Shown here piece by piece: positions 1-64,000 of a DNA stretch of 64,000 nucleotides (the first letter of the stretch is position 1; the number at the start of each line of letters is the position of its first letter). The notes beneath the pieces were generated by a model, which was not told the origin of the DNA, did not search any database, and saw nothing but the letters and a program-made list of their open reading frames with translations. The position numbers were made by a program, and so were the translations under genes. This stretch comes from Mesonia oceanica (GTDB lineage: Bacteria; Bacteroidota; Bacteroidia; Flavobacteriales; Flavobacteriaceae), in assembly GCF_902499555.1 (NCBI RefSeq), contig NZ_CABVMM010000003.1, positions 310,001 through 374,000 of the forward strand, read 5' to 3'.

Positions 1-2277
1 GAAACCCTTAATTACCTCAATAGCCAAAAATTTAAAAACGAAGAAATTATAGCGCAAATTCAGTTTAACCGAGCCTCAGCATATTACGATACGCAACAAT
101 GGGATCAAGCGCAGAAAGCTTATCAACAATTTTTAGAATTGCCAATCGTAAAAAAGGGTCATTTAGGTTTTGCGGCAGCGCATAGCTTATTGCGATTATC
201 TTACTTCGATGCCGATGGTGAGCTTATCATCGCAAAAGCCAATCAGGGGTTAAACTATATAGAAGGTTTACTCAACACAAGCTTTATACAATGTGAATTG
301 CTTATGCGAAAAATGCACGCGTATGCCGAATTAAATGATTTGGAAAATAAGTTCGCTTCAGCTCAACACCTATTGAGCAAAGCCGAAAAAATAAATTTCA
401 CGTTTGCCGCGCTAAAGGCTAAAAATACCATTGGCGCTTATTACATAGAAAGCAGAAAACCTGGTGCTGCAGGCTTGGCCTATAAATACTTATTCGAAGC
501 TTATAACGAGTCTCTAAAATTTAATGAACCTGATTTGCAAAGTGAAATAGCCACAAATTATGCACTGGCATTATGGAAAAGAGGAGAGAAGTCGAGAGCA
601 AAACAAATGGTGGAAAAAGAATATGAATATTCGCTGAAAAATGCGAAGTATTTAGACGCGCAAAACTTAGCCAATAACTTAGCCTTTATGTTCTATATGA
701 ATGAGGATTATGGGCAAGCAGCAGAATTATTTGAAAAAGCAATAGCCATTACAGAAAACCATCTCAAAAAACTTCCGCAGCAAGAACAATTATTGGTGAT
801 GAACAATCACGCTGGTGCTTACAGTGGTTTGGTAATGTCTTATCGAAATTTAAACGAAACAGAAAAACTCTTTAAAGCGCAAGACTTAAACCGAAGCAGA
901 ATTTTAAAAAATAACCTAAACAAAAATATTCCACAAGTTAGTCTATCGCAAGTTCAATCGCTGTTAGCGAACGATGAGGTGATGCTCTATTATTCTAATG
1001 GAGAGCCGGGAGAAATGATTGTTTCCGTCATAACTTCAACTTCCGCAGAAATCAGTTATAATTTTCCCATAGACGATTGGTTAACTATCAAACGGAAATT
1101 TATCAATATAGTTAACAAGCAACCCAACTCGATCAATAATTACGTAACCAAATTAAACGAAGAGATCGTAGATGGTAAATTGGTGAGTTATAGCGATAAA
1201 AAGCAAGGTTTTACAGTTAAAGATTACGATCAATTCATTAGTATTTCAAGAGAATTTTTACAATCACACGACGAGAAGCTTGCCGATTTACAAACCGAAT
1301 TTTTAAAGCATTGGTATCAGTTCTTAATTCAGCCTGTTGCCAATCAAATTCAAGGAAAGAAAACACTCCTTATAAGTGCCGAAGGAAAGCTAGGTTTTAT
1401 GCCTTTTGAAGCTTTTATCAATTCTTCAAATCATTATTTAATTGAAGATTTTAATGTAAAGTATATTCCTTCAGCAACTATTTGGGCAAGTTTACAAAAC
1501 AGAAACTATCCTGCAACCAGAAAAAGTCTTTTGGCGATGGGCGGAGCTACTTACGCTAAGCCCAAAACATCTGGATCAGAAAACAGGAGTATGCCCGATG
1601 TGTATCAAATAAAAAATCAGCTTTCTCAAAAAATTTCAGAAAATAAAGTAAATTTAAAAGAAGAATTAAGTCTGTTAGGCTTTGGTGGAGCTAATTATTT
1701 GGCAGGAACTTTAAAAGAAGTGCAAAACTTAAAAATGATAGTTCCAGATGCAACGGTTTTGATAAACGATCAAATGAAAGAGTCAGACATCAAACGCTTA
1801 AATAAAAATGATGAACTGGCTAAGTATAAATGGTTACATATTGCTACGCACGGTTTTGCGCTAGACAATTTTCCGCAGCTTTCGGGAGTAATGATGATGC
1901 AACCACCAGGCGGCGATGGCGAAGAAGATATGTTTTTATTGGCACACGAAATTGCACAATTAAATCTTAAGGCAGATATGGCGGTTTTAAGTGCCTGTGA
2001 AACTGCGTTGGGTAAAGTTTATAAAGGCGAAGGCGTTAACGGGTTGAATTCAGCTTTGCTTACTGCGGGAGCAAATAACACCTTATTAAGTTTATGGCCG
2101 GTGAACGATGCAGGAACAATGATTTTAATGACCTTGGTGTACAATAATTTAAATCAGGGTCAAATGAGCGTAGAAGATGCCGTAAATACAGCAAAAAGAG
2201 AAATGTTGTCGGGTAAATATGGAGCGCAATTTGCAAGTCCGGTAATTTGGGCGCCCTTTGTAATTAATGGAAAGTAG
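1..2277 (+). CDS. TPR-CHAT domain protein (5' end outside window)
   Basis: The reading frame is open from base 1, so the gene starts upstream; the TTG at 139 is internal. The N-terminal part consists of helical TPR-like repeats (for example NRASAYYDTQQWDQAQKAYQ). The C-terminal third is a CHAT domain, the caspase-like fold, with the His motif HIATHGF (near base 1845) and the Cys motif LSACETALG (near base 1990), so both dyad residues are kept. CHAT proteins are cysteine proteases or inactive relatives, often used in signalling or defence. The stop lies 6 bp before a response regulator gene, so the two are probably co-transcribed. Substrate unknown. Confidence 0.9.
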   Translation, partial: ETLNYLNSQKFKNEEIIAQIQFNRASAYYDTQQWDQAQKAYQQFLELPIVKKGHLGFAAAHSLLRLSYFDADGELIIAKANQGLNYIEGLLNTSFIQCELLMRKMHAYAELNDLENKFASAQHLLSKAEKINFTFAALKAKNTIGAYYIESRKPGAAGLAYKYLFEAYNESLKFNEPDLQSEIATNYALALWKRGEKSRAKQMVEKEYEYSLKNAKYLDAQNLANNLAFMFYMNEDYGQAAELFEKAIAITENHLKKLPQQEQLLVMNNHAGAYSGLVMSYRNLNETEKLFKAQDLNRSRILKNNLNKNIPQVSLSQVQSLLANDEVMLYYSNGEPGEMIVSVITSTSAEISYNFPIDDWLTIKRKFINIVNKQPNSINNYVTKLNEEIVDGKLVSYSDKKQGFTVKDYDQFISISREFLQSHDEKLADLQTEFLKHWYQFLIQPVANQIQGKKTLLISAEGKLGFMPFEAFINSSNHYLIEDFNVKYIPSATIWASLQNRNYPATRKSLLAMGGATYAKPKTSGSENRSMPDVYQIKNQLSQKISENKVNLKEELSLLGFGGANYLAGTLKEVQNLKMIVPDATVLINDQMKESDIKRLNKNDELAKYKWLHIATHGFALDNFPQLSGVMMMQPPGGDGEEDMFLLAHEIAQLNLKADMAVLSACETALGKVYKGEGVNGLNSALLTAGANNTLLSLWPVNDAGTMILMTLVYNNLNQGQMSVEDAVNTAKREMLSGKYGAQFASPVIWAPFVINGK

Positions 2278-2283
2278 ATCACT

Positions 2284-2934
2284 ATGAGTATAAAAATCGC
2301 CATCGTCGATGATAACACATTTTTAATTCACGCAATTAAAGAAAAGTTATCTTTTTTTGAAGAGCTGAAGTTTAAGTTTTCAGCAATTAACGGTAGCGAT
2401 TTGCTTTTAAAGTTAGAAGATAATTTTCATATCGATCTTATTTTAATGGATATTGAAATGCCGGTTTTAAATGGTATTGAAAGCACACAAATCATCAAAC
2501 AAAAATATCCACATATTAAAATCGTAATGCTTACCGCTTTCGATAATGATGAACATATTTTTAACGCCATCCAAGCCGGAGCAGATGGTTATTTGTTGAA
2601 AGAAACCAATCCAAATGAATTGTACAAAGGCATTTTAGAAACCTTTAATGGCGGTGCAGCTATGAATCCTTCCATTGCTTTAAAAACCTTAAAGTTACTT
2701 AGAAATCCAACGCATATACAAAATAAAAAAGACCAAGAAGAACTCTCCCTGTCAAAACGGGAGATTGAAGTTTTAGAAAGCTTGAGTAAAGGACATAGCT
2801 ATACCGTAATCGCAGAGTATTTAGTACTATCGCCAAGTACGGTAAGAAAACATATCGAAAATATCTATAAAAAACTTCACGTACATAGTAAAATTGAAGC
2901 CGTTCAAAAAGCAAAAAACCATAACCTTATTTAG
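2284..2934 (+). CDS. NarL/LuxR-family response regulator
   Basis: The product has 216 residues. The receiver domain (about 1-120) has acidic residues D9/D10 and the phospho-acceptor D56 in LILMDIEMP. The C-terminal LuxR-type helix-turn-helix (about 150-212) contains LSKREIEVLESLSKGHSYTVIAEYL and STVRKHIENIYKKL. It should bind DNA when phosphorylated. No histidine kinase is visible in the window; the only close partner is the CHAT protein 6 bp upstream, so the kinase may lie further left or be unlinked. The ATG at 2284 fits the start of a receiver fold (KIAIVDDN). Confidence 0.93.
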   Translation: MSIKIAIVDDNTFLIHAIKEKLSFFEELKFKFSAINGSDLLLKLEDNFHIDLILMDIEMPVLNGIESTQIIKQKYPHIKIVMLTAFDNDEHIFNAIQAGADGYLLKETNPNELYKGILETFNGGAAMNPSIALKTLKLLRNPTHIQNKKDQEELSLSKREIEVLESLSKGHSYTVIAEYLVLSPSTVRKHIENIYKKLHVHSKIEAVQKAKNHNLI

Positions 2935-3018
2935 TCAAAAGGGGGTAAAACTGTTAATCTAATTTCAAATTAAATAAAGTTGAAGTAGTTTCTCGTAAAT
3001 TAGGAGCAAAATCTACCT

Positions 3019-3633
3019 ATGAGAAAGTTTTTACTCGGCGTTTTAGTTGCACTTGTTTGTTTTTTGGGTTACCAATACTTCAAAAACCAATTTCAAGAAA
3101 AAGAAGATTTGCTACAAGCTTCCAATTTAATTGAAAAGGAAATAAAAAATGTAAGTAAACTGGTCGTTTCTGAAGGGAGTTATGCTAAGGTCTATAATTA
3201 CGAGAATACCGAAAGTTTTATGTTTAAATTTCTTTCAGCGCGTAAAAAAGCCTTAGTGGTAGTGAATGCCAAGGCCAATGTAAGTTACGATTTGCGCGAG
3301 ATGAAATACGAAGTAGATGCAGCAAATAAAGTGTTGAAAATTACTCATATCCCAGCACCGGAACTCAACATCAATCCCGATATAAAGTATTACGATGTTA
3401 CCCAAGATTACTTGAATCAGTTTGAAGCGAAAGACTATAATAAGATTAAAAACAAGATTCAATCAGATTTAGAAAAGCAAATCAAAAATTCAGTATTGAT
3501 GAAAAATGCTGAAAACAGATTGGTTTCAGAATTGCAAAAGCTTTTTGTACTTACCAATTCGATGGGATGGACGTTGCAATACAATCAGCAAAACCTTAAT
3601 TCTTCCGAAGAACTTCAAGAGTTGAAATTATAG
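3019..3633 (+). CDS. DUF4230 domain protein, membrane-anchored
   Basis: This 204-residue protein has an N-terminal hydrophobic segment (about residues 4-19) that should act as an uncleaved anchor or signal, followed by a soluble domain resembling DUF4230 (NVSKLVVSEGSYAKVYNYE, then YDLREMKYEVDAANKVLKI). The molecular role of the family is unknown; in Bacteroidota it is a conserved, probably periplasmic protein. It starts 85 bp after the response regulator on the same strand and ends before a palindromic repeat at 3641-3688. Family assignment is from remembered sequence pattern only. Confidence 0.75.
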   Translation: MRKFLLGVLVALVCFLGYQYFKNQFQEKEDLLQASNLIEKEIKNVSKLVVSEGSYAKVYNYENTESFMFKFLSARKKALVVVNAKANVSYDLREMKYEVDAANKVLKITHIPAPELNINPDIKYYDVTQDYLNQFEAKDYNKIKNKIQSDLEKQIKNSVLMKNAENRLVSELQKLFVLTNSMGWTLQYNQQNLNSSEELQELKL

Positions 3634-3640
3634 ACTTTTC

Positions 3641-3688
3641 GTCATTCCGGGCCTGCCCGTCCGGCAGGCGGGCTTGACCAGAAATCTC
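3641..3688. repeat. Palindromic repeat, family A variant
   Basis: A GTCATTCC start and an AAATCTC end frame a GC-rich hairpin: GCCTGCC (3651-3657), loop CGTCC, GGCAGGC (3663-3669). It resembles the ATTCCTGC...GCAGGAATCTC repeats found between paa genes further right. It stands out from the AT-rich surroundings. It could double as a weak terminator for the DUF4230 gene, but no T-run follows. Confidence 0.7.
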
Positions 3689-3863
3689 ATTCAGAAATAA
3701 AAAGACTTTGATTTCGAGATTTTGGATCAAATTCAGTATAAAGATAATTTAAGTTTAGATTCTTAATTCTAACAGCGAAGCACTCTAGTTTCTAATAATA
3801 GAGCTTAATTTCATTTCAATTCCTTTTCACATAAAAACTTTAAAAATATTATCTTGCCATTCT

Positions 3864-4436
3864 ATGAAATTAACCCGACGAAAATTAGAAATTGTTGCTA
3901 CAGCAGCAAAACTCTTTAGAAAAAAAGGATATAATGCAGTTTCTATGCGGGATTTGGCGCAAGCTTTAGAAATAAAAGCCGCAAGTTTATATAATCATAT
4001 CAATTCTAAACAAGAAATTTTGGGAATTATCATCTTGGATGTTGCCGAAAATTTCACCCAGCATATGAATTCAGTTTCACCGGAGAATATTAGTTCTATT
4101 AAAAAGCTAGAATCGGTGATTGAAAATCATATTCAAATCACCATCGAAAAAACCGATGCCTTAGCTTGTTTAAATAATGACTGGATGCATCTGGAAAAAT
4201 TAGATCTAGAAAATTATTTGATGATGCGTAACACTTACGAAGCTAAAATGAGAAACATCATCGAGCAAGGCATTCAGCAAAAAGAATTGCAAGAGCGCAA
4301 TATAGATTTAGTCTTATTCTCTTTACTATCTACTTTAAGAACACTTCATTTATGGTATTCTAAAAATAAAGAAGTCTCTCCGCAGCTTTTATTTGAAGAA
4401 ATGAAACAGAATTTACTTCACGGAATTATTCGCTAA
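3864..4436 (+). CDS. TetR/AcrR-family regulator of the paa cluster
   Basis: The 190-residue product has a TetR helix-turn-helix at about 8-52 (IVATAAKLFRKKGYNAVSMR, then ALEIKAASLYNHINSKQEI). The C-terminal region is a ligand-binding helical bundle. It lies directly before paaE on the same strand, and an 18-bp perfect inverted repeat sits in the short spacer on the paaE promoter. By analogy with TetR-type PaaR regulators, it probably represses the pathway and is released by phenylacetyl-CoA. The ligand is inferred from context, not read from the sequence. Confidence 0.9.
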   Translation: MKLTRRKLEIVATAAKLFRKKGYNAVSMRDLAQALEIKAASLYNHINSKQEILGIIILDVAENFTQHMNSVSPENISSIKKLESVIENHIQITIEKTDALACLNNDWMHLEKLDLENYLMMRNTYEAKMRNIIEQGIQQKELQERNIDLVLFSLLSTLRTLHLWYSKNKEVSPQLLFEEMKQNLLHGIIR

Positions 4437-4455
4437 ACTTCTTTAACAGGCATCA

Positions 4456-4487
4456 TTTGGAATTTAAACTAACAATCGTTAGTTTTG
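4456..4487 (+). promoter_or_regulatory. Bacteroidota-type promoter of paaE
   Basis: TTTG (4456-4459), a 20-bp spacer and TAGTTTTG (4480-4487) match the Bacteroidota consensus TTTG-N19-21-TAnnTTTG exactly. Transcription would start a few bases after 4490, giving a short leader before the ATG at 4509. The -7 box overlaps the inverted repeat 4467-4484, so a protein bound there would block the promoter. Confidence 0.8.
4467..4484. promoter_or_regulatory. Putative TetR operator at the paaE promoter
   Basis: This is a perfect 7-bp inverted repeat with a 4-bp centre: AACTAAC (4467-4473), AATC, GTTAGTT (4478-4484). The size and symmetry fit a TetR-family operator. It lies between the -33 and -7 boxes and overlaps the -7 box, directly after the TetR gene. 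Binding by that regulator is inferred. Confidence 0.75.
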
Positions 4488-4508
4488 TTAGGTATCAAAA
4501 ATGATGAA

Positions 4509-5582
4509 ATGGCAAAATTTCACGAAATTACCGTAAAAAGCGTTTACAAAGAAACCAACGATTGTACGGTTGTTGAGTTTGATGTTCCTAAAGATTTAGA
4601 AGAAGAATTCAAGTTTAATCAAGGGCAACATTTAACTTTAAAAAAAGATTTTAATGGAGAAGACGTAAGGCGTTCGTATTCCTTATGTTCAAGTCCGGTA
4701 GATAAAAAATGGCAAGTGGCCGTAAAGAAAATACCGACCGGTAAATTCTCAACTTTTGTAAATGAAGAATTACAGGCAGGAGACCATCTAGAAGTGATGG
4801 TTCCTAGTGGTAAATTTGGCGTAAAAGTTTCTTCTGGCGTGGCAAAAAACTATATCGTTTTCGCTGCCGGAAGTGGAATCACACCCATCCTCTCGATGAT
4901 TAAGACGCATTTGGCGATGGAGCCGGAAAGTAAATTTCAACTTTTCTACCTCAATAAAAATGCAAAATCGATCATCTTTAAAGAAGAATTAGAACAACTG
5001 CGAAATAAATATTTCGGGCGTTTTGAGATTTTCTACTTCTTAACTCGTGAGCAACGCGATATCCCTTTGTTTAACGGAAGGTTTGATGAAGAGAAAATTC
5101 AACAACTTACCAAAAGCTTGATCGATGTAGAATCGGTAGATGAATGTTTTATCTGCGGTCCAGAACAAATGATTTTCCTCTTACGGGATGAGTTGGAGAA
5201 AGCCGGGCTTTCAACAGATAAAATTCATTACGAATTGTTTGTCACCGGAGTTTCAGAAGAAGATAAGAAAAGAGCAGCAAAAGCAATAGAACATCAATTT
5301 GAAGGGACTGAGGTGACCATTCTCGATGGAGGAAAAGAATTCCATTTCGGGATGACAGACGATTACGATAATGTACTCGATGCCGCTTTAGGAGCCGGAG
5401 CAGATTTACCTTTTGCTTGTAAAGGTGGGGTTTGCAGTACTTGTAAATGTAAAGTACTTGAAGGTAGCGTAGAAATGAAAATTAATTATGCGTTAGAAGA
5501 TGATGAGGTCGCCAACAACTTTGTCTTAAGTTGTCAGTCGGTACCCACATCAGAAAAGCTGGTGGTCGATTTTGATGTATAA
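4509..5582 (+). CDS. paaE: Phenylacetyl-CoA epoxidase reductase subunit PaaE
   Basis: The product passes electrons from NAD(P)H to the PaaABC(D) epoxidase. It has an FAD-binding ferredoxin-reductase domain (RRSYSLCSSP), an NAD domain (VFAAGSGITPILSMI) and a C-terminal plant-type [2Fe-2S] domain with CKGGVCSTCKCKV and a distal Cys in VLSCQSVP. The ATG at 4509 (MAKFHEI) is preferred to the in-frame TTG at 4485, because that TTG lies inside the promoter -7 box. It is the first gene of the cluster rather than following PaaD as in E. coli. Confidence 0.95.
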   Translation: MAKFHEITVKSVYKETNDCTVVEFDVPKDLEEEFKFNQGQHLTLKKDFNGEDVRRSYSLCSSPVDKKWQVAVKKIPTGKFSTFVNEELQAGDHLEVMVPSGKFGVKVSSGVAKNYIVFAAGSGITPILSMIKTHLAMEPESKFQLFYLNKNAKSIIFKEELEQLRNKYFGRFEIFYFLTREQRDIPLFNGRFDEEKIQQLTKSLIDVESVDECFICGPEQMIFLLRDELEKAGLSTDKIHYELFVTGVSEEDKKRAAKAIEHQFEGTEVTILDGGKEFHFGMTDDYDNVLDAALGAGADLPFACKGGVCSTCKCKVLEGSVEMKINYALEDDEVANNFVLSCQSVPTSEKLVVDFDV

Positions 5583-5604
5583 TTCTCACACAGGTGGGAA
5601 TCTC
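5582..5604. repeat. Palindromic repeat, family A (diverged)
   Basis: ATTCTCAC (5582-5589), loop ACAG and GTGGGAAT (5594-5601), then CTC. The sequence has drifted from the ATTCCTGC...GCAGGAATCTC form, but pairing is kept apart from one G-T wobble. It begins at the last base of the paaE stop codon. Confidence 0.6.
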
Positions 5605-5698
5605 ATATAGAAACCTTAAATTAAGTTTAAGTGTTTTATTTTCAGAAGTATAATTATTATCTTTTAAAAAATTTGAAATTGTAGTATCAACCTGAATT

Positions 5699-5722
5699 GT
5701 CATACTGAGCCAAGTCGAAGTG
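5699..5722. repeat. Short repeat, family B (GTCATACTGAGCC...)
   Basis: GTCATACTGAGCCAAGTCGA followed by AGTG. It is nearly identical to 8355-8378 (2 differences in 24) and related to the GTCACCTTGAGCGGAGTCGA form at 13840 and 16521. It lies in the paaE-paaA spacer. Confidence 0.75.
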
Positions 5723-5775
5723 TTGTACAGGTTCTTATCCAGAGAATATTTTCAATTTCAACTAAAAAAGGAATT

Positions 5776-6732
5776 ATGAGTGAGCAAGAAGTAAAGAATT
5801 TAGAAGAGATGTTCGAGCAAAAAATTGCTCGTGATGAAAAGATAGAGCCTAAAGATTGGATGCCAGAGAAATATAGAAAAACACATATTCGTCAAATTTC
5901 TCAACATGCCCATTCCGAAATTGTAGGGATGTTACCAGAGGGAAATTGGATTACCCGTGCACCATCCTTAAGAAGAAAGGTAGCTTTGCTGGCAAAAGTT
6001 CAAGATGAAGCCGGTCACGGTTTGTACCTCTACAGCGCTTGCGAAACGCTAGGGATTTCTCGTGATGAGTTGTACGATCAATTGCATTCTGGCAAAGCCA
6101 AATACTCCAGTATTTTTAATTATCCAACCATAACTTGGGCAGATATGGGCGCTATTGGTTGGTTAGTAGACGGTGCGGCTATTATTAATCAAGTTCCGTT
6201 GTGTAATACTTCCTTTGGTCCTTATGCTCGTGCGATGGTGAGAGTTTGTAAAGAAGAGAGTTTTCATCAACGTCAAGGCTATGAGATTATGCTTACGCTT
6301 TGCCGCGGTACAGAAGAGCAAAAACAAATGGCTCAAGATTCTCTAAACCGTTGGTGGTGGCCAAGTTTAATGATGTTTGGTCCTACCGATGCAGAATCTA
6401 CACACACCGAGCAATCGATGAAATGGAAGTTGAAACGTAAAACCAACGATGAATTACGTCAACAATTTATTGATCAGACCGTTCCACAAGCCGAAATTTT
6501 AGGCCTAACCATTCCTGATGATGATTTAAAATGGAACGAAGAAACCGGTCAATACGATTTCGGAAAAATTAACTGGGATGAGTTCTGGCAAGTAGTAAAA
6601 GGTCACGGGCCTTGTAATAAAGAACGTTTGCAAACCCGAGTTGATGCTTGGGAAAACGGAGAATGGGTGCGTGATGCAGCAATGGCTTATTCAGAAAAGC
6701 AAGCCGCTAAAAAAGTTCAAAAAGCAAGCTAG
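5776..6732 (+). CDS. paaA: Phenylacetyl-CoA epoxidase catalytic subunit PaaA
   Basis: This is the di-iron monooxygenase subunit that epoxidises the ring of phenylacetyl-CoA. At 318 residues it has the usual length. The ferritin-like four-helix bundle carries the iron-ligand pattern: [15 protein letters not shown] in one helix pair and [13 protein letters not shown] in the other, plus the family-specific [11 protein letters not shown]. The ATG at 5776 is preceded by an A/G-rich AAAAAAGGA. It is separated from paaB by a four-helix-bundle insertion gene. Confidence 0.97.
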
Positions 6733-6745
6733 GTAAACAACGAAT

Positions 6746-7177
6746 TTGAATTCGAAAATGAAGCTGAAATTGAAAGATGAATAATAAGTTTGATTTGAGT
6801 GATCGTTTGGAAGATTTTGCTGCTAATATTATAGTAAAATACGATAAGAAACCGCTAAGCTATGCGGGAGATTATTTAGCTAAACAATTAATTCGTTCAT
6901 CTTGTTCCGCAGCTTTGAATTACGGAGAAGTATTAGGAGCCGGAACTTCTAAGGATAAGATTAATAAACTTAGAATTTGCTTAAAAGAACTCAGAGAATG
7001 TTTAAGAAATTTAAATATTCAAGTAAAAGCTGACTTAATTTCAAAAACTGATATTTCAGATTTAGTAGATGAAAATGATCAGCTCATTAGAATAATAGTT
7101 ACTAGAATAAAAAATATTAAATAATAAGTTGTCTTTGAATCTAAATGATAAACTCTTGTTTTCAATTTCGAATTCAA
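6746..7177. repeat. Inverted arms flanking four-helix-bundle gene 1
   Basis: TTGAATTCGAAAATGAA (6746-6762) and, as reverse complement, TTCAATTTCGAATTCAA (7161-7177) match at 16 of 17 positions. The arms bracket the gene at 6777-7124 and would let the transcript fold the gene into one large stem-loop, as do the termini of 23S rRNA intervening sequences. The arms are low in complexity, which weakens the significance. Confidence 0.6.
6777..7124 (+). CDS. Four-helix-bundle protein (23S rRNA intervening-sequence family), copy 1
   Basis: The 115-residue product is all-helical. It carries the family pattern YLAKQLIRSSCSAALNYGE and a KLRICLKELRECLRNLNI-type helix seen in TIGR02436 proteins. These are encoded in 23S rRNA intervening sequences and in scattered chromosomal sites; they form pentameric bundles related to Avd of diversity-generating retroelements, and their function is unknown. 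It lies between paaA and paaB, genes that are normally adjacent, and is flanked by inverted arms. It is 44% similar in layout, by eye, to copy 2 and less like copy 3; an alignment has not been run. Confidence 0.85.
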   Translation: MNNKFDLSDRLEDFAANIIVKYDKKPLSYAGDYLAKQLIRSSCSAALNYGEVLGAGTSKDKINKLRICLKELRECLRNLNIQVKADLISKTDISDLVDENDQLIRIIVTRIKNIK

Positions 7178-7202
7178 TTTCAATTTCAATTTAAATAAGG
7201 TT

Positions 7203-7496
7203 ATGTCAGACAAGAAAAAAAACTGGCCACTTTGGGAGGTTTTCGTAAGAAGTAAAAACGGATTAGAACACCGGCATTTCGGAAGTTTGCATGCTGCCGA
7301 CGAAGAAATGGCCTTGGAAAATGCAAGAGATGTATATACCAGAAGAAGCGAAGGCGTAAGCATTTGGGTGGTAGAATCGAAGCATATTAAAGCTTCCAAT
7401 CCTGATGAAAATGGAGAAATGTTCGAACCTGCGGCAGATAAAGTATATCGCCATCCAACATTTTACGATTTACCCGATGAGGTCAAACACATGTAA
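7203..7496 (+). CDS. paaB: Phenylacetyl-CoA epoxidase subunit PaaB
   Basis: The small structural subunit of the epoxidase has 97 residues, close to the usual length. It shows the hallmark WPLWEVFVRSKNGLEHRHFG, then LHAADEEMALENARDVYTRR and the WVVES strand. PaaB bridges PaaA-PaaC dimers in the complex. It starts at ATG 7203, just beyond the right arm of the inserted four-helix-bundle element, and ends two bases before a family A palindrome. Confidence 0.96.
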   Translation: MSDKKKNWPLWEVFVRSKNGLEHRHFGSLHAADEEMALENARDVYTRRSEGVSIWVVESKHIKASNPDENGEMFEPAADKVYRHPTFYDLPDEVKHM

Positions 7497-7497
7497 A

Positions 7498-7520
7498 ATT
7501 CCGGGCTAGGCAGGAATCTC
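7498..7520. repeat. Palindromic repeat, family A
   Basis: ATTCCGGGCTAGGCAGGAAT followed by CTC, in the paaB-paaC spacer. The right half matches the family exactly and the left half has drifted, so the hairpin is imperfect. It begins two bases after the paaB stop. Confidence 0.7.
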
Positions 7521-7572
7521 TAAAACTATTTCAGAAGAATCAAAGTAGTTTTTTCAACTAAAATAAAATTTA

Positions 7573-8328
7573 ATGAATAACGATAGTTTAATAAAATACA
7601 TTCTTGGGATTGCCGATAATTCTCTTATTCTAGGTCAACGTTTGGGAGAGTTAACCGGTCACGGTCCCACGCTGGAGGTAGATATCGCCATGACAAATAT
7701 TTCACTCGATTTATTCGGTCAGGTTCGTAGTTATTTTCAGTATGCTGCACAACTTTCTGAGGAAGATAAAACCGAAGACGACTTTGCTTTTTTGCGTACC
7801 GAACGTGAATATGTAAATGTATTATTGGTCGAGCAGCCCAACCGCGATTTTGCTTACACGATTGCACGTCAGTTCTTGTTTGATCATTTTCATTTTTTAT
7901 TGCTCAATGAATTGCAAAATAGCAAAGATGAAACCTTGGTAGCTATTGCAAAAAAGAGTTTAAAAGAGGCAAGCTATCACAGAAGGTTTTCTTCCGATTG
8001 GATCAAGCGTTTAGGAGACGGAACCGAAGAAAGTAACCGAAAAATTCAACTAGCCATCAACGATTTGTGGCGATTTACCGAAGAGCTCTTTCATAAGACC
8101 AAAGCCGATATAGAAGCCATAAAAGAAGGAGTTGGTGTGGATACCGATAAACTCAAAGAAAAATATTTAGCCAATGTAGCTGAAGTTTTAGAAGAAGCCA
8201 CACTTCAAAAACCAGTATTAGAATTTTTTCAAGAAGGCGGTAAAAAAGGAATCCATTCAGAACATATGGGGTATTTGTTAAGCGATATGCAATACATGCA
8301 ACGTACCTATCCCGGAATGAAGTGGTAA
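7573..8328 (+). CDS. paaC: Phenylacetyl-CoA epoxidase structural subunit PaaC
   Basis: The 251-residue ferritin-like partner of PaaA is needed for complex assembly and substrate positioning. Characteristic stretches are LGQRLGELTGHGPTLEVDIA, FLRTEREYVNVLLVEQPNRD, SLKEASYHRRFSSDWIKRLG and HSEHMGYLLSDMQYMQRTYP. Its stop codon is followed immediately by a family A palindrome, then by two further repeats before paaD. Confidence 0.97.
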   Translation: MNNDSLIKYILGIADNSLILGQRLGELTGHGPTLEVDIAMTNISLDLFGQVRSYFQYAAQLSEEDKTEDDFAFLRTEREYVNVLLVEQPNRDFAYTIARQFLFDHFHFLLLNELQNSKDETLVAIAKKSLKEASYHRRFSSDWIKRLGDGTEESNRKIQLAINDLWRFTEELFHKTKADIEAIKEGVGVDTDKLKEKYLANVAEVLEEATLQKPVLEFFQEGGKKGIHSEHMGYLLSDMQYMQRTYPGMKW

Positions 8329-8350
8329 ATTCCTGCGTAGGCAGGAATCT
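8329..8350. repeat. Palindromic repeat, family A
   Basis: ATTCCTGCGTAGGCAGGAAT plus CT, beginning at the base after the paaC stop codon. The hairpin is TTCCTGC, loop, GCAGGAA. It is the first of three different repeats stacked in this 139-bp spacer. Confidence 0.8.
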
Positions 8351-8354
8351 TATA

Positions 8355-8378
8355 GTCATACTGAGCCGAGTCAAAGTG
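8355..8378. repeat. Short repeat, family B
   Basis: GTCATACTGAGCCGAGTCAA followed by AGTG. It differs at two positions from the copy at 5699-5722, and is the second element in the paaC-paaD spacer. Confidence 0.75.
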
Positions 8379-8408
8379 TAGTAATACATAGAAAGAATCG
8401 AATTGGAG

Positions 8409-8437
8409 TGTCATGCTGAACTTGTTTCAGCATGACA
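8409..8437. repeat. Palindromic repeat, family C (intergenic copy)
   Basis: A perfect 12-bp stem: TGTCATGCTGAA (8409-8420), loop CTTGT, TTCAGCATGACA (8426-8437). The same CTGAACTTG-TTCAG core appears in frame inside paaH at 11293-11322. Could act as a transcript-stability hairpin; no T-run follows. Confidence 0.8.
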
Positions 8438-8467
8438 TCCTAACCTAAAACCGAAAAGCATAAAATA

Positions 8468-8968
8468 ATGATCGAAGAAAAAGCACATATTTCAGAAGAA
8501 TTAGAACCGATTCTTATGCAAGTTTCGGATCCTGAAATACCCGTGCTTTCCATTATCGATTTAGGTGTGGTTCGTTCAGCAGAAATTCATAACGGGATTG
8601 TTGAGGTGAAAATCACCCCTACCTATAGTGGTTGCCCGGCGATGGATGTGATTGGAGACGATATTAAAAGCGCACTTTTAGAGGCCGGTTACGAAGCCAA
8701 AGTCGATTTAGTTTTGTCGCCCGCTTGGTCCACCGACTGGATTACTGAAGCAGGAAGAAAAGCTTTGGAAGATTACGGGATTGCCGCACCACTAGAAGCT
8801 AGCGCCGATAAAAAAGCTTTACTGGGAGAAACCCAAGTTGTAAAATGTACCCACTGTGGTTCTAAAAATACACAAATGGTCAGTCAGTTTGGTTCTACCG
8901 CTTGCAAAGCCTTGTTTAAGTGCAACGACTGCCAAGAACCGTTTGACTATTTTAAATGTTTAATCTGA
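8468..8968 (+). CDS. paaD: Phenylacetate pathway protein PaaD (Fe-S maturation)
   Basis: The product has 166 residues. The N-terminal MIP18/DUF59-type domain has VSDPEIPVLSIIDLGVVRSA and a cysteine in YSGCPAMDV. The C-terminal zinc ribbon has CTHCGSKNTQ and CNDCQEPFDYFKC. PaaD is required for epoxidase activity, probably by maturing the PaaE iron-sulfur cluster or PaaA diiron site. Together with paaE, A, B and C it completes the epoxidase gene set. Confidence 0.95.
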   Translation: MIEEKAHISEELEPILMQVSDPEIPVLSIIDLGVVRSAEIHNGIVEVKITPTYSGCPAMDVIGDDIKSALLEAGYEAKVDLVLSPAWSTDWITEAGRKALEDYGIAAPLEASADKKALLGETQVVKCTHCGSKNTQMVSQFGSTACKALFKCNDCQEPFDYFKCLI

Positions 8969-9046
8969 AGGAATTGAAATCAAATCTGAACTCGAAATTG
9001 AAAAGAGTTGAGAGGTTTTCGACTTCAATTTCATTTTCTAAAAAAT
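8969..9046. repeat. Low-complexity inverted arms without a gene (paaD-paaG spacer)
   Basis: The spacer is built of GAATTGAAAT / CGAAATTGAA type segments, with an inverted pair GAAATTGAA (8994-9002) and TTCAATTTC (9024-9032). It resembles the arms around the four-helix-bundle genes but contains no open frame of note. It could be an empty or deleted element, or simply compositional similarity. Confidence 0.4.
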
Positions 9047-9829
9047 ATGAGTAAAAGCATTCAAGTTGAAATAAAAGATCAAGTAGCTAAAATAAGCCTT
9101 AACCGACCTGAAGTCTTCAATAGCTTTAATCGAGAAATGGCATTTGCATTGCAAGATGAGTTAAAAAACTGCGCTTCCAATAAAGAGGTTCGAGCTATTT
9201 TATTAACCGGAAACGGCAAAGCCTTTTGTGCGGGACAAGACTTAAAAGAAGTGACCGATCCCGAGCTAAACCCAGGCTTTAAATCTATTCTAGAAGAACA
9301 TTACAATCCTATTATTCAATTAATCAGGAGCATCGGTAAACCGATTGTTGCTGCTGTAAATGGAGTAGCTGCTGGTGCCGGGGCAAATATTGCATTAGCC
9401 TGCGATATCGTGGTTGCTACAGAACACGCTGCCTTTATTCAGGCATTTAGTAAGATAGGTTTAATTCCCGATAGTGCGGGAACGTTCTTTTTACCCAGAT
9501 TAATCGGTTTTCAAAAAGCATCAGCATTAGCGATGTTAGGTGATAAAGTTTCTGCGGAAGAAGCCGAACGCATAGGAATGATTTATAAATATTTTTCAGC
9601 AGCTTCCTTTGAAGAAGAAACTTGGAAGATGGTTAGCCAACTTGCTAAAATGCCAACCAAAGCATTAGCCTTAACCAAAGAAGCCCTTAATCAATCCTTA
9701 ACCAGTAATTTAGAAGAGCAATTGGCTTTAGAATCTAAAAACCAGATTGAAGCCGCTTCCACAGCAGATTATCAAGAAGGCGTAAACGCTTTTATCGAAA
9801 AAAGAAAACCAAATTTTAAAGGGAAATAA
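9047..9829 (+). CDS. paaG: Ring-1,2-epoxyphenylacetyl-CoA isomerase PaaG (crotonase family)
   Basis: The product converts the epoxide to oxepin-CoA and has 260 residues. The crotonase oxyanion-hole motifs are CAGQDLKE and GVAAGAGANIALACD. The PaaG-type catalytic aspartate is D142 in GLIPDSAGTFFLPRL, where hydratases usually have Glu/Gly. The ATG at 9047 (MSKSIQVE) fits the family start; the upstream in-frame TTG at 9008 would add 13 unrelated residues derived from the repeat-like spacer. PaaG rather than PaaF is chosen from the IPD motif. Confidence 0.88.
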   Translation: MSKSIQVEIKDQVAKISLNRPEVFNSFNREMAFALQDELKNCASNKEVRAILLTGNGKAFCAGQDLKEVTDPELNPGFKSILEEHYNPIIQLIRSIGKPIVAAVNGVAAGAGANIALACDIVVATEHAAFIQAFSKIGLIPDSAGTFFLPRLIGFQKASALAMLGDKVSAEEAERIGMIYKYFSAASFEEETWKMVSQLAKMPTKALALTKEALNQSLTSNLEEQLALESKNQIEAASTADYQEGVNAFIEKRKPNFKGK

Positions 9830-9860
9830 ACTATTTCAAACTTAGAAATTGCAAATTTTC

Positions 9861-10427
9861 TATTTCAAATTTGAATGAGCTTGTAGTAAAACTTAATTAG
9901 GTAATTTATGAAGGTAGATGATATAATAAAAGTCATGAATATTTGATGTAGATAACTGAAATTAAAAATAAAAATTTGAAAGAAATATGACCTCGGAAGA
10001 ATTAGAAAATAGATTAATTGATTTTGCTGTAAGTTGTATTAAAGCAACTAAGCATTCAGATCAAAGTTTTGCGTCTCAACATTTATGTAGTCAATTAATA
10101 CGTTCAGCTACGAGTGTTGCACTAAATTATTCAGAAGCTATTGCTGCGCAATCTGCAAGAGATTATATTCATAAAATGCAAATTTGTTTGAAGGAACTAA
10201 GAGAATCTAAAACAAATTTAAGAATTCAAAAAGGAGCAAATCTTCTGAAACAGATTGAGAAATTAGACAAATTAATAGATGAGTCTAATCAGCTTATTTT
10301 AATATTTTCTAAAAGTATTTCTACCTCAAAAAAGAAAAATAAATTAAAAAATTAAAAGACATAAAAATTCGGTTTAGAACTAAAACTAAATTTGAATTTT
10401 GAAATGAAACCTGAAAAATTTGAAATA
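9861..10427. repeat. Inverted arms flanking four-helix-bundle gene 2
   Basis: TATTTCAAATTT (9861-9872) and its exact reverse complement AAATTTGAAATA (10416-10427) bracket the gene 9987-10355; nearby TATTTCAAA (9832-9840) and AAATTTGAATTTTGAAAT (10388-10405) extend the likeness. The arms are AT-rich and simple, so a chance match is possible. Confidence 0.45.
9987..10355 (+). CDS. Four-helix-bundle protein (23S rRNA intervening-sequence family), copy 2
   Basis: The 122-residue helical protein is related to copy 1: HLCSQLIRSATSVALNYSEA and KMQICLKELRESKTNLRI align with YLAKQLIRSSCSAALNYGE and KLRICLKELRECLRNLNI. It has a lysine-rich C-terminus. It lies between paaG and paaH in a 600-bp spacer of simple AT-rich sequence. 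The gene is intact and has a plausible ATG (9987). The function of the family is unknown; its repeated presence in one operon suggests mobility or a shared RNA-level role. Confidence 0.83.
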   Translation: MTSEELENRLIDFAVSCIKATKHSDQSFASQHLCSQLIRSATSVALNYSEAIAAQSARDYIHKMQICLKELRESKTNLRIQKGANLLKQIEKLDKLIDESNQLILIFSKSISTSKKKNKLKN

Positions 10428-10428
10428 T

Positions 10429-11601
10429 ATGACTGTCGGAATCATAGGTAGCGGAACCATGGGAAGTGGAATAGCACAAGTAGCAGCCACGGCCGGTTGT
10501 ACCGTGAAAGTTTACGATACCAACCAAGAAGCTTTAACCAAAAGTGAAGCGAAGCTCGATAAAGTTTTACTTCGTCTCATTGAAAAAGAACGAATTGACG
10601 AAGCTGAAAAAAATAGGATTCAAGGAAATATCACTTATGTAAATACGATACAAGAACTTTCTGACGCCGATTTAACGATTGAGGCGATTATCGAAAACCT
10701 TGAAATCAAACAAAAAGTATTTCGCGAATTAGAAGCTTGCCAACGAGAAGATGCAATTATAGCCTCTAATACCAGTTCTTTATCCATAGCTTCCATTGCA
10801 TCGGCATTAGAACATCCGGAACGAGTGATTGGCGTTCATTTTTTTAACCCAGCACCATTAATGCCGTTGGTCGAAATTATTCCGGCCGTACAAACTTCTG
10901 AAGCTGTAAAAGAAAAAGTAGTTCAAATTATAGCCGACTGGAAGAAAGTAGGAGTATTAGCGAAAGATACACCGGGATTCATTGTCAACCGAGTAGCACG
11001 GCCGTTTTATGGAGAAGCACTAAGAATTTATGAAGAAGGCAAAGCCGATATTCCAACCATCGATCAAGCATTAAAAGATTTAGGAGGCTTTCGAATGGGG
11101 CCATTCGAGTTGATGGATTTTATTGGTCACGACGTGAATTACACCGTTACAGAAACCGTGTTCAAAGAATTTTATTACGATCCGCGTTACAAACCTTCTT
11201 TTACGCAAAAACGTTTAAAAGAAGCAGGCTATTTAGGTCGTAAAACCGGAAAAGGTTTCTACGATTACAAGGAAGGAAAGATTGATAAAAGTCGTCATCC
11301 TGAACTTGATTCAGGATCTCATCAAAATGAGTTTTCCCAAAAAATACTCGACCGGGTTTTAGTCATGCTTATCAACGAAGCAGCAGATGCTTTGTTTTTA
11401 AATATCGCCACCGCAAAAGATATCGATTTAGCCATGACCAAAGGCGTAAATTACCCTAAAGGATTGTTAGCTTGGGCTAACGAAAAAGGAATCGATTGGT
11501 GTGTTGAAAGTATGGATGCGCTTTACAACGAATACCACGAGGACCGTTACCGTTGCAGCCCGTTATTGAGAAAAATGGCACGTGAAGGGAATAGGTTTTA
11601 G
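10429..11601 (+). CDS. paaH: 3-hydroxyadipyl-CoA dehydrogenase PaaH, with in-frame repeat insertion
   Basis: This NAD-dependent 3-hydroxyacyl-CoA dehydrogenase carries out the beta-oxidation step after ring opening. The Rossmann motif is GIIGSGTMGSGIAQ, the catalytic His is in GVHFFNPAPLMPLVE, and the C-terminal helical domains include GFIVNRVARPFYGEA and GRKTGKGFYDY. ATG 10429 (MTVGIIGSG) is preferred to the TTG at 10420. Residues about 288-298 (SRHPELDSGSH) are encoded by a family C palindromic repeat that sits in frame in the linker between the two C-terminal helical segments; the frame remains open to the end. Confidence 0.95.
   Translation: MTVGIIGSGTMGSGIAQVAATAGCTVKVYDTNQEALTKSEAKLDKVLLRLIEKERIDEAEKNRIQGNITYVNTIQELSDADLTIEAIIENLEIKQKVFRELEACQREDAIIASNTSSLSIASIASALEHPERVIGVHFFNPAPLMPLVEIIPAVQTSEAVKEKVVQIIADWKKVGVLAKDTPGFIVNRVARPFYGEALRIYEEGKADIPTIDQALKDLGGFRMGPFELMDFIGHDVNYTVTETVFKEFYYDPRYKPSFTQKRLKEAGYLGRKTGKGFYDYKEGKIDKSRHPELDSGSHQNEFSQKILDRVLVMLINEAADALFLNIATAKDIDLAMTKGVNYPKGLLAWANEKGIDWCVESMDALYNEYHEDRYRCSPLLRKMAREGNRF
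11293..11322. repeat. Palindromic repeat, family C, inside the paaH coding region
   Basis: ATCCTGAA (11297-11304), loop CTTGA, TTCAGGAT (11310-11317), flanked by CGTC and CTCAT. It shares its core with the intergenic copy at 8409-8437. It is translated as RHPELDSGS without interrupting the frame. Confidence 0.85.
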
Positions 11602-12030
11602 GTAGTAGGTTTTAGGGAATAGGAATTAGGAAAATTATGAGGTCAAATTATCATTTTAAATTCGAAGATTTAAAAGTTTACCAAAAGGCAATGGATTTTG
11701 GGGAACTTGTGCATCATCAGACCAAAACGTTTCCAAAAGAAGAAAGATTTGAGTTGACCTCACAATTTAAGAGAGCAAGCGATTCGATCGCTCTAAATAT
11801 AGCAGAAGGTTCTGCTGGAACAGATAAACAATTTTATAATTATTTAGGTAATGCATATCATAGTATGCATGAATGCGTTTCTTGTAGTTCTAAAGCATTT
11901 CTTCGAAAGTATATTGATGAAGAAAAAAATGAGGAAAACCGAAAAAACTTAACAGAACTTGCAAAAATGATAAGTATACTTCGCAAGAAAATATCACAAA
12001 GATTATGAAAGAAGATAACCTAAAACCTAT
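11591..12030. repeat. Inverted arms flanking four-helix-bundle gene 3
   Basis: ATAGGTTTTAGGT (11591-11603) has an exact 13-base inverted partner, ACCTAAAACCTAT (12018-12030). The left arm continues as tandem TAGGTTTTAGGGAATAGGAA units and the right arm as CCTAATACCTAAAA. The right arm lies inside the first codons of paaI. Confidence 0.65.
11637..12008 (+). CDS. Four-helix-bundle protein (23S rRNA intervening-sequence family), copy 3
   Basis: The 123-residue product is the most typical family member of the three: FKFEDLKVYQKAMDFGELVH, FELTSQFKRASDSIALNIAE, then GSAGTDKQFYNYLGNAYHSM and a cysteine-containing helix HECVSCSSKA. It is clearly a different lineage from copies 1 and 2. It sits between paaH and paaI with TAGGTTTTAGG-type inverted arms. 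The stop overlaps the annotated paaI start (ATGA at 12005), so translation may be coupled. Confidence 0.9.
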   Translation: MRSNYHFKFEDLKVYQKAMDFGELVHHQTKTFPKEERFELTSQFKRASDSIALNIAEGSAGTDKQFYNYLGNAYHSMHECVSCSSKAFLRKYIDEEKNEENRKNLTELAKMISILRKKISQRL

Positions 12031-12433
12031 TTCCCCTCGCCTAATACCTAAAAGGATGCTTTCCCTTGATGCTTTTAGTCAATGGCTAGGTATTGAAATT
12101 GTAGAGGTTCGCGAAGGCTATTGCAAGGTGAAAATGACAGTGAGAAAAGAGATGCTTAACAGTATGAAAAAAGCACATGGTGGCATCACCTATTCGTTGG
12201 CAGATACGGCATTTGGTTTTGCTACCAATACGTATGGCAATAAAGCCGTTTCCATCGAAACTTCCATCAATCACATAGAAGCCTTAGAAGAAGGCGATGT
12301 AATTATTGCAGAGTCTGATGTGAAAAGTCAAAAAAATAAACTCGGTTTTTATATTGTTGAAGTGAAAAAAGAAAATCAATTAGTGGCACTTTTCAAAGGA
12401 GTCACCTATAAAACCAGTGCAAAATGGGAATAA
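12005..12433 (+). CDS. paaI: Hotdog-fold acyl-CoA thioesterase PaaI
   Basis: The 142-residue hotdog thioesterase hydrolyses dead-end ring-hydroxylated phenylacetyl-CoA and so rescues free CoA. The motif HGGITYSLADTAFGFATN contains the usual His-Gly-Gly and catalytic Asp. Two starts are possible: ATG 12005, overlapping the previous stop, or ATG 12056 (MLSLDAFSQWLGIE), preceded by AAAAGG. Residues 5-16 from the first start are encoded by the right arm of the neighbouring insertion, so the original N-terminus seems to have been replaced. Confidence 0.93.
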   Translation: MKEDNLKPISPRLIPKRMLSLDAFSQWLGIEIVEVREGYCKVKMTVRKEMLNSMKKAHGGITYSLADTAFGFATNTYGNKAVSIETSINHIEALEEGDVIIAESDVKSQKNKLGFYIVEVKKENQLVALFKGVTYKTSAKWE

Positions 12434-12480
12434 ACAAATGCAACACTCAATTTGTTGAAGTGTAAAATTAAAATAGTAAG

Positions 12481-12582
12481 GGCGCAACCCTAGCGGGTCG
12501 GGCTTTCGTGAGTCGCTTTTTTCAATTCCTGCGCAGGCAGGAATCTCAAAAGAGCTCCAACAATCACTCAATCCCTTGCGCA
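12481..12582. repeat. Long palindromic repeat, family D copy 1, with family A nested at its apex
   Basis: Left arm GGCGCAACCC...GGGCTTTCGTGAGTCGCTTT and right arm AAAAGAGCTCCAACAATCAC...TCCCTTGCGC match family D copy 3 at 24508-24616 closely (23 of 24 bases in the left inner arm). Between the arms lies a complete family A palindrome (12525-12547) in place of the T/A-rich loop. It fills the paaI-paaJ spacer. Confidence 0.75.
12525..12547. repeat. Palindromic repeat, family A (nested in family D copy 1)
   Basis: ATTCCTGCGCAGGCAGGAAT followed by CTC; hairpin TTCCTGC, loop GCAG, GCAGGAA. It is identical over the core to the copy at 17384-17407. It sits exactly between the two arms of the larger repeat. 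Confidence 0.85.
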
Positions 12583-12604
12583 AAAACTTAAAAAGAAGAG
12601 AAAA

Positions 12605-13816
12605 ATGAACACATACATTATAGACGGAATAAGAACTCCCATCGGAAATTACAAAGGAACTTTATCTCCCGTAAGAACCGACGATTTAGGAGCTTTGGTC
12701 ATCAAAGAAATAGTCAAACGAAATCCTAACATTCCTAAAGAAGCTTACGACGACGTCATTTTAGGCTGTGCTAACCAAGCTGGAGAAGATAACAGAAACG
12801 TGGCCAGAATGTGCTCATTATTGGCCGGTTTACCCTATTCTGTTCCTGGAGAAACAGTGAATAGATTATGCAGCAGTGGTCTTTCCGCTATTATTCACGC
12901 CAATCGTGCGATAAAAGCCGGTGACGGAGATGTGTTTATTTCCGGTGGAGTCGAACATATGACGCGCGGCCCTTATGCCATTGCCAAACCTTCCAGTGCT
13001 TTTGGGAACGATGCTAAAATGTACGATACCAGTTTCGGGTGGCGTTTCGTTAACCCAAAAATGCACGACATGTATGGCACCGATGGAATGGGCGTTACCG
13101 CAGAAAATTTAGTTGATAAATATAACATCTCCAGAGAAGATCAAGATGCCTTTGCATATTGGAGTCAGATGAAAGCGAGCAAGGCACAAGAAAACGGTCG
13201 TTTAGACAAAGAAATTGTCACCGTAGAAATTCCGCAGCGTAAAAAAGACCCTATTCAATTTAGTAAAGATGAATTTATCAAACCTTCTACTTCCAAAGAA
13301 ATTTTAGCAAAATTACGTCCGGCTTTTCGTAAAGAAGGCGGAAGCGTAACTGCCGGAAATTCTTCAGGATTAAACGATGGAGCTGCTGCCACCATTATTG
13401 CTTCAGAAAAAGCCGTAGAAAAATACGGATTAAAACCGATGGCAAAAATCTTAAGTTCAGCAGTAGTTGGTGTAGAACCAAGAATTATGGGGATTGGTCC
13501 GGTACAAGCTTCCAATAAAGCCTTAGAAAAAGCAGGGTTGACCATGGATGATATGGATGTGATCGAATTGAATGAAGCCTTCGCTGCGCAAGCCTTAGCT
13601 TGTATTCGTGAATGGGGCTTAGAAGATGACGATCCCAGATTAAACCCGAATGGTGGTGCTATTGCTATTGGTCACCCGCTGGGAGTTACCGGAGCAAGAT
13701 TAGCACATTCTGCCGCTTTAGAATTGCAATTAACCGGTAAGAGATATGCTTTAGTGACGATGTGCGTAGGCGTAGGACAAGGTTATGCTGCAGTCATTGA
13801 AAATGTTTCGGCTTAG
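12605..13816 (+). CDS. paaJ: 3-oxoadipyl-CoA/3-oxo-5,6-dehydrosuberyl-CoA thiolase PaaJ
   Basis: This thiolase cleaves 3-oxo-5,6-dehydrosuberyl-CoA and 3-oxoadipyl-CoA to acetyl-CoA and shorter acyl-CoAs, ending in succinyl-CoA. It has 403 residues, the usual length. The nucleophile is C89 in NRLCSSGLSA, the catalytic H357 is in GGAIAIGHPLGVTGAR and the second cysteine is C387 in MCVGVGQGYA. The ATG at 12605 follows AAAAAGAAGAGAAAA. PaaJ/PcaF naming is supported by the cluster; the sequence alone would also fit a general acetyl-CoA acetyltransferase. Confidence 0.94.
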   Translation: MNTYIIDGIRTPIGNYKGTLSPVRTDDLGALVIKEIVKRNPNIPKEAYDDVILGCANQAGEDNRNVARMCSLLAGLPYSVPGETVNRLCSSGLSAIIHANRAIKAGDGDVFISGGVEHMTRGPYAIAKPSSAFGNDAKMYDTSFGWRFVNPKMHDMYGTDGMGVTAENLVDKYNISREDQDAFAYWSQMKASKAQENGRLDKEIVTVEIPQRKKDPIQFSKDEFIKPSTSKEILAKLRPAFRKEGGSVTAGNSSGLNDGAAATIIASEKAVEKYGLKPMAKILSSAVVGVEPRIMGIGPVQASNKALEKAGLTMDDMDVIELNEAFAAQALACIREWGLEDDDPRLNPNGGAIAIGHPLGVTGARLAHSAALELQLTGKRYALVTMCVGVGQGYAAVIENVSA

Positions 13817-13839
13817 GTAGGAAATTTGAAGTTCAAAAT

Positions 13840-13864
13840 GTCACCTCGAGCGGAGTCGAGAGGT
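13840..13864. repeat. Short palindromic repeat, family B
   Basis: GTCACCTCGAGCGGAGTCGA followed by GAGGT, in the paaJ-paaZ spacer. ACCTC and GAGGT pair at the ends. It is closely related to the copy nested in family D copy 2 at 16521-16546. Confidence 0.75.
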
Positions 13865-13884
13865 CAAACATAAAACACATAAGA

Positions 13885-16401
13885 ATGCAAAAAACACAAC
13901 ACTATATTTTAGGACAATGGGTCGACGGTCAAGGAGAGGGAACCCCGATTCTAGATTCGGTAACCGGCGAACATTTTACCAATGTCACCACCGAAGGAAT
14001 TGACGCTCCGGAAGTACTTCAATACGGAAGAGTAAAAGGAGAGGCCCTTCGTAAAATGACCTTTCAAGAACGCGGAAATATGCTGAAGAAGCTGGCCTTT
14101 CATCTTCAAAAACATAAACGTTCTTTTTATGAAATCAGTTATCGAAGTGGTTGTACCAAAATTGATAGTTGGATCGATATTGAAGGTGGTTTTGGTAACT
14201 TGTTTGCCAACGCTTCACTTCGTAAGTTATTCCCGAATCAGCCTTTCGATGTAGAAGGAGAACCGATTGATCTTTCTCGTGGCGGTAAATTTATGGCGCA
14301 TCATATTTTGGTTCCTAAAAATGGTGTTGCCGTTCATATCAATGCATTCAATTTTCCGGTTTGGGGAATGTTAGAAAAATGTGCCGTCAATTGGATGGCA
14401 GGAATGCCGGCAGTCGTGCTGCCTGCACCTCAAAGTGCGTATTTAACCGAAGCAGTAGTGAAGGTAATTATCGCTTCCGGAATTTTACCGGAAGGGGCAT
14501 TACAATTGATTAGCGGAACCAAAAAAGATATTTTCGATACCATCGCATCTCAAGATGTAGTCACTTTTACCGGTTCTGCGGCAACAGGTAGAAAACTAAA
14601 AACGCATCCAAGATTAATCGAAGAGTCCGTGCCATTTACGATGGAAGCCGATTCACTCAATGCTTGTATTTTGGGCGAAGATGCCGTTCCTGGAACACCT
14701 GAATTCAACCTCTTTATCAAAGAAGTCCGAAATGAAATGACGGTGAAATGCGGACAAAAGTGTACGGCCATTAGAAGAATTATCGTTCCGGAAAAATTAG
14801 TAGAAGATGTACAAATTGCTTTAGGGCAAGCACTCGATAAGGTGACCTACGGTGATCCTCGCTTAAAAGAGGTGAGAATGGGAACGTTGATTGATAAAAA
14901 ACAAGTAGAAAGCGTTAAAAATCAGGTACAAGAAATTGCCAAAACGGCGAATATCGTATATGGTGATTTTGAAGGAGGAAAAGCTATTGGTGCCGATTTT
15001 GATAAAGGTGCCTTTATCAAACCTATCTTGCTTCGAGAAGACCATCCTTTTAGTAACGAAGCAGCCCATATTACCGAAGCTTTTGGTCCGGTAAGTACCC
15101 TAATGCCGTATAAAGATTTAAATGAAGCAATAGAACTTTCTCGAAAAGGAAAAGGTTCGTTAGTGAGTTCCATCGCTACGAATGACAATAAAGTTGCAGC
15201 GGAATATACCGTAAAAGCAGCAACGCACCACGGTCGTATTTTAGTACTGAATCGCGAAAGTGCCAAGCAAAGTACCGGTCACGGTTCGCCATTACCAAAT
15301 CTTATTCACGGAGGTCCGGGACGTGCCGGTGGTGGAGAAGAAATGGGCGGTAAACGAGGAATTAAGCATTATATGCAGCGTTGCGCGATTCAAGGTTCAC
15401 CAACGACCATCAGCGAGATTACGGGAATTTACCAACCGAATGCCGATTATAAAGAAGCAGAAAAACATCCGTTTGCTTATCATTGGGAAGATATCAAACC
15501 GGGAATGTCCTTGCAAACACATAACCGAACGCTTACCGATACCGATATTATTAACTTCGGAAATCTAACTTGGGATCACTTCTATGCGCATACCGATATT
15601 ACTTCGTTGGAAGGAAGTATTTTCGAACAACGAACCGCACACGGTTATTTTATCATTTCTGCAGCGGCAGGATTGTTTGTGTACCCAAATAAAGGTCCGG
15701 TAGCAGCAAATTATGGTCTAGAAGAAATTAGATTCTTGCGTCCGCTGTATCATAACGATACCATTAATGTACGATTGACTTGTAAGCAAAAAGTAGATCG
15801 CGATCAAAAAGGAAAAGAATTGCCAAGCGGAATCGTAAAATGGTATGTAGAAGTTTTTGATGTAAATGCTACGGAAGAAGAAGAGAAATTGGTTGCCATT
15901 GCTACTATTTTAACGATGGTACAGAAAAAACAAACCACCTTTACAGAAATTACCGATTCAGTTTTTGAAAAAGCTTTGAATGGGTTAACGGAAGATACCA
16001 AACCGAATTGGGGGATGATGACAGCCCAACATATGGTGGAACATTTAGAAGATAGTTACCGAATTGCAGCCGGTGAAATTCAAGATTTTGAGGTTGCCAC
16101 TCCAGAAGATAAACTGGAAATGGTGCAGGAAACCTTGTGGAACTATAAACCAATGCCGAAGAATTTCAACTTTCCTTTTTATAAAGAAGGAGAATTGTTC
16201 AAGTTGAAACATGAAGATTTAGCTACGGCAAAAGAAAAGCTAAAGGAAGCCAAGGAGCAATACGAAAATTACTTTCAGGAACATCCGGAAGCAATTACGA
16301 AAAATGCGGTATTTGGCGAGCTCAACAAATTTGAATGGAAATTGTTGCACAGAAAGCACCTCAATCACCATTTTGAGCAGTTTGGATTATTAGAGAAATA
16401 G
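13885..16401 (+). CDS. paaZ: PaaZ oxepin-CoA hydrolase / semialdehyde dehydrogenase with extra C-terminal DinB-like domain
   Basis: This bifunctional enzyme opens oxepin-CoA and oxidises the resulting aldehyde. The aldehyde dehydrogenase domain (about 1-515) has catalytic C293 in CGQKCTAIRR and general base E254 in FTMEADSLNA. The MaoC-type hydratase domain (about 530-675) has NLTWDHFYAHTD and RTAHGYFIISAAAG. At 838 residues it is about 150 longer than E. coli PaaZ: residues about 685-838 (NWGMMTAQHMVEHLEDSYRI, ending HLNHHFEQFGLL) look like a DUF1569/DinB-type four-helix domain with conserved histidines. The role of this fusion is unknown. Confidence 0.95.
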   Translation: MQKTQHYILGQWVDGQGEGTPILDSVTGEHFTNVTTEGIDAPEVLQYGRVKGEALRKMTFQERGNMLKKLAFHLQKHKRSFYEISYRSGCTKIDSWIDIEGGFGNLFANASLRKLFPNQPFDVEGEPIDLSRGGKFMAHHILVPKNGVAVHINAFNFPVWGMLEKCAVNWMAGMPAVVLPAPQSAYLTEAVVKVIIASGILPEGALQLISGTKKDIFDTIASQDVVTFTGSAATGRKLKTHPRLIEESVPFTMEADSLNACILGEDAVPGTPEFNLFIKEVRNEMTVKCGQKCTAIRRIIVPEKLVEDVQIALGQALDKVTYGDPRLKEVRMGTLIDKKQVESVKNQVQEIAKTANIVYGDFEGGKAIGADFDKGAFIKPILLREDHPFSNEAAHITEAFGPVSTLMPYKDLNEAIELSRKGKGSLVSSIATNDNKVAAEYTVKAATHHGRILVLNRESAKQSTGHGSPLPNLIHGGPGRAGGGEEMGGKRGIKHYMQRCAIQGSPTTISEITGIYQPNADYKEAEKHPFAYHWEDIKPGMSLQTHNRTLTDTDIINFGNLTWDHFYAHTDITSLEGSIFEQRTAHGYFIISAAAGLFVYPNKGPVAANYGLEEIRFLRPLYHNDTINVRLTCKQKVDRDQKGKELPSGIVKWYVEVFDVNATEEEEKLVAIATILTMVQKKQTTFTEITDSVFEKALNGLTEDTKPNWGMMTAQHMVEHLEDSYRIAAGEIQDFEVATPEDKLEMVQETLWNYKPMPKNFNFPFYKEGELFKLKHEDLATAKEKLKEAKEQYENYFQEHPEAITKNAVFGELNKFEWKLLHRKHLNHHFEQFGLLEK

Positions 16402-16421
16402 AAAAGTATAAAATTAAAGTT

Positions 16422-16442
16422 CCCCTCCTTTTGAAGGAGGGG
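16422..16442. repeat. GC-rich hairpin repeat after paaZ
   Basis: CCCCTCCTT (16422-16430), loop TTG, AAGGAGGGG (16434-16442) is a perfect 9-bp stem, followed by GGCGGGGTGG. It is markedly GC-rich against its surroundings. This looks like another dispersed repeat type and could hinder transcription, but no T-run follows. Confidence 0.65.
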
Positions 16443-16464
16443 TCCCAATAGGGCGGGGTGGTTT

Positions 16465-16596
16465 GTGTTAGGGATAGAAGCCCATCGGCTCCGCTCAGAA
16501 TAAACTAATCTTTTTTTGCTGTCACCTTGAGCGGAGTCGAAAGGTGTTAGAGAGCAAAAAAAACACAGGGAATAGCCCGACCCGAAGGGAAACGCC
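16465..16596. repeat. Long palindromic repeat, family D copy 2 (inverted), with family B nested at its apex
   Basis: It runs from TGTTAGGGATAGAAGCCCAT to AGCCCGACCCGAAGGGAAAC-GCC, opposite in orientation to copies 1 and 3. The inner stem TTTTTTTGCT (16511-16520) pairs with AGCAAAAAAA (from 16553), and the loop between holds a whole family B palindrome (16521-16546). It occupies the paaZ-crotonase spacer. Confidence 0.7.
16521..16546. repeat. Short palindromic repeat, family B (nested in family D copy 2)
   Basis: GTCACCTTGAGCGGAGTCGA followed by AAGGTG; the ends CACCTT and AAGGTG pair. It lies exactly in the loop of the larger repeat's inner stem. Confidence 0.8.
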
Positions 16597-16624
16597 AAAA
16601 AATATAAAAATAAAAAGCGATTTT

Positions 16625-17383
16625 ATGAGTACAGAAGAAGCATACGTAAAAAAGCATATTGAAAATAAAGTAGCCACAATTGAGTTTTTTCATCCGGCAC
16701 ATAACAGCTTGCCGGGAAATATCTTGGCAAAATTAGCCGATACAATTACAGAAGTTGGACAGAATGATGAGGTTTTAGTCATTATTTTAAAGTCTGGTGG
16801 CAATCGTACGTTTTGTGCAGGAGCAAGTTTTACAGAACTTATTTCGATTAACGATGAACAAACCGGAGAGAAATTCTTTATGGGTTTTGCCAACGTGATC
16901 AATGCCATGCGTAAATGCCCGAAATTTATTATTGGTCGCGTGCAGGGTAAAACTGTAGGCGGTGGCGTAGGTTTAGCATCGGCGATGGATTATTGTATGG
17001 CGACAAAATTTGCAGCGATTAAATTAAGTGAATTAAATATTGGTATTGGTCCGTTTGTAGTCGGTCCTGCGGTTGAGCGCAAATTAGGCGTATGCGGGAT
17101 GTCCCAAATCGCTATTGATGCCGATTCGTTTTATTCTCCGGAGTGGGCTAAACAAAAAGGCTTATATGCACAAGTTTATGAAACGACGGAAGAATTAGAT
17201 GAAGCCATTGAAGAATTTGCTCAAAACCTATGCAACTACAACCCTGAAGCCGTAAAAGAAATGAAGCAAATGTTCTGGCGTGGTACCGAAGATTGGGATG
17301 AATTGCTTAACGAGCGAGCTAAAATTAGTGGGCGGTTGGTATTGAGTGAGTTTACGAAGAAGAAGCTGGAGAAGTATCAATAA
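16625..17383 (+). CDS. Enoyl-CoA hydratase/isomerase family protein (second paa crotonase)
   Basis: The product has 252 residues. Oxyanion-hole motifs are NRTFCAGASFTEL and QGKTVGGGVGLASAMDYCMA. The first hydratase Glu may be replaced: the segment reads KLSELNIGIGPFVVGPAVER rather than the usual PE...PGAGGT, so the exact reaction is uncertain. Within the pathway it could supply the PaaF step (2,3-dehydroadipyl-CoA hydration) or assist PaaG. ATG 16625 (MSTEEAYVKK) is chosen; the longer frame from 16544 would be translated from repeat DNA. Confidence 0.87.
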   Translation: MSTEEAYVKKHIENKVATIEFFHPAHNSLPGNILAKLADTITEVGQNDEVLVIILKSGGNRTFCAGASFTELISINDEQTGEKFFMGFANVINAMRKCPKFIIGRVQGKTVGGGVGLASAMDYCMATKFAAIKLSELNIGIGPFVVGPAVERKLGVCGMSQIAIDADSFYSPEWAKQKGLYAQVYETTEELDEAIEEFAQNLCNYNPEAVKEMKQMFWRGTEDWDELLNERAKISGRLVLSEFTKKKLEKYQ

Positions 17384-17407
17384 ATTTCCTGCGCAGGCAG
17401 GAATCTC
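17384..17407. repeat. Palindromic repeat, family A, left flank of GIY-YIG gene
   Basis: TTCCTGC, loop GCAG, GCAGGAA (17387-17404) then TCTC. It starts at the base after the preceding stop codon and lies 17 bp before the GIY-YIG start. Confidence 0.85.
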
Positions 17408-17424
17408 TTTGATCGTGATTTTAA

Positions 17425-17748
17425 ATGAATGAAGTTTGGTACATCTATATTATGACAAACAAACCAAATGGCGTTTTGTACATTGGTGTTACCGATAATT
17501 TAGAAGAAAGAGTAAAAGAGCATAAGTTGAAAGTTTATCCGAAGTCTTTCACAGCAAGGTACAATTGTGATAAGCTTGTGTACCTAGAAGAAATTGAAAA
17601 TGGAGTAGAAGCAGCGAAGCGAGAAAAGCAATTTAAAAAGTGGAAAAGAGATTGGAAAATTAAATTAATTGAGGAAATGAATCCTAGGTGGATTGATATT
17701 TCAGAAAATTGGAATCTAGATTATAAAAATTCTAGATTAAGAAAATAA
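17425..17748 (+). CDS. Stand-alone GIY-YIG nuclease
   Basis: The 107-residue product is a minimal single-domain GIY-YIG endonuclease: WYIYIMTNKPNGVLYIGVTD carries the two tyrosine motifs, ERVKEHK the catalytic arginine, and the tail has REKQFKKWKRDWKIKLIEEM and NPRWIDIS. Such short proteins are common in Bacteroidota. Here it lies between the second crotonase and paaY, with a family A palindrome on each side in opposite orientation (17384-17407 and 17765-17785). This suggests a mobile or repeat-associated nuclease rather than a pathway enzyme. Confidence 0.92.
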   Translation: MNEVWYIYIMTNKPNGVLYIGVTDNLEERVKEHKLKVYPKSFTARYNCDKLVYLEEIENGVEAAKREKQFKKWKRDWKIKLIEEMNPRWIDISENWNLDYKNSRLRK

Positions 17749-17764
17749 AGTTAAACGATAATAA

Positions 17765-17785
17765 GATTCCTGCCTCCGCAGGAAT
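17765..17785. repeat. Palindromic repeat, family A (inverted), right flank of GIY-YIG gene
   Basis: GATTCCTGCCTCCGCAGGAA followed by T; stem TTCCTGC / GCAGGAA with loop CTCC. Read on the minus strand it matches the left copy at all but about two positions, including the diagnostic AATC tail, so the two copies are inverted around the gene. Confidence 0.8.
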
Positions 17786-17792
17786 AATACAT

Positions 17793-18389
17793 ATGATCTA
17801 TTCATTCAAAAACCATATCCCCGTCATTCACGAAAGCAGTTTTGTGCATCCGTTGGCAGCGGTCACCGGTAATGTGATTATAGGAAAAGACTGTTATATT
17901 GGTCTGGGAGCGGCCATTCGTGGCGATTGGGGAGAAATTATTTTAGAAGATGGGGTTAATGTGCAAGAAAATTGTACCGTGCATATGTTTCCCGGTAAAA
18001 GCATTGTGCTTAAAAAAGGAGCGCACGTAGGTCACGGAGCCATTATTCATGGAGCCAATTTAGGAGAAAATTGCTTGATTGGGATGAATTCGGTAATTAT
18101 GGATGATGCAGAAATTGGGGATGAATGTATCGTGGGTGCTATGGCTTTTGTAAAGGCAGAAACGAAAATACCAAAGAGAAGCTTGGTCGTGGGTAATCCC
18201 GCAAAAATAGTTAAAGAAGTTTCTGATGAAATGATCGCTTGGAAAACCGCAGGAACAAAACTTTACCAACGTTTACCGGCAGATTGCCACGAAAGTTTAC
18301 GAGAGGTTGAACCTTTACGAGAGATCCCCAAAGATCGTCCTAAACAAGAGAACTTTTACAAAACCTTAAACGAGTTTCGGGAAAAATAA
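17793..18389 (+). CDS. paaY: PaaY, hexapeptide-repeat gamma-carbonic-anhydrase-like thioesterase
   Basis: The product has 198 residues. A left-handed beta-helix is formed by hexapeptide repeats (VTGNVIIGKDCYIGLGAAIR and following turns), with metal-binding histidines in HVGHGAIIHGAN. A C-terminal helix follows. PaaY is a thioesterase-like accessory of phenylacetate catabolism that relieves CoA-ester toxicity. Its place after paaZ and the crotonase, and its length of about 198, support PaaY over a general gamma-carbonic anhydrase. Confidence 0.9.
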   Translation: MIYSFKNHIPVIHESSFVHPLAAVTGNVIIGKDCYIGLGAAIRGDWGEIILEDGVNVQENCTVHMFPGKSIVLKKGAHVGHGAIIHGANLGENCLIGMNSVIMDDAEIGDECIVGAMAFVKAETKIPKRSLVVGNPAKIVKEVSDEMIAWKTAGTKLYQRLPADCHESLREVEPLREIPKDRPKQENFYKTLNEFREK

Positions 18390-18432
18390 GATTAAATTTG
18401 AAGAGCAATTTCCAAAAAAGGAATATTCAGTA

Positions 18433-19737
18433 ATGAAAGAAATTGAAATTAAACTCCCGAAGATGGGAGAAAGTATAGAAGAAGGAACCATCATCAGTTG
18501 GTCGGTTGCAGAAGGCGACGAAGTAGAACAAGACCAAACTATTCTTGAAGTTGCCACCGATAAAGTAGATTCTGAAGTTCCGGCTCCGGCCAATGGAACC
18601 ATTACTCAGATTTTAGTTCAACCAGATGAAGTGGTCAAAGTGGGGCAAGTAATTGCTAAAATGGAAGTAGGAGAAATACAGTCTTCTAAAAATAAAGCAA
18701 CACCAAAAACTTTAGAAAAGGAAACCTCTAAAAAAACAGCTCCAAAAGCGGTTAAAAAACCGGTTTCAACTTCTAATTCAAATTCATCTTCCAGTTATCA
18801 AATCAATTCCAATCAAAATACATTTTTTTCACCTTTAGTGGTGAGTATTGCCAAGCAACATCATATTAGTTTTGAAGAGTTGGCAAGAATACCGGCTACC
18901 GGAAATGAAGGTCGGTTACGAAAAAGCGATATTTTTAAATACCTAGAAGAAGGACGTCCGGCACAATTTGCACAACCTGTTCCTGAAGCTTCAGGATTTC
19001 AAGTTCCTAATTTGAAATTAGATAAAGGCAAAGGCAAAATTGTAGAGATGGATCGTATGCGCCAAATGATTGCCGATCATATGGTGTTTTCAAAACACAC
19101 TTCGCCACACGTGACCGCTTATGTGGAAGCAGATTTAACCGATATGGTGAACTGGCGAAATGCAAATAAAAAAGCCTTTCAAGAGAAATACGGAGAAAAA
19201 CTCACATTTACACCACTTTTTGTAGAAGCTGTGGCCAAAGCAGTGAAGGATTTCCCGATGATTAATGTTTCGGTCGATGGTAAAAATATCATTGTAAAAG
19301 AAGCTATTAATATTGGGATGGCAACCGCCTTACCTAGTGGAAATTTAATTGTTCCCGTGGTGAAAAATGCCGATCAAAAAGATTTACAAACCGTTGCTGC
19401 GGAAGTCAATGCGTTGGCTGAAAAAGCCCGAAATAACAAACTGAAACACGATGAAACCAGCGGAAGTACGTTTACTATTTCTAATGTAGGAACTTTTGGG
19501 AGTCTGATGGGAACGCCCATCATCAATCAGCCGGAAGTTGCCATTCTTGCAACAGGAATCATAAAGAAACGTGCAGAAGTGATGGAATATGAAGATGGTG
19601 ATAAAATTGAAATCAGACAAATGATGTATTTATCGCTATCGTTTGATCATCGGGTAGTCGATGGCTTTCTAGGCGGAAGCTTTTTAAGAAGAGTCGCCGA
19701 TTATTTTGAAGATTTTGATGTTGAAAAGACTTTTTGA
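18433..19737 (+). CDS. 2-oxoacid dehydrogenase E2 (dihydrolipoamide acyltransferase)
   Basis: The product has 434 residues: one lipoyl domain with K44 in EVATDKVDSEV, a linker rich in Lys/Thr/Ser, a peripheral subunit-binding domain (SIAKQHHISFEELARIPATG) and a catalytic acyltransferase domain ending in SLSFDHRVVDGFLGG with the catalytic His. Together with the E1 gene that follows it fits a branched-chain 2-oxoacid dehydrogenase. It starts 43 bp after paaY, so it may be part of the same transcript. E3 is not in the window. Confidence 0.92.
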   Translation: MKEIEIKLPKMGESIEEGTIISWSVAEGDEVEQDQTILEVATDKVDSEVPAPANGTITQILVQPDEVVKVGQVIAKMEVGEIQSSKNKATPKTLEKETSKKTAPKAVKKPVSTSNSNSSSSYQINSNQNTFFSPLVVSIAKQHHISFEELARIPATGNEGRLRKSDIFKYLEEGRPAQFAQPVPEASGFQVPNLKLDKGKGKIVEMDRMRQMIADHMVFSKHTSPHVTAYVEADLTDMVNWRNANKKAFQEKYGEKLTFTPLFVEAVAKAVKDFPMINVSVDGKNIIVKEAINIGMATALPSGNLIVPVVKNADQKDLQTVAAEVNALAEKARNNKLKHDETSGSTFTISNVGTFGSLMGTPIINQPEVAILATGIIKKRAEVMEYEDGDKIEIRQMMYLSLSFDHRVVDGFLGGSFLRRVADYFEDFDVEKTF

Positions 19738-19919
19738 TTCAAGATAATTGAATTTTAATGAGAAGACATAATTTTCAAAACCTGCAAAAGAAAGTTCAAA
19801 AGTTACAAAGTAAAATTTCAAATTTTATTGATTCATTAGATATGAATGAATAATTTTTTAAAAAAGCAGAAAGCATCTTGTTTCAAAAAGTCCTGTTTCC
19901 TGTTTCAAAATAAAAGAAA

Positions 19920-21965
19920 ATGATAACCAAAGATATTCTCAAACAAGCATTTCGTAATCTCTGTACCGCTAAAGCGATGACCGAGTTATACGAAGAAAAT
20001 TTTAAGGTAGTTTCCAAATATGTACACGCTACTTCTCGTGGGCACGAAGTGATCCAAACCGCAGTTGGGATGCAGTTATTACCACAAGATTATGTGTTCC
20101 CATATTACCGAGATGATTCCATTTTATTGTCGATTGGGATGGAGCCCAAAGATTTGATGTTGCAATTGTTTGCTAAAAAAGACGATCCTTTTTCTGGCGG
20201 AAGAACCTATTATTCACACCCAAGTTTACGGGATGATGATAAACCCAAAATACCTCACCAAAGTTCCGCTACCGGGATGCAAGCCATTCCGGCAACCGGC
20301 GTTGCCTTGGGAATGTGGTATAAAGAAACCGAAGGAATTCAAGACACAGAAAAACCTATTGTTGTGTGTTCGTTAGGAGATGCATGCGTTACAGAAGGAG
20401 AAATTGCAGAAGCTTTTCAAATGGCGGTTTTAAAGAAATTGCCGATTCTTTATGTGGTTCAAGATAATGGTTGGGATATTTCTGCCAATGAAAAAGAAAC
20501 ACGAGCGCAAAATGCAGCTGAATACGCTAAAGGTTTTAATGGTTTAGAAGCTATTTCTATTGACGGAACTAATTTTGAAGAAAGTTATACCACCGTAAAA
20601 AATGCCATTGAAACTATTCGGGAAGAAAGAAGACCAATGTTGATTCATGCGAAAGTTCCGTTGTTAAATCATCACACTTCAGGTGTGAGAATGGAATTTT
20701 ATCGGGATGATTTAGAGGAAGCAAAAACGCGAGATCCTTTTCCGAAGATGAAAAAATACTTAGCTGAAAACGGATTTACCGAAGATGAATTAGAAGCGAT
20801 CGAAGCTTTAGCTCGTGTAAAAGTGAAAGAAGATTATTCAGAAGTAGAAAAAGCGGATGATCCTTCACCAGAAGACTTATTTACTCATGATTTTGCTCCT
20901 ACTACGATAACAGAAGAGAAAGGTGAGCGTTCTCCCACTAACGGAGAGAAAGTTGTCATGGTAGATTGTGCTTTACATGCCATTGAAGAAATTATGCATG
21001 AAGATAAAACGAGCTTACTATACGGTCAAGATGTTGGTGGTAGGCTAGGAGGGGTTTTTCGTGAAGCGGCAACCTTAGCGCAGAAGTTTGGAGATAACCG
21101 TGTCTTTAATACACCTATTCAAGAAGCATTTATTATTGGCTCTACCGTTGGGATGTCTGCCGTTGGTTTAAAACCAATTGTTGAGGTTCAGTTTGCCGAT
21201 TATATTTGGCCGGGGCTTAACCAATTATTTACCGAAGTAAGTAGAAGTTGTTACTTATCAAACGGAAAATGGCCGGTGTCGATGGTGCTGCGTGTACCTA
21301 TTGGCGCTTATGGTAGTGGAGGTCCTTATCACTCTTCTTCTGTAGAAAGTGTAGTCACTAATATTCGTGGACTCAAAATCGCTTATCCAAGCAATGGAGC
21401 CGATTTAAAAGGATTGCTGAAAGCAGCTTATCACGATCCGAATCCAGTGGTGATTTTTGAACATAAAGGTTTGTATTGGAGCAAAGTGCCCGGAACTAAA
21501 GGCGCTACTTCCATAGAACCAGCAGAAGACTATGTACTGCCTTTTGGGAAAGCTTGGGTATTGCAAGAAATCTGGAAACAAGAAGAAAAAGAAACTATTT
21601 CTATTATCACTTATGGGATGGGCGTGCATTGGGCAATGAATGCTTCCGAAGAATTAGGAATGCAAGATCAAATTGAAGTCATCGATCTAAGAACCCTTGC
21701 TCCGTTGGATGAAGAAACGGTGATGAAATCGGTCAAAAAATGTGGTAAATGTTTAGTAGTAACCGAAGAGCCTTCCAATAATAGTTTTGCCAGAGCACTT
21801 TCCGGAAAAATTCAGGAAGAATGTTTTAGATATTTAGACGCTCCGGTAATGACCATCGGTTCAGAAAATATGCCGGCGATACCTTTAAATTCAACCTTAG
21901 AAGAGACCATGATTCCTTCTACTGCAAAAGTGAAAAAGAAAATTGAGGAATTATTAAACTACTAA
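19920..21965 (+). CDS. 2-oxoacid dehydrogenase E1, fused alpha and beta subunits
   Basis: The product has 681 residues. The alpha part (about 1-330) has HATSRGHEVIQTAVGM and the thiamine diphosphate motif GDACVTEGEIAEAF...VVQDN. The beta part (about 345-681) has LLYGQDVGGRLGGVF, NTPIQEAFIIGSTVG and PIVEVQFADYIWPG. The fused arrangement is typical of Bacteroidota branched-chain 2-oxoacid dehydrogenases. It ends with a strong terminator at 21997, the likely end of the long unit that begins at paaE. Confidence 0.93.
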   Translation: MITKDILKQAFRNLCTAKAMTELYEENFKVVSKYVHATSRGHEVIQTAVGMQLLPQDYVFPYYRDDSILLSIGMEPKDLMLQLFAKKDDPFSGGRTYYSHPSLRDDDKPKIPHQSSATGMQAIPATGVALGMWYKETEGIQDTEKPIVVCSLGDACVTEGEIAEAFQMAVLKKLPILYVVQDNGWDISANEKETRAQNAAEYAKGFNGLEAISIDGTNFEESYTTVKNAIETIREERRPMLIHAKVPLLNHHTSGVRMEFYRDDLEEAKTRDPFPKMKKYLAENGFTEDELEAIEALARVKVKEDYSEVEKADDPSPEDLFTHDFAPTTITEEKGERSPTNGEKVVMVDCALHAIEEIMHEDKTSLLYGQDVGGRLGGVFREAATLAQKFGDNRVFNTPIQEAFIIGSTVGMSAVGLKPIVEVQFADYIWPGLNQLFTEVSRSCYLSNGKWPVSMVLRVPIGAYGSGGPYHSSSVESVVTNIRGLKIAYPSNGADLKGLLKAAYHDPNPVVIFEHKGLYWSKVPGTKGATSIEPAEDYVLPFGKAWVLQEIWKQEEKETISIITYGMGVHWAMNASEELGMQDQIEVIDLRTLAPLDEETVMKSVKKCGKCLVVTEEPSNNSFARALSGKIQEECFRYLDAPVMTIGSENMPAIPLNSTLEETMIPSTAKVKKKIEELLNY

Positions 21966-21996
21966 AGATTCCTTACTCAACTAAAAAAGTATCTGA

Positions 21997-22022
21997 AAGC
22001 ATCTCTGTAGAGGTGCTTTTTT
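21997..22022 (+). terminator. Rho-independent terminator after the E1 gene
   Basis: AAGCATCTC (21997-22005), loop TGTA, GAGGTGCTT (22010-22018) followed by TTTT. The stem has one G-T wobble. It closes the plus-strand run of paa and dehydrogenase genes. Confidence 0.85.
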
Positions 22023-22193
22023 ATATTCATTAATTTATGAAAATTTGATGAATTTGTGATATTGAATGTTAAAAAAAATGTATTCCATAGTCAATTAATG
22101 CCTTGTGAGTTAATCTTCGTTAAAGGTGATGTTAAGCTTAGTTAATTGACTGATTTGTAGTTAGAAACCTAGCTATCTTTAAATAAAAAAACT

Positions 22194-22640
22194 ATGGAAT
22201 TTACAAAAGAAGTTGCTAAGAAATTGAATAACCTATTAGAAAAGAACTATGATGCTGAAAAAGGTTATAAAGATGCTGCAGAACGAATTGAAAATCCAAC
22301 AATGAAAGATTTTCTGCAAAAACAAGCGCAAAAACGTTACGATTTTGGTCACGAGATTAAAGCTGAAATTAAAAACTACGGACAAGAGCCAGACAAAGGC
22401 GGGAGTGCAGCAGGAACCATTCACCGTGCTTGGATGGATTTAAAAGCAGCAGTCGCTTCCAGCAGTGAAGAGCAAGTGATGGAAGAAGTGCAACGAGGAG
22501 AACAAGCTGCGATTGATGAGTACAATGAAGTGATTTCAGAAACAAGCTTGCCGCCATCGGTTAAGACGATTTTGAATAATCAAAAAAGTCAGATTGTTGA
22601 AGCACAACAAAGCGCTAAAAACTTTGAAGTGATTTCGTAA
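22194..22640 (+). CDS. PA2169-family four-helix-bundle (ferritin-like) protein
   Basis: The 148-residue all-helical protein has DUF2383-like features: LNNLLEKNYDAEKGYKDAAE, FLQKQAQKRYDFGHEIKAEI and VQRGEQAAIDEYNEVI. These carry Glu/His pairs suggestive of a metal-binding ferritin-like bundle. Family members are often stress-induced. It stands alone, followed by a bidirectional terminator shared with the convergent gene to the right. It is unrelated to the IVS-type four-helix proteins in the paa region. Confidence 0.85.
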   Translation: MEFTKEVAKKLNNLLEKNYDAEKGYKDAAERIENPTMKDFLQKQAQKRYDFGHEIKAEIKNYGQEPDKGGSAAGTIHRAWMDLKAAVASSSEEQVMEEVQRGEQAAIDEYNEVISETSLPPSVKTILNNQKSQIVEAQQSAKNFEVIS

Positions 22641-22687
22641 ATAAGTCGAATTTATGTCAACTTATTTCAGGACTGGAAATAGCAAAC

Positions 22688-22718
22688 AAAAAGCCTCTTC
22701 ATTTGAAGAGGCTTTTTT
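22688..22718. terminator. Bidirectional terminator
   Basis: AAAAAGCCTCTTC (22688-22700), loop ATTT, GAAGAGGCTTTTT (from 22705): a perfect 13-bp stem with T-runs on both strands. It lies between convergent genes ending at 22640 (+) and 22723 (-). Confidence 0.95.
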
Positions 22719-22722
22719 ATAT

Positions 22723-23868
22723 TTAAAAAGGGATTTTAAATTTTCTCTTGACTTCCGCATAGAAATTTTGTGGGTAAGTGCTGTCGCCCATAAAAATATT
22801 AGTCATATATTCTGCAGCTCTCTGTCCATGTTTCTTCAATAAAATGTTGCGTAATTTTTTTTGACCGTAGAAAAATTTAGCCAATTTTATACCTGTTTCC
22901 AGTTCAGGGAGTAACTTTTTGTTTAATTTTTCTAAGTATATAGCTTTGGCTTTCTCTAAGTTTAATTGACTTTCAATAATAGCTTGAGCAGCCATTATGC
23001 CACTAGCGATTGCATTAGAAATTCCTTCGGCCGTAATAGGGTCTGCAAAACCTGCAGCATCACCGGTAAGGAAAACATTCTTTTTTACAAAGCCGTCAGT
23101 TCGCGGAGAAGTTGGGATGATAAATCCGTGCGCTTCCTCACTTAAAACTTCTTCTATACCTAGCATTTTAAGGTACTCCTGATAAGCTTTTTTTAGATTG
23201 ACCTTTTTACTAGATTTCATGGTGCAACCTAATCCTACCGATAAATGATTTGCTTTAGGAAAACACCAACCATAACCTTGGGGAGCCGCATCAATATCAA
23301 ATCTAGCTGATCCAGCCAATTTTTTAAAAGTTTCGTCGCTTACCGTGATTTCATATTCTAATGCTGGAGACATTCTCCGGGTTTCTTCCCATCCCGCTAG
23401 TTTGGCTGTAGGGCTCAAAGCACCATCAGCAGCAATGATAAATTTAGTATTAACTTTTCCTCGTGAAGTTTCTATTTGTGTATAATTCTCTTGGAATACT
23501 AAATTTTCAACCTTGGCATTTTCAAACAATTCAACTCCTTCAGCCTGTGATTTTTTTACGATAAGATGATCAAATTGATCACGCATCACCATGCTGATAA
23601 TCGGTTTTTCTCTTTTCGCTTTAAAGGAAAGATTTTTAGAACCAAATATAATATCTACTTCCTTAAATTTAATGTCGATGGCTTCATCTACCGAAAAAGG
23701 CATATTTCTTAGCCCGCGATACACAAAACCGCCTCCGCAAGTTTTGTAGCGTGGTAAAGTTTCTTTTTCAATAAGTATGGTTTTTAGTCCTTTTTTTGCC
23801 AATTCATAGGCGGCAGTTGCACCCGAAGGACCACTTCCTATCACAGCAACATCAAATAAATTTTCCAT
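22723..23868 (-). CDS. Geranylgeranyl-reductase-family FAD oxidoreductase
   Basis: The product has 381 residues. It has an N-terminal FAD Rossmann motif VAVIGSGPSGATAAYELAKK, the family cysteine region RYKTCGGGFVYRG, the substrate-site motif QGYGWCFPKANHLSVGLG and the distal FAD motif VFLTGDAAGFADPITAEGI. The family reduces isoprenoid chains (chlorophyll, archaeal lipids); in Bacteroidota the substrate is usually unknown, perhaps a quinone or carotenoid side chain. Start ATG at 23868. Confidence 0.9.
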   Translation of the reverse strand: MENLFDVAVIGSGPSGATAAYELAKKGLKTILIEKETLPRYKTCGGGFVYRGLRNMPFSVDEAIDIKFKEVDIIFGSKNLSFKAKREKPIISMVMRDQFDHLIVKKSQAEGVELFENAKVENLVFQENYTQIETSRGKVNTKFIIAADGALSPTAKLAGWEETRRMSPALEYEITVSDETFKKLAGSARFDIDAAPQGYGWCFPKANHLSVGLGCTMKSSKKVNLKKAYQEYLKMLGIEEVLSEEAHGFIIPTSPRTDGFVKKNVFLTGDAAGFADPITAEGISNAIASGIMAAQAIIESQLNLEKAKAIYLEKLNKKLLPELETGIKLAKFFYGQKKLRNILLKKHGQRAAEYMTNIFMGDSTYPQNFYAEVKRKFKIPF

Positions 23869-23903
23869 GTTTTTGATTATATCAAGGGCTAAAAATAGTA
23901 TAA

Positions 23904-23936
23904 AAAAATAGCCTTGGAAAATCCAAGGCTATTTTT
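23904..23936 (-). terminator. Terminator after DUF4136 lipoprotein gene
   Basis: AAAAATAGCCTTGG (23904-23917), loop AAAAT, CCAAGGCTATTTTT (23923-23936), a perfect 14-bp stem with a T-run in the minus-strand transcript. It lies 16 bp beyond the stop of the gene at 23952. Confidence 0.9.
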
Positions 23937-23951
23937 AATTCATTCAAAATT

Positions 23952-24494
23952 TTACTTCTTGTCGCTTCCCGGTGGATAACGTTCTATAATTTTTTGAACC
24001 ATTTCATGAATACGTTCAATTTTATTTTTCATATCCATCGTTAACGCTCCAGAACCCATACCTTGCCAAACCAATTCCATGGATTTGGCGTCAATAAAAT
24101 CAATATACAAAGTACCTTCTGTAGTACTCGACACGGTATTGTAGCCATTGCCCCAATACCAAGGATTCCAGCCCCAACCGTAACCCCAGCCAAAGTTATT
24201 TTGGTAAATATTGATGTTCTCTTTGGTTTTGGTGAAAATGCTCACTAATAAATCTGGGTTTTCAGATTTGGTAAATCCTTTAGCAATCATTTCTGACTCA
24301 ATTGCACGTAAAATCCTTTTTTTGTCTAAATCAGAAACATCTGCTTTATCAATACCTGGTTTGTAAAAAGCAAAACTTTGGTACTCATTAAAGTTGGCTT
24401 CACGGTCGTAATCTGTCGCTACTCTTATCGAACTACACGAGGTAAGCACCAATAAAAATGCTAAGGGCGCTAAAAAGTTTTTTATTTTCATCAT
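23952..24494 (-). CDS. DUF4136 family lipoprotein
   Basis: The 180-residue product has a lipoprotein signal (FLAPLAFLLVLTSCSS) and a DUF4136 domain: ATDYDREANFNEYQSFAFYK, DLLVSIFTKTKENI, a glycine/tryptophan-rich loop GWGYGWGWNPWYWGNGY, then GTLYIDFIDAKSMELVWQG. It is probably attached to the outer membrane; function unknown. The start at 24494 (ATGATGAAA; 24491 is equally possible) is preferred, because the longer frame to 24599 is translated from a family D repeat. Confidence 0.88.
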   Translation of the reverse strand: MMKIKNFLAPLAFLLVLTSCSSIRVATDYDREANFNEYQSFAFYKPGIDKADVSDLDKKRILRAIESEMIAKGFTKSENPDLLVSIFTKTKENINIYQNNFGWGYGWGWNPWYWGNGYNTVSSTTEGTLYIDFIDAKSMELVWQGMGSGALTMDMKNKIERIHEMVQKIIERYPPGSDKK

Positions 24495-24507
24495 AACAAT
24501 GTTTTGT

Positions 24508-24616
24508 GGCGTTCGAGCGGGCTCTCGTGAGTCGCTTTTTTGTTTTGTTTTTTCGATTCCGCTAGCAATAACAAAACAAAAAGAGCTCCAACAAATCACT
24601 CCATCCCTAACGCGGG
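24508..24616. repeat. Long palindromic repeat, family D copy 3
   Basis: The left arm includes GCGGGCTCTCGTGAGTCGCT and the right arm AAAGAGCTCCAACAAATCAC then CCATCCCTAACGCGGGG. The inner TTTTTGTTTTG / CAAAACAAAAA segments pair around a loop. It spans the whole spacer between hutU and the DUF4136 gene, touching the hutU stop codon. This copy shows the element without a nested palindrome. Confidence 0.75.
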
Positions 24617-24617
24617 G

Positions 24618-26600
24618 TTAACTTAGCAAGCTCGGATCTACTTTATTGGGCAATGTAACTTTTAAGTTAGGTTCATTTTCCATAGCTCTTTTAATGGCAA
24701 AAATGGCTTCATCATTTCTGGCCCAAGATCTTCTGGAAATTCCGTTATTTACATCCCAAAAAAGCATTGACTCTAAGCGTCTTGCAGCATCTTTACTACC
24801 ATCAAGAAGCATACCAAAACCACCATTAATTACTTCTCCCCAGCCAACGCCACCTCCATTATGGATACTTACCCAAGTTGCGCCTCTAAAGCTATCGCCA
24901 ATCACATTTTGGATGGCCATATCTGCGGTGTAGCGGCTACCGTCATAAATATTGGAAGTTTCGCGGTAAGGAGAATCGGTTCCAGAGACATCGTGATGAT
25001 CTCTACCTAAAACCACCGGGCCAATTTTTCCGGCTTCAATCGCTTCATTAAAAGCTTTGGCTATTTTTATTCTCCCTTCAGCATCGGCATATAAAATTCG
25101 GGCCTGAGAGCCTACCACCAATTTATTTTCTTGCGCGCCTTTAATCCATGTAATATTATCTTGCATTTGCTGCTGAATTTCTTTTGGGGCTTCTTGCTTT
25201 AATTCTTCTAGGACAGAAGTCGCAATTTCATCGGTCTTCAACAAATCTTCAGCTTTCCCGGAAGTACAAACCCATCTAAATGGACCAAAACCATAATCAA
25301 AACACATAGGTCCCATAATGTCTTGTACATAACTTGGGTATCTAAAGTTCTTCCCGTCTTCACTCATAATATCGGCTCCGGCACGAGAAGCTTCCAGTAA
25401 GAAAGCATTTCCGTAGTCAAAGAAATAAGTTCCTTTAGCAGTGTGTTTGTTAATCGCGTTAGCTTGGCGTTTTAAGCTACGCTGTACTTCTTTTTTAAAT
25501 TGTGTAGGGTTGTTAGCCATCATTTCGTTGGCTTCTTCATAAGAAAGGCCTACGGGATAATAACCACCCGCCCAAGGGTTATGAAGTGAGGTTTGGTCAC
25601 TTCCTAAATCAATATGTAAGTTTTCTTCGTCAAACTTTTCCCATACATCTACTACGTTTCCGGCATAAGCGATGGAAATTGTTTCTTTGTCTTCTTGTGC
25701 TTTTCGTACGCGAGTGACCAATTCGTCTACATTTTCAATCACTTCTTTTACCCAACCTTGCGAATGACGGGTTTGGGTTGCTTTTGGGTTCACTTCCGCA
25801 CATACGGTCACACAACCGGCAATATCTCCAGCTTTAGGCTGTGCGCCGCTCATTCCTCCAAGTCCGGAGGTTACAAAAAGTCCGCCTTTAGGCTCTTTTT
25901 TTATTTTTCTAAAACCGTTTAATACCGTAATTGTGGTGCCGTGAACAATGCCTTGCGGACCTATATATATATAACTTCCGGCAGTCATTTGTCCGTATTG
26001 AGTTACACCAAGTGCATTAAATTTCTCCCAATCATCGGGTTGAGAATAATTAGGAATCATCATCCCGTTAGTGACCACAACTCTTGGTGCATCTTTATGT
26101 GAAGGAAATAAGCCCATGGGGTGACCACTGTACATCGCAAGTGTCTGCTCTTCGGTCATTTCAGCTAGATATTTCATCGTCAATAAATATTGCGCCCAGT
26201 TTTGAAAAACCGCTCCGTTTCCACCATAAGTGATCAATTCGTGCGGATGTTGTGCCACGGCATTGTCCAGGTTATTCTGAATCATTAACATGATAGCTTT
26301 CGCCTGCTGACTTTTCCCGGGATATTCATCAATAGGTCGCGCATAAATTTTATAATCTGGACGAAAACGGTACATGTAAATTCTTCCGTATTTTTCTAAT
26401 TCTTCTTTAAACTCAGGAAGTAATGTAGCGTGATGTTGAGGCTCAAAATAGCGCAAGGCGTTTTGCAAGGCTAATTTTTTCTCATCTTCCGATAAGATTT
26501 CTTTTCTTTTAGGAGCATGGTTGATAGTGGGATCATATTCTTTTTTAGGAGGTAATTCGTTGGGAATTCCTTGTAGTATGGTTTGTTTGAAGTCGTACAT
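24618..26600 (-). CDS. hutU: Urocanate hydratase
   Basis: Converts urocanate to imidazolone propionate in histidine breakdown. It has 660 residues. Conserved stretches are ITYGGNGAVFQNWAQYLLTM, MYSGHPMGLFPSHKDAPR, GGMSGAQPKAGDIAG and HNGGGVGWGEVINGGFGM; the NAD-binding glycines are present. The length matches the longer Bacteroidota form rather than the 550-residue enzyme. No other hut gene is in the window. Start ATG 26600 (MYDFKQTI). Confidence 0.95.
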   Translation of the reverse strand: MYDFKQTILQGIPNELPPKKEYDPTINHAPKRKEILSEDEKKLALQNALRYFEPQHHATLLPEFKEELEKYGRIYMYRFRPDYKIYARPIDEYPGKSQQAKAIMLMIQNNLDNAVAQHPHELITYGGNGAVFQNWAQYLLTMKYLAEMTEEQTLAMYSGHPMGLFPSHKDAPRVVVTNGMMIPNYSQPDDWEKFNALGVTQYGQMTAGSYIYIGPQGIVHGTTITVLNGFRKIKKEPKGGLFVTSGLGGMSGAQPKAGDIAGCVTVCAEVNPKATQTRHSQGWVKEVIENVDELVTRVRKAQEDKETISIAYAGNVVDVWEKFDEENLHIDLGSDQTSLHNPWAGGYYPVGLSYEEANEMMANNPTQFKKEVQRSLKRQANAINKHTAKGTYFFDYGNAFLLEASRAGADIMSEDGKNFRYPSYVQDIMGPMCFDYGFGPFRWVCTSGKAEDLLKTDEIATSVLEELKQEAPKEIQQQMQDNITWIKGAQENKLVVGSQARILYADAEGRIKIAKAFNEAIEAGKIGPVVLGRDHHDVSGTDSPYRETSNIYDGSRYTADMAIQNVIGDSFRGATWVSIHNGGGVGWGEVINGGFGMLLDGSKDAARRLESMLFWDVNNGISRRSWARNDEAIFAIKRAMENEPNLKVTLPNKVDPSLLS

Positions 26601-26731
26601 TTGTTTTTCGATTTTTAGTTAAAGGTTTAATTTTCAATTAGAAAATTATTCGACTAAGGATATCGAATATCAACTCTATGTCGACTGTAAACAATGGCAA
26701 TTTTAAATTTTAATACTAAATGTTTCATTTA

Positions 26732-26896
26732 TTAATTTTTGAAACTGTCTGTTTTCTTATCATAACCATAAGGGCAATGTCGGCATCCACTTTTACAGCA
26801 ATAGCCACGTTTTAGATGATATTGCTCGGTAAAACAACGGTAACCCTCAGGGGTTAGATAATAATCTCCGTCTTCTATGGGGATTCGTTTTTTCAT
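26732..26896 (-). CDS. DUF5522 small cysteine-rich protein
   Basis: The 54-residue product has a Cys cluster, GYCCKSGCRHCPYGY, and the preceding DGDYYLTPEGYRCFTEQYHL, typical of DUF5522. It is probably a small metal- or Fe-S-binding protein; function unknown. The start at 26896 (MKKRIPIEDGDYY) is chosen over 26917 because the family begins there. It lies upstream of hutU on the same strand. Confidence 0.85.
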   Translation of the reverse strand: MKKRIPIEDGDYYLTPEGYRCFTEQYHLKRGYCCKSGCRHCPYGYDKKTDSFKN

Positions 26897-26940
26897 GTAA
26901 TTCCCAAAAATAAGCATTAAATTTTGGAAATATGTAAATA

Positions 26941-26969
26941 AAAAACCCTCCTGAGTGAGGAAGGTTTTA
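26941..26969 (-). terminator. Terminator after PA14-like gene
   Basis: AAAACCCTCCT (26942-26952), loop GAGTG, AGGAAGGTTTT (26958-26968). Read on the minus strand the stem is followed by a T-run; one G-T wobble. It lies just past the stop at 26993. Confidence 0.8.
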
Positions 26970-26992
26970 TTATTCTGAAGTTTTAAAAGTTG

Positions 26993-27781
26993 TTATTCAA
27001 TTGTAAAGCTTTGAGCATTGATTACACCAGAGTTTCCATCAGGGTTTGTTCCCCAAGAAATAGAAAAGTTTTGAACTCCTGAATTTTCGTAATACCAAAA
27101 TTCAAATTTGTGTTTGCCCTTTGCTAAATTTACGGACCCAGATGCATTGTTTGCACTTCCGTCAGTCCATTCACTAACTATTAAAGAACCATCTATATAA
27201 AGCTTAGAACCATCGTCTGAAACGATACTGAAATTAAAAGTTCCTGTATTTTTTACTTCGTAAGTTCCTACTATTTTAATTACAAAACCATCTTCTACTC
27301 CAGTTGGTTGCATTGTGGTCATCGCATTTTCAGAGTCAAGTTGACCATCATAGTAGCCAGATTTGTCAGTAGTTTTGTTATATACAATTGTATCTATTCT
27401 AGGAGAAACCTGTGGAGTAATATCATAAGAGTAATACTGTACTCCAGTAGTTACCGTTTTATTTTCTGCTTTAGAAGAAAGTTTATTCCATTGGTTGTTA
27501 TTCCAAAAATAAAAGCCTTCTGTAACATTGTTAGGGGAGTCTCCTGCTGTTGCTGTATTATAGATAAGGGTCCCGTTGGTGAGATTACCATCCCCTGTGT
27601 TTGGATTAATTACTGGTGAAGCGGAAGTGCTGTTGCTTAAAGCAACCCTAGGAATTAAAATTCCTGAATCTGAACTTGAAATGTCTAAAGCAGCTTCTGG
27701 AGTATTTGTATTGACACCTACTTGAGCTTCTGTAAAATTAAAAATACTCAAAGCAATAAAAAATGCTAAAAATTTTCTCAT
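26993..27781 (-). CDS. Secreted PA14-like domain protein
   Basis: The 262-residue product has an N-terminal signal peptide (FLAFFIALSIFNFTEAQ). The next 100 residues resemble Bacteroidota cell-surface proteins (VGVNTNTPEAALDISSSDSG, then FYFWNNNQWNKL). The C-terminal part is PA14-like: FNFSIVSDDGSKLYIDGSLI, GKHKFEFWYYENSG. PA14 domains usually bind carbohydrate. No sorting signal is visible at the C-terminus. Possibly a surface glycan-binding or adhesion protein. Confidence 0.82.
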   Translation of the reverse strand: MRKFLAFFIALSIFNFTEAQVGVNTNTPEAALDISSSDSGILIPRVALSNSTSASPVINPNTGDGNLTNGTLIYNTATAGDSPNNVTEGFYFWNNNQWNKLSSKAENKTVTTGVQYYSYDITPQVSPRIDTIVYNKTTDKSGYYDGQLDSENAMTTMQPTGVEDGFVIKIVGTYEVKNTGTFNFSIVSDDGSKLYIDGSLIVSEWTDGSANNASGSVNLAKGKHKFEFWYYENSGVQNFSISWGTNPDGNSGVINAQSFTIE

Positions 27782-27858
27782 AGTTTATTTTTCAATTATA
27801 AATTATTTCACGTTAATTTTTACTGAGTCAACTTCTTGATTAGCGCCTCATGAAATTA

Positions 27859-28170
27859 TTATAGTTGTTTTGTTGTTATGTTTTTGTTGCAGGTAGGTAT
27901 TACAAATGTGTTTTCGTAAATTGATTCCCTTTCCGAAGTATAGTGGCTTACAGTTCGTCTGCGGTAAATTAAAATTGAATTATCGATATCAAAATCAATA
28001 ATAATTGGAGTTGCTGAATTATTTTGTGATAACACTAAATGCGAAAATAATATTTCGGGATTTAAAGAATTTATCTCTAATTCATTGTCTAGCTTTATAG
28101 TTTCTGTTCTAATTTTTGCGAAACCTGAAATAGATAGAAAAAGAAAAGATAGAGCTATTAATTTTTGCAT
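27859..28170 (-). CDS. Small secreted protein of unknown function
   Basis: The 103-residue product has a signal peptide (LIALSFLFLSISGFAKI) and a short beta-rich mature part (ELEINSLNPEILFSHLVLSQ, IIIDFDIDNSILIYRRR). No family recognised. It sits 77 bp upstream of the PA14-like gene on the same strand, so the two might be co-transcribed. Confidence 0.6.
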   Translation of the reverse strand: MQKLIALSFLFLSISGFAKIRTETIKLDNELEINSLNPEILFSHLVLSQNNSATPIIIDFDIDNSILIYRRRTVSHYTSERESIYENTFVIPTCNKNITTKQL

Positions 28171-28308
28171 AAAGAGTTAAAAAAAAGGCTAAAATTAGAG
28201 ATATCATTAATTTAAATTTCTAAAAATTAGTAGTTTTCGATAAAAGAGCAAAGTCTTTCGATTAACTGTTTTTTATGGGTTTACGGTGATTTTTTATATT
28301 TAATAATC

Positions 28309-28316
28309 TAATTTTG
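28309..28316 (+). promoter_or_regulatory. Candidate -7 promoter box
   Basis: TAATTTTG fits TAnnTTTG and lies 14 bp before the ATG at 28331. No clear TTTG is found 19-21 bp upstream, so only the -7 element is supported. Confidence 0.4.
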
Positions 28317-28330
28317 TTTCACTTAATCTT

Positions 28331-29239
28331 ATGATAGGTTCTATTAAAAAAAATCAAAGAATTCTAAAGAGTTCTCTTGTAGAGATTTACATTAAGCGGG
28401 AAGATTTATTACATCCGTTTGTTTCTGGAAATAAATTCAGAAAACTAAAATATAATCTATTGCAAGCTCAAAAGGAGCAGAAAGAAACTGTAGTAACTTT
28501 TGGCGGAGCTTTTTCAAATCATATCGCAGCTACAGCTGCTGCTTGTCAGGAACGAGGTCTAAAAAGTGTGGGGATTATTCGCGGCGATGAATTGGGTGAT
28601 AATCTTCAACAAACCTTAGCAGGCAATCCAACTTTAGAATTTGCAAATAGCTGTGGAATGAAATTTAAGTTTGTTTCAAGAACTACTTATCGAGAAAAGA
28701 ATAGTGCTGATTTTTTAGCTTCCATAGAAAAAGAGTTTCCTAATAGTTTTCTCGTGCCAGAGGGAGGTACGAATGATTTAGCTGTAAAAGGATGTGAAGA
28801 AATTTTAGCCGATGAAGATAGTCAATTCGATATTATTTGTTGTGCAGTGGGAACCGGTGGAACTATTTCAGGTTTAATCAATTCTTCCAAAGAACATCAG
28901 ACAATTTATGGATTTCCGGCGCTTAAAGGTGATTTTTTGAAAAAAGAAATCGATAAATTTGCCCAAAAAAAGAACTATCAATTAATAATAGATTATCATT
29001 TTGGCGGTTATGCTAAAGTAAATGTGGAGTTAATTGAATTTATTAATAAGTTTAAGCTAGAAAATAATATTCCGTTAGATCCAATTTATACCGGCAAAAT
29101 GGCTTATGGAGTTTTCGATATGTTGAAGAAAGGAAAATTAGATAATAAAAAAGTATTGATGATCCATACAGGAGGATTACAAGGAATAGAAGGAATGAAT
29201 CAACGATTAGCAAAGAAAAATTTACCTTTAATTAAGTGA
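28331..29239 (+). CDS. PLP enzyme of the ACC deaminase / D-cysteine desulfhydrase family
   Basis: The product has 302 residues. The PLP lysine is in HPFVSGNKFRKLKYNL, with the following FGGAFSNHIAATAAACQERG and the phosphate-binding loop AVGTGGTISGLI. This fold-type II family includes 1-aminocyclopropane-1-carboxylate deaminase and D-cysteine desulfhydrase; sequence alone does not separate them here, and desulfhydrase is more common in bacteria without plant association. Its stop overlaps the start of the next gene by one base (TGATG). Confidence 0.9.
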   Translation: MIGSIKKNQRILKSSLVEIYIKREDLLHPFVSGNKFRKLKYNLLQAQKEQKETVVTFGGAFSNHIAATAAACQERGLKSVGIIRGDELGDNLQQTLAGNPTLEFANSCGMKFKFVSRTTYREKNSADFLASIEKEFPNSFLVPEGGTNDLAVKGCEEILADEDSQFDIICCAVGTGGTISGLINSSKEHQTIYGFPALKGDFLKKEIDKFAQKKNYQLIIDYHFGGYAKVNVELIEFINKFKLENNIPLDPIYTGKMAYGVFDMLKKGKLDNKKVLMIHTGGLQGIEGMNQRLAKKNLPLIK

Positions 29240-30114
29240 TGAAATTAAAATTAGTAACAAGTATTGTGATAATAGCGTTAATACTTTCTGCTTGCGGAGG
29301 CGCAAAGAAGAAACGTAATGGCTATAATAAAAGAAAAAGAGCAGCTAATACAGAGGTGGTAGAAAGGCCAAAGTCTTCTGAAGCAAAAACTCCCAAAAAG
29401 GTAGCGGAAGGAAAAGTTGAGGAAATTAATGAAACTGAGAGTTCAAGAGAGAATAACGCTCCGGTTTTTAAAAATAACGTAGAACGCTACGTTTATAATT
29501 TTGCAGACATTGCCAAAGATGAAATGAAACTTTATGGTATTCCTGCAAGTATTACTTTGGCACAAGGGGTTTTGGAATCGAATGCTGGTCAAGGTGAATT
29601 AACATTAAAGTCCAATAATCATTTTGGGATAAAATGCAATGGCTGGCAAGGTGAAAAAGTATATCATGATGATGATGCATTGGATGAATGTTTCAGAAAA
29701 TATAACAATCCAAAATATTCATTTCGGGATCACTCACTTTTCTTAACAGATAGAAGGAGATACGCTGCTTTATTCAAATTGAATCGTGATGATTATAAAG
29801 CTTGGGCTTATGGCTTAAAATCTGCCGGTTATGCAACAGATCCCAAGTATCCCGCTAAATTAATTAGTATTATTGAGCGTTACGAGCTTTACAAATATGA
29901 TGATGAAGTTTTAGGTAATGGAAACCGAAAAGGAAAAGCTAATGATGAAAAGAAAGTGGATTATACCAGTATTCGCTATACTGTGAAAAAAGGCGATACA
30001 TTGTATAGTATTTCTAAGAAATATGGATTAAGCATAGAGGAATTAAAAAAACTTAATAACTTAAAATCAAACAATCTTGCTATAGGACAAAAACTCTACG
30101 TGAAGTCTTTATAA
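29239..30114 (+). CDS. Glucosaminidase-LysM lipoprotein (peptidoglycan hydrolase)
   Basis: The 291-residue product has the lipobox ILSACGG, then a Lys/Glu-rich linker and an N-acetylglucosaminidase domain (about 75-220: SITLAQGVLESNAGQGELTL, HFGIKCNGWQGEKVYHDDD, SFRDHSLFLTDRRRY). A C-terminal LysM domain follows (YTVKKGDTLYSISKKYGLSI). It cleaves the glycan strands of peptidoglycan, probably from the outer membrane. ATG 29239 is preferred to GTG 29236. Translation is likely coupled to the PLP enzyme gene. Confidence 0.93.
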   Translation: MKLKLVTSIVIIALILSACGGAKKKRNGYNKRKRAANTEVVERPKSSEAKTPKKVAEGKVEEINETESSRENNAPVFKNNVERYVYNFADIAKDEMKLYGIPASITLAQGVLESNAGQGELTLKSNNHFGIKCNGWQGEKVYHDDDALDECFRKYNNPKYSFRDHSLFLTDRRRYAALFKLNRDDYKAWAYGLKSAGYATDPKYPAKLISIIERYELYKYDDEVLGNGNRKGKANDEKKVDYTSIRYTVKKGDTLYSISKKYGLSIEELKKLNNLKSNNLAIGQKLYVKSL

Positions 30115-30128
30115 CAAAAATATAATTT

Positions 30129-31418
30129 ATGATATACCAAAGAAGCAGTCAACTTTTTCAAGAAGCAAAAAAATATATTCCCGGTGGGGTGAATTCACCA
30201 GTTCGAGCCTTTAGTGCTGTTGGTGGCGATCCAATTTTTATAAAAGAAGCCAAAGGAGCGTATTTGTATGATGAAGACGGCAATAAATTGATCGATTATA
30301 TCAACTCTTGGGGGCCCATGATTTTAGGCCACGCTCACGAGCCGGTAATTAATGCCGTCATTGAAAAAACAAAAAAAGGAACTTCTTTTGGAACACCCAC
30401 CGAAATAGAAACTAAAATTGCTCAACTAGCCGTTTCTATGGTTCCTAATATCGATAAGATAAGAATGGTCAATAGTGGGACCGAAGCCTGTATGAGTGCG
30501 GTAAGACTGGCAAGAGGTTTTACCAAAAAAGACAAAATTATCAAGTTTGCCGGTTGCTATCACGGGCATAGTGATTCTTTTTTAATACAAGCAGGAAGTG
30601 GGGCCGTTACTTTTGGAACGCCCAACAGCCCTGGAGTTACCAAGGGAACTGCTCAGGATACTTTGTTGGCACAGTACAATAATTTACTTTCTGTAGAAGA
30701 ACTAATCAACGCCAATCAAGGAGAAATAGCCTGTGTTATTTTAGAACCGGTGGCAGGAAATATGGGCTGTATTCCGCCACAAAAAGGATTTCTAGAAGGA
30801 CTTCGAAGGTTGTGTGATGAGAACGATATCCTTCTCATTTTTGATGAAGTGATGACCGGGTTTCGATTAGCTCCAGGTGGTGCACAAGAATTACTTAACG
30901 TAAATGCCGATATTGTGACCTTCGGAAAAGTAATTGGTGGCGGTTTGCCTGTCGGAGCTTTTGCGGCAAGAGATGAAATTATGAGCCATTTAGCACCCAA
31001 TGGGCCGGTTTACCAAGCAGGAACTTTAAGTGGGAATCCATTAGCCATGGCGGCAGGTTTAGCCATGCTTACTGAGTTGAATGAAAAACGAGAAATTTTT
31101 GATAGTATTAATGAGAAAACCGCTTACCTAAGGGACGGAATTAAAAATGTGCTCAATAGAAATAAAATAGACCATACCATCAATCAATTAGGTTCGATGA
31201 TTTCGGTACATTTTGCGAAAGAACCGGTAATCGATTTCGAATCGGCTGCTTTGGGGAATAATGAACGCTTCAAGAAATTTTTCCACGGAATGATGGAAAA
31301 TGGCGTTTATATTGCACCAAGTTCTTTTGAAACTTGGTTTATTTCTGAAGCGCTTTCTACCGAAGATTTAGATGCGACGATCCAAGCAGTAGATAAAGTA
31401 ACCTACAAAGATTTTTAG
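30129..31418 (+). CDS. hemL: Glutamate-1-semialdehyde 2,1-aminomutase
   Basis: Forms 5-aminolevulinate for haem synthesis by the C5 pathway. It has 429 residues. The PLP lysine is K267 in [15 protein letters not shown]; other signatures are [40 protein letters not shown] and [11 protein letters not shown]. It starts 15 bp after the glucosaminidase gene on the same strand. Confidence 0.97.
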
Positions 31419-31437
31419 AATATTATAAAGTCTAACG

Positions 31438-31872
31438 ATGAAAAATGAAGTTGAATTTTGTGTGTTGTCACAAGACGATTTTGCTGAAATTATTCCGTTA
31501 GCACATCAATTAAATCCCAAACTTTCTGAAGAAGAATTAAAAGATTTTCTTTTTCAGATGTTTGGGTTTTCTAATTACTATTGTTTTGGTTTGCGAGAAA
31601 ACAATAGTTTAATAGCTATTTCTAGCGGTTGGGTTACGGTAAGGTTCTATTCAGGAAAGCAACTGGAAGTAGATAATGTAGTAGTAGATCAAAAGTTTCA
31701 ATCTAAAGGTTACGGTAAGCTTTTATTTCAGCATATTGAAAATTGGGCGAAAGAGCAAGATTGCAATTCGGTTGAATTAAATACGTATTTAGAAAACCGA
31801 AGATCGCACAAATTTTATCATCAAAATGCTTACTCCATTTTAGGGTTTCACTTTTGTAAGTTTTTAAAGTGA
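31438..31872 (+). CDS. GNAT-family N-acetyltransferase
   Basis: The 144-residue product has a GNAT fold with the acetyl-CoA loop VVDQKFQSKGYGKLLFQHIE (Q/R-x-x-G-x-G/A type) and the following HKFYHQNAY. Substrate unknown. It lies 20 bp after hemL and ends 3 bp before the convergent GH3-like gene. Confidence 0.88.
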   Translation: MKNEVEFCVLSQDDFAEIIPLAHQLNPKLSEEELKDFLFQMFGFSNYYCFGLRENNSLIAISSGWVTVRFYSGKQLEVDNVVVDQKFQSKGYGKLLFQHIENWAKEQDCNSVELNTYLENRRSHKFYHQNAYSILGFHFCKFLK

Positions 31873-31874
31873 TT

Positions 31875-33398
31875 CTATTCTAAATGTTTATTGATTTCTA
31901 ATAATTCTTCGATATAATCTCGCTTGTTAGAAAGCCGAGGGATTTTATGTTGACCGCCAAGTTTTCCGTGATTTTTAGACCATTGATAAAATAAGCCTTG
32001 TTTGGCTTGGTTTATTTTCAGCATATTTAAGGTCGTGTTATTAGAGCGTTTGGCTTCATAATCACTATTTAAGGTTTGTAATGTTTGGTCTAAGGTTTTT
32101 TGAAAATGCATTAAGTTATCAGGGGGTGTTTTAAATTCAATAATCCATTCGTGTGCCCCTTTTTCGCTACCTTCCATAAAAATAGGGCCTGCGGTGTAAT
32201 CAACGATCTCACAATCGGTAAGTTGGGATACTTTTTTTAAAGCTTCTTCTGCATTTTCAATGATTAACTCTTCTCCAAAAACATTAATATGGTGCTTAGT
32301 CCTTCCGGTAACTTTAATTCGGTATGGGCTTAAGGAAGTGAATCTAATGGTGTCACCAATTTTATAACGCCATAAACCGGCATTGGTGGTAATAACCACG
32401 GCATAGTTTTTTCCGGTTTCTACTTCACTTAATGGAATAATTTCTTCTTCATGACTTCCGTAAGAATCCATCGGAATAAACTCATAGAAAATTCCGTAGT
32501 CAAGCATTAGCAATAATTCATTACTAAAGTTCTGGTCCTGTACCGCAAAGAATCCTTCCGAAGCATTATAAATTTCATAATATTTAAAATTATCGCTAGG
32601 GATTAATTTTCTGTATTGCTCTTTGTAAGGCTCAAAGCTTACGCCGCCATGAAAGTAAACTTCCAAATCCGGCCAAACTTCCAATAAACTGGATTTATGT
32701 GTGGTTTTAATAATGTTATTCAGCAAAACGAGCATCCAAGAAGGAACACCGGCAATACTGGTGACATTTTCTTTAATCGTACAATCTACCACCGCTTGCA
32801 TTTTCTTTTCAAAATCACTCATCAAAGAGATTTCACTGTTTGGAGTGCTGCTGTAACTCGCCCAAAACGGCATATTGTCAATTAAAATAGCGGAAAGGTC
32901 GCCAAATGCCGTTCCATTTTCCCGATACAATTCTTTACTTCCTCCTAAACGCAAGCTTTTGCCGGTAAATAATTGAGAATCTTCATTATTGTTTAAGTAG
33001 AGGCAAAGCAAATCTTTACTGGCCGCATAATGGCAATCTTCTAAAGATTCAGGGCTTACAGGGATAAATTTACTTTTGGCATTGGTGGTGCCACTAGATT
33101 TGGCAAACCATTTTATGGGAGTTGGCCAGAAAATATTGTTTTCTCCCCTTCGGGAGCGTTCAATTAGCGGTTCTACATTTTCGTAATTTTGAATGGGAAC
33201 ACGCTCAGCAAAATCTTTATAATTCTTTATCGATTTGAAATCGTATTCTCTTCCTATTTGGGTATTTTTGGCCATCCCTATTAAATGATGCAACAGTTCA
33301 TTTTGTACCTCATTTGGGTATTTCATGAAAAGTTCCATCTGGTGGATGCGCTTCTTCAAAAACCAAGAAGCAATGGAATTTACTATAGGAATTGGCAT
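31875..33398 (-). CDS. GH3 family (acyl-acid-amide synthetase-like) protein
   Basis: The product has 507 residues. It has the GH3 nucleotide-binding motif FAKSSGTTNAKSKFIPVS, then YYEIYNASEGFFAVQD and the late motif LWRYKIGDTIRF. Plant GH3 enzymes adenylate carboxylic acids such as auxin and couple them to amino acids; bacterial homologues in Bacteroidota are uncharacterised, so the substrate is unknown. Start ATG 33398 (MPIPIVNSIASWF). Confidence 0.9.
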   Translation of the reverse strand: MPIPIVNSIASWFLKKRIHQMELFMKYPNEVQNELLHHLIGMAKNTQIGREYDFKSIKNYKDFAERVPIQNYENVEPLIERSRRGENNIFWPTPIKWFAKSSGTTNAKSKFIPVSPESLEDCHYAASKDLLCLYLNNNEDSQLFTGKSLRLGGSKELYRENGTAFGDLSAILIDNMPFWASYSSTPNSEISLMSDFEKKMQAVVDCTIKENVTSIAGVPSWMLVLLNNIIKTTHKSSLLEVWPDLEVYFHGGVSFEPYKEQYRKLIPSDNFKYYEIYNASEGFFAVQDQNFSNELLLMLDYGIFYEFIPMDSYGSHEEEIIPLSEVETGKNYAVVITTNAGLWRYKIGDTIRFTSLSPYRIKVTGRTKHHINVFGEELIIENAEEALKKVSQLTDCEIVDYTAGPIFMEGSEKGAHEWIIEFKTPPDNLMHFQKTLDQTLQTLNSDYEAKRSNNTTLNMLKINQAKQGLFYQWSKNHGKLGGQHKIPRLSNKRDYIEELLEINKHLE

Positions 33399-33489
33399 TT
33401 AATCGCGTATATTTAAAATCGGGTTGTACTAACTATAAAAATATAATTATTTTAAGCTCCTCAAAAGCTTTCAGGTAAAATTTCTTCTT

Positions 33490-34290
33490 ATGCAATACAA
33501 AGGTGTACTTCGTAAAATGAAAACAGAATTAAATTCTGAGGTTCAGTATTTTATGATTTTTGAAAATGATTTTATTCACGTTAATCAGCTGTTGGATAAA
33601 AAAATAAGTATCACTTTTATCGGCTATCAGTGCTTAAATTGTGGCAAGGATAAGAAGATTTTTAGACAAGGTTTCTGTTATGATTGTTTTTATGAAACTC
33701 CGCGTGCCGGAGATTGGATCATGAAACCAGAGTTAAGTAAAGCACATCTAGATGAAGAAGATCGTGATTTGGAGTATGAGAAAAAAGCACAGTTGCAACC
33801 GCATATTGTTTATCTGGCAAATTCGAGTAATGTAAAAGTTGGGGTAACCCGAAAATCTCAAGTGCCAACAAGGTGGATAGATCAAGGAGCGCACGAAGCG
33901 ATTGAAATTGTTGAAGTACCTAATCGGTATTTAGCCGGAATTACAGAAGTAGCTCTAAAACCTCATATTTCTGATAAGACAAATTGGAGAACGATGCTGA
34001 AAAATGAGATTGAGGATGTGAATTTGGAGGAAACCCGTGATAAGTTAAAGCAGTATCTTCCCGACGAAGTGCAGGAATATTATTTAGCTTCCAACAAAGA
34101 GACTGAGATTAAATTTCCTGTATTGGAATATCCAAAGAAATTAAAAACCTTGAACCTTGATAAGCAACCTGATTACGAAGGCAAATTAAAAGGGATAAAA
34201 GGGCAATACCTGATTTTTGATGATCATACTGTTTTTAATGTACGAAGCTACGAAGGCTATAAAGTAGAGCTTCAGGTATTAGTCGATTAA
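33490..34290 (+). CDS. DUF2797 family protein
   Basis: The 266-residue product has a four-cysteine zinc site, CLNCGKDKKIFRQGFCYDCF, and a segment KVGVTRKSQVPTRWIDQGA resembling a GIY-YIG-like strand pair. The function of DUF2797 is not known. It overlaps the convergent racemase-like gene by 12 bp at the 3' end. Start ATG 33490; an internal ATG (33520, MKTELNSE) is also possible. Confidence 0.85.
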   Translation: MQYKGVLRKMKTELNSEVQYFMIFENDFIHVNQLLDKKISITFIGYQCLNCGKDKKIFRQGFCYDCFYETPRAGDWIMKPELSKAHLDEEDRDLEYEKKAQLQPHIVYLANSSNVKVGVTRKSQVPTRWIDQGAHEAIEIVEVPNRYLAGITEVALKPHISDKTNWRTMLKNEIEDVNLEETRDKLKQYLPDEVQEYYLASNKETEIKFPVLEYPKKLKTLNLDKQPDYEGKLKGIKGQYLIFDDHTVFNVRSYEGYKVELQVLVD

Positions 34291-35355
34291 TTTTTTCTGA
34301 ATATATTTTGAATTCATTACCCGGAGAGCTCCCATATAAGTCATTTTAAAACTAATGGTATCACCAATTTTATAGTCTTTTTTAGATTGGGAGACATCGA
34401 GTACCAACATATCTGAACTCGCTCCGATAAATTTCAAGGTTTTATCGGTAGGGAAGAGGAAGTCAACTTTAGAAATATCGAGCAGGCCAATATCTAAAAT
34501 GGCTCTTTTTTGGGTTGAACCATAATCGTCTTCGTTAATTTCAGTTTTTTCCCCGGAAGGATTATTTTCAATTCTACCATACGGAACAACGGGTTTCTCG
34601 GTGATTTCGATGATTTCTGAATTCAATAGAAATACATCATCTTTCATGCCTTCAATTGTTGAATTTTCAAAAAGGTCACTACCAAAAAACAGCGTTTCCC
34701 CAATTCGAAAGTGATTCACACCTTTAGGAATTTGTCCTTTCAGTAATAATGGAACCATTACAGAAGAACCTCCAGAAACGCCTTTGATTTTTTTACCGAA
34801 TTTAGCTTCAATTAATTGCTCGTATAAACTTAATTGAATCAATTTATCTTTACTGGGCATGACTCCATTTAGGCAGTTGAGGTTGGCACCAATACCGGCA
34901 ACTTCAATATTGGGAAGTTCAAATACTTTTTGATAGAAATCAATGAGATGATCTCCCATAATTCCTTCACGTAAATCACCTAGTTCAATCATGATAATAA
35001 TTCGGTGAATTTTGTTTTGGCGTTTTGCTTCTTCCGAAAGCCACTTGATAGTGATATACTCTGTATTAAAACTTACATCTGCATATTGAATAATGTCTTT
35101 AATGCTATTCTTGGAAGGCGGTTTTATATAGATGGTTTCCTTTTCGGGATGTAACTCTTTAATGATTTGAAGATTACCTAACCGGGCGTCGCAAACTTGC
35201 TCTTCACCTAAATTTAAGATATAGTCTAAAAAGGTTTTGTTACCACAGAGCATCTTTAAAACCGGAGCCCAGTCCATGTCGTGCTCCCCAAATAAATTTT
35301 GTAAATAGGAGTAATTATGTTCTAAGGAAGATTTGCTTAGGGTAACGTAAGCCAT
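34279..35355 (-). CDS. Alanine/ornithine-racemase-like PLP protein
   Basis: The 358-residue product is a fold-type III PLP enzyme with catalytic Lys in WAPVLKMLCGN, IELGDLREGI on the barrel and the phosphate-binding segment GVSGGSSVMVPLL, followed by FRIGETLFFG. The pattern resembles ornithine racemase/YhfX-type enzymes more than the Alr used for cell wall D-Ala. The exact amino acid is not clear. It overlaps DUF2797 by 12 bp tail to tail. Confidence 0.85.
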   Translation of the reverse strand: MAYVTLSKSSLEHNYSYLQNLFGEHDMDWAPVLKMLCGNKTFLDYILNLGEEQVCDARLGNLQIIKELHPEKETIYIKPPSKNSIKDIIQYADVSFNTEYITIKWLSEEAKRQNKIHRIIIMIELGDLREGIMGDHLIDFYQKVFELPNIEVAGIGANLNCLNGVMPSKDKLIQLSLYEQLIEAKFGKKIKGVSGGSSVMVPLLLKGQIPKGVNHFRIGETLFFGSDLFENSTIEGMKDDVFLLNSEIIEITEKPVVPYGRIENNPSGEKTEINEDDYGSTQKRAILDIGLLDISKVDFLFPTDKTLKFIGASSDMLVLDVSQSKKDYKIGDTISFKMTYMGALRVMNSKYIQKKLID

Positions 35356-35677
35356 AGCTGTTTTTTAATCATTAAATATACGAATAGTGAACTGATTATT
35401 CGAATAAGAATAAGTTCAAAGCCAAGCTGGATGTTAATTTTGAAAAATATAAGCAGCAATGAAGTAAAGCCGAAACCACTAAAGAATTAGGAGAGAGGTA
35501 CTAAATCAGGATTTCCAAGGCAAGCGTAGCTACTACAGAAAGTCTAAAACGAAACCAGCGCATTTCAGGAATGCTAATATACTAATTTTGTTCGCTTATT
35601 TTTTGTAAATCTAAAAAGCCTAATGGCTAAAATTAAGAGTAGGTAAATGCAACATAAAAGCAGTCTGTGATAGAGTT
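35356..35677. other. Spacer without recognised features
   Basis: This 322-bp gap separates the divergently placed promoter side of the racemase-like gene from the 3' end of the GNAT gene. No open frame with coding character, no clear hairpin with T-run, and no repeat of families A-D was seen. Confidence 0.5.
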
Positions 35678-36121
35678 TTATTTGCTTAGTCGCATTTCTA
35701 GGTATTTATTGGTGAAACCTAATTTTTCGTAGAGCTTCTTTGCCGGGTTATCAGGTTCCACGTGAAGTGCAATATCTCCTTTGGTTAGCTCGGTAGCTTT
35801 TTGCATTAATTGTTTTCCAATACCTTGACCACGGGTATCTTCATGAACAGCAATGTAAACCAGAATGTTTTCGGGAATGTACCCAGACATTCCGGTTTCA
35901 TTGATTATCGTAGCTCCTACAATTTTATCTTCATCTTTTGCAATAAGTGCAAATCCTCCGGTTTGATTAGGTAGATTGCCAGTTGCATAGTTAATGCAAT
36001 TTAAAATATGCTGTTTAGGGTCTCCGTATTCACCTAAGTGAGTGTGGAGAAAGTTTACCATCTCTTCTTTCTCTGCCTCAGTAGGCTTTTGGTTAGAATT
36101 ATAAATGGTAAAGGTGGTCAT
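35678..36121 (-). CDS. GNAT-family N-acetyltransferase
   Basis: The product has 147 residues. The acetyl-CoA-binding motif is VHEDTRGQGIGKQLMQKATE, followed by LHVEPDNPAKKLYEKLGFTN. Substrate unknown. It starts 3 bp after the stop of rpsU on the same strand, so it is probably translated from the same message. Confidence 0.9.
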   Translation of the reverse strand: MTTFTIYNSNQKPTEAEKEEMVNFLHTHLGEYGDPKQHILNCINYATGNLPNQTGGFALIAKDEDKIVGATIINETGMSGYIPENILVYIAVHEDTRGQGIGKQLMQKATELTKGDIALHVEPDNPAKKLYEKLGFTNKYLEMRLSK

Positions 36122-36124
36122 ATT

Positions 36125-36319
36125 CTAAAATTCTTCTTGATCTTTTAAAGACTGAATATAAGCCGCTTTTTGAATTTGTTGTCTTTTAGCAACAGAAGGC
36201 TTGGTGAATTGTTGTCTGTCTCTTAATTTCTGAAGTGTTTTAGTATCTCTAAATTTTCTTTTTAAACGCTTTAGGGCACGTTCAATTTTTTCTCCGTCTT
36301 TTACTTTTACTATAAGCAT
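36125..36319 (-). CDS. rpsU: 30S ribosomal protein bS21
   Basis: The 64-residue basic protein has the S21 pattern VKDGEKIERALKRLKRKFRD followed by Lys/Arg-rich helices. In Bacteroidota, bS21 helps to sequester the 16S rRNA anti-Shine-Dalgarno sequence (established for Flavobacterium). It has a long leader with a perfect hairpin at 36395-36415. Downstream is a GNAT gene; rpoD lies upstream on the same strand, the rpsU-rpoD pairing reversed from E. coli order. Confidence 0.97.
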   Translation of the reverse strand: MLIVKVKDGEKIERALKRLKRKFRDTKTLQKLRDRQQFTKPSVAKRQQIQKAAYIQSLKDQEEF

Positions 36320-36394
36320 AAATTAATTTTAAAACGTTAATTGCTTTAGAACCTTTCTAAAGTTACTGAATGTCTCAACAAACTAGATATGATT

Positions 36395-36415
36395 TTTTGA
36401 GCGGCCTGCTCAAAA
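36395..36415 (-). promoter_or_regulatory. Hairpin in the rpsU leader
   Basis: TTTTGAGC (36395-36402), loop GGCCT, GCTCAAAA (36408-36415), a perfect 8-bp stem. In the minus-strand transcript it is followed by an A-run, not a T-run, so it is not a simple terminator for rpoD. It lies between the candidate -7 box (36439) and the rpsU start. Confidence 0.5.
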
Positions 36416-36438
36416 GAGGTGTTGGAAAATTCAGTTTG

Positions 36439-36446
36439 CAAACATA
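36439..36446 (-). promoter_or_regulatory. Candidate -7 promoter box of rpsU
   Basis: On the minus strand the sequence is TATGTTTG, matching TAnnTTTG. The -33 element is weak. It would give a leader of about 110 bases containing the hairpin. Confidence 0.45.
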
Positions 36447-36494
36447 TATATAATAAAAGAAAATAACTGAAAATAAAAGCTATTTATCCAATAT

Positions 36495-37364
36495 TTAACC
36501 TAAATAATTTTTTAAGATTTTGTTTTTAGAAGAATTCCGTAGTTTTCTTATTCCTTTTTCACGAATTTGTCTTACTCGTTCCCGCGTTAAACCAAAGGTA
36601 GTTCCAATTTCTTCTAGACTCATGGGGCGTTCTCCATTTAAGCCAAAAAACAATCTGATCACATCGGCTTCTCGTTCAGAAAGGGTGTCTAGAGCACGAT
36701 TAATTTCTGTATTTAAGGATTCGTGCAATAATTGGGCATCCGGATTAGGCGATTCTCCAGATTTTACTACGTCGTATAAACTGGAAGAACTGTCTTCACC
36801 TTCTCTTAAAGGTGCATCCATAGAGAGGTGCCTTCCAGAGTTTTTTAATGATTGTCTTACATCAGAAATTGTCATGTCCAATTCTTTGGCCAATTCTTCT
36901 GGAGTTGGAGGACGTTCGTGATATTGTTCTAAGGTGGCAAAAGCTTTATTAATTTTGCTAATGCTTCCAATTTTGTTGAGCGGTAAGCGTACAATTCTTG
37001 ATTGTTCAGCTAAAGCTTGTAGAATGGATTGCCTAATCCACCAAACCGCATAGGAAATAAATTTAAATCCGCGGGTTTCATCAAAACGTTTGGCCGCTTT
37101 TACTAAGCCCACATTTCCTTCGTTAATTAAATCGGGAAGGGTTAGGCCTTGATTTTGGTACTGTTTGGCAACAGAAACCACAAAACGTAAATTGGCTTTT
37201 GTTAAACGTTCTAAAGCAATTTGATCGCCTTGTTTTATGCGCTGAGCTAATTCTACCTCTTCATCAGCAGTAATCAACTCTTCCTTACTTATATCTTGTA
37301 AATATTTGTCTAAGGAGACAGATTCCCTGTTAGTAACCTGCTTAGTTATTTTTAACTGTCTCAT
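36495..37364 (-). CDS. rpoD: Primary sigma factor RpoD/SigA (Bacteroidota type)
   Basis: The 289-residue sigma-70 lacks region 1.1, as usual in the phylum. Region 1.2 starts at [20 protein letters not shown]; region 2 has [20 protein letters not shown] and [16 protein letters not shown]; region 4 has [15 protein letters not shown] and [20 protein letters not shown]. It recognises the TTTG/TAnnTTTG promoters seen in this window. It starts 19 bp after the stop of the AsmA-like gene. Confidence 0.97.
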
Positions 37365-37382
37365 TCAATTTGTGTTAGATTA

Positions 37383-40031
37383 TTATTTGTTATCTTTTTT
37401 CTTCCCGAAAAGCCCGTTTAAAACTTTACCAGCAGCTTCTTTAACCTTGTCTTCATCACTTTTTGTTTCTTCTTTGGTATCGGTATCTTGAGCATTCTCA
37501 TTTGGGGTATTATTTTCTTTATTACCGCCTAGAAGGTCTTTCAGTTTGTTACCTACTTCTTCTTTTGCTTTGTCTTTTAAGCGGTCTTTTTGTTTGTCTA
37601 TAATTTGTTGCGATAATTCAGTTACCGCTTGCTTCATATTTAATTTAATCTGTGGGTTGTTAAAACTTCCCGATAAACCAATAGGTAATTCTACTTTGGT
37701 GTTTTCTAGATCGGTTTGTGTTAAACTTGCTAAACCTCCACTAATTTCATTGCCCAGATACTTGGCAGGAATATCTAATTCGAGGTTGTAATTCATAATA
37801 TTATCAAAACTGTGGGTACCGCCCACAGTGATACCTATATCTTTTATGTCGAAGGTGAATGGGTTGACTTCAATTTGACCGTTATTGAATTTAAAATTAG
37901 TGGCTAAATCTTTTAAAGTTAAATTATCTAAATTTAGAAAATTCAATTCACCATTTAATTTTGATAATAAAGGTGTTTTCTCTGTATCAACTTCAGCATT
38001 TAATATTTCAGCAAAAGCATTTCCTCCTAATGAAGTTAGTATTGGTGTTAATTCTTGGGTTAAATTACCACTGAGGTTAATTTTTGTATTTAATGTTCCT
38101 TGTAGTGCTTTGGCTAATGGAGCTAAATGTTGAATAAGTTCTAAGTTCTGAAAAGATTCAACAATATCAATTCTGTTTAAATTGAGTTGCATGTCGAATA
38201 CAGGAGTCGTATTTTTAGTAGAAACATTACCATTAATGCCAATATTTCCTCCAAAAATATCTGCAGAAACATTTTCTAAAGAGGCGGTTTCATCTTTAAT
38301 AGCTAAAGCTCCTTTGGTATTTTTCAAGGTTAAATTATCATAGATAACATTATTCGCCGTAAAATCTAATTTGGCATCTAAGAAAGATGGAATTTTAATG
38401 GCCTCTTCACCGCTTGGCGTTGTTGTTTTTTCTGCCGTTTTTTCTTCGTTGGGCTTTTCTTCGGTTTCAGCAACCATAAAATCGTTCACCGAGAATGTAT
38501 TTGATTGAACGTTGAATCGTCCCTTCAATTTTTGGTCTGAAAATAAATAACCCATCAAGTTGTCTAGTGTTCCGGTGATTCTTGCATCGGTTTGCCCAGA
38601 TTTGATGTCCATTTCTTCCAAGGTAACTTTTGAAGTGTTGAAGTTTAAACTTGCTTTTGAAATGTTTACATCGTTTGGAATTTCGGGAGAAGTATATTTA
38701 AAGTCACTAATACTGGCACGACCGCTACTTCTTACGTTTTGATATTGTTCTTTTTCAATAGAATTCATATCAAAATTAGTAGTAAGGTTCGCATTTAAAA
38801 TTCCGTTTAAATCCATATCTAAATCTAAAGGATAGGCTTTTTCTAGGTTCGCTAAATTTAAAGTTCCGTTGGCGGTTAAATTAATTAACGGATTGTCCAT
38901 TAAATTTTTAAAATTCCCTTTTACAGCAAACCTATCTTGGTCTATTCTAAAGTTCAATTTATCAAGGTTTACATACGTATCGGCTAGGATTCCTGTTTCG
39001 TTTTTTAACACAGCATCAATGCTAATATCTTGCACTTTCTTAGGAAGGTCAGGATATTTAAAGGAAGCATTATCACTTTTCATGGAAATATCCATCATTG
39101 GGATATGGTCTTCATCTACAATTCCTTTAATTTCTCCGTTTACGGTAAAATCTCCCGTTGTTTCCACACCGTCTAAGTTTTTAGCATAGGTTTCAGGGAT
39201 TACACCTAAAAAGTTTTTAAAATCAGACGATGGTGTTTTAAAGGTAAGGTCTATTTCTTGATTATTTTCATTTATTTTTATAAAACCATCAAAGGTAAGT
39301 GGTAACTGATTGATTAAGGCTTTGTTTTCTAAAAAGGTATATTTTTGGTTGGCCAAATCCATTTCAAAATCGGCATCCAGTTTTACGCTGTTTTTATTGA
39401 GGTAATTAATGCTATCCAATTCAAAAGAAACAATAGCTTCCGTATTGGTCTCTAATTTGGTTTTATCGGCGGTGAAATCACCATTACCGTAATGGTTAAA
39501 ATCGGTAATCCTTAAAAAGGTTTTGGTGCTTTCATCTAGATAATTAATTCGGGAATTATTGATTTCGTAATGCTGAATGTCTAATGAAAGTCCGCTACCG
39601 CCACTGTTGGTTTGTGTAGTGGTAGTGTCGCTGGTTTTTTTAGCAATATCGTAATTCGCATTTCCTAAAGAATCTACTTTAATATTGATATAGGCATTAT
39701 TTAAATCCAGTTCGTTAATGCTATAGGGCCCGCCTTTAAACAGTTGCGGAATTCCTAAACTTAAGCCAAGCTCTTCACTCGTGGCAAGTGTATCGCCTTC
39801 AAAAGGAGCTTTGTTGATAACGCTTAAATTTTTCAGCTTTAATTCAGCATCAGGAAAACTACTAAATAAGCTTAAGTCCAATTCTTCCCATTCAACTTTA
39901 GCATTTACACTCTTGTTAATGGAATTTTTTACCGCTTTTTCAATAGGGCCTTTAAATAAAATTGGCGCTAAAATGATTAAAACCACTAGAAGTAAGATAA
40001 CAATCCCTACTATTTTTAATACTTTTTTCAT
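37383..40031 (-). CDS. AsmA-like inner-membrane-anchored protein
   Basis: The 882-residue product has an N-terminal membrane segment (VGIVILLLVVLIILAPILF) and then a long beta-rich periplasmic part typical of the AsmA/TamB-like bridge proteins (SSFPDAELKLKNLSVINKAP near the start). The C-terminus is Asp/Glu/Lys-rich. The family is thought to carry lipids between inner and outer membranes. It overlaps the transporter gene upstream by 4 bp, and rpoD follows, so the three are probably one operon. Confidence 0.9.
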   Translation of the reverse strand: MKKVLKIVGIVILLLVVLIILAPILFKGPIEKAVKNSINKSVNAKVEWEELDLSLFSSFPDAELKLKNLSVINKAPFEGDTLATSEELGLSLGIPQLFKGGPYSINELDLNNAYINIKVDSLGNANYDIAKKTSDTTTTQTNSGGSGLSLDIQHYEINNSRINYLDESTKTFLRITDFNHYGNGDFTADKTKLETNTEAIVSFELDSINYLNKNSVKLDADFEMDLANQKYTFLENKALINQLPLTFDGFIKINENNQEIDLTFKTPSSDFKNFLGVIPETYAKNLDGVETTGDFTVNGEIKGIVDEDHIPMMDISMKSDNASFKYPDLPKKVQDISIDAVLKNETGILADTYVNLDKLNFRIDQDRFAVKGNFKNLMDNPLINLTANGTLNLANLEKAYPLDLDMDLNGILNANLTTNFDMNSIEKEQYQNVRSSGRASISDFKYTSPEIPNDVNISKASLNFNTSKVTLEEMDIKSGQTDARITGTLDNLMGYLFSDQKLKGRFNVQSNTFSVNDFMVAETEEKPNEEKTAEKTTTPSGEEAIKIPSFLDAKLDFTANNVIYDNLTLKNTKGALAIKDETASLENVSADIFGGNIGINGNVSTKNTTPVFDMQLNLNRIDIVESFQNLELIQHLAPLAKALQGTLNTKINLSGNLTQELTPILTSLGGNAFAEILNAEVDTEKTPLLSKLNGELNFLNLDNLTLKDLATNFKFNNGQIEVNPFTFDIKDIGITVGGTHSFDNIMNYNLELDIPAKYLGNEISGGLASLTQTDLENTKVELPIGLSGSFNNPQIKLNMKQAVTELSQQIIDKQKDRLKDKAKEEVGNKLKDLLGGNKENNTPNENAQDTDTKEETKSDEDKVKEAAGKVLNGLFGKKKDNK

Positions 40032-40723
40032 TGTTGTTCTAATATTAATTCTTCACATTTTTTGAGTTTAAATTTCTTCCTCATTATAAAAACTCCTAAG
40101 TACAATAAGGGGGTGTCGCAAATAGCGACTAATACTTTAAAAAGGAAACCGCTTAACAGCAGGCCTACAAAAAGTTCCCATTCTATTTGCCCAAAAGTGC
40201 ATAGTAAGAAGAGAACGCTAAAAGTATCTACAAACTGAGATAAAAATGTAGAAAAATTATTACGTAACCATAGATGTTTGCCTTTTGTTAACTTTTTCCA
40301 GAAATGATAAATCTGAATATCAATATACTGCGCAAATAAATACGCCATCATCGAAGCAAAAACGGCAATTGCTGTATTACCAAAAACTTTTGTGAAAAGA
40401 TCATCATCAATAGGTGACCAACCTGTAGCCGGTACTGCCGCAGACGTGTAAACTATTAATAACGAAAATACAGAAGCAAAAATACCGGTGGTCACCACTT
40501 GGTTGGCTTTTTTCTTCCCGTAAATCTCACTGACTAAATCGGTAATTAAAAAAGTGATGGGGTAAGGTAAAATCCCCACCGAAATTTCAAACTTATATAA
40601 TCCGAAAAAATCCCAATAGAAAAATTTCTGAAAAATAAGGTTTGAAACCACCAAAGAAGTAATGAATAAAGTTGCTAAAATTAAATAAACCCGATATGCT
40701 GCAATTTTCTTCTCTAAATTCAA
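40028..40723 (-). CDS. Queuosine precursor transporter (YhhQ/QPTR family)
   Basis: The 231-residue integral membrane protein has about six hydrophobic segments. The VUT_1/DUF165 signature is PITFLITDLVSEIYGKKKAN, followed by SMMAYLFAQYIDIQIYHFWK and FLSQFVDTFSVLFLLCTFG. It should import a 7-deazaguanine precursor of queuosine. The stop overlaps the AsmA-like start by 4 bp. Confidence 0.93.
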   Translation of the reverse strand: MNLEKKIAAYRVYLILATLFITSLVVSNLIFQKFFYWDFFGLYKFEISVGILPYPITFLITDLVSEIYGKKKANQVVTTGIFASVFSLLIVYTSAAVPATGWSPIDDDLFTKVFGNTAIAVFASMMAYLFAQYIDIQIYHFWKKLTKGKHLWLRNNFSTFLSQFVDTFSVLFLLCTFGQIEWELFVGLLLSGFLFKVLVAICDTPLLYLGVFIMRKKFKLKKCEELILEQQ

Positions 40724-40820
40724 TGGAACAGATTTGTTAATACTCTTTTCCTCAAAAGTAACTTTATATACTTTTCTTTTAGTTAATTTGCCGTGAAATT
40801 CTAAATTTTATTTTCTTTTT

Positions 40821-41942
40821 TTGAAAAATCCCACCATCGCATACCTGGCATTAGGAAGTAATCAAGGCGATAAATTACAGTTTTTGCAAAAAGCAGTACG
40901 AGCTATATTTAAGAAAATAGGTGAAATAACGGCTGTTTCTTCCATTTATAAAACCCCTGCTTTGGGGTTTGAAGGCGAAGATTTTTTAAATGCATGTTTG
41001 GCGGTGAAAACTCGTTTTTCTGCAGAACAAACCTTAACGAAGTTATTAGAGATTGAAGATGTATTGGGCCGAAGAAGAACCAATAGTGAAGTTTACGAAA
41101 ATCGGGTGATTGACTTAGACCTTATTTTTTTTGAAAATGAAATCATCTCTTCAGAAAAATTGGTAGTTCCGCACCCTCGAATGCAAGAACGCAAATTTGT
41201 ATTATTTCCGTTGGAAGATATTGCGGGAACTTTTCAGCATCCAGTATTGAAGAAGACGGTGAATCAATTAACAGAAGAAACGCGAGATAATTCTGAAATT
41301 GAAAAAACTACGGGAAAATTAGAAATTCCGAAGCAGCAACTAAATTCATATAATTATTTAGCGATTGAAGGAAATATTGGTGCCGGAAAAACCAGTTTGG
41401 TTACGATGATTTCGCAAGACTTTAAGGCGAAATTAATTACTGAACGTTTTAAGGATAATCCATTTTTACCGAAGTTCTACAAAGATCAGGCACGTTATGC
41501 ATTTCCATTAGAAATGTCTTTTTTAGCTGACCGTTACCAGCAATTGTTAGATGACATTTCCCAGTTTGATTTGTTTAACGATTTTGTAGTTGCAGATTAT
41601 GATGTGTATAAATCGCTCATTTTTGCCAAAGTGACGCTTCAAGAAGAAGAATATTCGTTGTATAAAAAGTTGTTTAATATTATGTATAAAGATTTGGCGA
41701 AGCCCGATTTGTATGTATATCTCTACCAAAATACCGAGCGCTTACTGCAGAATATCAAAAAGCGTGGAAGAAAATATGAACAGGATATTCCTTCTGATTA
41801 TTTAGAGCGTATCAATAATGGGTATTTAGAATTCATCAAAACCCAGCATCACTTGAATGTGAAAATCATCGACATCTCTGAACTCGATTTCGTGAATTAT
41901 CGGGAAGATTACTTAAAAATGTTAGAAGCGATTAATGGTTAG
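40821..41942 (+). CDS. FolK - deoxynucleoside kinase fusion protein
   Basis: The product has 373 residues in two domains. Residues about 1-160 are 6-hydroxymethyl-7,8-dihydropterin pyrophosphokinase: YLALGSNQGDK, LGRRRTNSEVYENRVIDLDL, VPHPRMQERKFVLFPL. Residues about 178-373 are a deoxyadenosine/deoxyguanosine-type kinase: Walker A GNIGAGKT (184-191), ERF, then DRYQQLLDDISQF and a LID-like KKRGRKYEQDI. It links folate synthesis and deoxynucleoside salvage. The start is TTG 40821; no in-frame ATG lies near. Confidence 0.93.
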   Translation: MKNPTIAYLALGSNQGDKLQFLQKAVRAIFKKIGEITAVSSIYKTPALGFEGEDFLNACLAVKTRFSAEQTLTKLLEIEDVLGRRRTNSEVYENRVIDLDLIFFENEIISSEKLVVPHPRMQERKFVLFPLEDIAGTFQHPVLKKTVNQLTEETRDNSEIEKTTGKLEIPKQQLNSYNYLAIEGNIGAGKTSLVTMISQDFKAKLITERFKDNPFLPKFYKDQARYAFPLEMSFLADRYQQLLDDISQFDLFNDFVVADYDVYKSLIFAKVTLQEEEYSLYKKLFNIMYKDLAKPDLYVYLYQNTERLLQNIKKRGRKYEQDIPSDYLERINNGYLEFIKTQHHLNVKIIDISELDFVNYREDYLKMLEAING

Positions 41943-41971
41943 GTTGAAGATTGAAGTTGAATATGATTTCC

Positions 41972-42514
41972 CTATTTCCCGTTTTTCATCTTCGCAAACA
42001 AATCCCAAACTACTACGCCGGTGCTTACCGAGATGTTCAAGGAATGTTTGCTTCCGTATTGCGGGATTTCAATCACTTGGTCACTTTTAGAAACTACTTC
42101 TTGTTGTACTCCTTTTACTTCATTCCCAAAAACGATCGCATAAGTTTTTCCTTTTTCAGGCTGAAAATCGTTTAGCATCACCGATTCTTCCGCTTGCTCA
42201 ATGGCTAGAACTTCCATGTTTTCTTCTTGCAGCTTTTCAATGAGCTCGGTAGTGTTCTCAATATATTCCCAGTCAACTGTTTCTGTAGCACCCAAAGCAG
42301 TTTTATGGATATCTTTATGAGGCGGTGTAGCCGTGATTCCGCAGAGGTAAATTTTTTCAATTAAAAAAGCATCCGCCGTTCTAAATACCGAACCAATATT
42401 GTTTAAACTTCTAATGTTGTCAAGAACAATAATGAGTGGGGTTTTTGAAGAATTTTTAAATTCTTCCACACTTTTTCGGTCGAGTTCGCTGTTTTTTAGT
42501 TTTCGGTTTTCCAT
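41972..42514 (-). CDS. SpoU/TrmH-family RNA 2'-O-methyltransferase
   Basis: The 180-residue product is a SPOUT-fold enzyme with the motifs LDNIRSLNNIGSVFRTADAF, YAIVFGNEVKGVQQEV and IPQYGSKHSLNISVSTGVVV. It methylates a ribose in tRNA or rRNA; target unknown. ATG 42514 (MENRKLKNSEL) is preferred; the longer frame from 42562 would run through a terminator. Confidence 0.93.
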   Translation of the reverse strand: MENRKLKNSELDRKSVEEFKNSSKTPLIIVLDNIRSLNNIGSVFRTADAFLIEKIYLCGITATPPHKDIHKTALGATETVDWEYIENTTELIEKLQEENMEVLAIEQAEESVMLNDFQPEKGKTYAIVFGNEVKGVQQEVVSKSDQVIEIPQYGSKHSLNISVSTGVVVWDLFAKMKNGK

Positions 42515-42536
42515 AGCGCAAAAGTATAAAAAAGAA

Positions 42537-42565
42537 AAAATGCAACTGATTGAAAGTTGCATTTT
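42537..42565 (-). terminator. Terminator after the aldo/keto reductase gene
   Basis: AAAATGCAACT (42537-42547), loop GATTGAA, AGTTGCATTTT (42555-42565); on the minus strand the stem is followed by TTTTTT. A perfect 11-bp stem. Confidence 0.85.
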
Positions 42566-42636
42566 AGAATTTTAATTATTGTTGAAGTCGAATTTAAAAT
42601 TGAAATTCAATTTGAAGAAGTCTTGAATTAAAAAGC

Positions 42637-43656
42637 TTACAATTCACGGTCTTGTTTGGTTAAATCTAACATCCAACCCGGATATTCACGTTCCAGCTTG
42701 CTTACCTTTTCTAGTTTTTCCAGGTCATCTTTAGAAAACTCGATAATCGATGCATTTAAATTTTCTTCTAACTGAGATTGCTTTTTAGCTCCCACAATGA
42801 CCGTAGAAACCGCTTCTTGTTTTAATAGCCAAGCAATGGCCAATTGAGCGATAGAAACTCCGTTTTCTTTTGCCATTGGTCTAAGCACATCAATAATATT
42901 AAAAGCTTTTTCACGATTTACCGGAGGAAAATCAAAATCATCCCGGCGTCCACCGGTTTTTCTATCGCCATCCCTATCGTATTTCCCGCTTAAAAGTCCA
43001 CCGGCCAATGGGCTCCAAACCATCAGTCCCACTTGCTGGTCTTTTAATAACGGAATAATTTCGCGTTCCAAATCTCTTCCTGCAAGGGTATAATAAGCTT
43101 GTAAAGAATTAAACCGCTCTAAATGATTATAATAACTGTAATCCAGTGCTTTCATTAATTGCCAAGCCGCCACATTACTAGCGCCAATATACCTTACTTT
43201 TCCGGTTCTCACCAAATCATCTAAAGCGCGTAAAGTTTCATCAATAGGAGTAATTGGGTCATTAGAATGTATTTGGTACAAATCAATATAATCGGTCCCC
43301 AGACGTTTTAAACTGGCTTCCACTTGATTGATTATATGTTTTCGACTTAATCCTTTCTGGTTGGGTTTTTCGCCCATTTTTCCACGGACTTTTGTCGCCA
43401 AAATGATATCGTCCCGATGTACACCTAAGTTTTTTAAAGCTTCTCCGGTCATTTCTTCAGAAATTCCTTCCGAATAAACATTCGCTGTATCTATAAAGTT
43501 TACTCCGGCATCTAAAGCTTGTCGCACTAAGGCATCAGCTCCTTCTTGATCTACACCACCCACCGCAGCAAAGCGCCCTTTCGCGCCAAAAGTCATTGTG
43601 CCTAAGCAAATTTCAGAAACCCAAAGTCCGGTTTTTCCCAGTAAATTATATTTCAT
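42637..43656 (-). CDS. Aldo/keto reductase
   Basis: The 339-residue product is an AKR-fold NADPH-dependent oxidoreductase with DTANVYSEGISEEMTGEAL, the Asp-Tyr pair in that helix, the catalytic Lys in ILATKVRGKMGEKPN and the His in YIDLYQIHSNDP. The closest relatives are of the YajO/perakine-like group; substrate unknown. It has its own terminator. Confidence 0.92.
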   Translation of the reverse strand: MKYNLLGKTGLWVSEICLGTMTFGAKGRFAAVGGVDQEGADALVRQALDAGVNFIDTANVYSEGISEEMTGEALKNLGVHRDDIILATKVRGKMGEKPNQKGLSRKHIINQVEASLKRLGTDYIDLYQIHSNDPITPIDETLRALDDLVRTGKVRYIGASNVAAWQLMKALDYSYYNHLERFNSLQAYYTLAGRDLEREIIPLLKDQQVGLMVWSPLAGGLLSGKYDRDGDRKTGGRRDDFDFPPVNREKAFNIIDVLRPMAKENGVSIAQLAIAWLLKQEAVSTVIVGAKKQSQLEENLNASIIEFSKDDLEKLEKVSKLEREYPGWMLDLTKQDREL

Positions 43657-43796
43657 TTTAATTGAATTTGTTTTAGATGAAGTCCTTAAAGTTACTAATT
43701 TTTTGATTTTAAAAAAGTGTTAAGAAGATTGAATAACTCTTTCTCCAAGAAAGAAGCAGGAAATAATAGAATTGTTATTTTTACAGGAATTTAAAT

Positions 43797-46433
43797 TTGA
43801 AGGATTTGTCTACAAAAAAAGCCGCGAAAGTCACTCCGTTAATGAAGCAGTACAACGCTATTAAAGCGAAGTATCCTGATGCGCTACTACTTTTTCGGGT
43901 AGGTGATTTTTATGAAACCTTTGGTGAAGATGCCGTAAAAGCCGCACGTATTTTAAATATTGTGCTTACCAATAGAAACAATGGGGGAGAACGCTCTGAG
44001 CTCGCAGGTTTTCCGTATCATTCCTTAAACACGTATTTGCCAAAACTAGTTAAAGCTGGTGAACGAGTAGCAATTTGCGATCAATTGGAGGATCCCAAAC
44101 AAACGAAAAAGATTGTAAGACGTGGAGTGACAGAATTGGTGACTCCCGGGGTTTCATTGAATGATGAAGTTTTACAAAGCAAAACCAATAATTTTTTGTG
44201 TGCCGTTCATTTTGGAAAGAAAGGATACGGTGTTGGTTTTTTAGATGTTTCTACCGGAGAGTTTTTAACAGCACAGGGAAGCGAAGAATATGTAGATAAA
44301 TTATTACAGAATTTTAATCCGAGTGAGGTTTTAATTCCGAAGAAATTTAAAAAACAATTTACAGAAAATTTCGGGGAAGACTTCCATACCTTTTATTTAG
44401 AAGATTGGGTGTTTCAGCCAGATTACGCCAACGAAACTTTAAATAATCATTTCCAGACCAATTCTTTAAAAGGCTTTGGTATTGAACACTTGGAAAATGG
44501 AATTATCGCTTCCGGTGCCATTCTTTATTATTTAAGTGAAACGCAGCATAACAAATTACAACACATTACTTCTATTGCGAGAATTGCAGAAGAAGAATAT
44601 GTTTGGATGGACCGTTTTACCATTAGAAACTTAGAGCTTTATCAGGCTAACTCTCAACATGCAGTGACGCTGTTGGATGTAATTGATAAAACCATTTCAC
44701 CTATGGGCGGTAGAATGTTGAAGCGCTGGTTGGCGCTTCCGCTTAAAAATACCGAAAAGATCGCACAACGTCATCAAGTGGTGAATCATTTCATGAAAAA
44801 CCATGCGTTTCAACAGGGAATTCAGCAGCAAATTAAAAAGATTGGTGATTTAGAGCGCTTAATCTCCAAAGTAGCAACGCAAAAAATTAATCCGCGGGAA
44901 GTTGTTCAACTTAAAAACTCGTTGAATGCTATTGTTCCCATTAAAGAATTGATAGCAGAAACCGATAATGAAGCTTTAAAAGTATTGGGGGAAAACCTTC
45001 ATGCTTGCGATTTACTTCGAAATAAAATAGAAGAATGCTTGCATGATGAAGCTCCCGTAAATATTGCCAAAGGAAATGCGGTGGCCAATGGTTTTTCTGA
45101 AGAATTGGACGAGCTGCGAAAAATAGCTTTTTCGGGAAAAGATTACCTTGATAAAATGGTGGAGCGGGAAGTAGAAGCTACCGGAATCACCAGTTTAAAA
45201 ATAGCCAGTAATAATGTTTTTGGCTATTATATTGAAGTAAGAAATACACATAAAAGCAAAGTGCCGGAAACTTGGGTGAGAAAGCAAACTCTGGTGAGTT
45301 CTGAGCGTTATATTACCGAAGAATTAAAAGAATACGAAGCCAAAATTTTAGGAGCTGAAGAGAAAATTCATGCATTAGAGCAAGAGATTTTTCAGAAGTT
45401 AATTAGTTGGATTAACGATTATATTAAAGTCGTTCAACAAAACGCGATACTTATTGGACGAATTGATTGTCTATGCTCGTTTGCCCAATTGGCTTTAGAG
45501 GAAAACTACAGCATGCCGCAAATTACCGATGGTTTTGAGTTGAATATTCAATCAGGCCGCCATCCGGTGATAGAAAAGCAATTGCCGGTAGGAGAAGCTT
45601 ATATTACCAATGATATTCAACTCGACCGGGAAGAGCAGCAAATCGTAATGATTACCGGCCCCAACATGAGTGGTAAGTCGGCTATTTTACGTCAGACCGC
45701 ATTAATTGTCCTTCTTGCACAAATGGGAAGTTTTGTTCCTGCCAAAGCCGCAGAAATTGGTTTGGTCGATAAAATTTTTACTAGAGTAGGAGCAAGTGAT
45801 AATATTAGTATGGGCGAATCTACTTTTATGGTGGAGATGAATGAGACCGCTAATATTTTGAATAATATTTCTGAACGTAGTTTGGTTTTATTAGATGAGA
45901 TTGGTCGTGGGACAAGTACGTATGATGGAATTTCTATTGCTTGGGCGATTAGTGAATATTTACATGAGCATCCAGCTCAACCTAAAACGCTTTTTGCCAC
46001 GCACTATCACGAGTTGAATGAGATGACACAAACCTTTGCCCGCATTAAAAACTATAATGTATCTGTAAAAGAATTAAAAGATAATGTGTTATTCCTACGG
46101 AAATTGGTTCCTGGGGGAAGCGAACACAGTTTTGGGATTCATGTAGCGAAAATGGCGGGAATGCCACAACAGGTTTTACATCGCGCCAATAAAATTTTAA
46201 AAAAGCTTGAAAAATCACATGGAAGTGAAGAATTAAGTGGAAAATTAAAAGAAGCTGCTGAAGAAGAACCGCAACTCAGTTTTTTTAAATTAGACGATCC
46301 TTTATTAGAAGAAATCAAAGAAGAAATTTTACATACTGATATTGATACACTTACGCCGGTAGAGGCTTTGATGAAATTAAACGAAATTAAAAGGATGATA
46401 GCTCCGGTAAATCCTGAAGCAAAAAAAGTTTAA
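43797..46433 (+). CDS. mutS: DNA mismatch repair protein MutS
   Basis: The product has 878 residues, of usual length. Mismatch-contact motif [14 protein letters not shown] lies near the N-terminus; the ATPase has Walker [10 protein letters not shown] (from about 621), [19 protein letters not shown] and [11 protein letters not shown]. The start is TTG 43797 ([20 protein letters not shown]); no upstream ATG is in frame. The tRNA pair follows. Confidence 0.96.
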
Positions 46434-46451
46434 TTTTTTTGAGAAAAAAGC

Positions 46452-46481
46452 TTGGGCAAAAGAAGAAAAAGATTAAATTTG
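46452..46481 (+). promoter_or_regulatory. Promoter of the tRNA pair
   Basis: TTG (46452-46454), 19-bp spacer, TAAATTTG (46474-46481), matching the Bacteroidota consensus. It lies 43 bp before tRNA-Gly. Confidence 0.7.
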
Positions 46482-46523
46482 CATCCGCATTTGAGCAATA
46501 ACGTTCTTTAAAATATGCTTAAC

Positions 46524-46596
46524 GCGAAAATAGCTCAGTTGGTAGAGCGCCACCTTGCCAAGGTGGAGGTCGCGGGTTCGAATCCCGTTTTTCGCT
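46524..46596 (+). tRNA. tRNA-Gly(GCC)
   Basis: 73 nt. Acceptor GCGAAAA (46524-46530) pairs with TTTTCGC (46589-46595), discriminator T. The anticodon is GCC in CTTGCCAAG; the T-arm is GCGGGTTCGAATCCCGT. CCA is not encoded. Confidence 0.96.
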
Positions 46597-46633
46597 CTAA
46601 GTACAAAACAGCCTAATAAACTAAAAAATATAG

Positions 46634-46717
46634 GCTCGGGTGGTGGAATTGGTAGACACGTTGGACTTAAAATCCAATGAACATTAGTTCGTACGGGTTC
46701 AAGTCCCGTCCCGAGTA
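46634..46717 (+). tRNA. tRNA-Leu(UAA)
   Basis: 84 nt, with the long variable arm typical of class II. Acceptor GCTCGGG (46634-46640) pairs with CCCGAGT (46710-46716), one wobble; discriminator A. The anticodon TAA is in GGACTTAAAATCC. It lies 37 bp after tRNA-Gly. Confidence 0.95.
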
Positions 46718-46720
46718 CTC

Positions 46721-46758
46721 AAACCCTCTTTAATCTTTTGATTTTAGAGGGTTTTTTT
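46721..46758 (+). terminator. Terminator of the tRNA operon
   Basis: AAACCCTCT (46721-46729) and AGAGGGTTT (46746-46754) form a perfect stem around a 16-nt loop, followed by TTTT. Confidence 0.85.
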
Positions 46759-46771
46759 GTTTTCAAATATT

Positions 46772-46805
46772 TTTGATTTACGCGTTGATAGCTTTATTAT
46801 ATTTG
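46772..46805 (+). promoter_or_regulatory. Candidate promoter of the TM1410-like lipoprotein gene
   Basis: TTTG (46772-46775), 22-bp spacer, TATATTTG (46798-46805). The -7 box is a full match and the spacing is slightly long. The ATG follows 16 bp later. Confidence 0.5.
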
Positions 46806-46821
46806 ACTACCTCAAATAACG

Positions 46822-47814
46822 ATGATGAAAAAATTAGGAATTGCTTTATGGATAATGATCATGTTATGTTTAAGCTGTAGCGAATCAGACGACGCTACCG
46901 TAGAAGATAACAATAACATAGATTACGCACAAGAAATGCGAGATTTGGTAATGCAGATAAGTATTTCAGCAAAAACCGAAAATGCTAATTTTCTTATTAT
47001 ACCTCAAAATGGAATTGAAATTATCACAGAGAATCAAATGGCTTCAGGGGTTTTAAACCAACCTTACTTAAATGCAATTGATGGAGTGGGACAGGAAGAT
47101 CTTAATTATGGTTATGACGATATTAACGAGCAAACTCCTGCAGGGGTAAATGAAGAGCTAAATGAATTTTTACAATTACTAAAAGCTGCAAATAAAGAAA
47201 TTTTAGTAACCGATTATTGCTTTACGCAATCGAAAGTAAATGATGCCTATCAACGAAACCTTCAGCATAATTATATTCCGTTTATAGCACCCGATCGAGA
47301 GTTAAATACAATCCCTGCACTTTTAGAGGAGCTTCCTGGGGAAAATGCTAATGAGATCAATTCGTTTTCAGAGGTGAAAAACTTTTTATATTTATTGAAT
47401 ACCGAAAATTTTTCTTCAAAAGCAAATTTCATTCAGCAGATACAGCAAACCAATTATGATTTATTGATTACCGATTTATTTTTTCAAGGAGATTTAGAGT
47501 TTTCTAACGAAGAAATCAATCAATTGAAAGTAAAAGCCAATGGAGGAAAACGATTAGTAGTTGCTTATTTCTCTATAGGTGAAGCAGAAGATTACCGTTA
47601 TTATTGGAAAGAGAGTTGGAATAACAATTTACCCGACTTTATTGAAGCAGAAAACCCTGATTGGGAAGGGAATTTTAAAGTAAACTATTGGGATGCTGGA
47701 TGGCAAGAGATTTTGTATGGAAATGAAAATGCCTACCTTTCTAAAATCTTGAATGCTGGTTTTGATGGTACTTATTTAGATATTATTGATGCTTATCAAT
47801 ATTTTCAAGAATAG
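46822..47814 (+). CDS. TM1410/GH114-like glycoside-hydrolase-fold lipoprotein
   Basis: The 330-residue product has the lipobox MLCLSCSES and a TIM-barrel domain of the MJ1477/TM1410 type related to GH114 (endo-alpha-1,4-polygalactosaminidase): YDLLITDLFFQG, KRLVVAYFSIGEAEDYRYYW, NYWDAGWQEILYG and AGFDGTYLDIIDAYQYF with the terminal acidic residues. The substrate is unknown, perhaps an amino-sugar exopolysaccharide. Its last 43 bases are duplicated at 48468-48510. An ATG at 46825 is an equal start. Confidence 0.85.
   Translation: MMKKLGIALWIMIMLCLSCSESDDATVEDNNNIDYAQEMRDLVMQISISAKTENANFLIIPQNGIEIITENQMASGVLNQPYLNAIDGVGQEDLNYGYDDINEQTPAGVNEELNEFLQLLKAANKEILVTDYCFTQSKVNDAYQRNLQHNYIPFIAPDRELNTIPALLEELPGENANEINSFSEVKNFLYLLNTENFSSKANFIQQIQQTNYDLLITDLFFQGDLEFSNEEINQLKVKANGGKRLVVAYFSIGEAEDYRYYWKESWNNNLPDFIEAENPDWEGNFKVNYWDAGWQEILYGNENAYLSKILNAGFDGTYLDIIDAYQYFQE
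47772..47814. repeat. 3' end of TM1410-like gene, direct repeat copy 1
   Basis: The 43 bases from TTATTTAGATATTATTGATG to the stop codon recur at 48468-48510 with one difference (A to C). Weak likeness continues past the stop. Confidence 0.9.
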
Positions 47815-47865
47815 AAAGAATTCTGTGTTGACTGTTTTTTTGCTCCAACTATTTTTTAACTAAAA

Positions 47866-47887
47866 ACAGCCGCTATATTGCGGCTGT
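47866..47887 (-). terminator. Terminator after the cysteine-rich secreted gene
   Basis: ACAGCCGC (47866-47873), loop TATATT, GCGGCTGT (47880-47887); in the minus-strand transcript the stem is followed by TTTTTA. Confidence 0.8.
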
Positions 47888-47909
47888 GAACTAATCTTTT
47901 TAAAAATAA

Positions 47910-48356
47910 TTAATTTATTTCTATTTTTGATTCATCTGAAGCTAGTGATCCGGAACCACAATCCAACCAATCTCCTGAAATATAATCGTTTTGAGAATTA
48001 CAGTCCACAAATGTTCCTCCATTTGTTGGATAATTAGAAGATGTGCAAGAATAACCATTACAACTACTGTTAGGACTACCTATTCTAAAACCGCCAGCAT
48101 TTCCTGATGATGAACAATTATCGGAAGATAATAATATATTTACGCTTTTAGGTTTGATTCCGGATGGTAAATAAATTGAATTATTTGATCCCGAATCAAC
48201 ATTTAATGTGTATAACATAAATGGATTTTCACAATCAGCGTTGCGTACTGTAAAAATCAGGTGCGCATCATAGCTTGAAGAATTTTCTACAATTACTGTG
48301 TCCGAATATGAGGACATACCAATAAATAAGGCTAGTAGTAATAAAATTTTTTTCAT
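47910..48356 (-). CDS. Small cysteine-rich secreted protein
   Basis: The 148-residue product has a signal peptide (ILLLLALFIGMSSYSDT). The mature protein is rich in Ser, Asn, Gly and Cys (CNGYSCTSSNYPTNGG; at least eight cysteines), suggesting disulfide bonds and a surface or secreted role. No family recognised. It lies between the two copies of the 43-bp direct repeat, so it may have been inserted with that segment. Confidence 0.65.
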   Translation of the reverse strand: MKKILLLLALFIGMSSYSDTVIVENSSSYDAHLIFTVRNADCENPFMLYTLNVDSGSNNSIYLPSGIKPKSVNILLSSDNCSSSGNAGGFRIGSPNSSCNGYSCTSSNYPTNGGTFVDCNSQNDYISGDWLDCGSGSLASDESKIEIN

Positions 48357-48669
48357 AATATAAAAGTTTTAAAGGTTAATAACATTTAAATATATAAATA
48401 AAAATTAAATAAACCGATAAAAACACTTATTTATCGATTAAGCGTTTTAAGGAGGGGGTAATTGTGGTTATTTAGATATTATTGATGCTTATCAATCTTT
48501 TCAAGAATAGAAGGGATTCAGTTTTTGGAGCTACTTTTTTTATTTTTTGTCTCGTTTTTTTGTTTAGTGATAGGGAATCAGAGATTTGAATGTGGAAATG
48601 AGACAATTTGAAATGAAGAGTGATTAAATTCATTCATTCTTCTTAATTTTACCTTCAAATTGTAGCGAT
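48357..48669. other. Spacer with a gene-end remnant
   Basis: 313 bp between the divergent cysteine-rich gene and the channel gene. It holds an imperfect hairpin (AAAACACTTA ... TAAGCGTTTT near 48418) and the duplicate of the TM1410-like gene end at 48468-48510. Nothing else is recognised. Confidence 0.6.
48468..48510 (+). pseudogene. Remnant of a TM1410-like gene 3' end
   Basis: The segment still encodes the terminal YLDIIDAYQSFQE and stop of the gene at 46822-47814, with one change (Tyr to Ser codon). Upstream sequence has no matching gene body. It is either the tail of a deleted tandem paralogue or a repeat produced by an insertion. Confidence 0.75.
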
Positions 48670-49743
48670 ATGAAGTTTTTTAGGCAATTATTATTTCTTC
48701 AGTTTTTACTCTTTGGGGTTTTTACCTCAGCACAAGACACCATTCAAAATCAATCTCCAGAAAAATATATGATAGGGATTGCACCAACCCCACCTTTTGT
48801 AGAAAAATCACCTAATGGATTTTCAGGATTGAGTATCGCCTCTTGGGAGATGGTTAATAAAAAGTTAGGTTGGGACTATGAATACAAAACCTATAATTCT
48901 TTAGCTGAATTGCTTCACGCCGTAGAACAAGGAGAAGTAGATTTTAGTATTAATCCCATCACCGTTACCGACCAACGCATGACGAAAATGGATTTTTCGC
49001 AACCTTATTTTATTTCACATACGGCTATTGCCCAGAAGAAAAAATCGAATGCTTTAGCAGTAGTAAAAAACTTATGGAGCTGGAAGTTTATCTCGGCAAT
49101 TCTGGTGCTTATTGGTGTTATTTTTGTTTTCGGGTTTTTGGTTTGGATTTTTGAACGGAAAAAGAATCCCGAAGAGTTTGGCGGCAAAGGTTTTCAAGGG
49201 ATCAAAGAAGGGTTTTGGTGGAGTGCTGTAACGATGACTACCGTGGGATACGGCGATAAATCTCCTCAAACCACCGGTGGCCGTGTGATTGGTTTGGTAT
49301 GGATGTTTATGGCCATCATTATCATTTCCAGTTTAACGGCAAGTATTGCTTCTGCTTTAACGGTAGAAAGCATCAATAATGAAATTAATTCTGTCGCAGA
49401 TTTAGACCGCTTTAATGTGGTAACGGTAGGGAGTTCAAGTTCAGAGGAATTTTTAAATATGTATCAAATTAATCATGGCGAGGTGGCAAATGGAGCGAGC
49501 GGAATAGCATACTTGGTAGATCATCCCAATGATTTGTTTATTTACGATCAGCCTATTTTAACCTACGAGGTTGAACGTCAGCAATTGCAGGATGAGATTC
49601 AAGTATTAAAAAAAACCTTAAAGAAAGATTATTTCAGTTATAGCTTTCCGAAGAATTCAACATTAATAAAACAAGTAGATCCCGTTTTAATCAGTGCCAT
49701 GAAAACTATGGAATGGAGCCGATTGATGGAGAATTATAATTAA
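48670..49743 (+). CDS. Prokaryotic ligand-gated potassium channel (GluR0-like)
   Basis: The product has 357 residues: a signal peptide (about 1-21), then a periplasmic solute-binding domain split around the pore. Lobe 1 contains [14 protein letters not shown] and [20 protein letters not shown]. Two membrane segments (about 137-160 and 210-232) flank a pore helix with the potassium filter TVGYGD (191-196), preceded by GFWWSAVTM. The second half of the binding domain follows. This is the layout of bacterial ionotropic glutamate receptors such as Synechocystis GluR0. Ligand unknown. Confidence 0.93.
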
Positions 49744-49744
49744 G

Positions 49745-50272
49745 ATGGAACAGGATAAAATTTTCACCAATAACTATTACTTACGAAATATTGAAGAAAG
49801 CGACCTTGAAAGTGTTTACCAAGGGCTTTCTAATCCTGCCGTAATTGAAAACTACGGAATTAGTTATTCTTCTTTGGAAGAAACAAAAGAACAAATGAAA
49901 TGGTTTCGTAATTTGGAAGTTTCCGGTAGCGGAAAGTGGTTTGCCATCTGTGATGTAACCTCTGATGAATTCTTAGGAGCTGGTGGATTAAATGATTTAA
50001 TTGAAGAGCATCAAAAAGCAGAAATTGGTTTGTGGCTGTTACCCGAACATTGGGGAAGAGGTATTTTACAAGAAATAATGCCAAAGATTGTGGATTACGG
50101 ATTTGAAAAACTAAACCTTCATCGGATTGAAGGTTTTGTAGAAAGCAATAATACAAAGTGCCGTAAGGCCATGGCAAAAACCGGATTTATCCATGAAGGT
50201 ACGATGGTTGATTGTGAAAAGAAAAACGGAAAATGGATTAGTCTTGCTATTTATGCGATTTTAAAGAAGTAA
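49745..50272 (+). CDS. RimJ/RimL-type GNAT acetyltransferase
   Basis: The 175-residue product has the GNAT_3 pattern: NYYLRNIEESDLESVYQGLS, IGLWLLPEHWGRGILQEIMP, LNLHRIEGFVESNNTKCRKA. It probably acetylates an amino group of a protein or small molecule. It starts one base after the channel stop and overlaps the convergent phosphodiesterase gene by 26 bp. Confidence 0.9.
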   Translation: MEQDKIFTNNYYLRNIEESDLESVYQGLSNPAVIENYGISYSSLEETKEQMKWFRNLEVSGSGKWFAICDVTSDEFLGAGGLNDLIEEHQKAEIGLWLLPEHWGRGILQEIMPKIVDYGFEKLNLHRIEGFVESNNTKCRKAMAKTGFIHEGTMVDCEKKNGKWISLAIYAILKK

Positions 50273-51077
50273 TAGCCCGTTCGGGATAATCTGTAATAAT
50301 TCCATTCACCTTAAAATCAAGCATCTTTAAAATGGCTTGTTTTTTATTTACCGTCCAAGGAATTACAGCGATGTTTTCTTGCTGAATTTCCTCGACCATA
50401 CTTTTGTGAGAAAGAAGTGGGTAAAAAGGACTGTAAATATCTGGTTGAAAACTTAAAAGGTTTTTGTTTTGTTCATAATTACCCGTTTCAACCAAGTAGG
50501 CAAGTTTAAAATCTGAAAAATGGAGATGAATTTCTTCTAGAATGTTCACATCAAAAGACTGTAAAATTACTCGATGCTGTACATGTTTATTTTTCAAAAC
50601 TTCTGTAACTAATGCTACAAATTCTTTGGGTGATGGCTGTGACTTTCCATATTCTTTTGCTTCAGATTTAATTTCGATATTGTATTTTACAGCAGGTATT
50701 TTTTCCTTTTTTATAAAAGCTTCAACGGTATCAATTACTTCTGTCAGTAATGGCTTATAGGCTTTCATGTTTTTTTGCTGCAGAAATTTTTTATTTCCTT
50801 TAGAACCTGAATCAAATTGCTTTATGCTGTCATAATTCATTTGAAAAAGGTTGAAGTCTTTTTCATTTTCTTTAGAAATAGGTTCCCCGTTAGGCTGAAG
50901 CATATAAAGTGAAGACATAAAAGGTTCGTGAGAAACCACGACTTGATGATCTTTAGAGATAACGACATCCATTTCTATTACATCTACGCCTTTTTTTATA
51001 GCACTCAAAAATGCCGGAATAGTATTTTCTGGAAAATTGCCACGATCGCCACGGTGTCCTTGAATTTCTACGTTCAT
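50247..51077 (-). CDS. Glycerophosphodiester phosphodiesterase
   Basis: The 276-residue product is a GDPD TIM barrel with the catalytic HRGDRGNFPENTIPAF, metal ligands in VDVIEMDVVISKD and VVSHEP, and the late IPWTVNKKQAILKM...GIITDYP. It releases sn-glycerol 3-phosphate from glycerophosphodiesters. No signal peptide is visible, so it is probably cytoplasmic. Confidence 0.92.
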   Translation of the reverse strand: MNVEIQGHRGDRGNFPENTIPAFLSAIKKGVDVIEMDVVISKDHQVVVSHEPFMSSLYMLQPNGEPISKENEKDFNLFQMNYDSIKQFDSGSKGNKKFLQQKNMKAYKPLLTEVIDTVEAFIKKEKIPAVKYNIEIKSEAKEYGKSQPSPKEFVALVTEVLKNKHVQHRVILQSFDVNILEEIHLHFSDFKLAYLVETGNYEQNKNLLSFQPDIYSPFYPLLSHKSMVEEIQQENIAVIPWTVNKKQAILKMLDFKVNGIITDYPERAITSLKSHK

Positions 51078-51138
51078 AATTAACCCCTGAAATTTTAATT
51101 GAAAGATAGGGATAAAAACAATACAGGAAGTGTGAAAA

Positions 51139-52227
51139 TTAGAGGTTAAAACTTCTAAAAATCATGTGTTGATAAGCCGTCTGCAAATCCTGAAATTGTT
51201 TTTGAATTTCGGCTGTTTTTTCAATAGCATCCATCCCAAGAAGTGGGATGATTGCACAAGCTTCAGCATAACAATAGTCTGCTAAATTTTGACCGGAATT
51301 CATGAGTTCGTCCTGCAAAGTGTTTTTTTGCTGAAGATGGCTGTTCCAACTTTTTTCGACTACTTGATAAAATGTATCCGAACGCTTTTCAATTTCAATT
51401 TTTACTTTTTCTATCTTTTTTGAAATCAACTGAAAACGTTCTGGTTGGTAGGTTTGCCAAACGTCCTTTTTTGTGGTTAGAAAGTTTTCAGCATCGTGGA
51501 AAAGACTTTTGGTGATACCTGTAATTACCGGTGCAAAACATGCCATTGCAAATCCCAAAAAGGAATAAGTAGAAATAGGATAATTGTTTTTTCTAGGCGG
51601 TTGTGATAAATCGAAAAAATAATTTTTTGGAATAAGTGCTTTCTCTACTTCAATAGAATGACTACAAGTAAGTGGTAGGCCAATTGCATTCCAGTCCTGT
51701 TTGATTTTTGCCAAAGAAGTTGGGATAATGAAGGCTTGTGGTTTTTTGTCTACTAAGGTAACGGCAGTAAAAAAAGATGCTTGTTCAGAGCCACTACAGT
51801 ATTTCCAATTTCCAGTTATTTCAAAACCGTTTTCAGCAGGTTTTGCTTGGTCGCAAGGTTTTCCACTTCCCGCTACTATGGCATTTTCAGCTGAAAAATA
51901 CTGCTGGGCAATTTCTTCATCGCAATAATCGGCAAAATAAGCGCCACCAACGCCAATACCTAATAACCAGCCCCAATTTCCGTCTAGAAAAGAAGCATTT
52001 TCAATCCATTTTGCGCCTTGGTGTAAATCTAAGGCCAAACCTTGATAATCTTCAGCTAGAAATAGTTTGAAAAGCTTGCCTTGGTAATGATGTGTTAAAG
52101 CCTCTTTAGAAAGTTGTCCCTGCGGTTTTAGATTCTGCTGAAAAAAGAACTGCTGAAAGATCAAGCGGTTTTTATGAAGCCATTCTGTGTTGTTTTGCTG
52201 AATAGCTTCTATAGCTGCTTTCCACAT
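51139..52227 (-). CDS. Acyl-CoA dehydrogenase-like flavoprotein
   Basis: The 362-residue product has the family layout: N-terminal helices, FAD-contact segment GNWKYCSGSEQASFFTAVTL and a C-terminal helical bundle. It is shorter and more divergent than classical acyl-CoA dehydrogenases, and resembles the hydroxylase/oxygenase-like members. Substrate unknown. It starts 7 bp after the LacI-type gene, so the two are probably co-transcribed. Confidence 0.8.
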   Translation of the reverse strand: MWKAAIEAIQQNNTEWLHKNRLIFQQFFFQQNLKPQGQLSKEALTHHYQGKLFKLFLAEDYQGLALDLHQGAKWIENASFLDGNWGWLLGIGVGGAYFADYCDEEIAQQYFSAENAIVAGSGKPCDQAKPAENGFEITGNWKYCSGSEQASFFTAVTLVDKKPQAFIIPTSLAKIKQDWNAIGLPLTCSHSIEVEKALIPKNYFFDLSQPPRKNNYPISTYSFLGFAMACFAPVITGITKSLFHDAENFLTTKKDVWQTYQPERFQLISKKIEKVKIEIEKRSDTFYQVVEKSWNSHLQQKNTLQDELMNSGQNLADYCYAEACAIIPLLGMDAIEKTAEIQKQFQDLQTAYQHMIFRSFNL

Positions 52228-52234
52228 AAATTGC

Positions 52235-53245
52235 TTATTTGGAAGTGTCTTTTACTACAATTTCGGTTTTAATAACTTCTTTTTTAATTTTAGAAGAATC
52301 ATCCTTTAAACTGTTAATAAGTAATTCAACTGCTTTTTCTCCAACTTTTTCAGGAAATTGATTAATGTAAGAAATCTGCGGGTATTGTAATTCGTTATGG
52401 CGCTTGTTAACGTAACCAATAAGCGAAATTTCATCAATATACTTAAGACTGGTTTTACTGATGGCAGCATTGGCGATAAGGGTAGATTCTATATCGGCAC
52501 CAAGAATCGCATCAATTTTAGGAAGCTCTTTATTGGTAATCCTCTCTTCAATTTTTTTGCGTAAATCATCCATTTCGTGCTCTTCAATCACCTCACCATC
52601 AATATTTGTATGGTTTTCTATAAAAGAATTAAAGGTCTTTCTTCGGGTTTTTCCTACCGAAAGCCAACCAATGGAGGAAACAAACAAAATATTTTTGGCT
52701 TGGGTTTCTTGAAAATGTGCACAAGCTTTTAAAATACTTTGGTCGTCATCTACAGAAACCGAATTGTAATTTAATTCTTCATGAAGTCGGTCGAAGGTCA
52801 CTAATGAAGTGGTTTCTGCAATATTTTTAATGTGTTCAAATTCTTTTAAAACAAATGTTTCTTCAGAAGGGCACATAATAATACCTTCGGCCATTCCATT
52901 GGCTAAAATCTTTAAACTTTCTTTCTCTTCTTTCGATTTTTCACCGGTAAAAAAAGTAATAATTCGGTAGCCTTTTGTCTTTGCAGTGATTTCAATATTC
53001 TTTAAAACTTCAGCTAAAAATGAGTTTTGTATATCTGGAATAATCACTCCGATATTAAAAGTAGATTGGTTTTTTAAACTCACCGCAATGTGATTGGGCG
53101 TATAACCGTAAAATTTAGCTAGTTCTTTAACCTTCTTTTTGGTTTTTTCGCTAATCTCCGGACTGTCATTCATTGCTTTCGACACAGTAGAAACCGAAAC
53201 CATTAAGATTTTGGCAATTTCTTTAATCGTAATTTTCTTCTTCAT
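52235..53245 (-). CDS. LacI-family transcriptional regulator
   Basis: The product has 336 residues. The N-terminal LacI helix-turn-helix and hinge are TIKEIAKILMVSVSTVSKAM and YGYTPNHIAVSLKNQ; the periplasmic-binding-like domain has FNIGVIIPDIQNSFLAEVLK. It binds a small ligand, usually a sugar. The downstream acyl-CoA dehydrogenase-like gene is an unusual partner. Confidence 0.93.
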   Translation of the reverse strand: MKKKITIKEIAKILMVSVSTVSKAMNDSPEISEKTKKKVKELAKFYGYTPNHIAVSLKNQSTFNIGVIIPDIQNSFLAEVLKNIEITAKTKGYRIITFFTGEKSKEEKESLKILANGMAEGIIMCPSEETFVLKEFEHIKNIAETTSLVTFDRLHEELNYNSVSVDDDQSILKACAHFQETQAKNILFVSSIGWLSVGKTRRKTFNSFIENHTNIDGEVIEEHEMDDLRKKIEERITNKELPKIDAILGADIESTLIANAAISKTSLKYIDEISLIGYVNKRHNELQYPQISYINQFPEKVGEKAVELLINSLKDDSSKIKKEVIKTEIVVKDTSK

Positions 53246-53409
53246 ACCTATTTAATTTATAACCGGAGTTATGCAAAACTTCAAAAATACTAAAAATACA
53301 ATTTTCTTGTATGCTTTAAAGTGAAGTAATAACAAAAACTAAAAGTTTTAATAAACATTTGAAAAGGTTTGAGCCTTTACCTAATTTCAAAGTTTTTTAA
53401 AATTTACTC

Positions 53410-53610
53410 ATGAAATTAACTGGGATTTATGTAGATGAACGAACAATGCATGTGGTAACCCCACAAAAAGATTTACCAATGTATGCGTTGGGACATATTA
53501 ACAATGGGATGCTTTTAGATGTGAATTCAGTTTGGTTTAATGTAAAAACCGCAATGATTGCTGCTAAAGATATTTTATTTAAAATACAGATGAATGACCG
53601 TATTTATTGA
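53410..53610 (+). CDS. Small protein of unknown function
   Basis: The 66-residue product has no signal or membrane segment (MKLTGIYVDERTMHVVTPQK, then MYALGHINNGMLLDVNSVWF). No family recognised. The gene overlaps the start of the AEC transporter by 17 bp in another frame, suggesting coupled translation. Confidence 0.6.
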   Translation: MKLTGIYVDERTMHVVTPQKDLPMYALGHINNGMLLDVNSVWFNVKTAMIAAKDILFKIQMNDRIY

Positions 53611-54505
53611 TTTATACAAAACTTTAATTCCTTACTTGTTATGCATTCCCTTAGGTTATTTTTTAGCTCGAAAAAATTTAATTCCCAAGAATATAGTTTC
53701 TAAACCTTTGCTTTTCTTTTTTATGCCGGTGTTGGTGATTAATCACGTCCTGGAAGCATCGGTAGAAAACCTAACTATCCTACCCATTATTTCTTTTACT
53801 CTTTCACTGGCTATGATTTTTCCTGCGATCATTGTGCATAAAACTTTTGGGAAAGGGGAAAGCAGGAGTCTTTTAAAAAGTGGTTTTTCATTTTATAATG
53901 TGGCTTTTTTTGGTATTCCTGTGGTGAGTTCGCTATTTGGGAAACATGCTATCACCACTTTAATCTGTATTTATATAGGTTCAGCTTTATATGGAAATAT
54001 TGTAGGCTACTTTCAAGTAGCACGTACGCGTTTTAGTAGAAAACATTCGGTAAAAGAAATTTTTAAGGTTCCTTTTGTATATGTTTTTGTATTGGCAGTT
54101 ATTCTGAAAATTTTTGGGTTTCATACCCCAACTGTAGTAGAACCGGTAGTTAGCTTTTTTGGGATTATCGTTTCAGTTGCCGGAATGCTCATTATTGGGA
54201 TTAATATTGCACAAGTAGATTTCAAAATGCTGAGGTGGAGTTATTATTTGAAAGTTTTAGGAGTTAGAGTGTTGAGTTCTGTTTTAATTATGGCTGCTTT
54301 GCTAGGGATTGAGTACAATTTTGTAAATGGCTTGAATGCCGAAGAAACAAAGGTGCTTATTTTATTGGCGTTATTTCCTATTGCTGCCAACCTTACGGTT
54401 TTTGCGTCCTTTTTAAAATCAAATGAAAAACAATCGGCATTGTTGGTTTTACTTTCGATGTTAATTGCATTGATTTTAGTTCCGCTTGCAGCAGTATTTT
54501 TTTAA
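53594..54505 (+). CDS. AEC-family transporter (auxin efflux carrier-like permease)
   Basis: The product has 303 residues with about ten membrane segments, for example LIPYLLCIPLGYFLARKNLI and VYVFVLAVILKIFGF. The family pattern FYNVAFFGIPVVSSLFGKHA and GIIVSVAGMLIIGINIAQ is present. Such permeases export or exchange small organic acids. It ends before a bidirectional terminator. Confidence 0.9.
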   Translation: MTVFIDLYKTLIPYLLCIPLGYFLARKNLIPKNIVSKPLLFFFMPVLVINHVLEASVENLTILPIISFTLSLAMIFPAIIVHKTFGKGESRSLLKSGFSFYNVAFFGIPVVSSLFGKHAITTLICIYIGSALYGNIVGYFQVARTRFSRKHSVKEIFKVPFVYVFVLAVILKIFGFHTPTVVEPVVSFFGIIVSVAGMLIIGINIAQVDFKMLRWSYYLKVLGVRVLSSVLIMAALLGIEYNFVNGLNAEETKVLILLALFPIAANLTVFASFLKSNEKQSALLVLLSMLIALILVPLAAVFF

Positions 54506-54512
54506 AATAAAA

Positions 54513-54535
54513 AAGCCGAATAAAATATTCGGCTT
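54513..54535. terminator. Bidirectional terminator
   Basis: AAGCCGAATA (54513-54522), loop AAA, TATTCGGCTT (54526-54535), between the convergent AEC transporter and small lipoprotein genes. T-rich sequence follows on both strands. Confidence 0.85.
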
Positions 54536-54562
54536 CTTAATTATTGATGGGTAAGAGAAATT

Positions 54563-54850
54563 TTAGTGGTCGTGCCCGTGATCTTCGTGCATTTCTTCAT
54601 GAATTTCTTCTTCTGCTTCCTTATCTGCTTTTTCGGCAGCTTTTTCTACTTTATCTGCGCCTTTTTCAATGGCATCACCAGTTTTTTCAACCCCTCTTTC
54701 AATGGCATCACCGGTTTTTTTTGCAGCGTTTTCAACGTCTTCGCCAATTGCTTCTGCTGCTTCCTCAGTTTTTTCTTTAGTAGTTTCTCTACAAGCTGAA
54801 GTCGCTAAGATTAAAGATAATGCAGAGAATGCAATGAATAATTTCTTCAT
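54563..54850 (-). CDS. Small lipoprotein with charged repeats and His-rich tail
   Basis: The 95-residue product has the lipobox LATSACRE. The mature part is a charged helix with 11-residue repeats (KTGDAIERGVE, KTGDAIEKGAD) resembling LEA/YtxH-like or apolipoprotein-like helices. The tail, HEEMHEDHGHDH, could bind metal ions. Open frames on the opposite strand are mirror images of this low-complexity repeat and not genes. Confidence 0.75.
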   Translation of the reverse strand: MKKLFIAFSALSLILATSACRETTKEKTEEAAEAIGEDVENAAKKTGDAIERGVEKTGDAIEKGADKVEKAAEKADKEAEEEIHEEMHEDHGHDH

Positions 54851-54914
54851 AATAGTTTGCTTTAAAAAATATTAAGTGTAAAATTAATACATTTATCATC
54901 AAGTTTTATAATGT

Positions 54915-57683
54915 ATGAGATTTCTTTATATAATTTTTTTCTTTGGTTTATGCTTTAATTTTTATGGGCAGGAACTACCGCCTATTATTAATTATTCTGC
55001 CAAAGATTACAAAGCCGGTAATCAAAACTGGATGATTACCCAAGATGAAAATCATCATATTTATGTAGCCAATAATTCAGGTTTATTAAGTTTTAATGGA
55101 GAACAATGGAAATTAAACCAACTTCCTGATGGTTCTTTTTTACGCTCAGTTAAATATATAGATAAAAAGATTTTTTCCGGTTCTTATATGGATTTTGGGT
55201 ATTGGGAAGAAGATGACAAAGGAGAGCTTAATTATACAAGTTTAAACGAGTTAGTAGATAGTCCTTTCTTAGATGGAGAGCAGTTTTGGCATATTGAAAC
55301 AGTAGCCAATTATGTGGTGTTTCAAAGTTTGCGGAGGTTGTATAGCTATAACTTAAATACGGGGAAGGTGGTTGTGATTCCTTCGGAATATACCATTACT
55401 AATTTATTTAAACTTCATCAAAAGCTTTACTATCAGGTAGCAGAAAAAGGGCTTTATGAAATTAGTAGTGACGAACCTAAAATTATAGTTCCTTACGCAG
55501 AATTAAAAAATCAGTTGATTGTTGATTATTTTGAATACAAATCAGAGAAATATATAGTTAGCCGTAACCAAGGTATTTATCTTGTGAAAGATTCTACATT
55601 AGTTGCAAATCATCCTCTAGCCATAAAACAATTGGAAGGAGAAAGTATTTTCGTTGCTAAATTAATCAATAAAAACATTCTTGCTTTAGGTACCATTGGT
55701 GATGGATTGAAGTTATTTAACTTGGAAAATGGAAGTCTAACTCATATTAAACAGCCCAATTTACTAAATAATACAGTTCTTTCTTTATTTAGCGATGATG
55801 ATGGAAACCTTTGGACAGGTTTGGATAATGGAATAAGTATAGTGAATTTAAACAGTTCTGTGAAAATATTCACAGATACATTTGGGGACATTGGTACCGT
55901 TTATTGTAGTTACCAAGAAGGGGAATGGTTGTATTTAGGAACTAATCAGGGACTTTATGTGCGAAAAGGAAATGAGAAAAGTTTTACGCTCGTACCCAAT
56001 ACAAGCGGGCAGGTATGGAGTATTCAAAAAGTAAAGGGAGATTTGTTGATAGGGCATGATAAAGGTACTTTTTTATTGAAAAATCCTAGTCAAGTAGAAC
56101 AGGTTTATTCCCTTTCTGGGACTTGGCAAATCAAGGAATTTAATGACGGGTTTTTACAAGGTCATTATAATGGTTTAAGCTTTAGCAAAGATGGCAAAGA
56201 TTTTAAGCTATTGAATAATTATGACCTCTCTTCTAGAAATATAGTTATTGATAAAAATAAAAATGTATGGGTAGGGCATGATCATAAAGGGGTATATAAA
56301 ACAAAAGTAGATACATTGACTGGTGAAGTTTCGGTCTTAAATAATTATAGCTTTACTAATGAAGGAGCTGCGCTAACTGTATTTATATTTGATGATCAGT
56401 TATACGTATCTACTGCGAAAAATATTTATGAATATTCTACCGAAAAGGATGAATTTGTTTTAGCTGAAAAGTTTAATAAGCTATTCAAAAATGAAAACCG
56501 AATTACGGGCATTTCTAAAAAGATAGGCAATAGTTGGTGGGCATTTGGTGAAGAATATCTTTTTCAAATCACCAAAGATGCTTTTCAAGATGAACTAAAA
56601 ATTGAGAAAATTCCTATTCCAATTAATTTAAGGGGAATTTCTACTGGATTTGAGAACATTTCGTATTTAGATGAAAATACCTATTTAGTAGGTTCTAATT
56701 TTGGATATGTAACGTTTAAAATTCCTTTCAATAAATTAATCTTATCAGATTTAAAAATAAATTCAGTATCCTTTTCAGGTAAGGGAAATAACTATAAGAG
56801 GCTTTTCCTAGAAAATGATGGAATAGAGCTGCCTTATAAGAATAACTATATTAATTTTTCCTTTAGTGTACCTCAATACGATTTGATTAATGACATTAAA
56901 TATAGTTACCGATTAAAAGGATATAACAACACTTGGTCTGCTTGGAATACTTCAGGGAAAGCAAATTTTGAAAATTTACCGTTCGGAGAATATACTTTAG
57001 AAGTGAAAGGTAAACTAAAAGAAGATGAGTCTAATGTAGAGAAATATAGTTTTGAAGTTTTAAAGCCATGGTATCTTTCTACCGCAGCTATTGTAATTTA
57101 TGTTATTTTTCTATTGATTTTGTTTTTTCTTACCCATAGGGTTTATACCAATTACTATAAAAAACAGCAAGAAAAACTTATTCAGAAAAATAAGAAGAAA
57201 CTAGAAATGCAAGAACTTGCAGCACAGCAAGAAATAGTGACCCTTCAAAATAAACAATTGGAAACGGAAGTAGAATCTAAAAATAGAGAACTAGCTGCTT
57301 CCACGATGAATATCATTAAGAAAAATGAATTCTTATCTGAATTAAAAAATAAACTTTCCAATTCGGAATCAAAAAGAGACATACAAGAAGTAATAAAAAT
57401 CATTAATAGAAATATTGCTGAAAAAGATAACTGGAAATTATTCAAAGAAGCTTTTGATAATGCCGATAAAGATTTTCTACAATCGGTAAAAGAAAAGCAT
57501 CCCACCTTAACCTCAAACGATTTAAAACTCTGTGCGTATTTAAGGTTAAATTTAAGCTCTAAAGAAATAGCCCCGTTGCTAAATATTTCAGTACGAAGTG
57601 TAGAGATTAAACGATATCGTTTGCGTAAAAAGATGGAATTAGATCATGAACAAGGTTTAGTGGAGTATATTTTAACTTTCTAA
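54915..57683 (+). CDS. Membrane-spanning Y_Y_Y/LuxR regulator of the SusCD locus
   Basis: The 922-residue product has a signal peptide, then a large periplasmic beta-propeller-type sensor (two-component-regulator-propeller-like repeats such as GNLWTGLDNGISIVNLN), a Y_Y_Y domain (about 640-715, YSYRLKGYNNTWSAWNTSGK), one membrane helix (WYLSTAAIVIYVIFLLILFF), a coiled coil and a LuxR-type helix-turn-helix (LSSKEIAPLLNISVRSVEIK). It senses glycan fragments in the periplasm and acts on DNA directly, without a kinase domain. It lies 239 bp before susC. Confidence 0.92.
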   Translation: MRFLYIIFFFGLCFNFYGQELPPIINYSAKDYKAGNQNWMITQDENHHIYVANNSGLLSFNGEQWKLNQLPDGSFLRSVKYIDKKIFSGSYMDFGYWEEDDKGELNYTSLNELVDSPFLDGEQFWHIETVANYVVFQSLRRLYSYNLNTGKVVVIPSEYTITNLFKLHQKLYYQVAEKGLYEISSDEPKIIVPYAELKNQLIVDYFEYKSEKYIVSRNQGIYLVKDSTLVANHPLAIKQLEGESIFVAKLINKNILALGTIGDGLKLFNLENGSLTHIKQPNLLNNTVLSLFSDDDGNLWTGLDNGISIVNLNSSVKIFTDTFGDIGTVYCSYQEGEWLYLGTNQGLYVRKGNEKSFTLVPNTSGQVWSIQKVKGDLLIGHDKGTFLLKNPSQVEQVYSLSGTWQIKEFNDGFLQGHYNGLSFSKDGKDFKLLNNYDLSSRNIVIDKNKNVWVGHDHKGVYKTKVDTLTGEVSVLNNYSFTNEGAALTVFIFDDQLYVSTAKNIYEYSTEKDEFVLAEKFNKLFKNENRITGISKKIGNSWWAFGEEYLFQITKDAFQDELKIEKIPIPINLRGISTGFENISYLDENTYLVGSNFGYVTFKIPFNKLILSDLKINSVSFSGKGNNYKRLFLENDGIELPYKNNYINFSFSVPQYDLINDIKYSYRLKGYNNTWSAWNTSGKANFENLPFGEYTLEVKGKLKEDESNVEKYSFEVLKPWYLSTAAIVIYVIFLLILFFLTHRVYTNYYKKQQEKLIQKNKKKLEMQELAAQQEIVTLQNKQLETEVESKNRELAASTMNIIKKNEFLSELKNKLSNSESKRDIQEVIKIINRNIAEKDNWKLFKEAFDNADKDFLQSVKEKHPTLTSNDLKLCAYLRLNLSSKEIAPLLNISVRSVEIKRYRLRKKMELDHEQGLVEYILTF

Positions 57684-57703
57684 GCACTCAACAACTCTTC
57701 ATT

Positions 57704-57725
57704 TTACCTCAACATTACCTCAACA
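57704..57725. promoter_or_regulatory. Tandem TTACCTCAACA repeats, putative regulator site
   Basis: Two exact, adjacent copies of the 11-mer (57704-57714 and 57715-57725), one helical turn apart. A third copy is inverted at 57854-57864. They lie between the LuxR-type regulator and susC. Confidence 0.7.
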
Positions 57726-57853
57726 TTCGCTTAATATGTTGAAAATCAGAATAAATTTTCATAATTTTTAAATATTAAGAATTCCTAATTTTTAAAGGCT
57801 TAAAATTGATTTATCGCTATTTTAAAGCTAAATAATTGCTAATGTATATTTTT

Positions 57854-57864
57854 TGTTGAGGTAA
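57854..57864. promoter_or_regulatory. Inverted copy of the TTACCTCAACA element near the susC promoter
   Basis: TGTTGAGGTAA, exact reverse complement of the two copies at 57704-57725. It immediately precedes TATACTTG (57867-57874), a near match to the -7 box, about 50 bp before the susC ATG. This position suits an activator. Confidence 0.65.
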
Positions 57865-57922
57865 TTTATACTTGCGGTTAACACTTTCTTAATACATTAG
57901 TTTCAAATCAAATCAACAACAA

Positions 57923-60900
57923 ATGAATAAAAAGCTATTACTAATTTTATTGTTACTAATTCCGGTTTGCTCATTTGCTCAAACGTTTTCGGTTTCAGGA
58001 ACCGTGACAGAAGCAGAAACACAAATGCCCATGCCGGGAGTTAATGTATTGGTAAAAAACACAAACACAGGTGTAGTTACAGATTTTGACGGTAACTATA
58101 CTATTCAGGATTTAAAAGGAGGTGACATATTGGTATTCACCTATGTTGGTTTTGAACCACAAGAAATTCCTGTATCCAATAATCAAACAACCGTCAATGT
58201 AGTTTTAAAACCCGATTCCGAAGCATTGGAAGAGGTGGTGTTAATTGGTTACGGAGCTCAGAAAAGAGATGAAGTTACCGGAGCGGTTAGTTCAGTAGGG
58301 GAAGAAACTATCGAACAGTTAAAACCTGCGAATGTTGCTCAAGCTTTACAAGGAACATCATCGGGGGTAAATGTTACTTTTAATGGAGGGTCTCCCGGTT
58401 CTAATGCAAATATTAGAATTAGAGGTGTTGGTACCAATGTAAATGCTTCTCCTTTAATTGTAGTAGATGGTTTTATATTTAATGGAGGATTGCAAGATTT
58501 AAATCCACAGGATATAGAGAATATAACTGTACTAAAAGATGCACAGGCTGCTATTTATGGTACTGCTGGAGCAAATGGTGTAATATTAGTGACCACCAAG
58601 AAAGGTAGAAAAAATCAAAAAATGCGTGTTAGTTATGATGGTTATACCGGAGTACAAGAAACTACTAGAAAGCTGCCAGTGTTAAACGCCAAAGAATATG
58701 CTCTTTATATAAATGAGTCTTATGCTAATTCAGGTCAGGATATTCCATTTAATAACGTAAATAATCTGGAAAATGAAACCGATTGGCAGGATGAAGTTTT
58801 TAAACAGTCAATGGTTAGAAGTCATAACTTTTCAGTTAGGGGTGGTGAAGAAAAAGTAAGCTATAGCTTAGGTGCTTCTAATTTTTACCAAGAAGGTATT
58901 GTTGCTCCCGAAAAGTCTAATTTTGAACGTAATACAGCAAAGTTGACTTTGGATGTAGATTTAACTGATAACATCAATTTATCCACAAAATTATTTTATA
59001 CAAACGTTCAAGTTAAAGATATTAATGCATTTAGTTTAGGGTCTGTACTTTTTAATGCAGCTAATATTGCTCCGGTAATTTCTCCTGATCAAGATAATTT
59101 AGATGGAACTATTAATTTAGGAAATGAAGTTGTCAATCCGCTTACTCAAACTCGAAACACCTATAACAACAGTGTAGTAGATCGTCTTAGTGGAACTGTT
59201 CAAGCAAGTATAGACTATGCTAAGAATTTAAACTTTAAAGGGAGAGTTGGTTTCAATAGAGCTAACACGAGAGATAGGGATTTTACACCTATTTATGATT
59301 ATGGTACAGGAAAAATTTATACTACTCCAAATAGTTCAGTATCCTTGGGGAAATCTTTTACAAATGATTATACAGCCGAACTTTTTAATACCTATACTAA
59401 TACTTTTGCTGAAGATCATGATGTAACTTTTTTATTAGGTACAACCATTCACGAAGTAAAAAGTGAAGGCTTATATGGAACAAGAACAGATGTAAATGCC
59501 AATAGCTGGGAGTTTGCAGACTTAGGTTCTGCTTATGGGATAGGAGAGAATCAAACAAATAGTTCGTATGCATCTATCTTTAGAAGACTTTCTTATTTTG
59601 GTAGACTTCAATATGGCTTTAGAGATAAATACTTAGTTTCTGCGATGTTAAGAAGGGATTCTTCAACTAGATTTGGGCCCAATAACAAAGTAGCCTATTT
59701 CCCTTCGGTAACTGCCGGTTGGGTAATGTCTAAAGAAAGCTGGTTAAATGATAGTGATATCGTCAACTTATTAAAAATAAGAGGTAGTTACGGGGTTTTA
59801 GGAAGTGATTTAATTGATGACTTTAAGTATTTGTCTCTTTTAGATGGAGAAGCAACTTACGTACTTGGTCCCGACCAATCTTTAGTAAACGGAAATGCTT
59901 TAGGAGCATTACCAAACCCAAACATTCAATGGGAAGAATCTAAAAAACTTGATATTGGGTTAGATTTAAATTTTTTAGATAATAAATTCAATTTTGTTTA
60001 TGATTATTTTAAAAATAGAAGAGACAATCTTTTGATAAGTAATTTAAGGGTTTCTGGTATTTTAGGTACTGGTGCGCCAGGAGCTTCAGGGCCAACTGTT
60101 AATGCAGGGGAAGTTGTGAATGAAGGTCACGAATTTTCATTAGGCTATAATGATAATGTTTCAGAAGACTTCTCTTTTTCTATCAATTATAATATAAGCT
60201 TATTGAATAATGAGGTAACAAAGGTGAATAATGGTATTGGTTATATTGAAGGAGGCGGATTTGGCGTTGGTCAGCCAGCTCCTGCTAGAATGCAAGAAGG
60301 TTTCCCGATGGGATATTTCTATGGTTATAGAACAGATGGTGTTTTTCAAACTCAAGATGAAGTAGATAATCATCCTTCTCAGCAAGCCTTAGGAGCAAAT
60401 GCAAAACCAGGAGATATTCGTTATGTAGATTTAAACGGAGATGGGGTAATTGATGAAAATGATAGAACCAATATTGGTGATCCAATTCCAGATATAACTA
60501 TGGGGCTAAACTTTTCTTTTAACTATAAAAATTTTGATTTTTCAGCCTATTCATTTGCCAACCTAGGACAAGAAATGGTTAGAAATTATGAGAGAAGTCA
60601 ACCTAATGTAAATAAACTGAGATATAAATTAGATAGATGGACTGGACCAGGAACTAGTAATACCGTTCCAAGAGCAACAGTAGAGTCAACTTCAAACAAT
60701 GCTTTTTCAGATTTCTTTGTAGAAGATGCCTCTTTCTTAAGAATTCAAACAATTACTTTAGGATTTACCGTACCAAAGAAGTTTACCGAGAAAGCTTACT
60801 TAGATAAATTCAGGATATATGGTAAAGTAGATAATGTTTACACATTTACAGAGTATATGGGGTATGATCCTACCGCTTCCACAGGAGAACCAATTGGAGG

Positions 60901-60967
60901 AGGTATCGATTATGGATTTTACCCATTACCAAGAACCTATACCATAGGTGTAAATATTCAATTCTAA
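57923..60967 (+). CDS. susC: SusC/RagA TonB-linked outer-membrane transporter
   Basis: The 1014-residue product has a signal peptide (LLILLLLIPVCSFAQT) and an N-terminal carboxypeptidase-like domain (FSVSGTVTEAETQMPMPGVN). The SusC signature then appears in EALEEVVLIGYGAQKRDEVT, followed by the plug domain and a 22-strand barrel ending in YTIGVNIQF with the terminal aromatic. It imports oligosaccharides across the outer membrane with the SusD protein that follows 10 bp later. Confidence 0.97.
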   Translation: MNKKLLLILLLLIPVCSFAQTFSVSGTVTEAETQMPMPGVNVLVKNTNTGVVTDFDGNYTIQDLKGGDILVFTYVGFEPQEIPVSNNQTTVNVVLKPDSEALEEVVLIGYGAQKRDEVTGAVSSVGEETIEQLKPANVAQALQGTSSGVNVTFNGGSPGSNANIRIRGVGTNVNASPLIVVDGFIFNGGLQDLNPQDIENITVLKDAQAAIYGTAGANGVILVTTKKGRKNQKMRVSYDGYTGVQETTRKLPVLNAKEYALYINESYANSGQDIPFNNVNNLENETDWQDEVFKQSMVRSHNFSVRGGEEKVSYSLGASNFYQEGIVAPEKSNFERNTAKLTLDVDLTDNINLSTKLFYTNVQVKDINAFSLGSVLFNAANIAPVISPDQDNLDGTINLGNEVVNPLTQTRNTYNNSVVDRLSGTVQASIDYAKNLNFKGRVGFNRANTRDRDFTPIYDYGTGKIYTTPNSSVSLGKSFTNDYTAELFNTYTNTFAEDHDVTFLLGTTIHEVKSEGLYGTRTDVNANSWEFADLGSAYGIGENQTNSSYASIFRRLSYFGRLQYGFRDKYLVSAMLRRDSSTRFGPNNKVAYFPSVTAGWVMSKESWLNDSDIVNLLKIRGSYGVLGSDLIDDFKYLSLLDGEATYVLGPDQSLVNGNALGALPNPNIQWEESKKLDIGLDLNFLDNKFNFVYDYFKNRRDNLLISNLRVSGILGTGAPGASGPTVNAGEVVNEGHEFSLGYNDNVSEDFSFSINYNISLLNNEVTKVNNGIGYIEGGGFGVGQPAPARMQEGFPMGYFYGYRTDGVFQTQDEVDNHPSQQALGANAKPGDIRYVDLNGDGVIDENDRTNIGDPIPDITMGLNFSFNYKNFDFSAYSFANLGQEMVRNYERSQPNVNKLRYKLDRWTGPGTSNTVPRATVESTSNNAFSDFFVEDASFLRIQTITLGFTVPKKFTEKAYLDKFRIYGKVDNVYTFTEYMGYDPTASTGEPIGGGIDYGFYPLPRTYTIGVNIQF

Positions 60968-60977
60968 AAAGAGAACT

Positions 60978-62468
60978 ATGAGAAAAATAAATAAAAAAAT
61001 AGCAACTATTGTTTTAGCATCATTAGCTGTTTTAGGATGCTCAGACGATTTTACAGATGTTAATCCTCGATATACAATTAACTCAGAGACTTATTTCGCC
61101 TCAGAAGATGATTATAACAATGCGTTAATTGGTGCTTATGATATATTGCAATCTACATATGTGAATGTAATTCTAGGAGAAATTGCCTCAGATAACACCC
61201 ACGCAGGAGGAGAAAGTGCTAACGATGTAGTAGGTTGGCAACAAGTAGATAGAATGGAGCATACTCCCATAAATGATAATTTAGATGATATTTGGGATTG
61301 GAATTTTGCAGGCGTACAAAGAGCATCATATATACTTGAAAATAAAGATAAAATAGATTTTGAAGGAAAAGCGCAAATTATTGCCGAAGCAAGTTTTTTA
61401 AGAGCTTACTTTAATTTTGAATTATTAAAATGGTTTGGTCCAATTCCCATCAAACCGGAAGGGCAATTTGTGTTAGGAGATGAAACCACTTTTCCTAGAG
61501 CTTCAAAAGAAGAAGTTTACACTTATATTGAAAATGATTTAATGTATGCTGTGGATAACTTAGCGGAAGATGCTCCGGAAATAGGCAGGGTTGCAAAAGG
61601 AGCAGCTCAATCTTTATTAGGAAAAGTATACTTGTATGAAGAAAAATTTTCAGAAGCAGCTTCACAGTTTAATGAAGTCATCAGTTCAGGGAAATATCAC
61701 TTATATGGTACTGAAGCAGGAGAAAATTATGAGAACCTTTTCGAGTATTTAGCAGAAAATAGTCCAGAATCTGTTTTTGAAGTTCAATATACAGGAACAG
61801 AAGGTGCCGGATTTGAGTGTCTGCAATGTAGTGAAGGAAACGTTATGGTAGGTTTTAGTGGAATAAGAGGATATAGCGGTCCCGTATTTGCATCAGGCTA
61901 TGGTTTTAACTTACCAACTCAAGAAGCTTATGAGTCTTTTGAAGGTGGAGACGCCAGAAAAGATGTGACTGTATTAGATATTGAAGCTTGGGCAGCAGAA
62001 ACAGGAGCTACCTATAATATAGGAAATCAAGATCCAGAAACAGGTCATACAGGTTACTACAACCGAAAGTATTTACCTCGTCAAAACGATAATTTAGGAG
62101 ATGCAAATTTAACACAGCCTAATAATTATAGAGCAATTCGTTATGCAGATGTATTATTAATGGCTGCAGAGGCGATGGTAAGAGGTAATTTAGACGAAGG
62201 TCAAGCACGAAACTATTTAAATCAAGTTAGAAACCGTGCAGGTTTGGATGACGTAAGTACAAGTGGAAATGCTTTACTAGACGATATTTATGCAGATAGA
62301 AGATCTGAAATGATGGGAGAGGGTCATCGTTTCTTCGATTTAGTAAGAACCGGAAGGGCCACAGAGAATATTGAAGGTTTTACTGCAGGGAAAAATGAAG
62401 TTTTTCCAATTCCATTAGAAGAAATTCAATTTTCAAATGGAAACTGGAAACAAAATGAAGGTTATTAA
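60978..62468 (+). CDS. susD: SusD/RagB-family nutrient-binding lipoprotein
   Basis: The product has 496 residues. The lipobox is AVLGCSDD; the TPR-like scaffold includes AQIIAEASFLRAYFNFELLK and AAQSLLGKVYLYEEKFSEAA. The conserved C-terminal end has NYRAIRYADVLLMAAEAMVR and DDIYADRRSEMMGEGHRFFD. It forms the lid of the SusC transporter and binds glycan at the surface. The gene is closely coupled to susC. Confidence 0.97.
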   Translation: MRKINKKIATIVLASLAVLGCSDDFTDVNPRYTINSETYFASEDDYNNALIGAYDILQSTYVNVILGEIASDNTHAGGESANDVVGWQQVDRMEHTPINDNLDDIWDWNFAGVQRASYILENKDKIDFEGKAQIIAEASFLRAYFNFELLKWFGPIPIKPEGQFVLGDETTFPRASKEEVYTYIENDLMYAVDNLAEDAPEIGRVAKGAAQSLLGKVYLYEEKFSEAASQFNEVISSGKYHLYGTEAGENYENLFEYLAENSPESVFEVQYTGTEGAGFECLQCSEGNVMVGFSGIRGYSGPVFASGYGFNLPTQEAYESFEGGDARKDVTVLDIEAWAAETGATYNIGNQDPETGHTGYYNRKYLPRQNDNLGDANLTQPNNYRAIRYADVLLMAAEAMVRGNLDEGQARNYLNQVRNRAGLDDVSTSGNALLDDIYADRRSEMMGEGHRFFDLVRTGRATENIEGFTAGKNEVFPIPLEEIQFSNGNWKQNEGY

Positions 62469-62480
62469 AATTTAATGATT

Positions 62481-64000
62481 ATGAAAAAAAATATTAAATA
62501 CTTATTTTATAGCTTATTACTAATAGTAATAGCCTCTTGTACAGAAGATGAAGGTTTAGAGGAGTTAAATACTGGGGCACCTACGAATATCGCTGTAGAT
62601 TTTTCCATCACACAAGATAATTCAGGAGAGGTAACGATGTATCCTTCTGGAGAAGGAGCTAACAGTTTTATTATAGATTATGGAGATGGAAGTGAAGTAT
62701 CTGAAGAAATTTCCACAGGAAATAATAGTACTCACGTTTATGAAGAAGGAACTTATGAAGTTACCGTTACTGCGATGAATTTAGCAGGAGATACCGCTTC
62801 AATGACACAAACTTTAGTTGTCTCTTTTTCTGCTCCAGAAAATTTAGAAGTGACCATTACAAAAGATGCGAGTAATCCGTTTTTAGTAAATGTTTCGGCA
62901 GAAGCAGTTAACGCAGCAGCTTTTGAAGTTTATTTTGGCGAAGAACAAGGTGAAACCGCAACCCCTATGATGATAGGTGAAACGGTAAGCTACGAGTATA
63001 GCAGTATAGGAACTTATACCATTACCGTTATTGCCTTAAGTGGAGGTGAAGAAACAACCACATATACAGAGGAAATTGAGATAGTAGATCCCCTAGTTTT
63101 ACCAATTACTTTTGAGTCAGAAACGGTAGATTATACTTTTTACAATTTTGGAGGAGGAGAAGCTACAGGAGTACCTTTAGTGAGTAACCCGGCACCAAGT
63201 GAAGTTAATAATAGTGAAACTGTTGCTTCTTATACAAAAGTTGCAGGTTCAGAAACTTGGGCAGGAACTTCTGTGACATTAAATGAAGCCATAGATTTCA
63301 GTACAACTTCTTTTATTTCAATGGATGTTTATTCGCCAACTGTAGGAACACCAATTCTATTTAAAATAGAAGATAGTGATAATTCAGATAATTTTGTTGA
63401 ATTCCAAGCAACTACAACAGTAGCGAACGAATGGGAAACCATTGTCTTTGATTTGTCTGGTCTAGATCAATCTATAACATATGAGGTCATTGCTTTATTT
63501 TTCAATTTCAATACTTCTGGTACAGGTGAAACTTATTATTTTGATAATATTCAATTAGCAAGTCCTACAATTGTAGAATTGCCAATTACTTTTGAAGGGA
63601 GCCAGAGTGCGTATGCTTGGACAGAATTTGGAGGAGCTCCGGTAACTATCGAGCCTAATCCAGATATGAGTGATGCAAATCCTAGCGCAACAGTTGCTAA
63701 AATGTTTAAAGTAAACAATTCTTTAGACTATGCTGGTGCATTTATGGATTTAGATAATCCCGTAGATTTCAATCAAAACACTTCGATTAGTATGAAAGTT
63801 TGGTCTCCTGAAGCTAACACAACGGTAACCTTGAAATTTGAGGACCCTCAAGATGGGGCGATTTTTGCAGAAGCAAACGCAGTTACAACCGTAGCTAATG
63901 CTTGGCAAACTATAACATTTGATTTTAGTGGAGTAGATGTAAATCAAAACTATCAACGAATGGTACTTTTCTTTGATTTTGGTTCAATAGGTACAGGTTT
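62481..64000 (+). CDS. PKD-containing surface glycan-binding lipoprotein (3' end outside window)
   Basis: The frame is open from ATG 62481 to the right edge. Lipobox IVIASCTED. Two PKD-type domains (SFIIDYGDGSEVSEEISTGN, then HVYEEGTYEVTVTA; second ending EYSSIGTYTITVIALSGG) precede two tandem domains of about 155 residues, each starting LPITFE and containing DFSTTSFISMDVYSP / DFNQNTSISMKVWSP and the ending NANEWETIVFDL-like strand. Such domains are probably carbohydrate-binding. Position after susD fits a surface glycan-binding protein; an in-frame ATG at 62475 is also possible. Confidence 0.88.
   Translation, partial: MKKNIKYLFYSLLLIVIASCTEDEGLEELNTGAPTNIAVDFSITQDNSGEVTMYPSGEGANSFIIDYGDGSEVSEEISTGNNSTHVYEEGTYEVTVTAMNLAGDTASMTQTLVVSFSAPENLEVTITKDASNPFLVNVSAEAVNAAAFEVYFGEEQGETATPMMIGETVSYEYSSIGTYTITVIALSGGEETTTYTEEIEIVDPLVLPITFESETVDYTFYNFGGGEATGVPLVSNPAPSEVNNSETVASYTKVAGSETWAGTSVTLNEAIDFSTTSFISMDVYSPTVGTPILFKIEDSDNSDNFVEFQATTTVANEWETIVFDLSGLDQSITYEVIALFFNFNTSGTGETYYFDNIQLASPTIVELPITFEGSQSAYAWTEFGGAPVTIEPNPDMSDANPSATVAKMFKVNNSLDYAGAFMDLDNPVDFNQNTSISMKVWSPEANTTVTLKFEDPQDGAIFAEANAVTTVANAWQTITFDFSGVDVNQNYQRMVLFFDFGSIGTG

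Follow-up and report, generated by a model that had tools for sequence, protein, structure and literature searches.

The closest described systems are the intervening sequences (IVS) of 23S rRNA in Leptospira, Coxiella and others, which carry a gene of the same protein family and whose inverted ends can form a stem around this ORF. According to the available part of the Coxiella report (PMC4990558), tandem heptamers (GACAGAT) lie upstream of the S23p ORF, the IVS is excised by RNase III, and S23p has no known function. Avd of diversity-generating retroelements is a four-helix bundle of like size, and the excerpted text of PMC10053308 likens PF05635 to Avd. In the rRNA insertions of CPR bacteria, PF05635-type (IVP) and GIY-YIG ORFs are found at sites of one kind (PMC11270868, accessible portion). 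Likewise, ORFs of both types occur in the paaF-paaY spacer of Mesonia; unlike the CPR insertions, which carry IVP and GIY-YIG/LAGLIDADG ORFs, the Mesonia elements are not in rRNA, and the GIY-YIG ORF in our window has palindromes and no heptad arms. Cyanobacterial heptanucleotide repeats are known as STRRs, and these repeats, like the TAACTGA repeats, consist of degenerate 7-nt units as the arms described below do. In the Nostoc tRNA-Leu intron, degenerate units TDNGATT and NNTGAGT build the P6b stem, are replaced whole and turn over rapidly (PMC4476775, in the part available), and TAACTGA arrays occur in some Bacteroidetes too, Aequorivita included (PMC4679880, in part). These repeat reports make no tie to an IVP gene, whereas IVP arms are inverted pairs around a gene; the accessible text of PMC4679880 contains no mention of 'S23', 'four helix' or 'intervening sequence'. 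In the literature covered, with subscription journals and preprints mostly outside its scope, only the Coxiella IVS heptamers join IVP genes to heptad arms. The elements compared here differ from the 23S rRNA IVS in that they lie between paa genes and not inside rRNA, carry long degenerate heptad arrays of lineage-specific motif on both sides, and sit in a host mRNA that has to remain in one piece, at paaH-paaI at any rate.

The window is the whole 64,000-nucleotide stretch of Mesonia oceanica DNA analysed, and all features given here lie on its forward strand. Its paa operon is interrupted by three PF05635 four-helix-bundle (IVP) genes, all exceeding the curated PF05635 and TIGR02436 cut-offs, and the profile search identifies their neighbours as paaA, paaB, paaG, paaH and a PaaI-type thioesterase gene. 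An earlier, sequence-only reading had placed IVP genes at 6777, 9987 and 11637, splitting paa genes and each in an inverted frame; profiles and arm alignment confirm this description. Arm pairs are best local alignments, and their p values come from the shuffle test which that reading had proposed (2000 dinucleotide shuffles each). First, element 1 follows paaA (5776–6732; TIGR02156, 542 bits, above cut-off) and comprises an upstream arm of hexad repeats GAANNN (6742–6762), IVP1 (6777–7124; PF05635 43.5 bits, TIGR02436 68.1 bits) and a downstream arm of TTC repeats (7161–7181), before paaB (7203–7496; TIGR02157, 157.5 bits). Its arms were read as 16 of 17 matching bases, and the alignment extends the pairing to 19 of 21 (p 0.0015). 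Second, element 2 lies between a paaG-type enoyl-CoA hydratase gene (9047–9829, start codon picked by eye; PF00378, with TIGR02280 the top NCBIfam match, under cut-off) and a paaH-type 3-hydroxyacyl-CoA dehydrogenase gene (10429–11601; NF006124, 518 bits, above cut-off, obtained on 10420–11601), with IVP2 at 9987–10355 (PF05635 53.8 bits, TIGR02436 79.7 bits). The 12 of 12 matches between its arms (9861–9872 and 10416–10427) stand as first read, and their p of 0.034, marginal alone, would fail correction for three tests; the family claim rests on family-level tests. Third, the upstream arm of element 3 is a period-7 array TAGGNNN (11582–11632) that overlaps the end of paaH and is the sole strong period-7 array within the window. 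The best-paired part of this arm (11587–11603) matches the downstream arm (12018–12034) at 16 of 17 positions (p 0.002), where 13 of 13 had been noted, and IVP3 (11637–12008; PF05635 101.2 bits, TIGR02436 91.9 bits), of another lineage, lies between. The downstream arm is in frame within the N-terminal tail encoded by the paaI-type thioesterase gene (12005–12433; PF03061, with TIGR02286 the top NCBIfam match at 109.8 bits, cut-off 118.9), whose first ATG overlaps the IVP3 stop codon. In predicted RNA folds, the upstream spacer contributes 19 of its 44 bases (copy 1), 9 of its 157 (copy 2) and 28 of its 54 (copy 3) to pairing with the spacer downstream of the gene; complementary ends able to form a stem around the ORF are present, weakly for copy 2. 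The IVP gene is the only Pfam-matching ORF between the arms, with no transposase gene there, and positions 5000–19000 yield no Rfam match above the gathering score. None of the three window IVPs has a PADLOC match at E 0.01, and a defence-system identity was dropped.

Regarding the protein, the AlphaFold2 model of IVP1 has four helices (pLDDT 92.7) and matches 2rld (Z 17.6, rmsd 1.7, 109 aligned) and 2gsc (Z 16.1, rmsd 2.0, 111 aligned), solved relatives that are both pentameric with five chains each. The Avd structures 8ub7 and 4dwl match it with Z 12.9 and 12.6, and an unrelated pectin methylesterase inhibitor scores higher at 13.6. The Avd model NF033474 gives a weak score for IVP3 (25.9 bits against a cut-off of 80), and IVP1 and IVP2 have no listed match. 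The relationship to Avd proposed from the sequence goes no further than the fold, a level at which Avd is not distinguished from other four-helix bundles. The window contig (C3) has no reverse transcriptase (RVT_1) match, those of the window genome being on C15 and C2, and none was found in the IVP-rich Mesonia genomes G001, G008, G010 and G013, with 9, 11, 8 and 7 IVP matches (G013 is a 90%-complete draft). Reverse-transcriptase dependence was rejected, since these four RVT_1-free genomes suggest that a genome-encoded enzyme is unneeded at the sensitivity of the search. Genomes that encode an IVP number 15 of 16 in the genus and, among those sampled, 89 of 120 in the family and 116 of 148 in the phylum. 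In many bacteria such genes are located among metabolic genes. The dN/dS values, 0.047–0.106 in six IVP1 pairs and 0.047–0.121 among IVPs, indicate that purifying selection acts on IVP proteins.

The pairing of the arms was compared across 143 IVP genes with flanks. Own partners score 12.92 in arm complementarity against 7.95 for swapped partners, with 8.58 the highest of 10,000 permutations, and ordinary control genes score 8.69 (n=101). A score of at least 14 is reached by 56 of the 143 IVPs and by one of the 101 control genes. Many IVP copies have weak or decayed arms by alignment score, 64 of 143 lying below 12, a value that five of 101 control genes reach. The difference persists with a single copy per 60% cluster (41 clusters; own 12.68, swapped 7.86), in a Bacteroidota-wide set (28 loci; 12.48 against 7.38) and on cyanobacterial plasmids, which carry the same arm design (12 loci; 16.38 against 7.96), and no permutation out of 5000 is as high in either of the latter two sets. 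Same-orientation scores of own partners in the 143-gene set are slightly raised as well (9.31 against 7.91), and the arms are direct rather than inverted in three of the 12 cyanobacterial copies (L208, L209, L218) and in L021. The arms also have a polarity, G exceeding C upstream with C exceeding G downstream in 103 of 143 IVPs and the reverse in four; in control genes the corresponding counts are 16 and 26 of 101. The array finder overextends, so a comparison of consensus heptads gave only a weak signal (2.92 against 2.55, with 2.65 the highest of the permutations; n=115), and the alignment test superseded it. The sequence-only reading had set arms that do not co-vary against its own proposal of stem-loop elements in operon spacers. 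The arms do co-vary with their own partners, so this proposal survives, and arm pairing supports it. As judged by these alignments, paired arms are diagnostic for the surroundings of IVP genes among the Bacteroidota examined.

The arms had been called simple sequence. They are indeed periodic, mostly as inverted arrays of degenerate heptanucleotide repeats that are G-rich upstream and C-rich downstream, and their motif tracks the gene lineage. Shuffles give a lag-7 identity of 0.309 and 0.322, whereas the arms reach 0.446 and 0.492 (z 26 and 29); lag 7 dominates in 89 of the 132 upstream arms and in 71 of the 101 downstream ones, unlike the period-6 arms of IVP1. An IVP ORF is no more than 200 nt away from 215 of 330 period-7 arrays, where 25.6 are expected by length; among arrays far from IVPs, 73 of 115 are without a partner, and in two cyanobacterial stretches most arrays lie away from an IVP (12 of 14 and 4 of 6). 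In a comparison of three IVP-free with four IVP-rich genomes (10 regions of 20 kb each), period-7 arrays number one and seven, respectively, and period-6 arrays go the opposite way, nine and three. A period of 7 could place a stop codon in every frame (7 mod 3 = 1), and stops in all frames occur in 71% of upstream arms against 50% of shuffles and in 37% against 29% downstream. This effect is real but partial, and the explanation was not adopted since some arm dialects (GGGAACA) have no stop at all.

Related IVPs retain their arm dialect when they occur elsewhere, the motif following the IVP lineage across gene contexts. For example, IVP1 relatives are located at paaA-paaB, paaB-paaC or greA-HIT, all with GAANNN arms, and the nearest relatives of IVP3 differ from those of IVP1 and IVP2. 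The paaG-paaH element (IVP2) is 92–97% identical between the window genome (G000) and another species (G003), whereas the flanking genes are ~78–80% identical, and on either side the high-identity tract reaches no more than ~100 nt beyond the element; the element was thus transferred with little else. This comparison indicates that an IVP unit can cross from one species to another while bringing along little of the adjacent DNA; gene and arrays appear to move jointly, as a very small mobile element. The mobility proposed earlier is borne out by the same lineage at several spacers together with this element-limited identity, and repeated insertion, with copy 3 from another lineage, by spacers that are polymorphic within the genus and filled by different lineages. 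The precise empty sites that had been suggested as a check were not found among the spacers read, nor was a target-site duplication; the empty paaH-paaI junction of one genome (G005) does not equal a filled junction minus its insert. For 15 of 23 same-spacer pairs the transfer signal is not significant at p<0.01 and inheritance appears vertical, and the set contains no IVP pair above 80% identity in different contexts, as recent within-genome jumps would give. Homologous recombination could also move a spacer, which we counted against a mobile-element reading.

We consider it probable that the IVP genes with their own inverted arms are minimal mobile elements akin to the rRNA IVS. Each unit measures ~400–550 bp and consists of a single IVP/S23-family gene between two arms, which carry one array in opposite orientations; the array is made up of degenerate repeats of 6–8 nt, mostly 7 nt. 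The IVP protein, whose solved relatives are pentamers, may recognize its cognate arms in their paired state, whether within operon RNA or within single-stranded DNA; this would draw the two ends together and allow homing into junctions between genes with the help of host functions. As a stem-loop between cistrons, the arms would allow an operon to carry the ORF and remain functional, and heptad slippage with copying between the two arms would renew them while keeping their complementarity.

An unlikely alternative is that the arms are regulatory or insulating stem-loops, maintained by selection on the RNA, around an ordinary resident gene, with homologous recombination of a piece of the operon behind the few transfers. 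The IVP points the same way as its downstream gene in all 143 cases and the same way as both neighbours in 134, an arrangement seen around 68% of 610 ordinary genes; arm polarity follows the IVP strand; and the copies at paaA-paaB, paaD-paaG and paaF-paaY have a synonymous divergence resembling that of their flanks. All of this suits resident stem-loops, but one lineage with the same arm motif at three unrelated spacers and the narrow tract at paaG-paaH do not, and of the 12 cyanobacterial plasmid copies four run antisense to the genes on either side, including two whose inverted arms are clear. We give still less credence to a mutational by-product, in which heptad slippage and template switching between arms make matched arrays around any tolerated insert without a function. 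The fast-turnover heptads of the Nostoc intron stem, the Coxiella heptamers and the gene-less heptad hairpins present in loci examined here are consistent with it; it leaves unexplained the clustering of arrays at IVP genes, the polarity and the motif following the IVP lineage across sites. It is very doubtful that the elements are true mRNA intervening sequences, released from the operon transcript by RNase III cutting of the stem as in 23S rRNA, even though the protein family and the terminal stem are shared and the Coxiella IVS is reported to be excised by RNase III. In all five Mesonia copies at paaH-paaI, the first in-frame ATG of paaI lies inside the element, upstream of the right arm, which is read as the PaaI N-terminal tail, so excision from the mRNA cannot be obligatory there; moreover, cutting without ligation would separate the cistrons. 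The excision or processing from the transcript suggested by the sequence-only reading is accordingly not supported as stated. Chance pairing of AT-rich simple sequence, which the marginal copy 2 and the raised same-orientation scores might suggest, has a negligible probability and is refuted at the family level, though not for copy 2 alone, by the permutation, shuffle, control-gene and cluster tests.

A broader extension of the mobile-element reading is offered tentatively, as a possibility. The IVP elements might make up a class of minimal mobile elements that spans phyla and has no recombinase or reverse transcriptase of its own, each element consisting of a pentameric Avd-like protein and a cognate inverted heptad array, with the IVP as the specificity factor that recognizes, maintains or generates the arrays. 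If so, the heptanucleotide repeats of cyanobacteria and Bacteroidota, gene-less hairpins included, would be autonomous and non-autonomous forms of the IVP element. The strand polarity, a G-rich strand entering the element from both sides, would then fit a telomere-like addition of repeats to the two 3′ DNA ends where insertion takes place, or pairing at the RNA level. The fixed partnership of an IVP with a lineage-specific inverted heptad array provides a concrete candidate ligand for a very common Bacteroidota protein and a candidate protein for the heptanucleotide repeats, and it would place the rRNA intervening sequences in a wider family of mobile elements. Lastly, the arms affect annotation, since they get read as gene ends, here the C-terminus of PaaH and the N-terminus of PaaI.

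Each of the paaA-paaB, paaG-paaH and paaH-paaI spacers is interrupted by one gene that scores above the curated cut-offs for PF05635/TIGR02436, the S23-type four-helix-bundle protein (IVP): IVP1 (6777-7124), IVP2 (9987-10355) and IVP3 (11637-12008), all on the plus strand. The M. oceanica genome (G000) holds four such matches. The inverted sequences framing the genes, the arms, are complementary at 19 of 21 bases in IVP1, 12 of 12 in IVP2 and 16 of 17 in IVP3, with p values in dinucleotide shuffles of 0.0015, 0.034 (marginal) and 0.002, respectively. The upstream arm of IVP3 is the sole strong period-7 array, a degenerate 7-nt tandem repeat, across the whole window.

We scored arm pairing across the family by how well the upstream flank (U) matches the reverse-complemented downstream flank (D), in loci from Mesonia, other Flavobacteriaceae and some relatives of the same order. 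From 180 unique IVP genes 143 were kept, and 37 that were incomplete or without 120-nt flanks were excluded. The mean score is 12.92 with the own partner versus 7.95 with other partners, and the top of 10,000 permutations of arm partners is 8.58. The 101 control genes with spacers average 8.69. Scores of at least 14 occur in 56/143 IVPs versus 1/101 control genes, and scores of at least 12 in 79/143 versus 5/101, so 64/143 IVPs are weak-armed on this scoring. In direct orientation the arms score 9.31 with their own partner versus 7.91 with others; thus, common simple composition accounts for a small part of the matching. The signal persists (12.68 versus 7.86) when one random copy is taken from each of 41 clusters at 60% identity.

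Autocorrelation was run on spacers of at least 30 nt (132 U and 101 D out of the 143 IVPs). Lag-7 identity is 0.446 in U and 0.492 in D, versus 0.309 and 0.322 in shuffles (z of 25.7 and 29.0), with further peaks at lags 14 and 21 and a minor peak at lag 8; control spacers are weakly enriched at lags 6 and 7 (z of 7.8 and 6.1). Lag 7 dominates in 89/132 U and 71/101 D spacers, and the two arms have their dominant lag in common in 77/98. Across 1.28 Mb of loci, overlaps counted in and mostly picked because they bear IVPs, we found 330 distinct period-7 arrays, 215 of them at most 200 nt from an IVP (108 upstream, 107 downstream) versus 25.6 expected by length. Among the 115 arrays away from IVPs, 73 are partnerless, 11 enclose an ORF of at least 60 aa (four of these ORFs turned out to be IVPs) and 31 are paired without an ORF between them, mostly as short hairpins, so heptad-style hairpins without a gene do occur. 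Random 200-kb samples, which are small, gave 7 period-7 arrays in IVP-rich versus 1 in IVP-free genomes, and period-6 arrays show the opposite trend (3 versus 9). The longest heptad array found, of more than 600 nt, adjoins an IVP gene (L112:3333-3966 in genome G001), and a Mesonia IVP at locus L021 has the same heptad array on both sides in direct rather than inverted orientation.

In one well-filled spacer, flanked by genes for a 3-hydroxyacyl-CoA dehydrogenase/hydratase and a thiolase (identified in locus L127; 26 copies selected via end motifs), the arm motif varies from copy to copy, by eye between TGTANNN, GAGTATT, CTTATGA and CTAGA types. Own-partner arms nevertheless score 12.62 here versus 9.38 for others (0/10,000 permutations). 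The 26 IVPs split into 14 groups in a FastTree phylogeny of 143 tips, and groups with good support (0.993-0.995) have an arm motif common to their members. For IVP pairs in differing gene contexts, arm similarity increases with the identity of the IVPs, from 13.3-13.5 in the 7489 pairs under 45% to 16.97 in 213 pairs at 55-65% and 18.74 in 29 pairs at 65-80%, and arm cross-complementarity climbs in parallel.

The gene and its matched arms form a unit with a lineage-specific motif, and this unit has been transferred. First, relatives of IVP1 lie at paaA-paaB in four Mesonia genomes and at paaB-paaC in Winogradskyella, Psychroserpens, Luteirhabdus, Aequorivita and Cochleicola; in Dokdonia a relative of 76% identity separates greA from a HIT-domain gene. 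GAANNN arms are present in 10/10 copies of this lineage whose flanks were inspected; at locus L200 the gene is frame-shifted, and its left arm alone was inspected as DNA. Second, occupancy in Mesonia is patchy: IVPs are found at paaA-paaB in 4 genomes, paaD-paaG in 2, paaG-paaH in 9, paaH-paaI in 5 and paaF-paaY in 5 (three or four genomes not covered there), and explaining this on the tree takes a minimum of 3, 2, 3, 3 and 5 changes, respectively. Third, between G000 and genome G003, windows of IVP2 are 92-97% identical, versus 72-91% in paaG and 62-84% in paaH, and the synonymous difference is 0.20 versus 0.68 and 0.67 in the flanking genes (p of 1e-12). Among 23 same-spacer pairs with at least 75% protein identity, 8 have p<0.01 (unadjusted, pairs non-independent); each of these is from paaG-paaH or paaH-paaI, and in each the element is the less diverged part. 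The remaining 15, among them every one of the ten pairs from paaA-paaB, paaD-paaG and paaF-paaY, look about as diverged as their flanks. Genomes G006 and G012 lack IVP1 and keep arm pieces (26/27 nt in G006), as would be expected had the gene been lost; among the spacers compared, none is an exact empty site.

Regarding base composition, U arms are poor in C and D arms poor in G. This polarity (G>C in U, C>G in D) holds in 103/143 IVPs, with 4 opposite, and in 47 of the 56 strongest-armed, with none opposite, versus 16 with and 26 opposite among the 101 control genes; by eye, IVP2 of the window does not follow it. We infer that the arms self-fold poorly, yet each would be able to pair with the other. 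All 143 IVPs are co-directional with the downstream gene and 134 with the upstream gene too, versus 68% of ordinary genes (n=610) with both neighbours. The sequence-only reading had raised excision from the transcript. In 5/5 paaH-paaI copies, paaI has its first in-frame ATG ahead of the right arm, which becomes an N-terminal tail, so mRNA excision cannot be obligatory there; in element-free genomes the product begins MINGAEIP or MIKGTEIP.

The IVP1 structure model (pLDDT of 92.7) has four helices, and its closest solved structures are 2rld (Z of 17.6) and 2gsc (Z of 16.1), each deposited with five chains. Avd structures, named as related in the sequence-only reading, reach a Z of at most 12.9, lower than an unrelated inhibitor (13.6), so the fold does not single out Avd. 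Ten pairs with dS >0.2, some of these dS values being saturated, have dN/dS ratios of 0.047-0.121. An IVP pentamer may recognize the arms, and the ends of the element would pair; homing into gene junctions would use host functions, and slippage and copying between arms could renew the arms. We lean moderately towards this reading as a whole, a mobile unit whose arms are bound by the IVP, and its mobile-unit part is more likely than its binding part.

Published work describes a Coxiella rRNA intervening sequence (IVS), excised by RNase III, with tandem heptamers adjacent to an S23p ORF (PMC4990558), heptad stems replaced whole in the Nostoc trnL intron (PMC4476775), TAACTGA arrays in Beggiatoaceae, Cyanobacteria and five Bacteroidetes (PMC4679880) and, in CPR bacteria, rRNA insertion sites common to IVP and homing-endonuclease ORFs (PMC11270868). 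Our literature search found no paper linking operon IVP genes with inverted heptad arms.

An IVP query returned 37 cyanobacterial plasmid records. In the 12 examined, arms score 16.38 with their own versus 7.96 with other partners; by eye, 8 copies have clear inverted heptad arms (AGTAGGG/CCCTACT in Nostoc edaphicum and GGGAACA in Nostoc sp. C052, for example), 3 have direct repeats and 1 is unclear. Four of the 12 IVPs are antisense to both neighbours. Two 50-kb cyanobacterial stretches contain 14 and 6 heptad arrays, two in each flanking an IVP (in the first stretch, the two strongest); most are not at an IVP, so heptads there are not IVP-restricted. Two plasmid IVPs lie within CRISPR operons, in the order cas6-IVP-cas4 in Pseudanabaena galeata (L208) and cas10-IVP-cmr3 in Picosynechococcus sp. 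PCC 7003 (L215).

Lastly, three Mesonia IVP genes of different lineages carry inserts of ~290 bp, with an ORF of ~87 aa, at the identical codon of the conserved SxPxN..EG motif: in locus L111 at about 3000-3620 (G014:C1:406710-407318), in L101 at about 3034-3637 (G008:C7:39634-40236) and in L122 at G009:C5:4665-5270 (minus strand). The ORF of L111, one tested of three, is GIY-YIG (65.7 bits). Each insert has inverted ends, which read ACCTGTGAAAT...ATTTCACAGGT in 2/3 and differ from this by one base in L101. The insert looks like a site-specific homing element residing in IVP genes. In the window, a GIY-YIG ORF at 17425-17748 (67.3 bits) fills the paaF-paaY spacer, which holds an IVP in other Mesonia, and is bracketed by copies of the palindrome TTCCTGCGCAGGCAGGAATCT at 17385-17407 and 17765-17787; this may be another pairing of a gene with a repeat. 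Single TTCCTGCGCAGGCAGGAATCT palindromes lie in further window spacers, for example near 8330 and 12525. A palindrome of a second kind, ATCCTGAACTTGATTCAGGAT, lies in frame within paaH at 11290-11320, and spacers have copies too, for example at 8410-8440.
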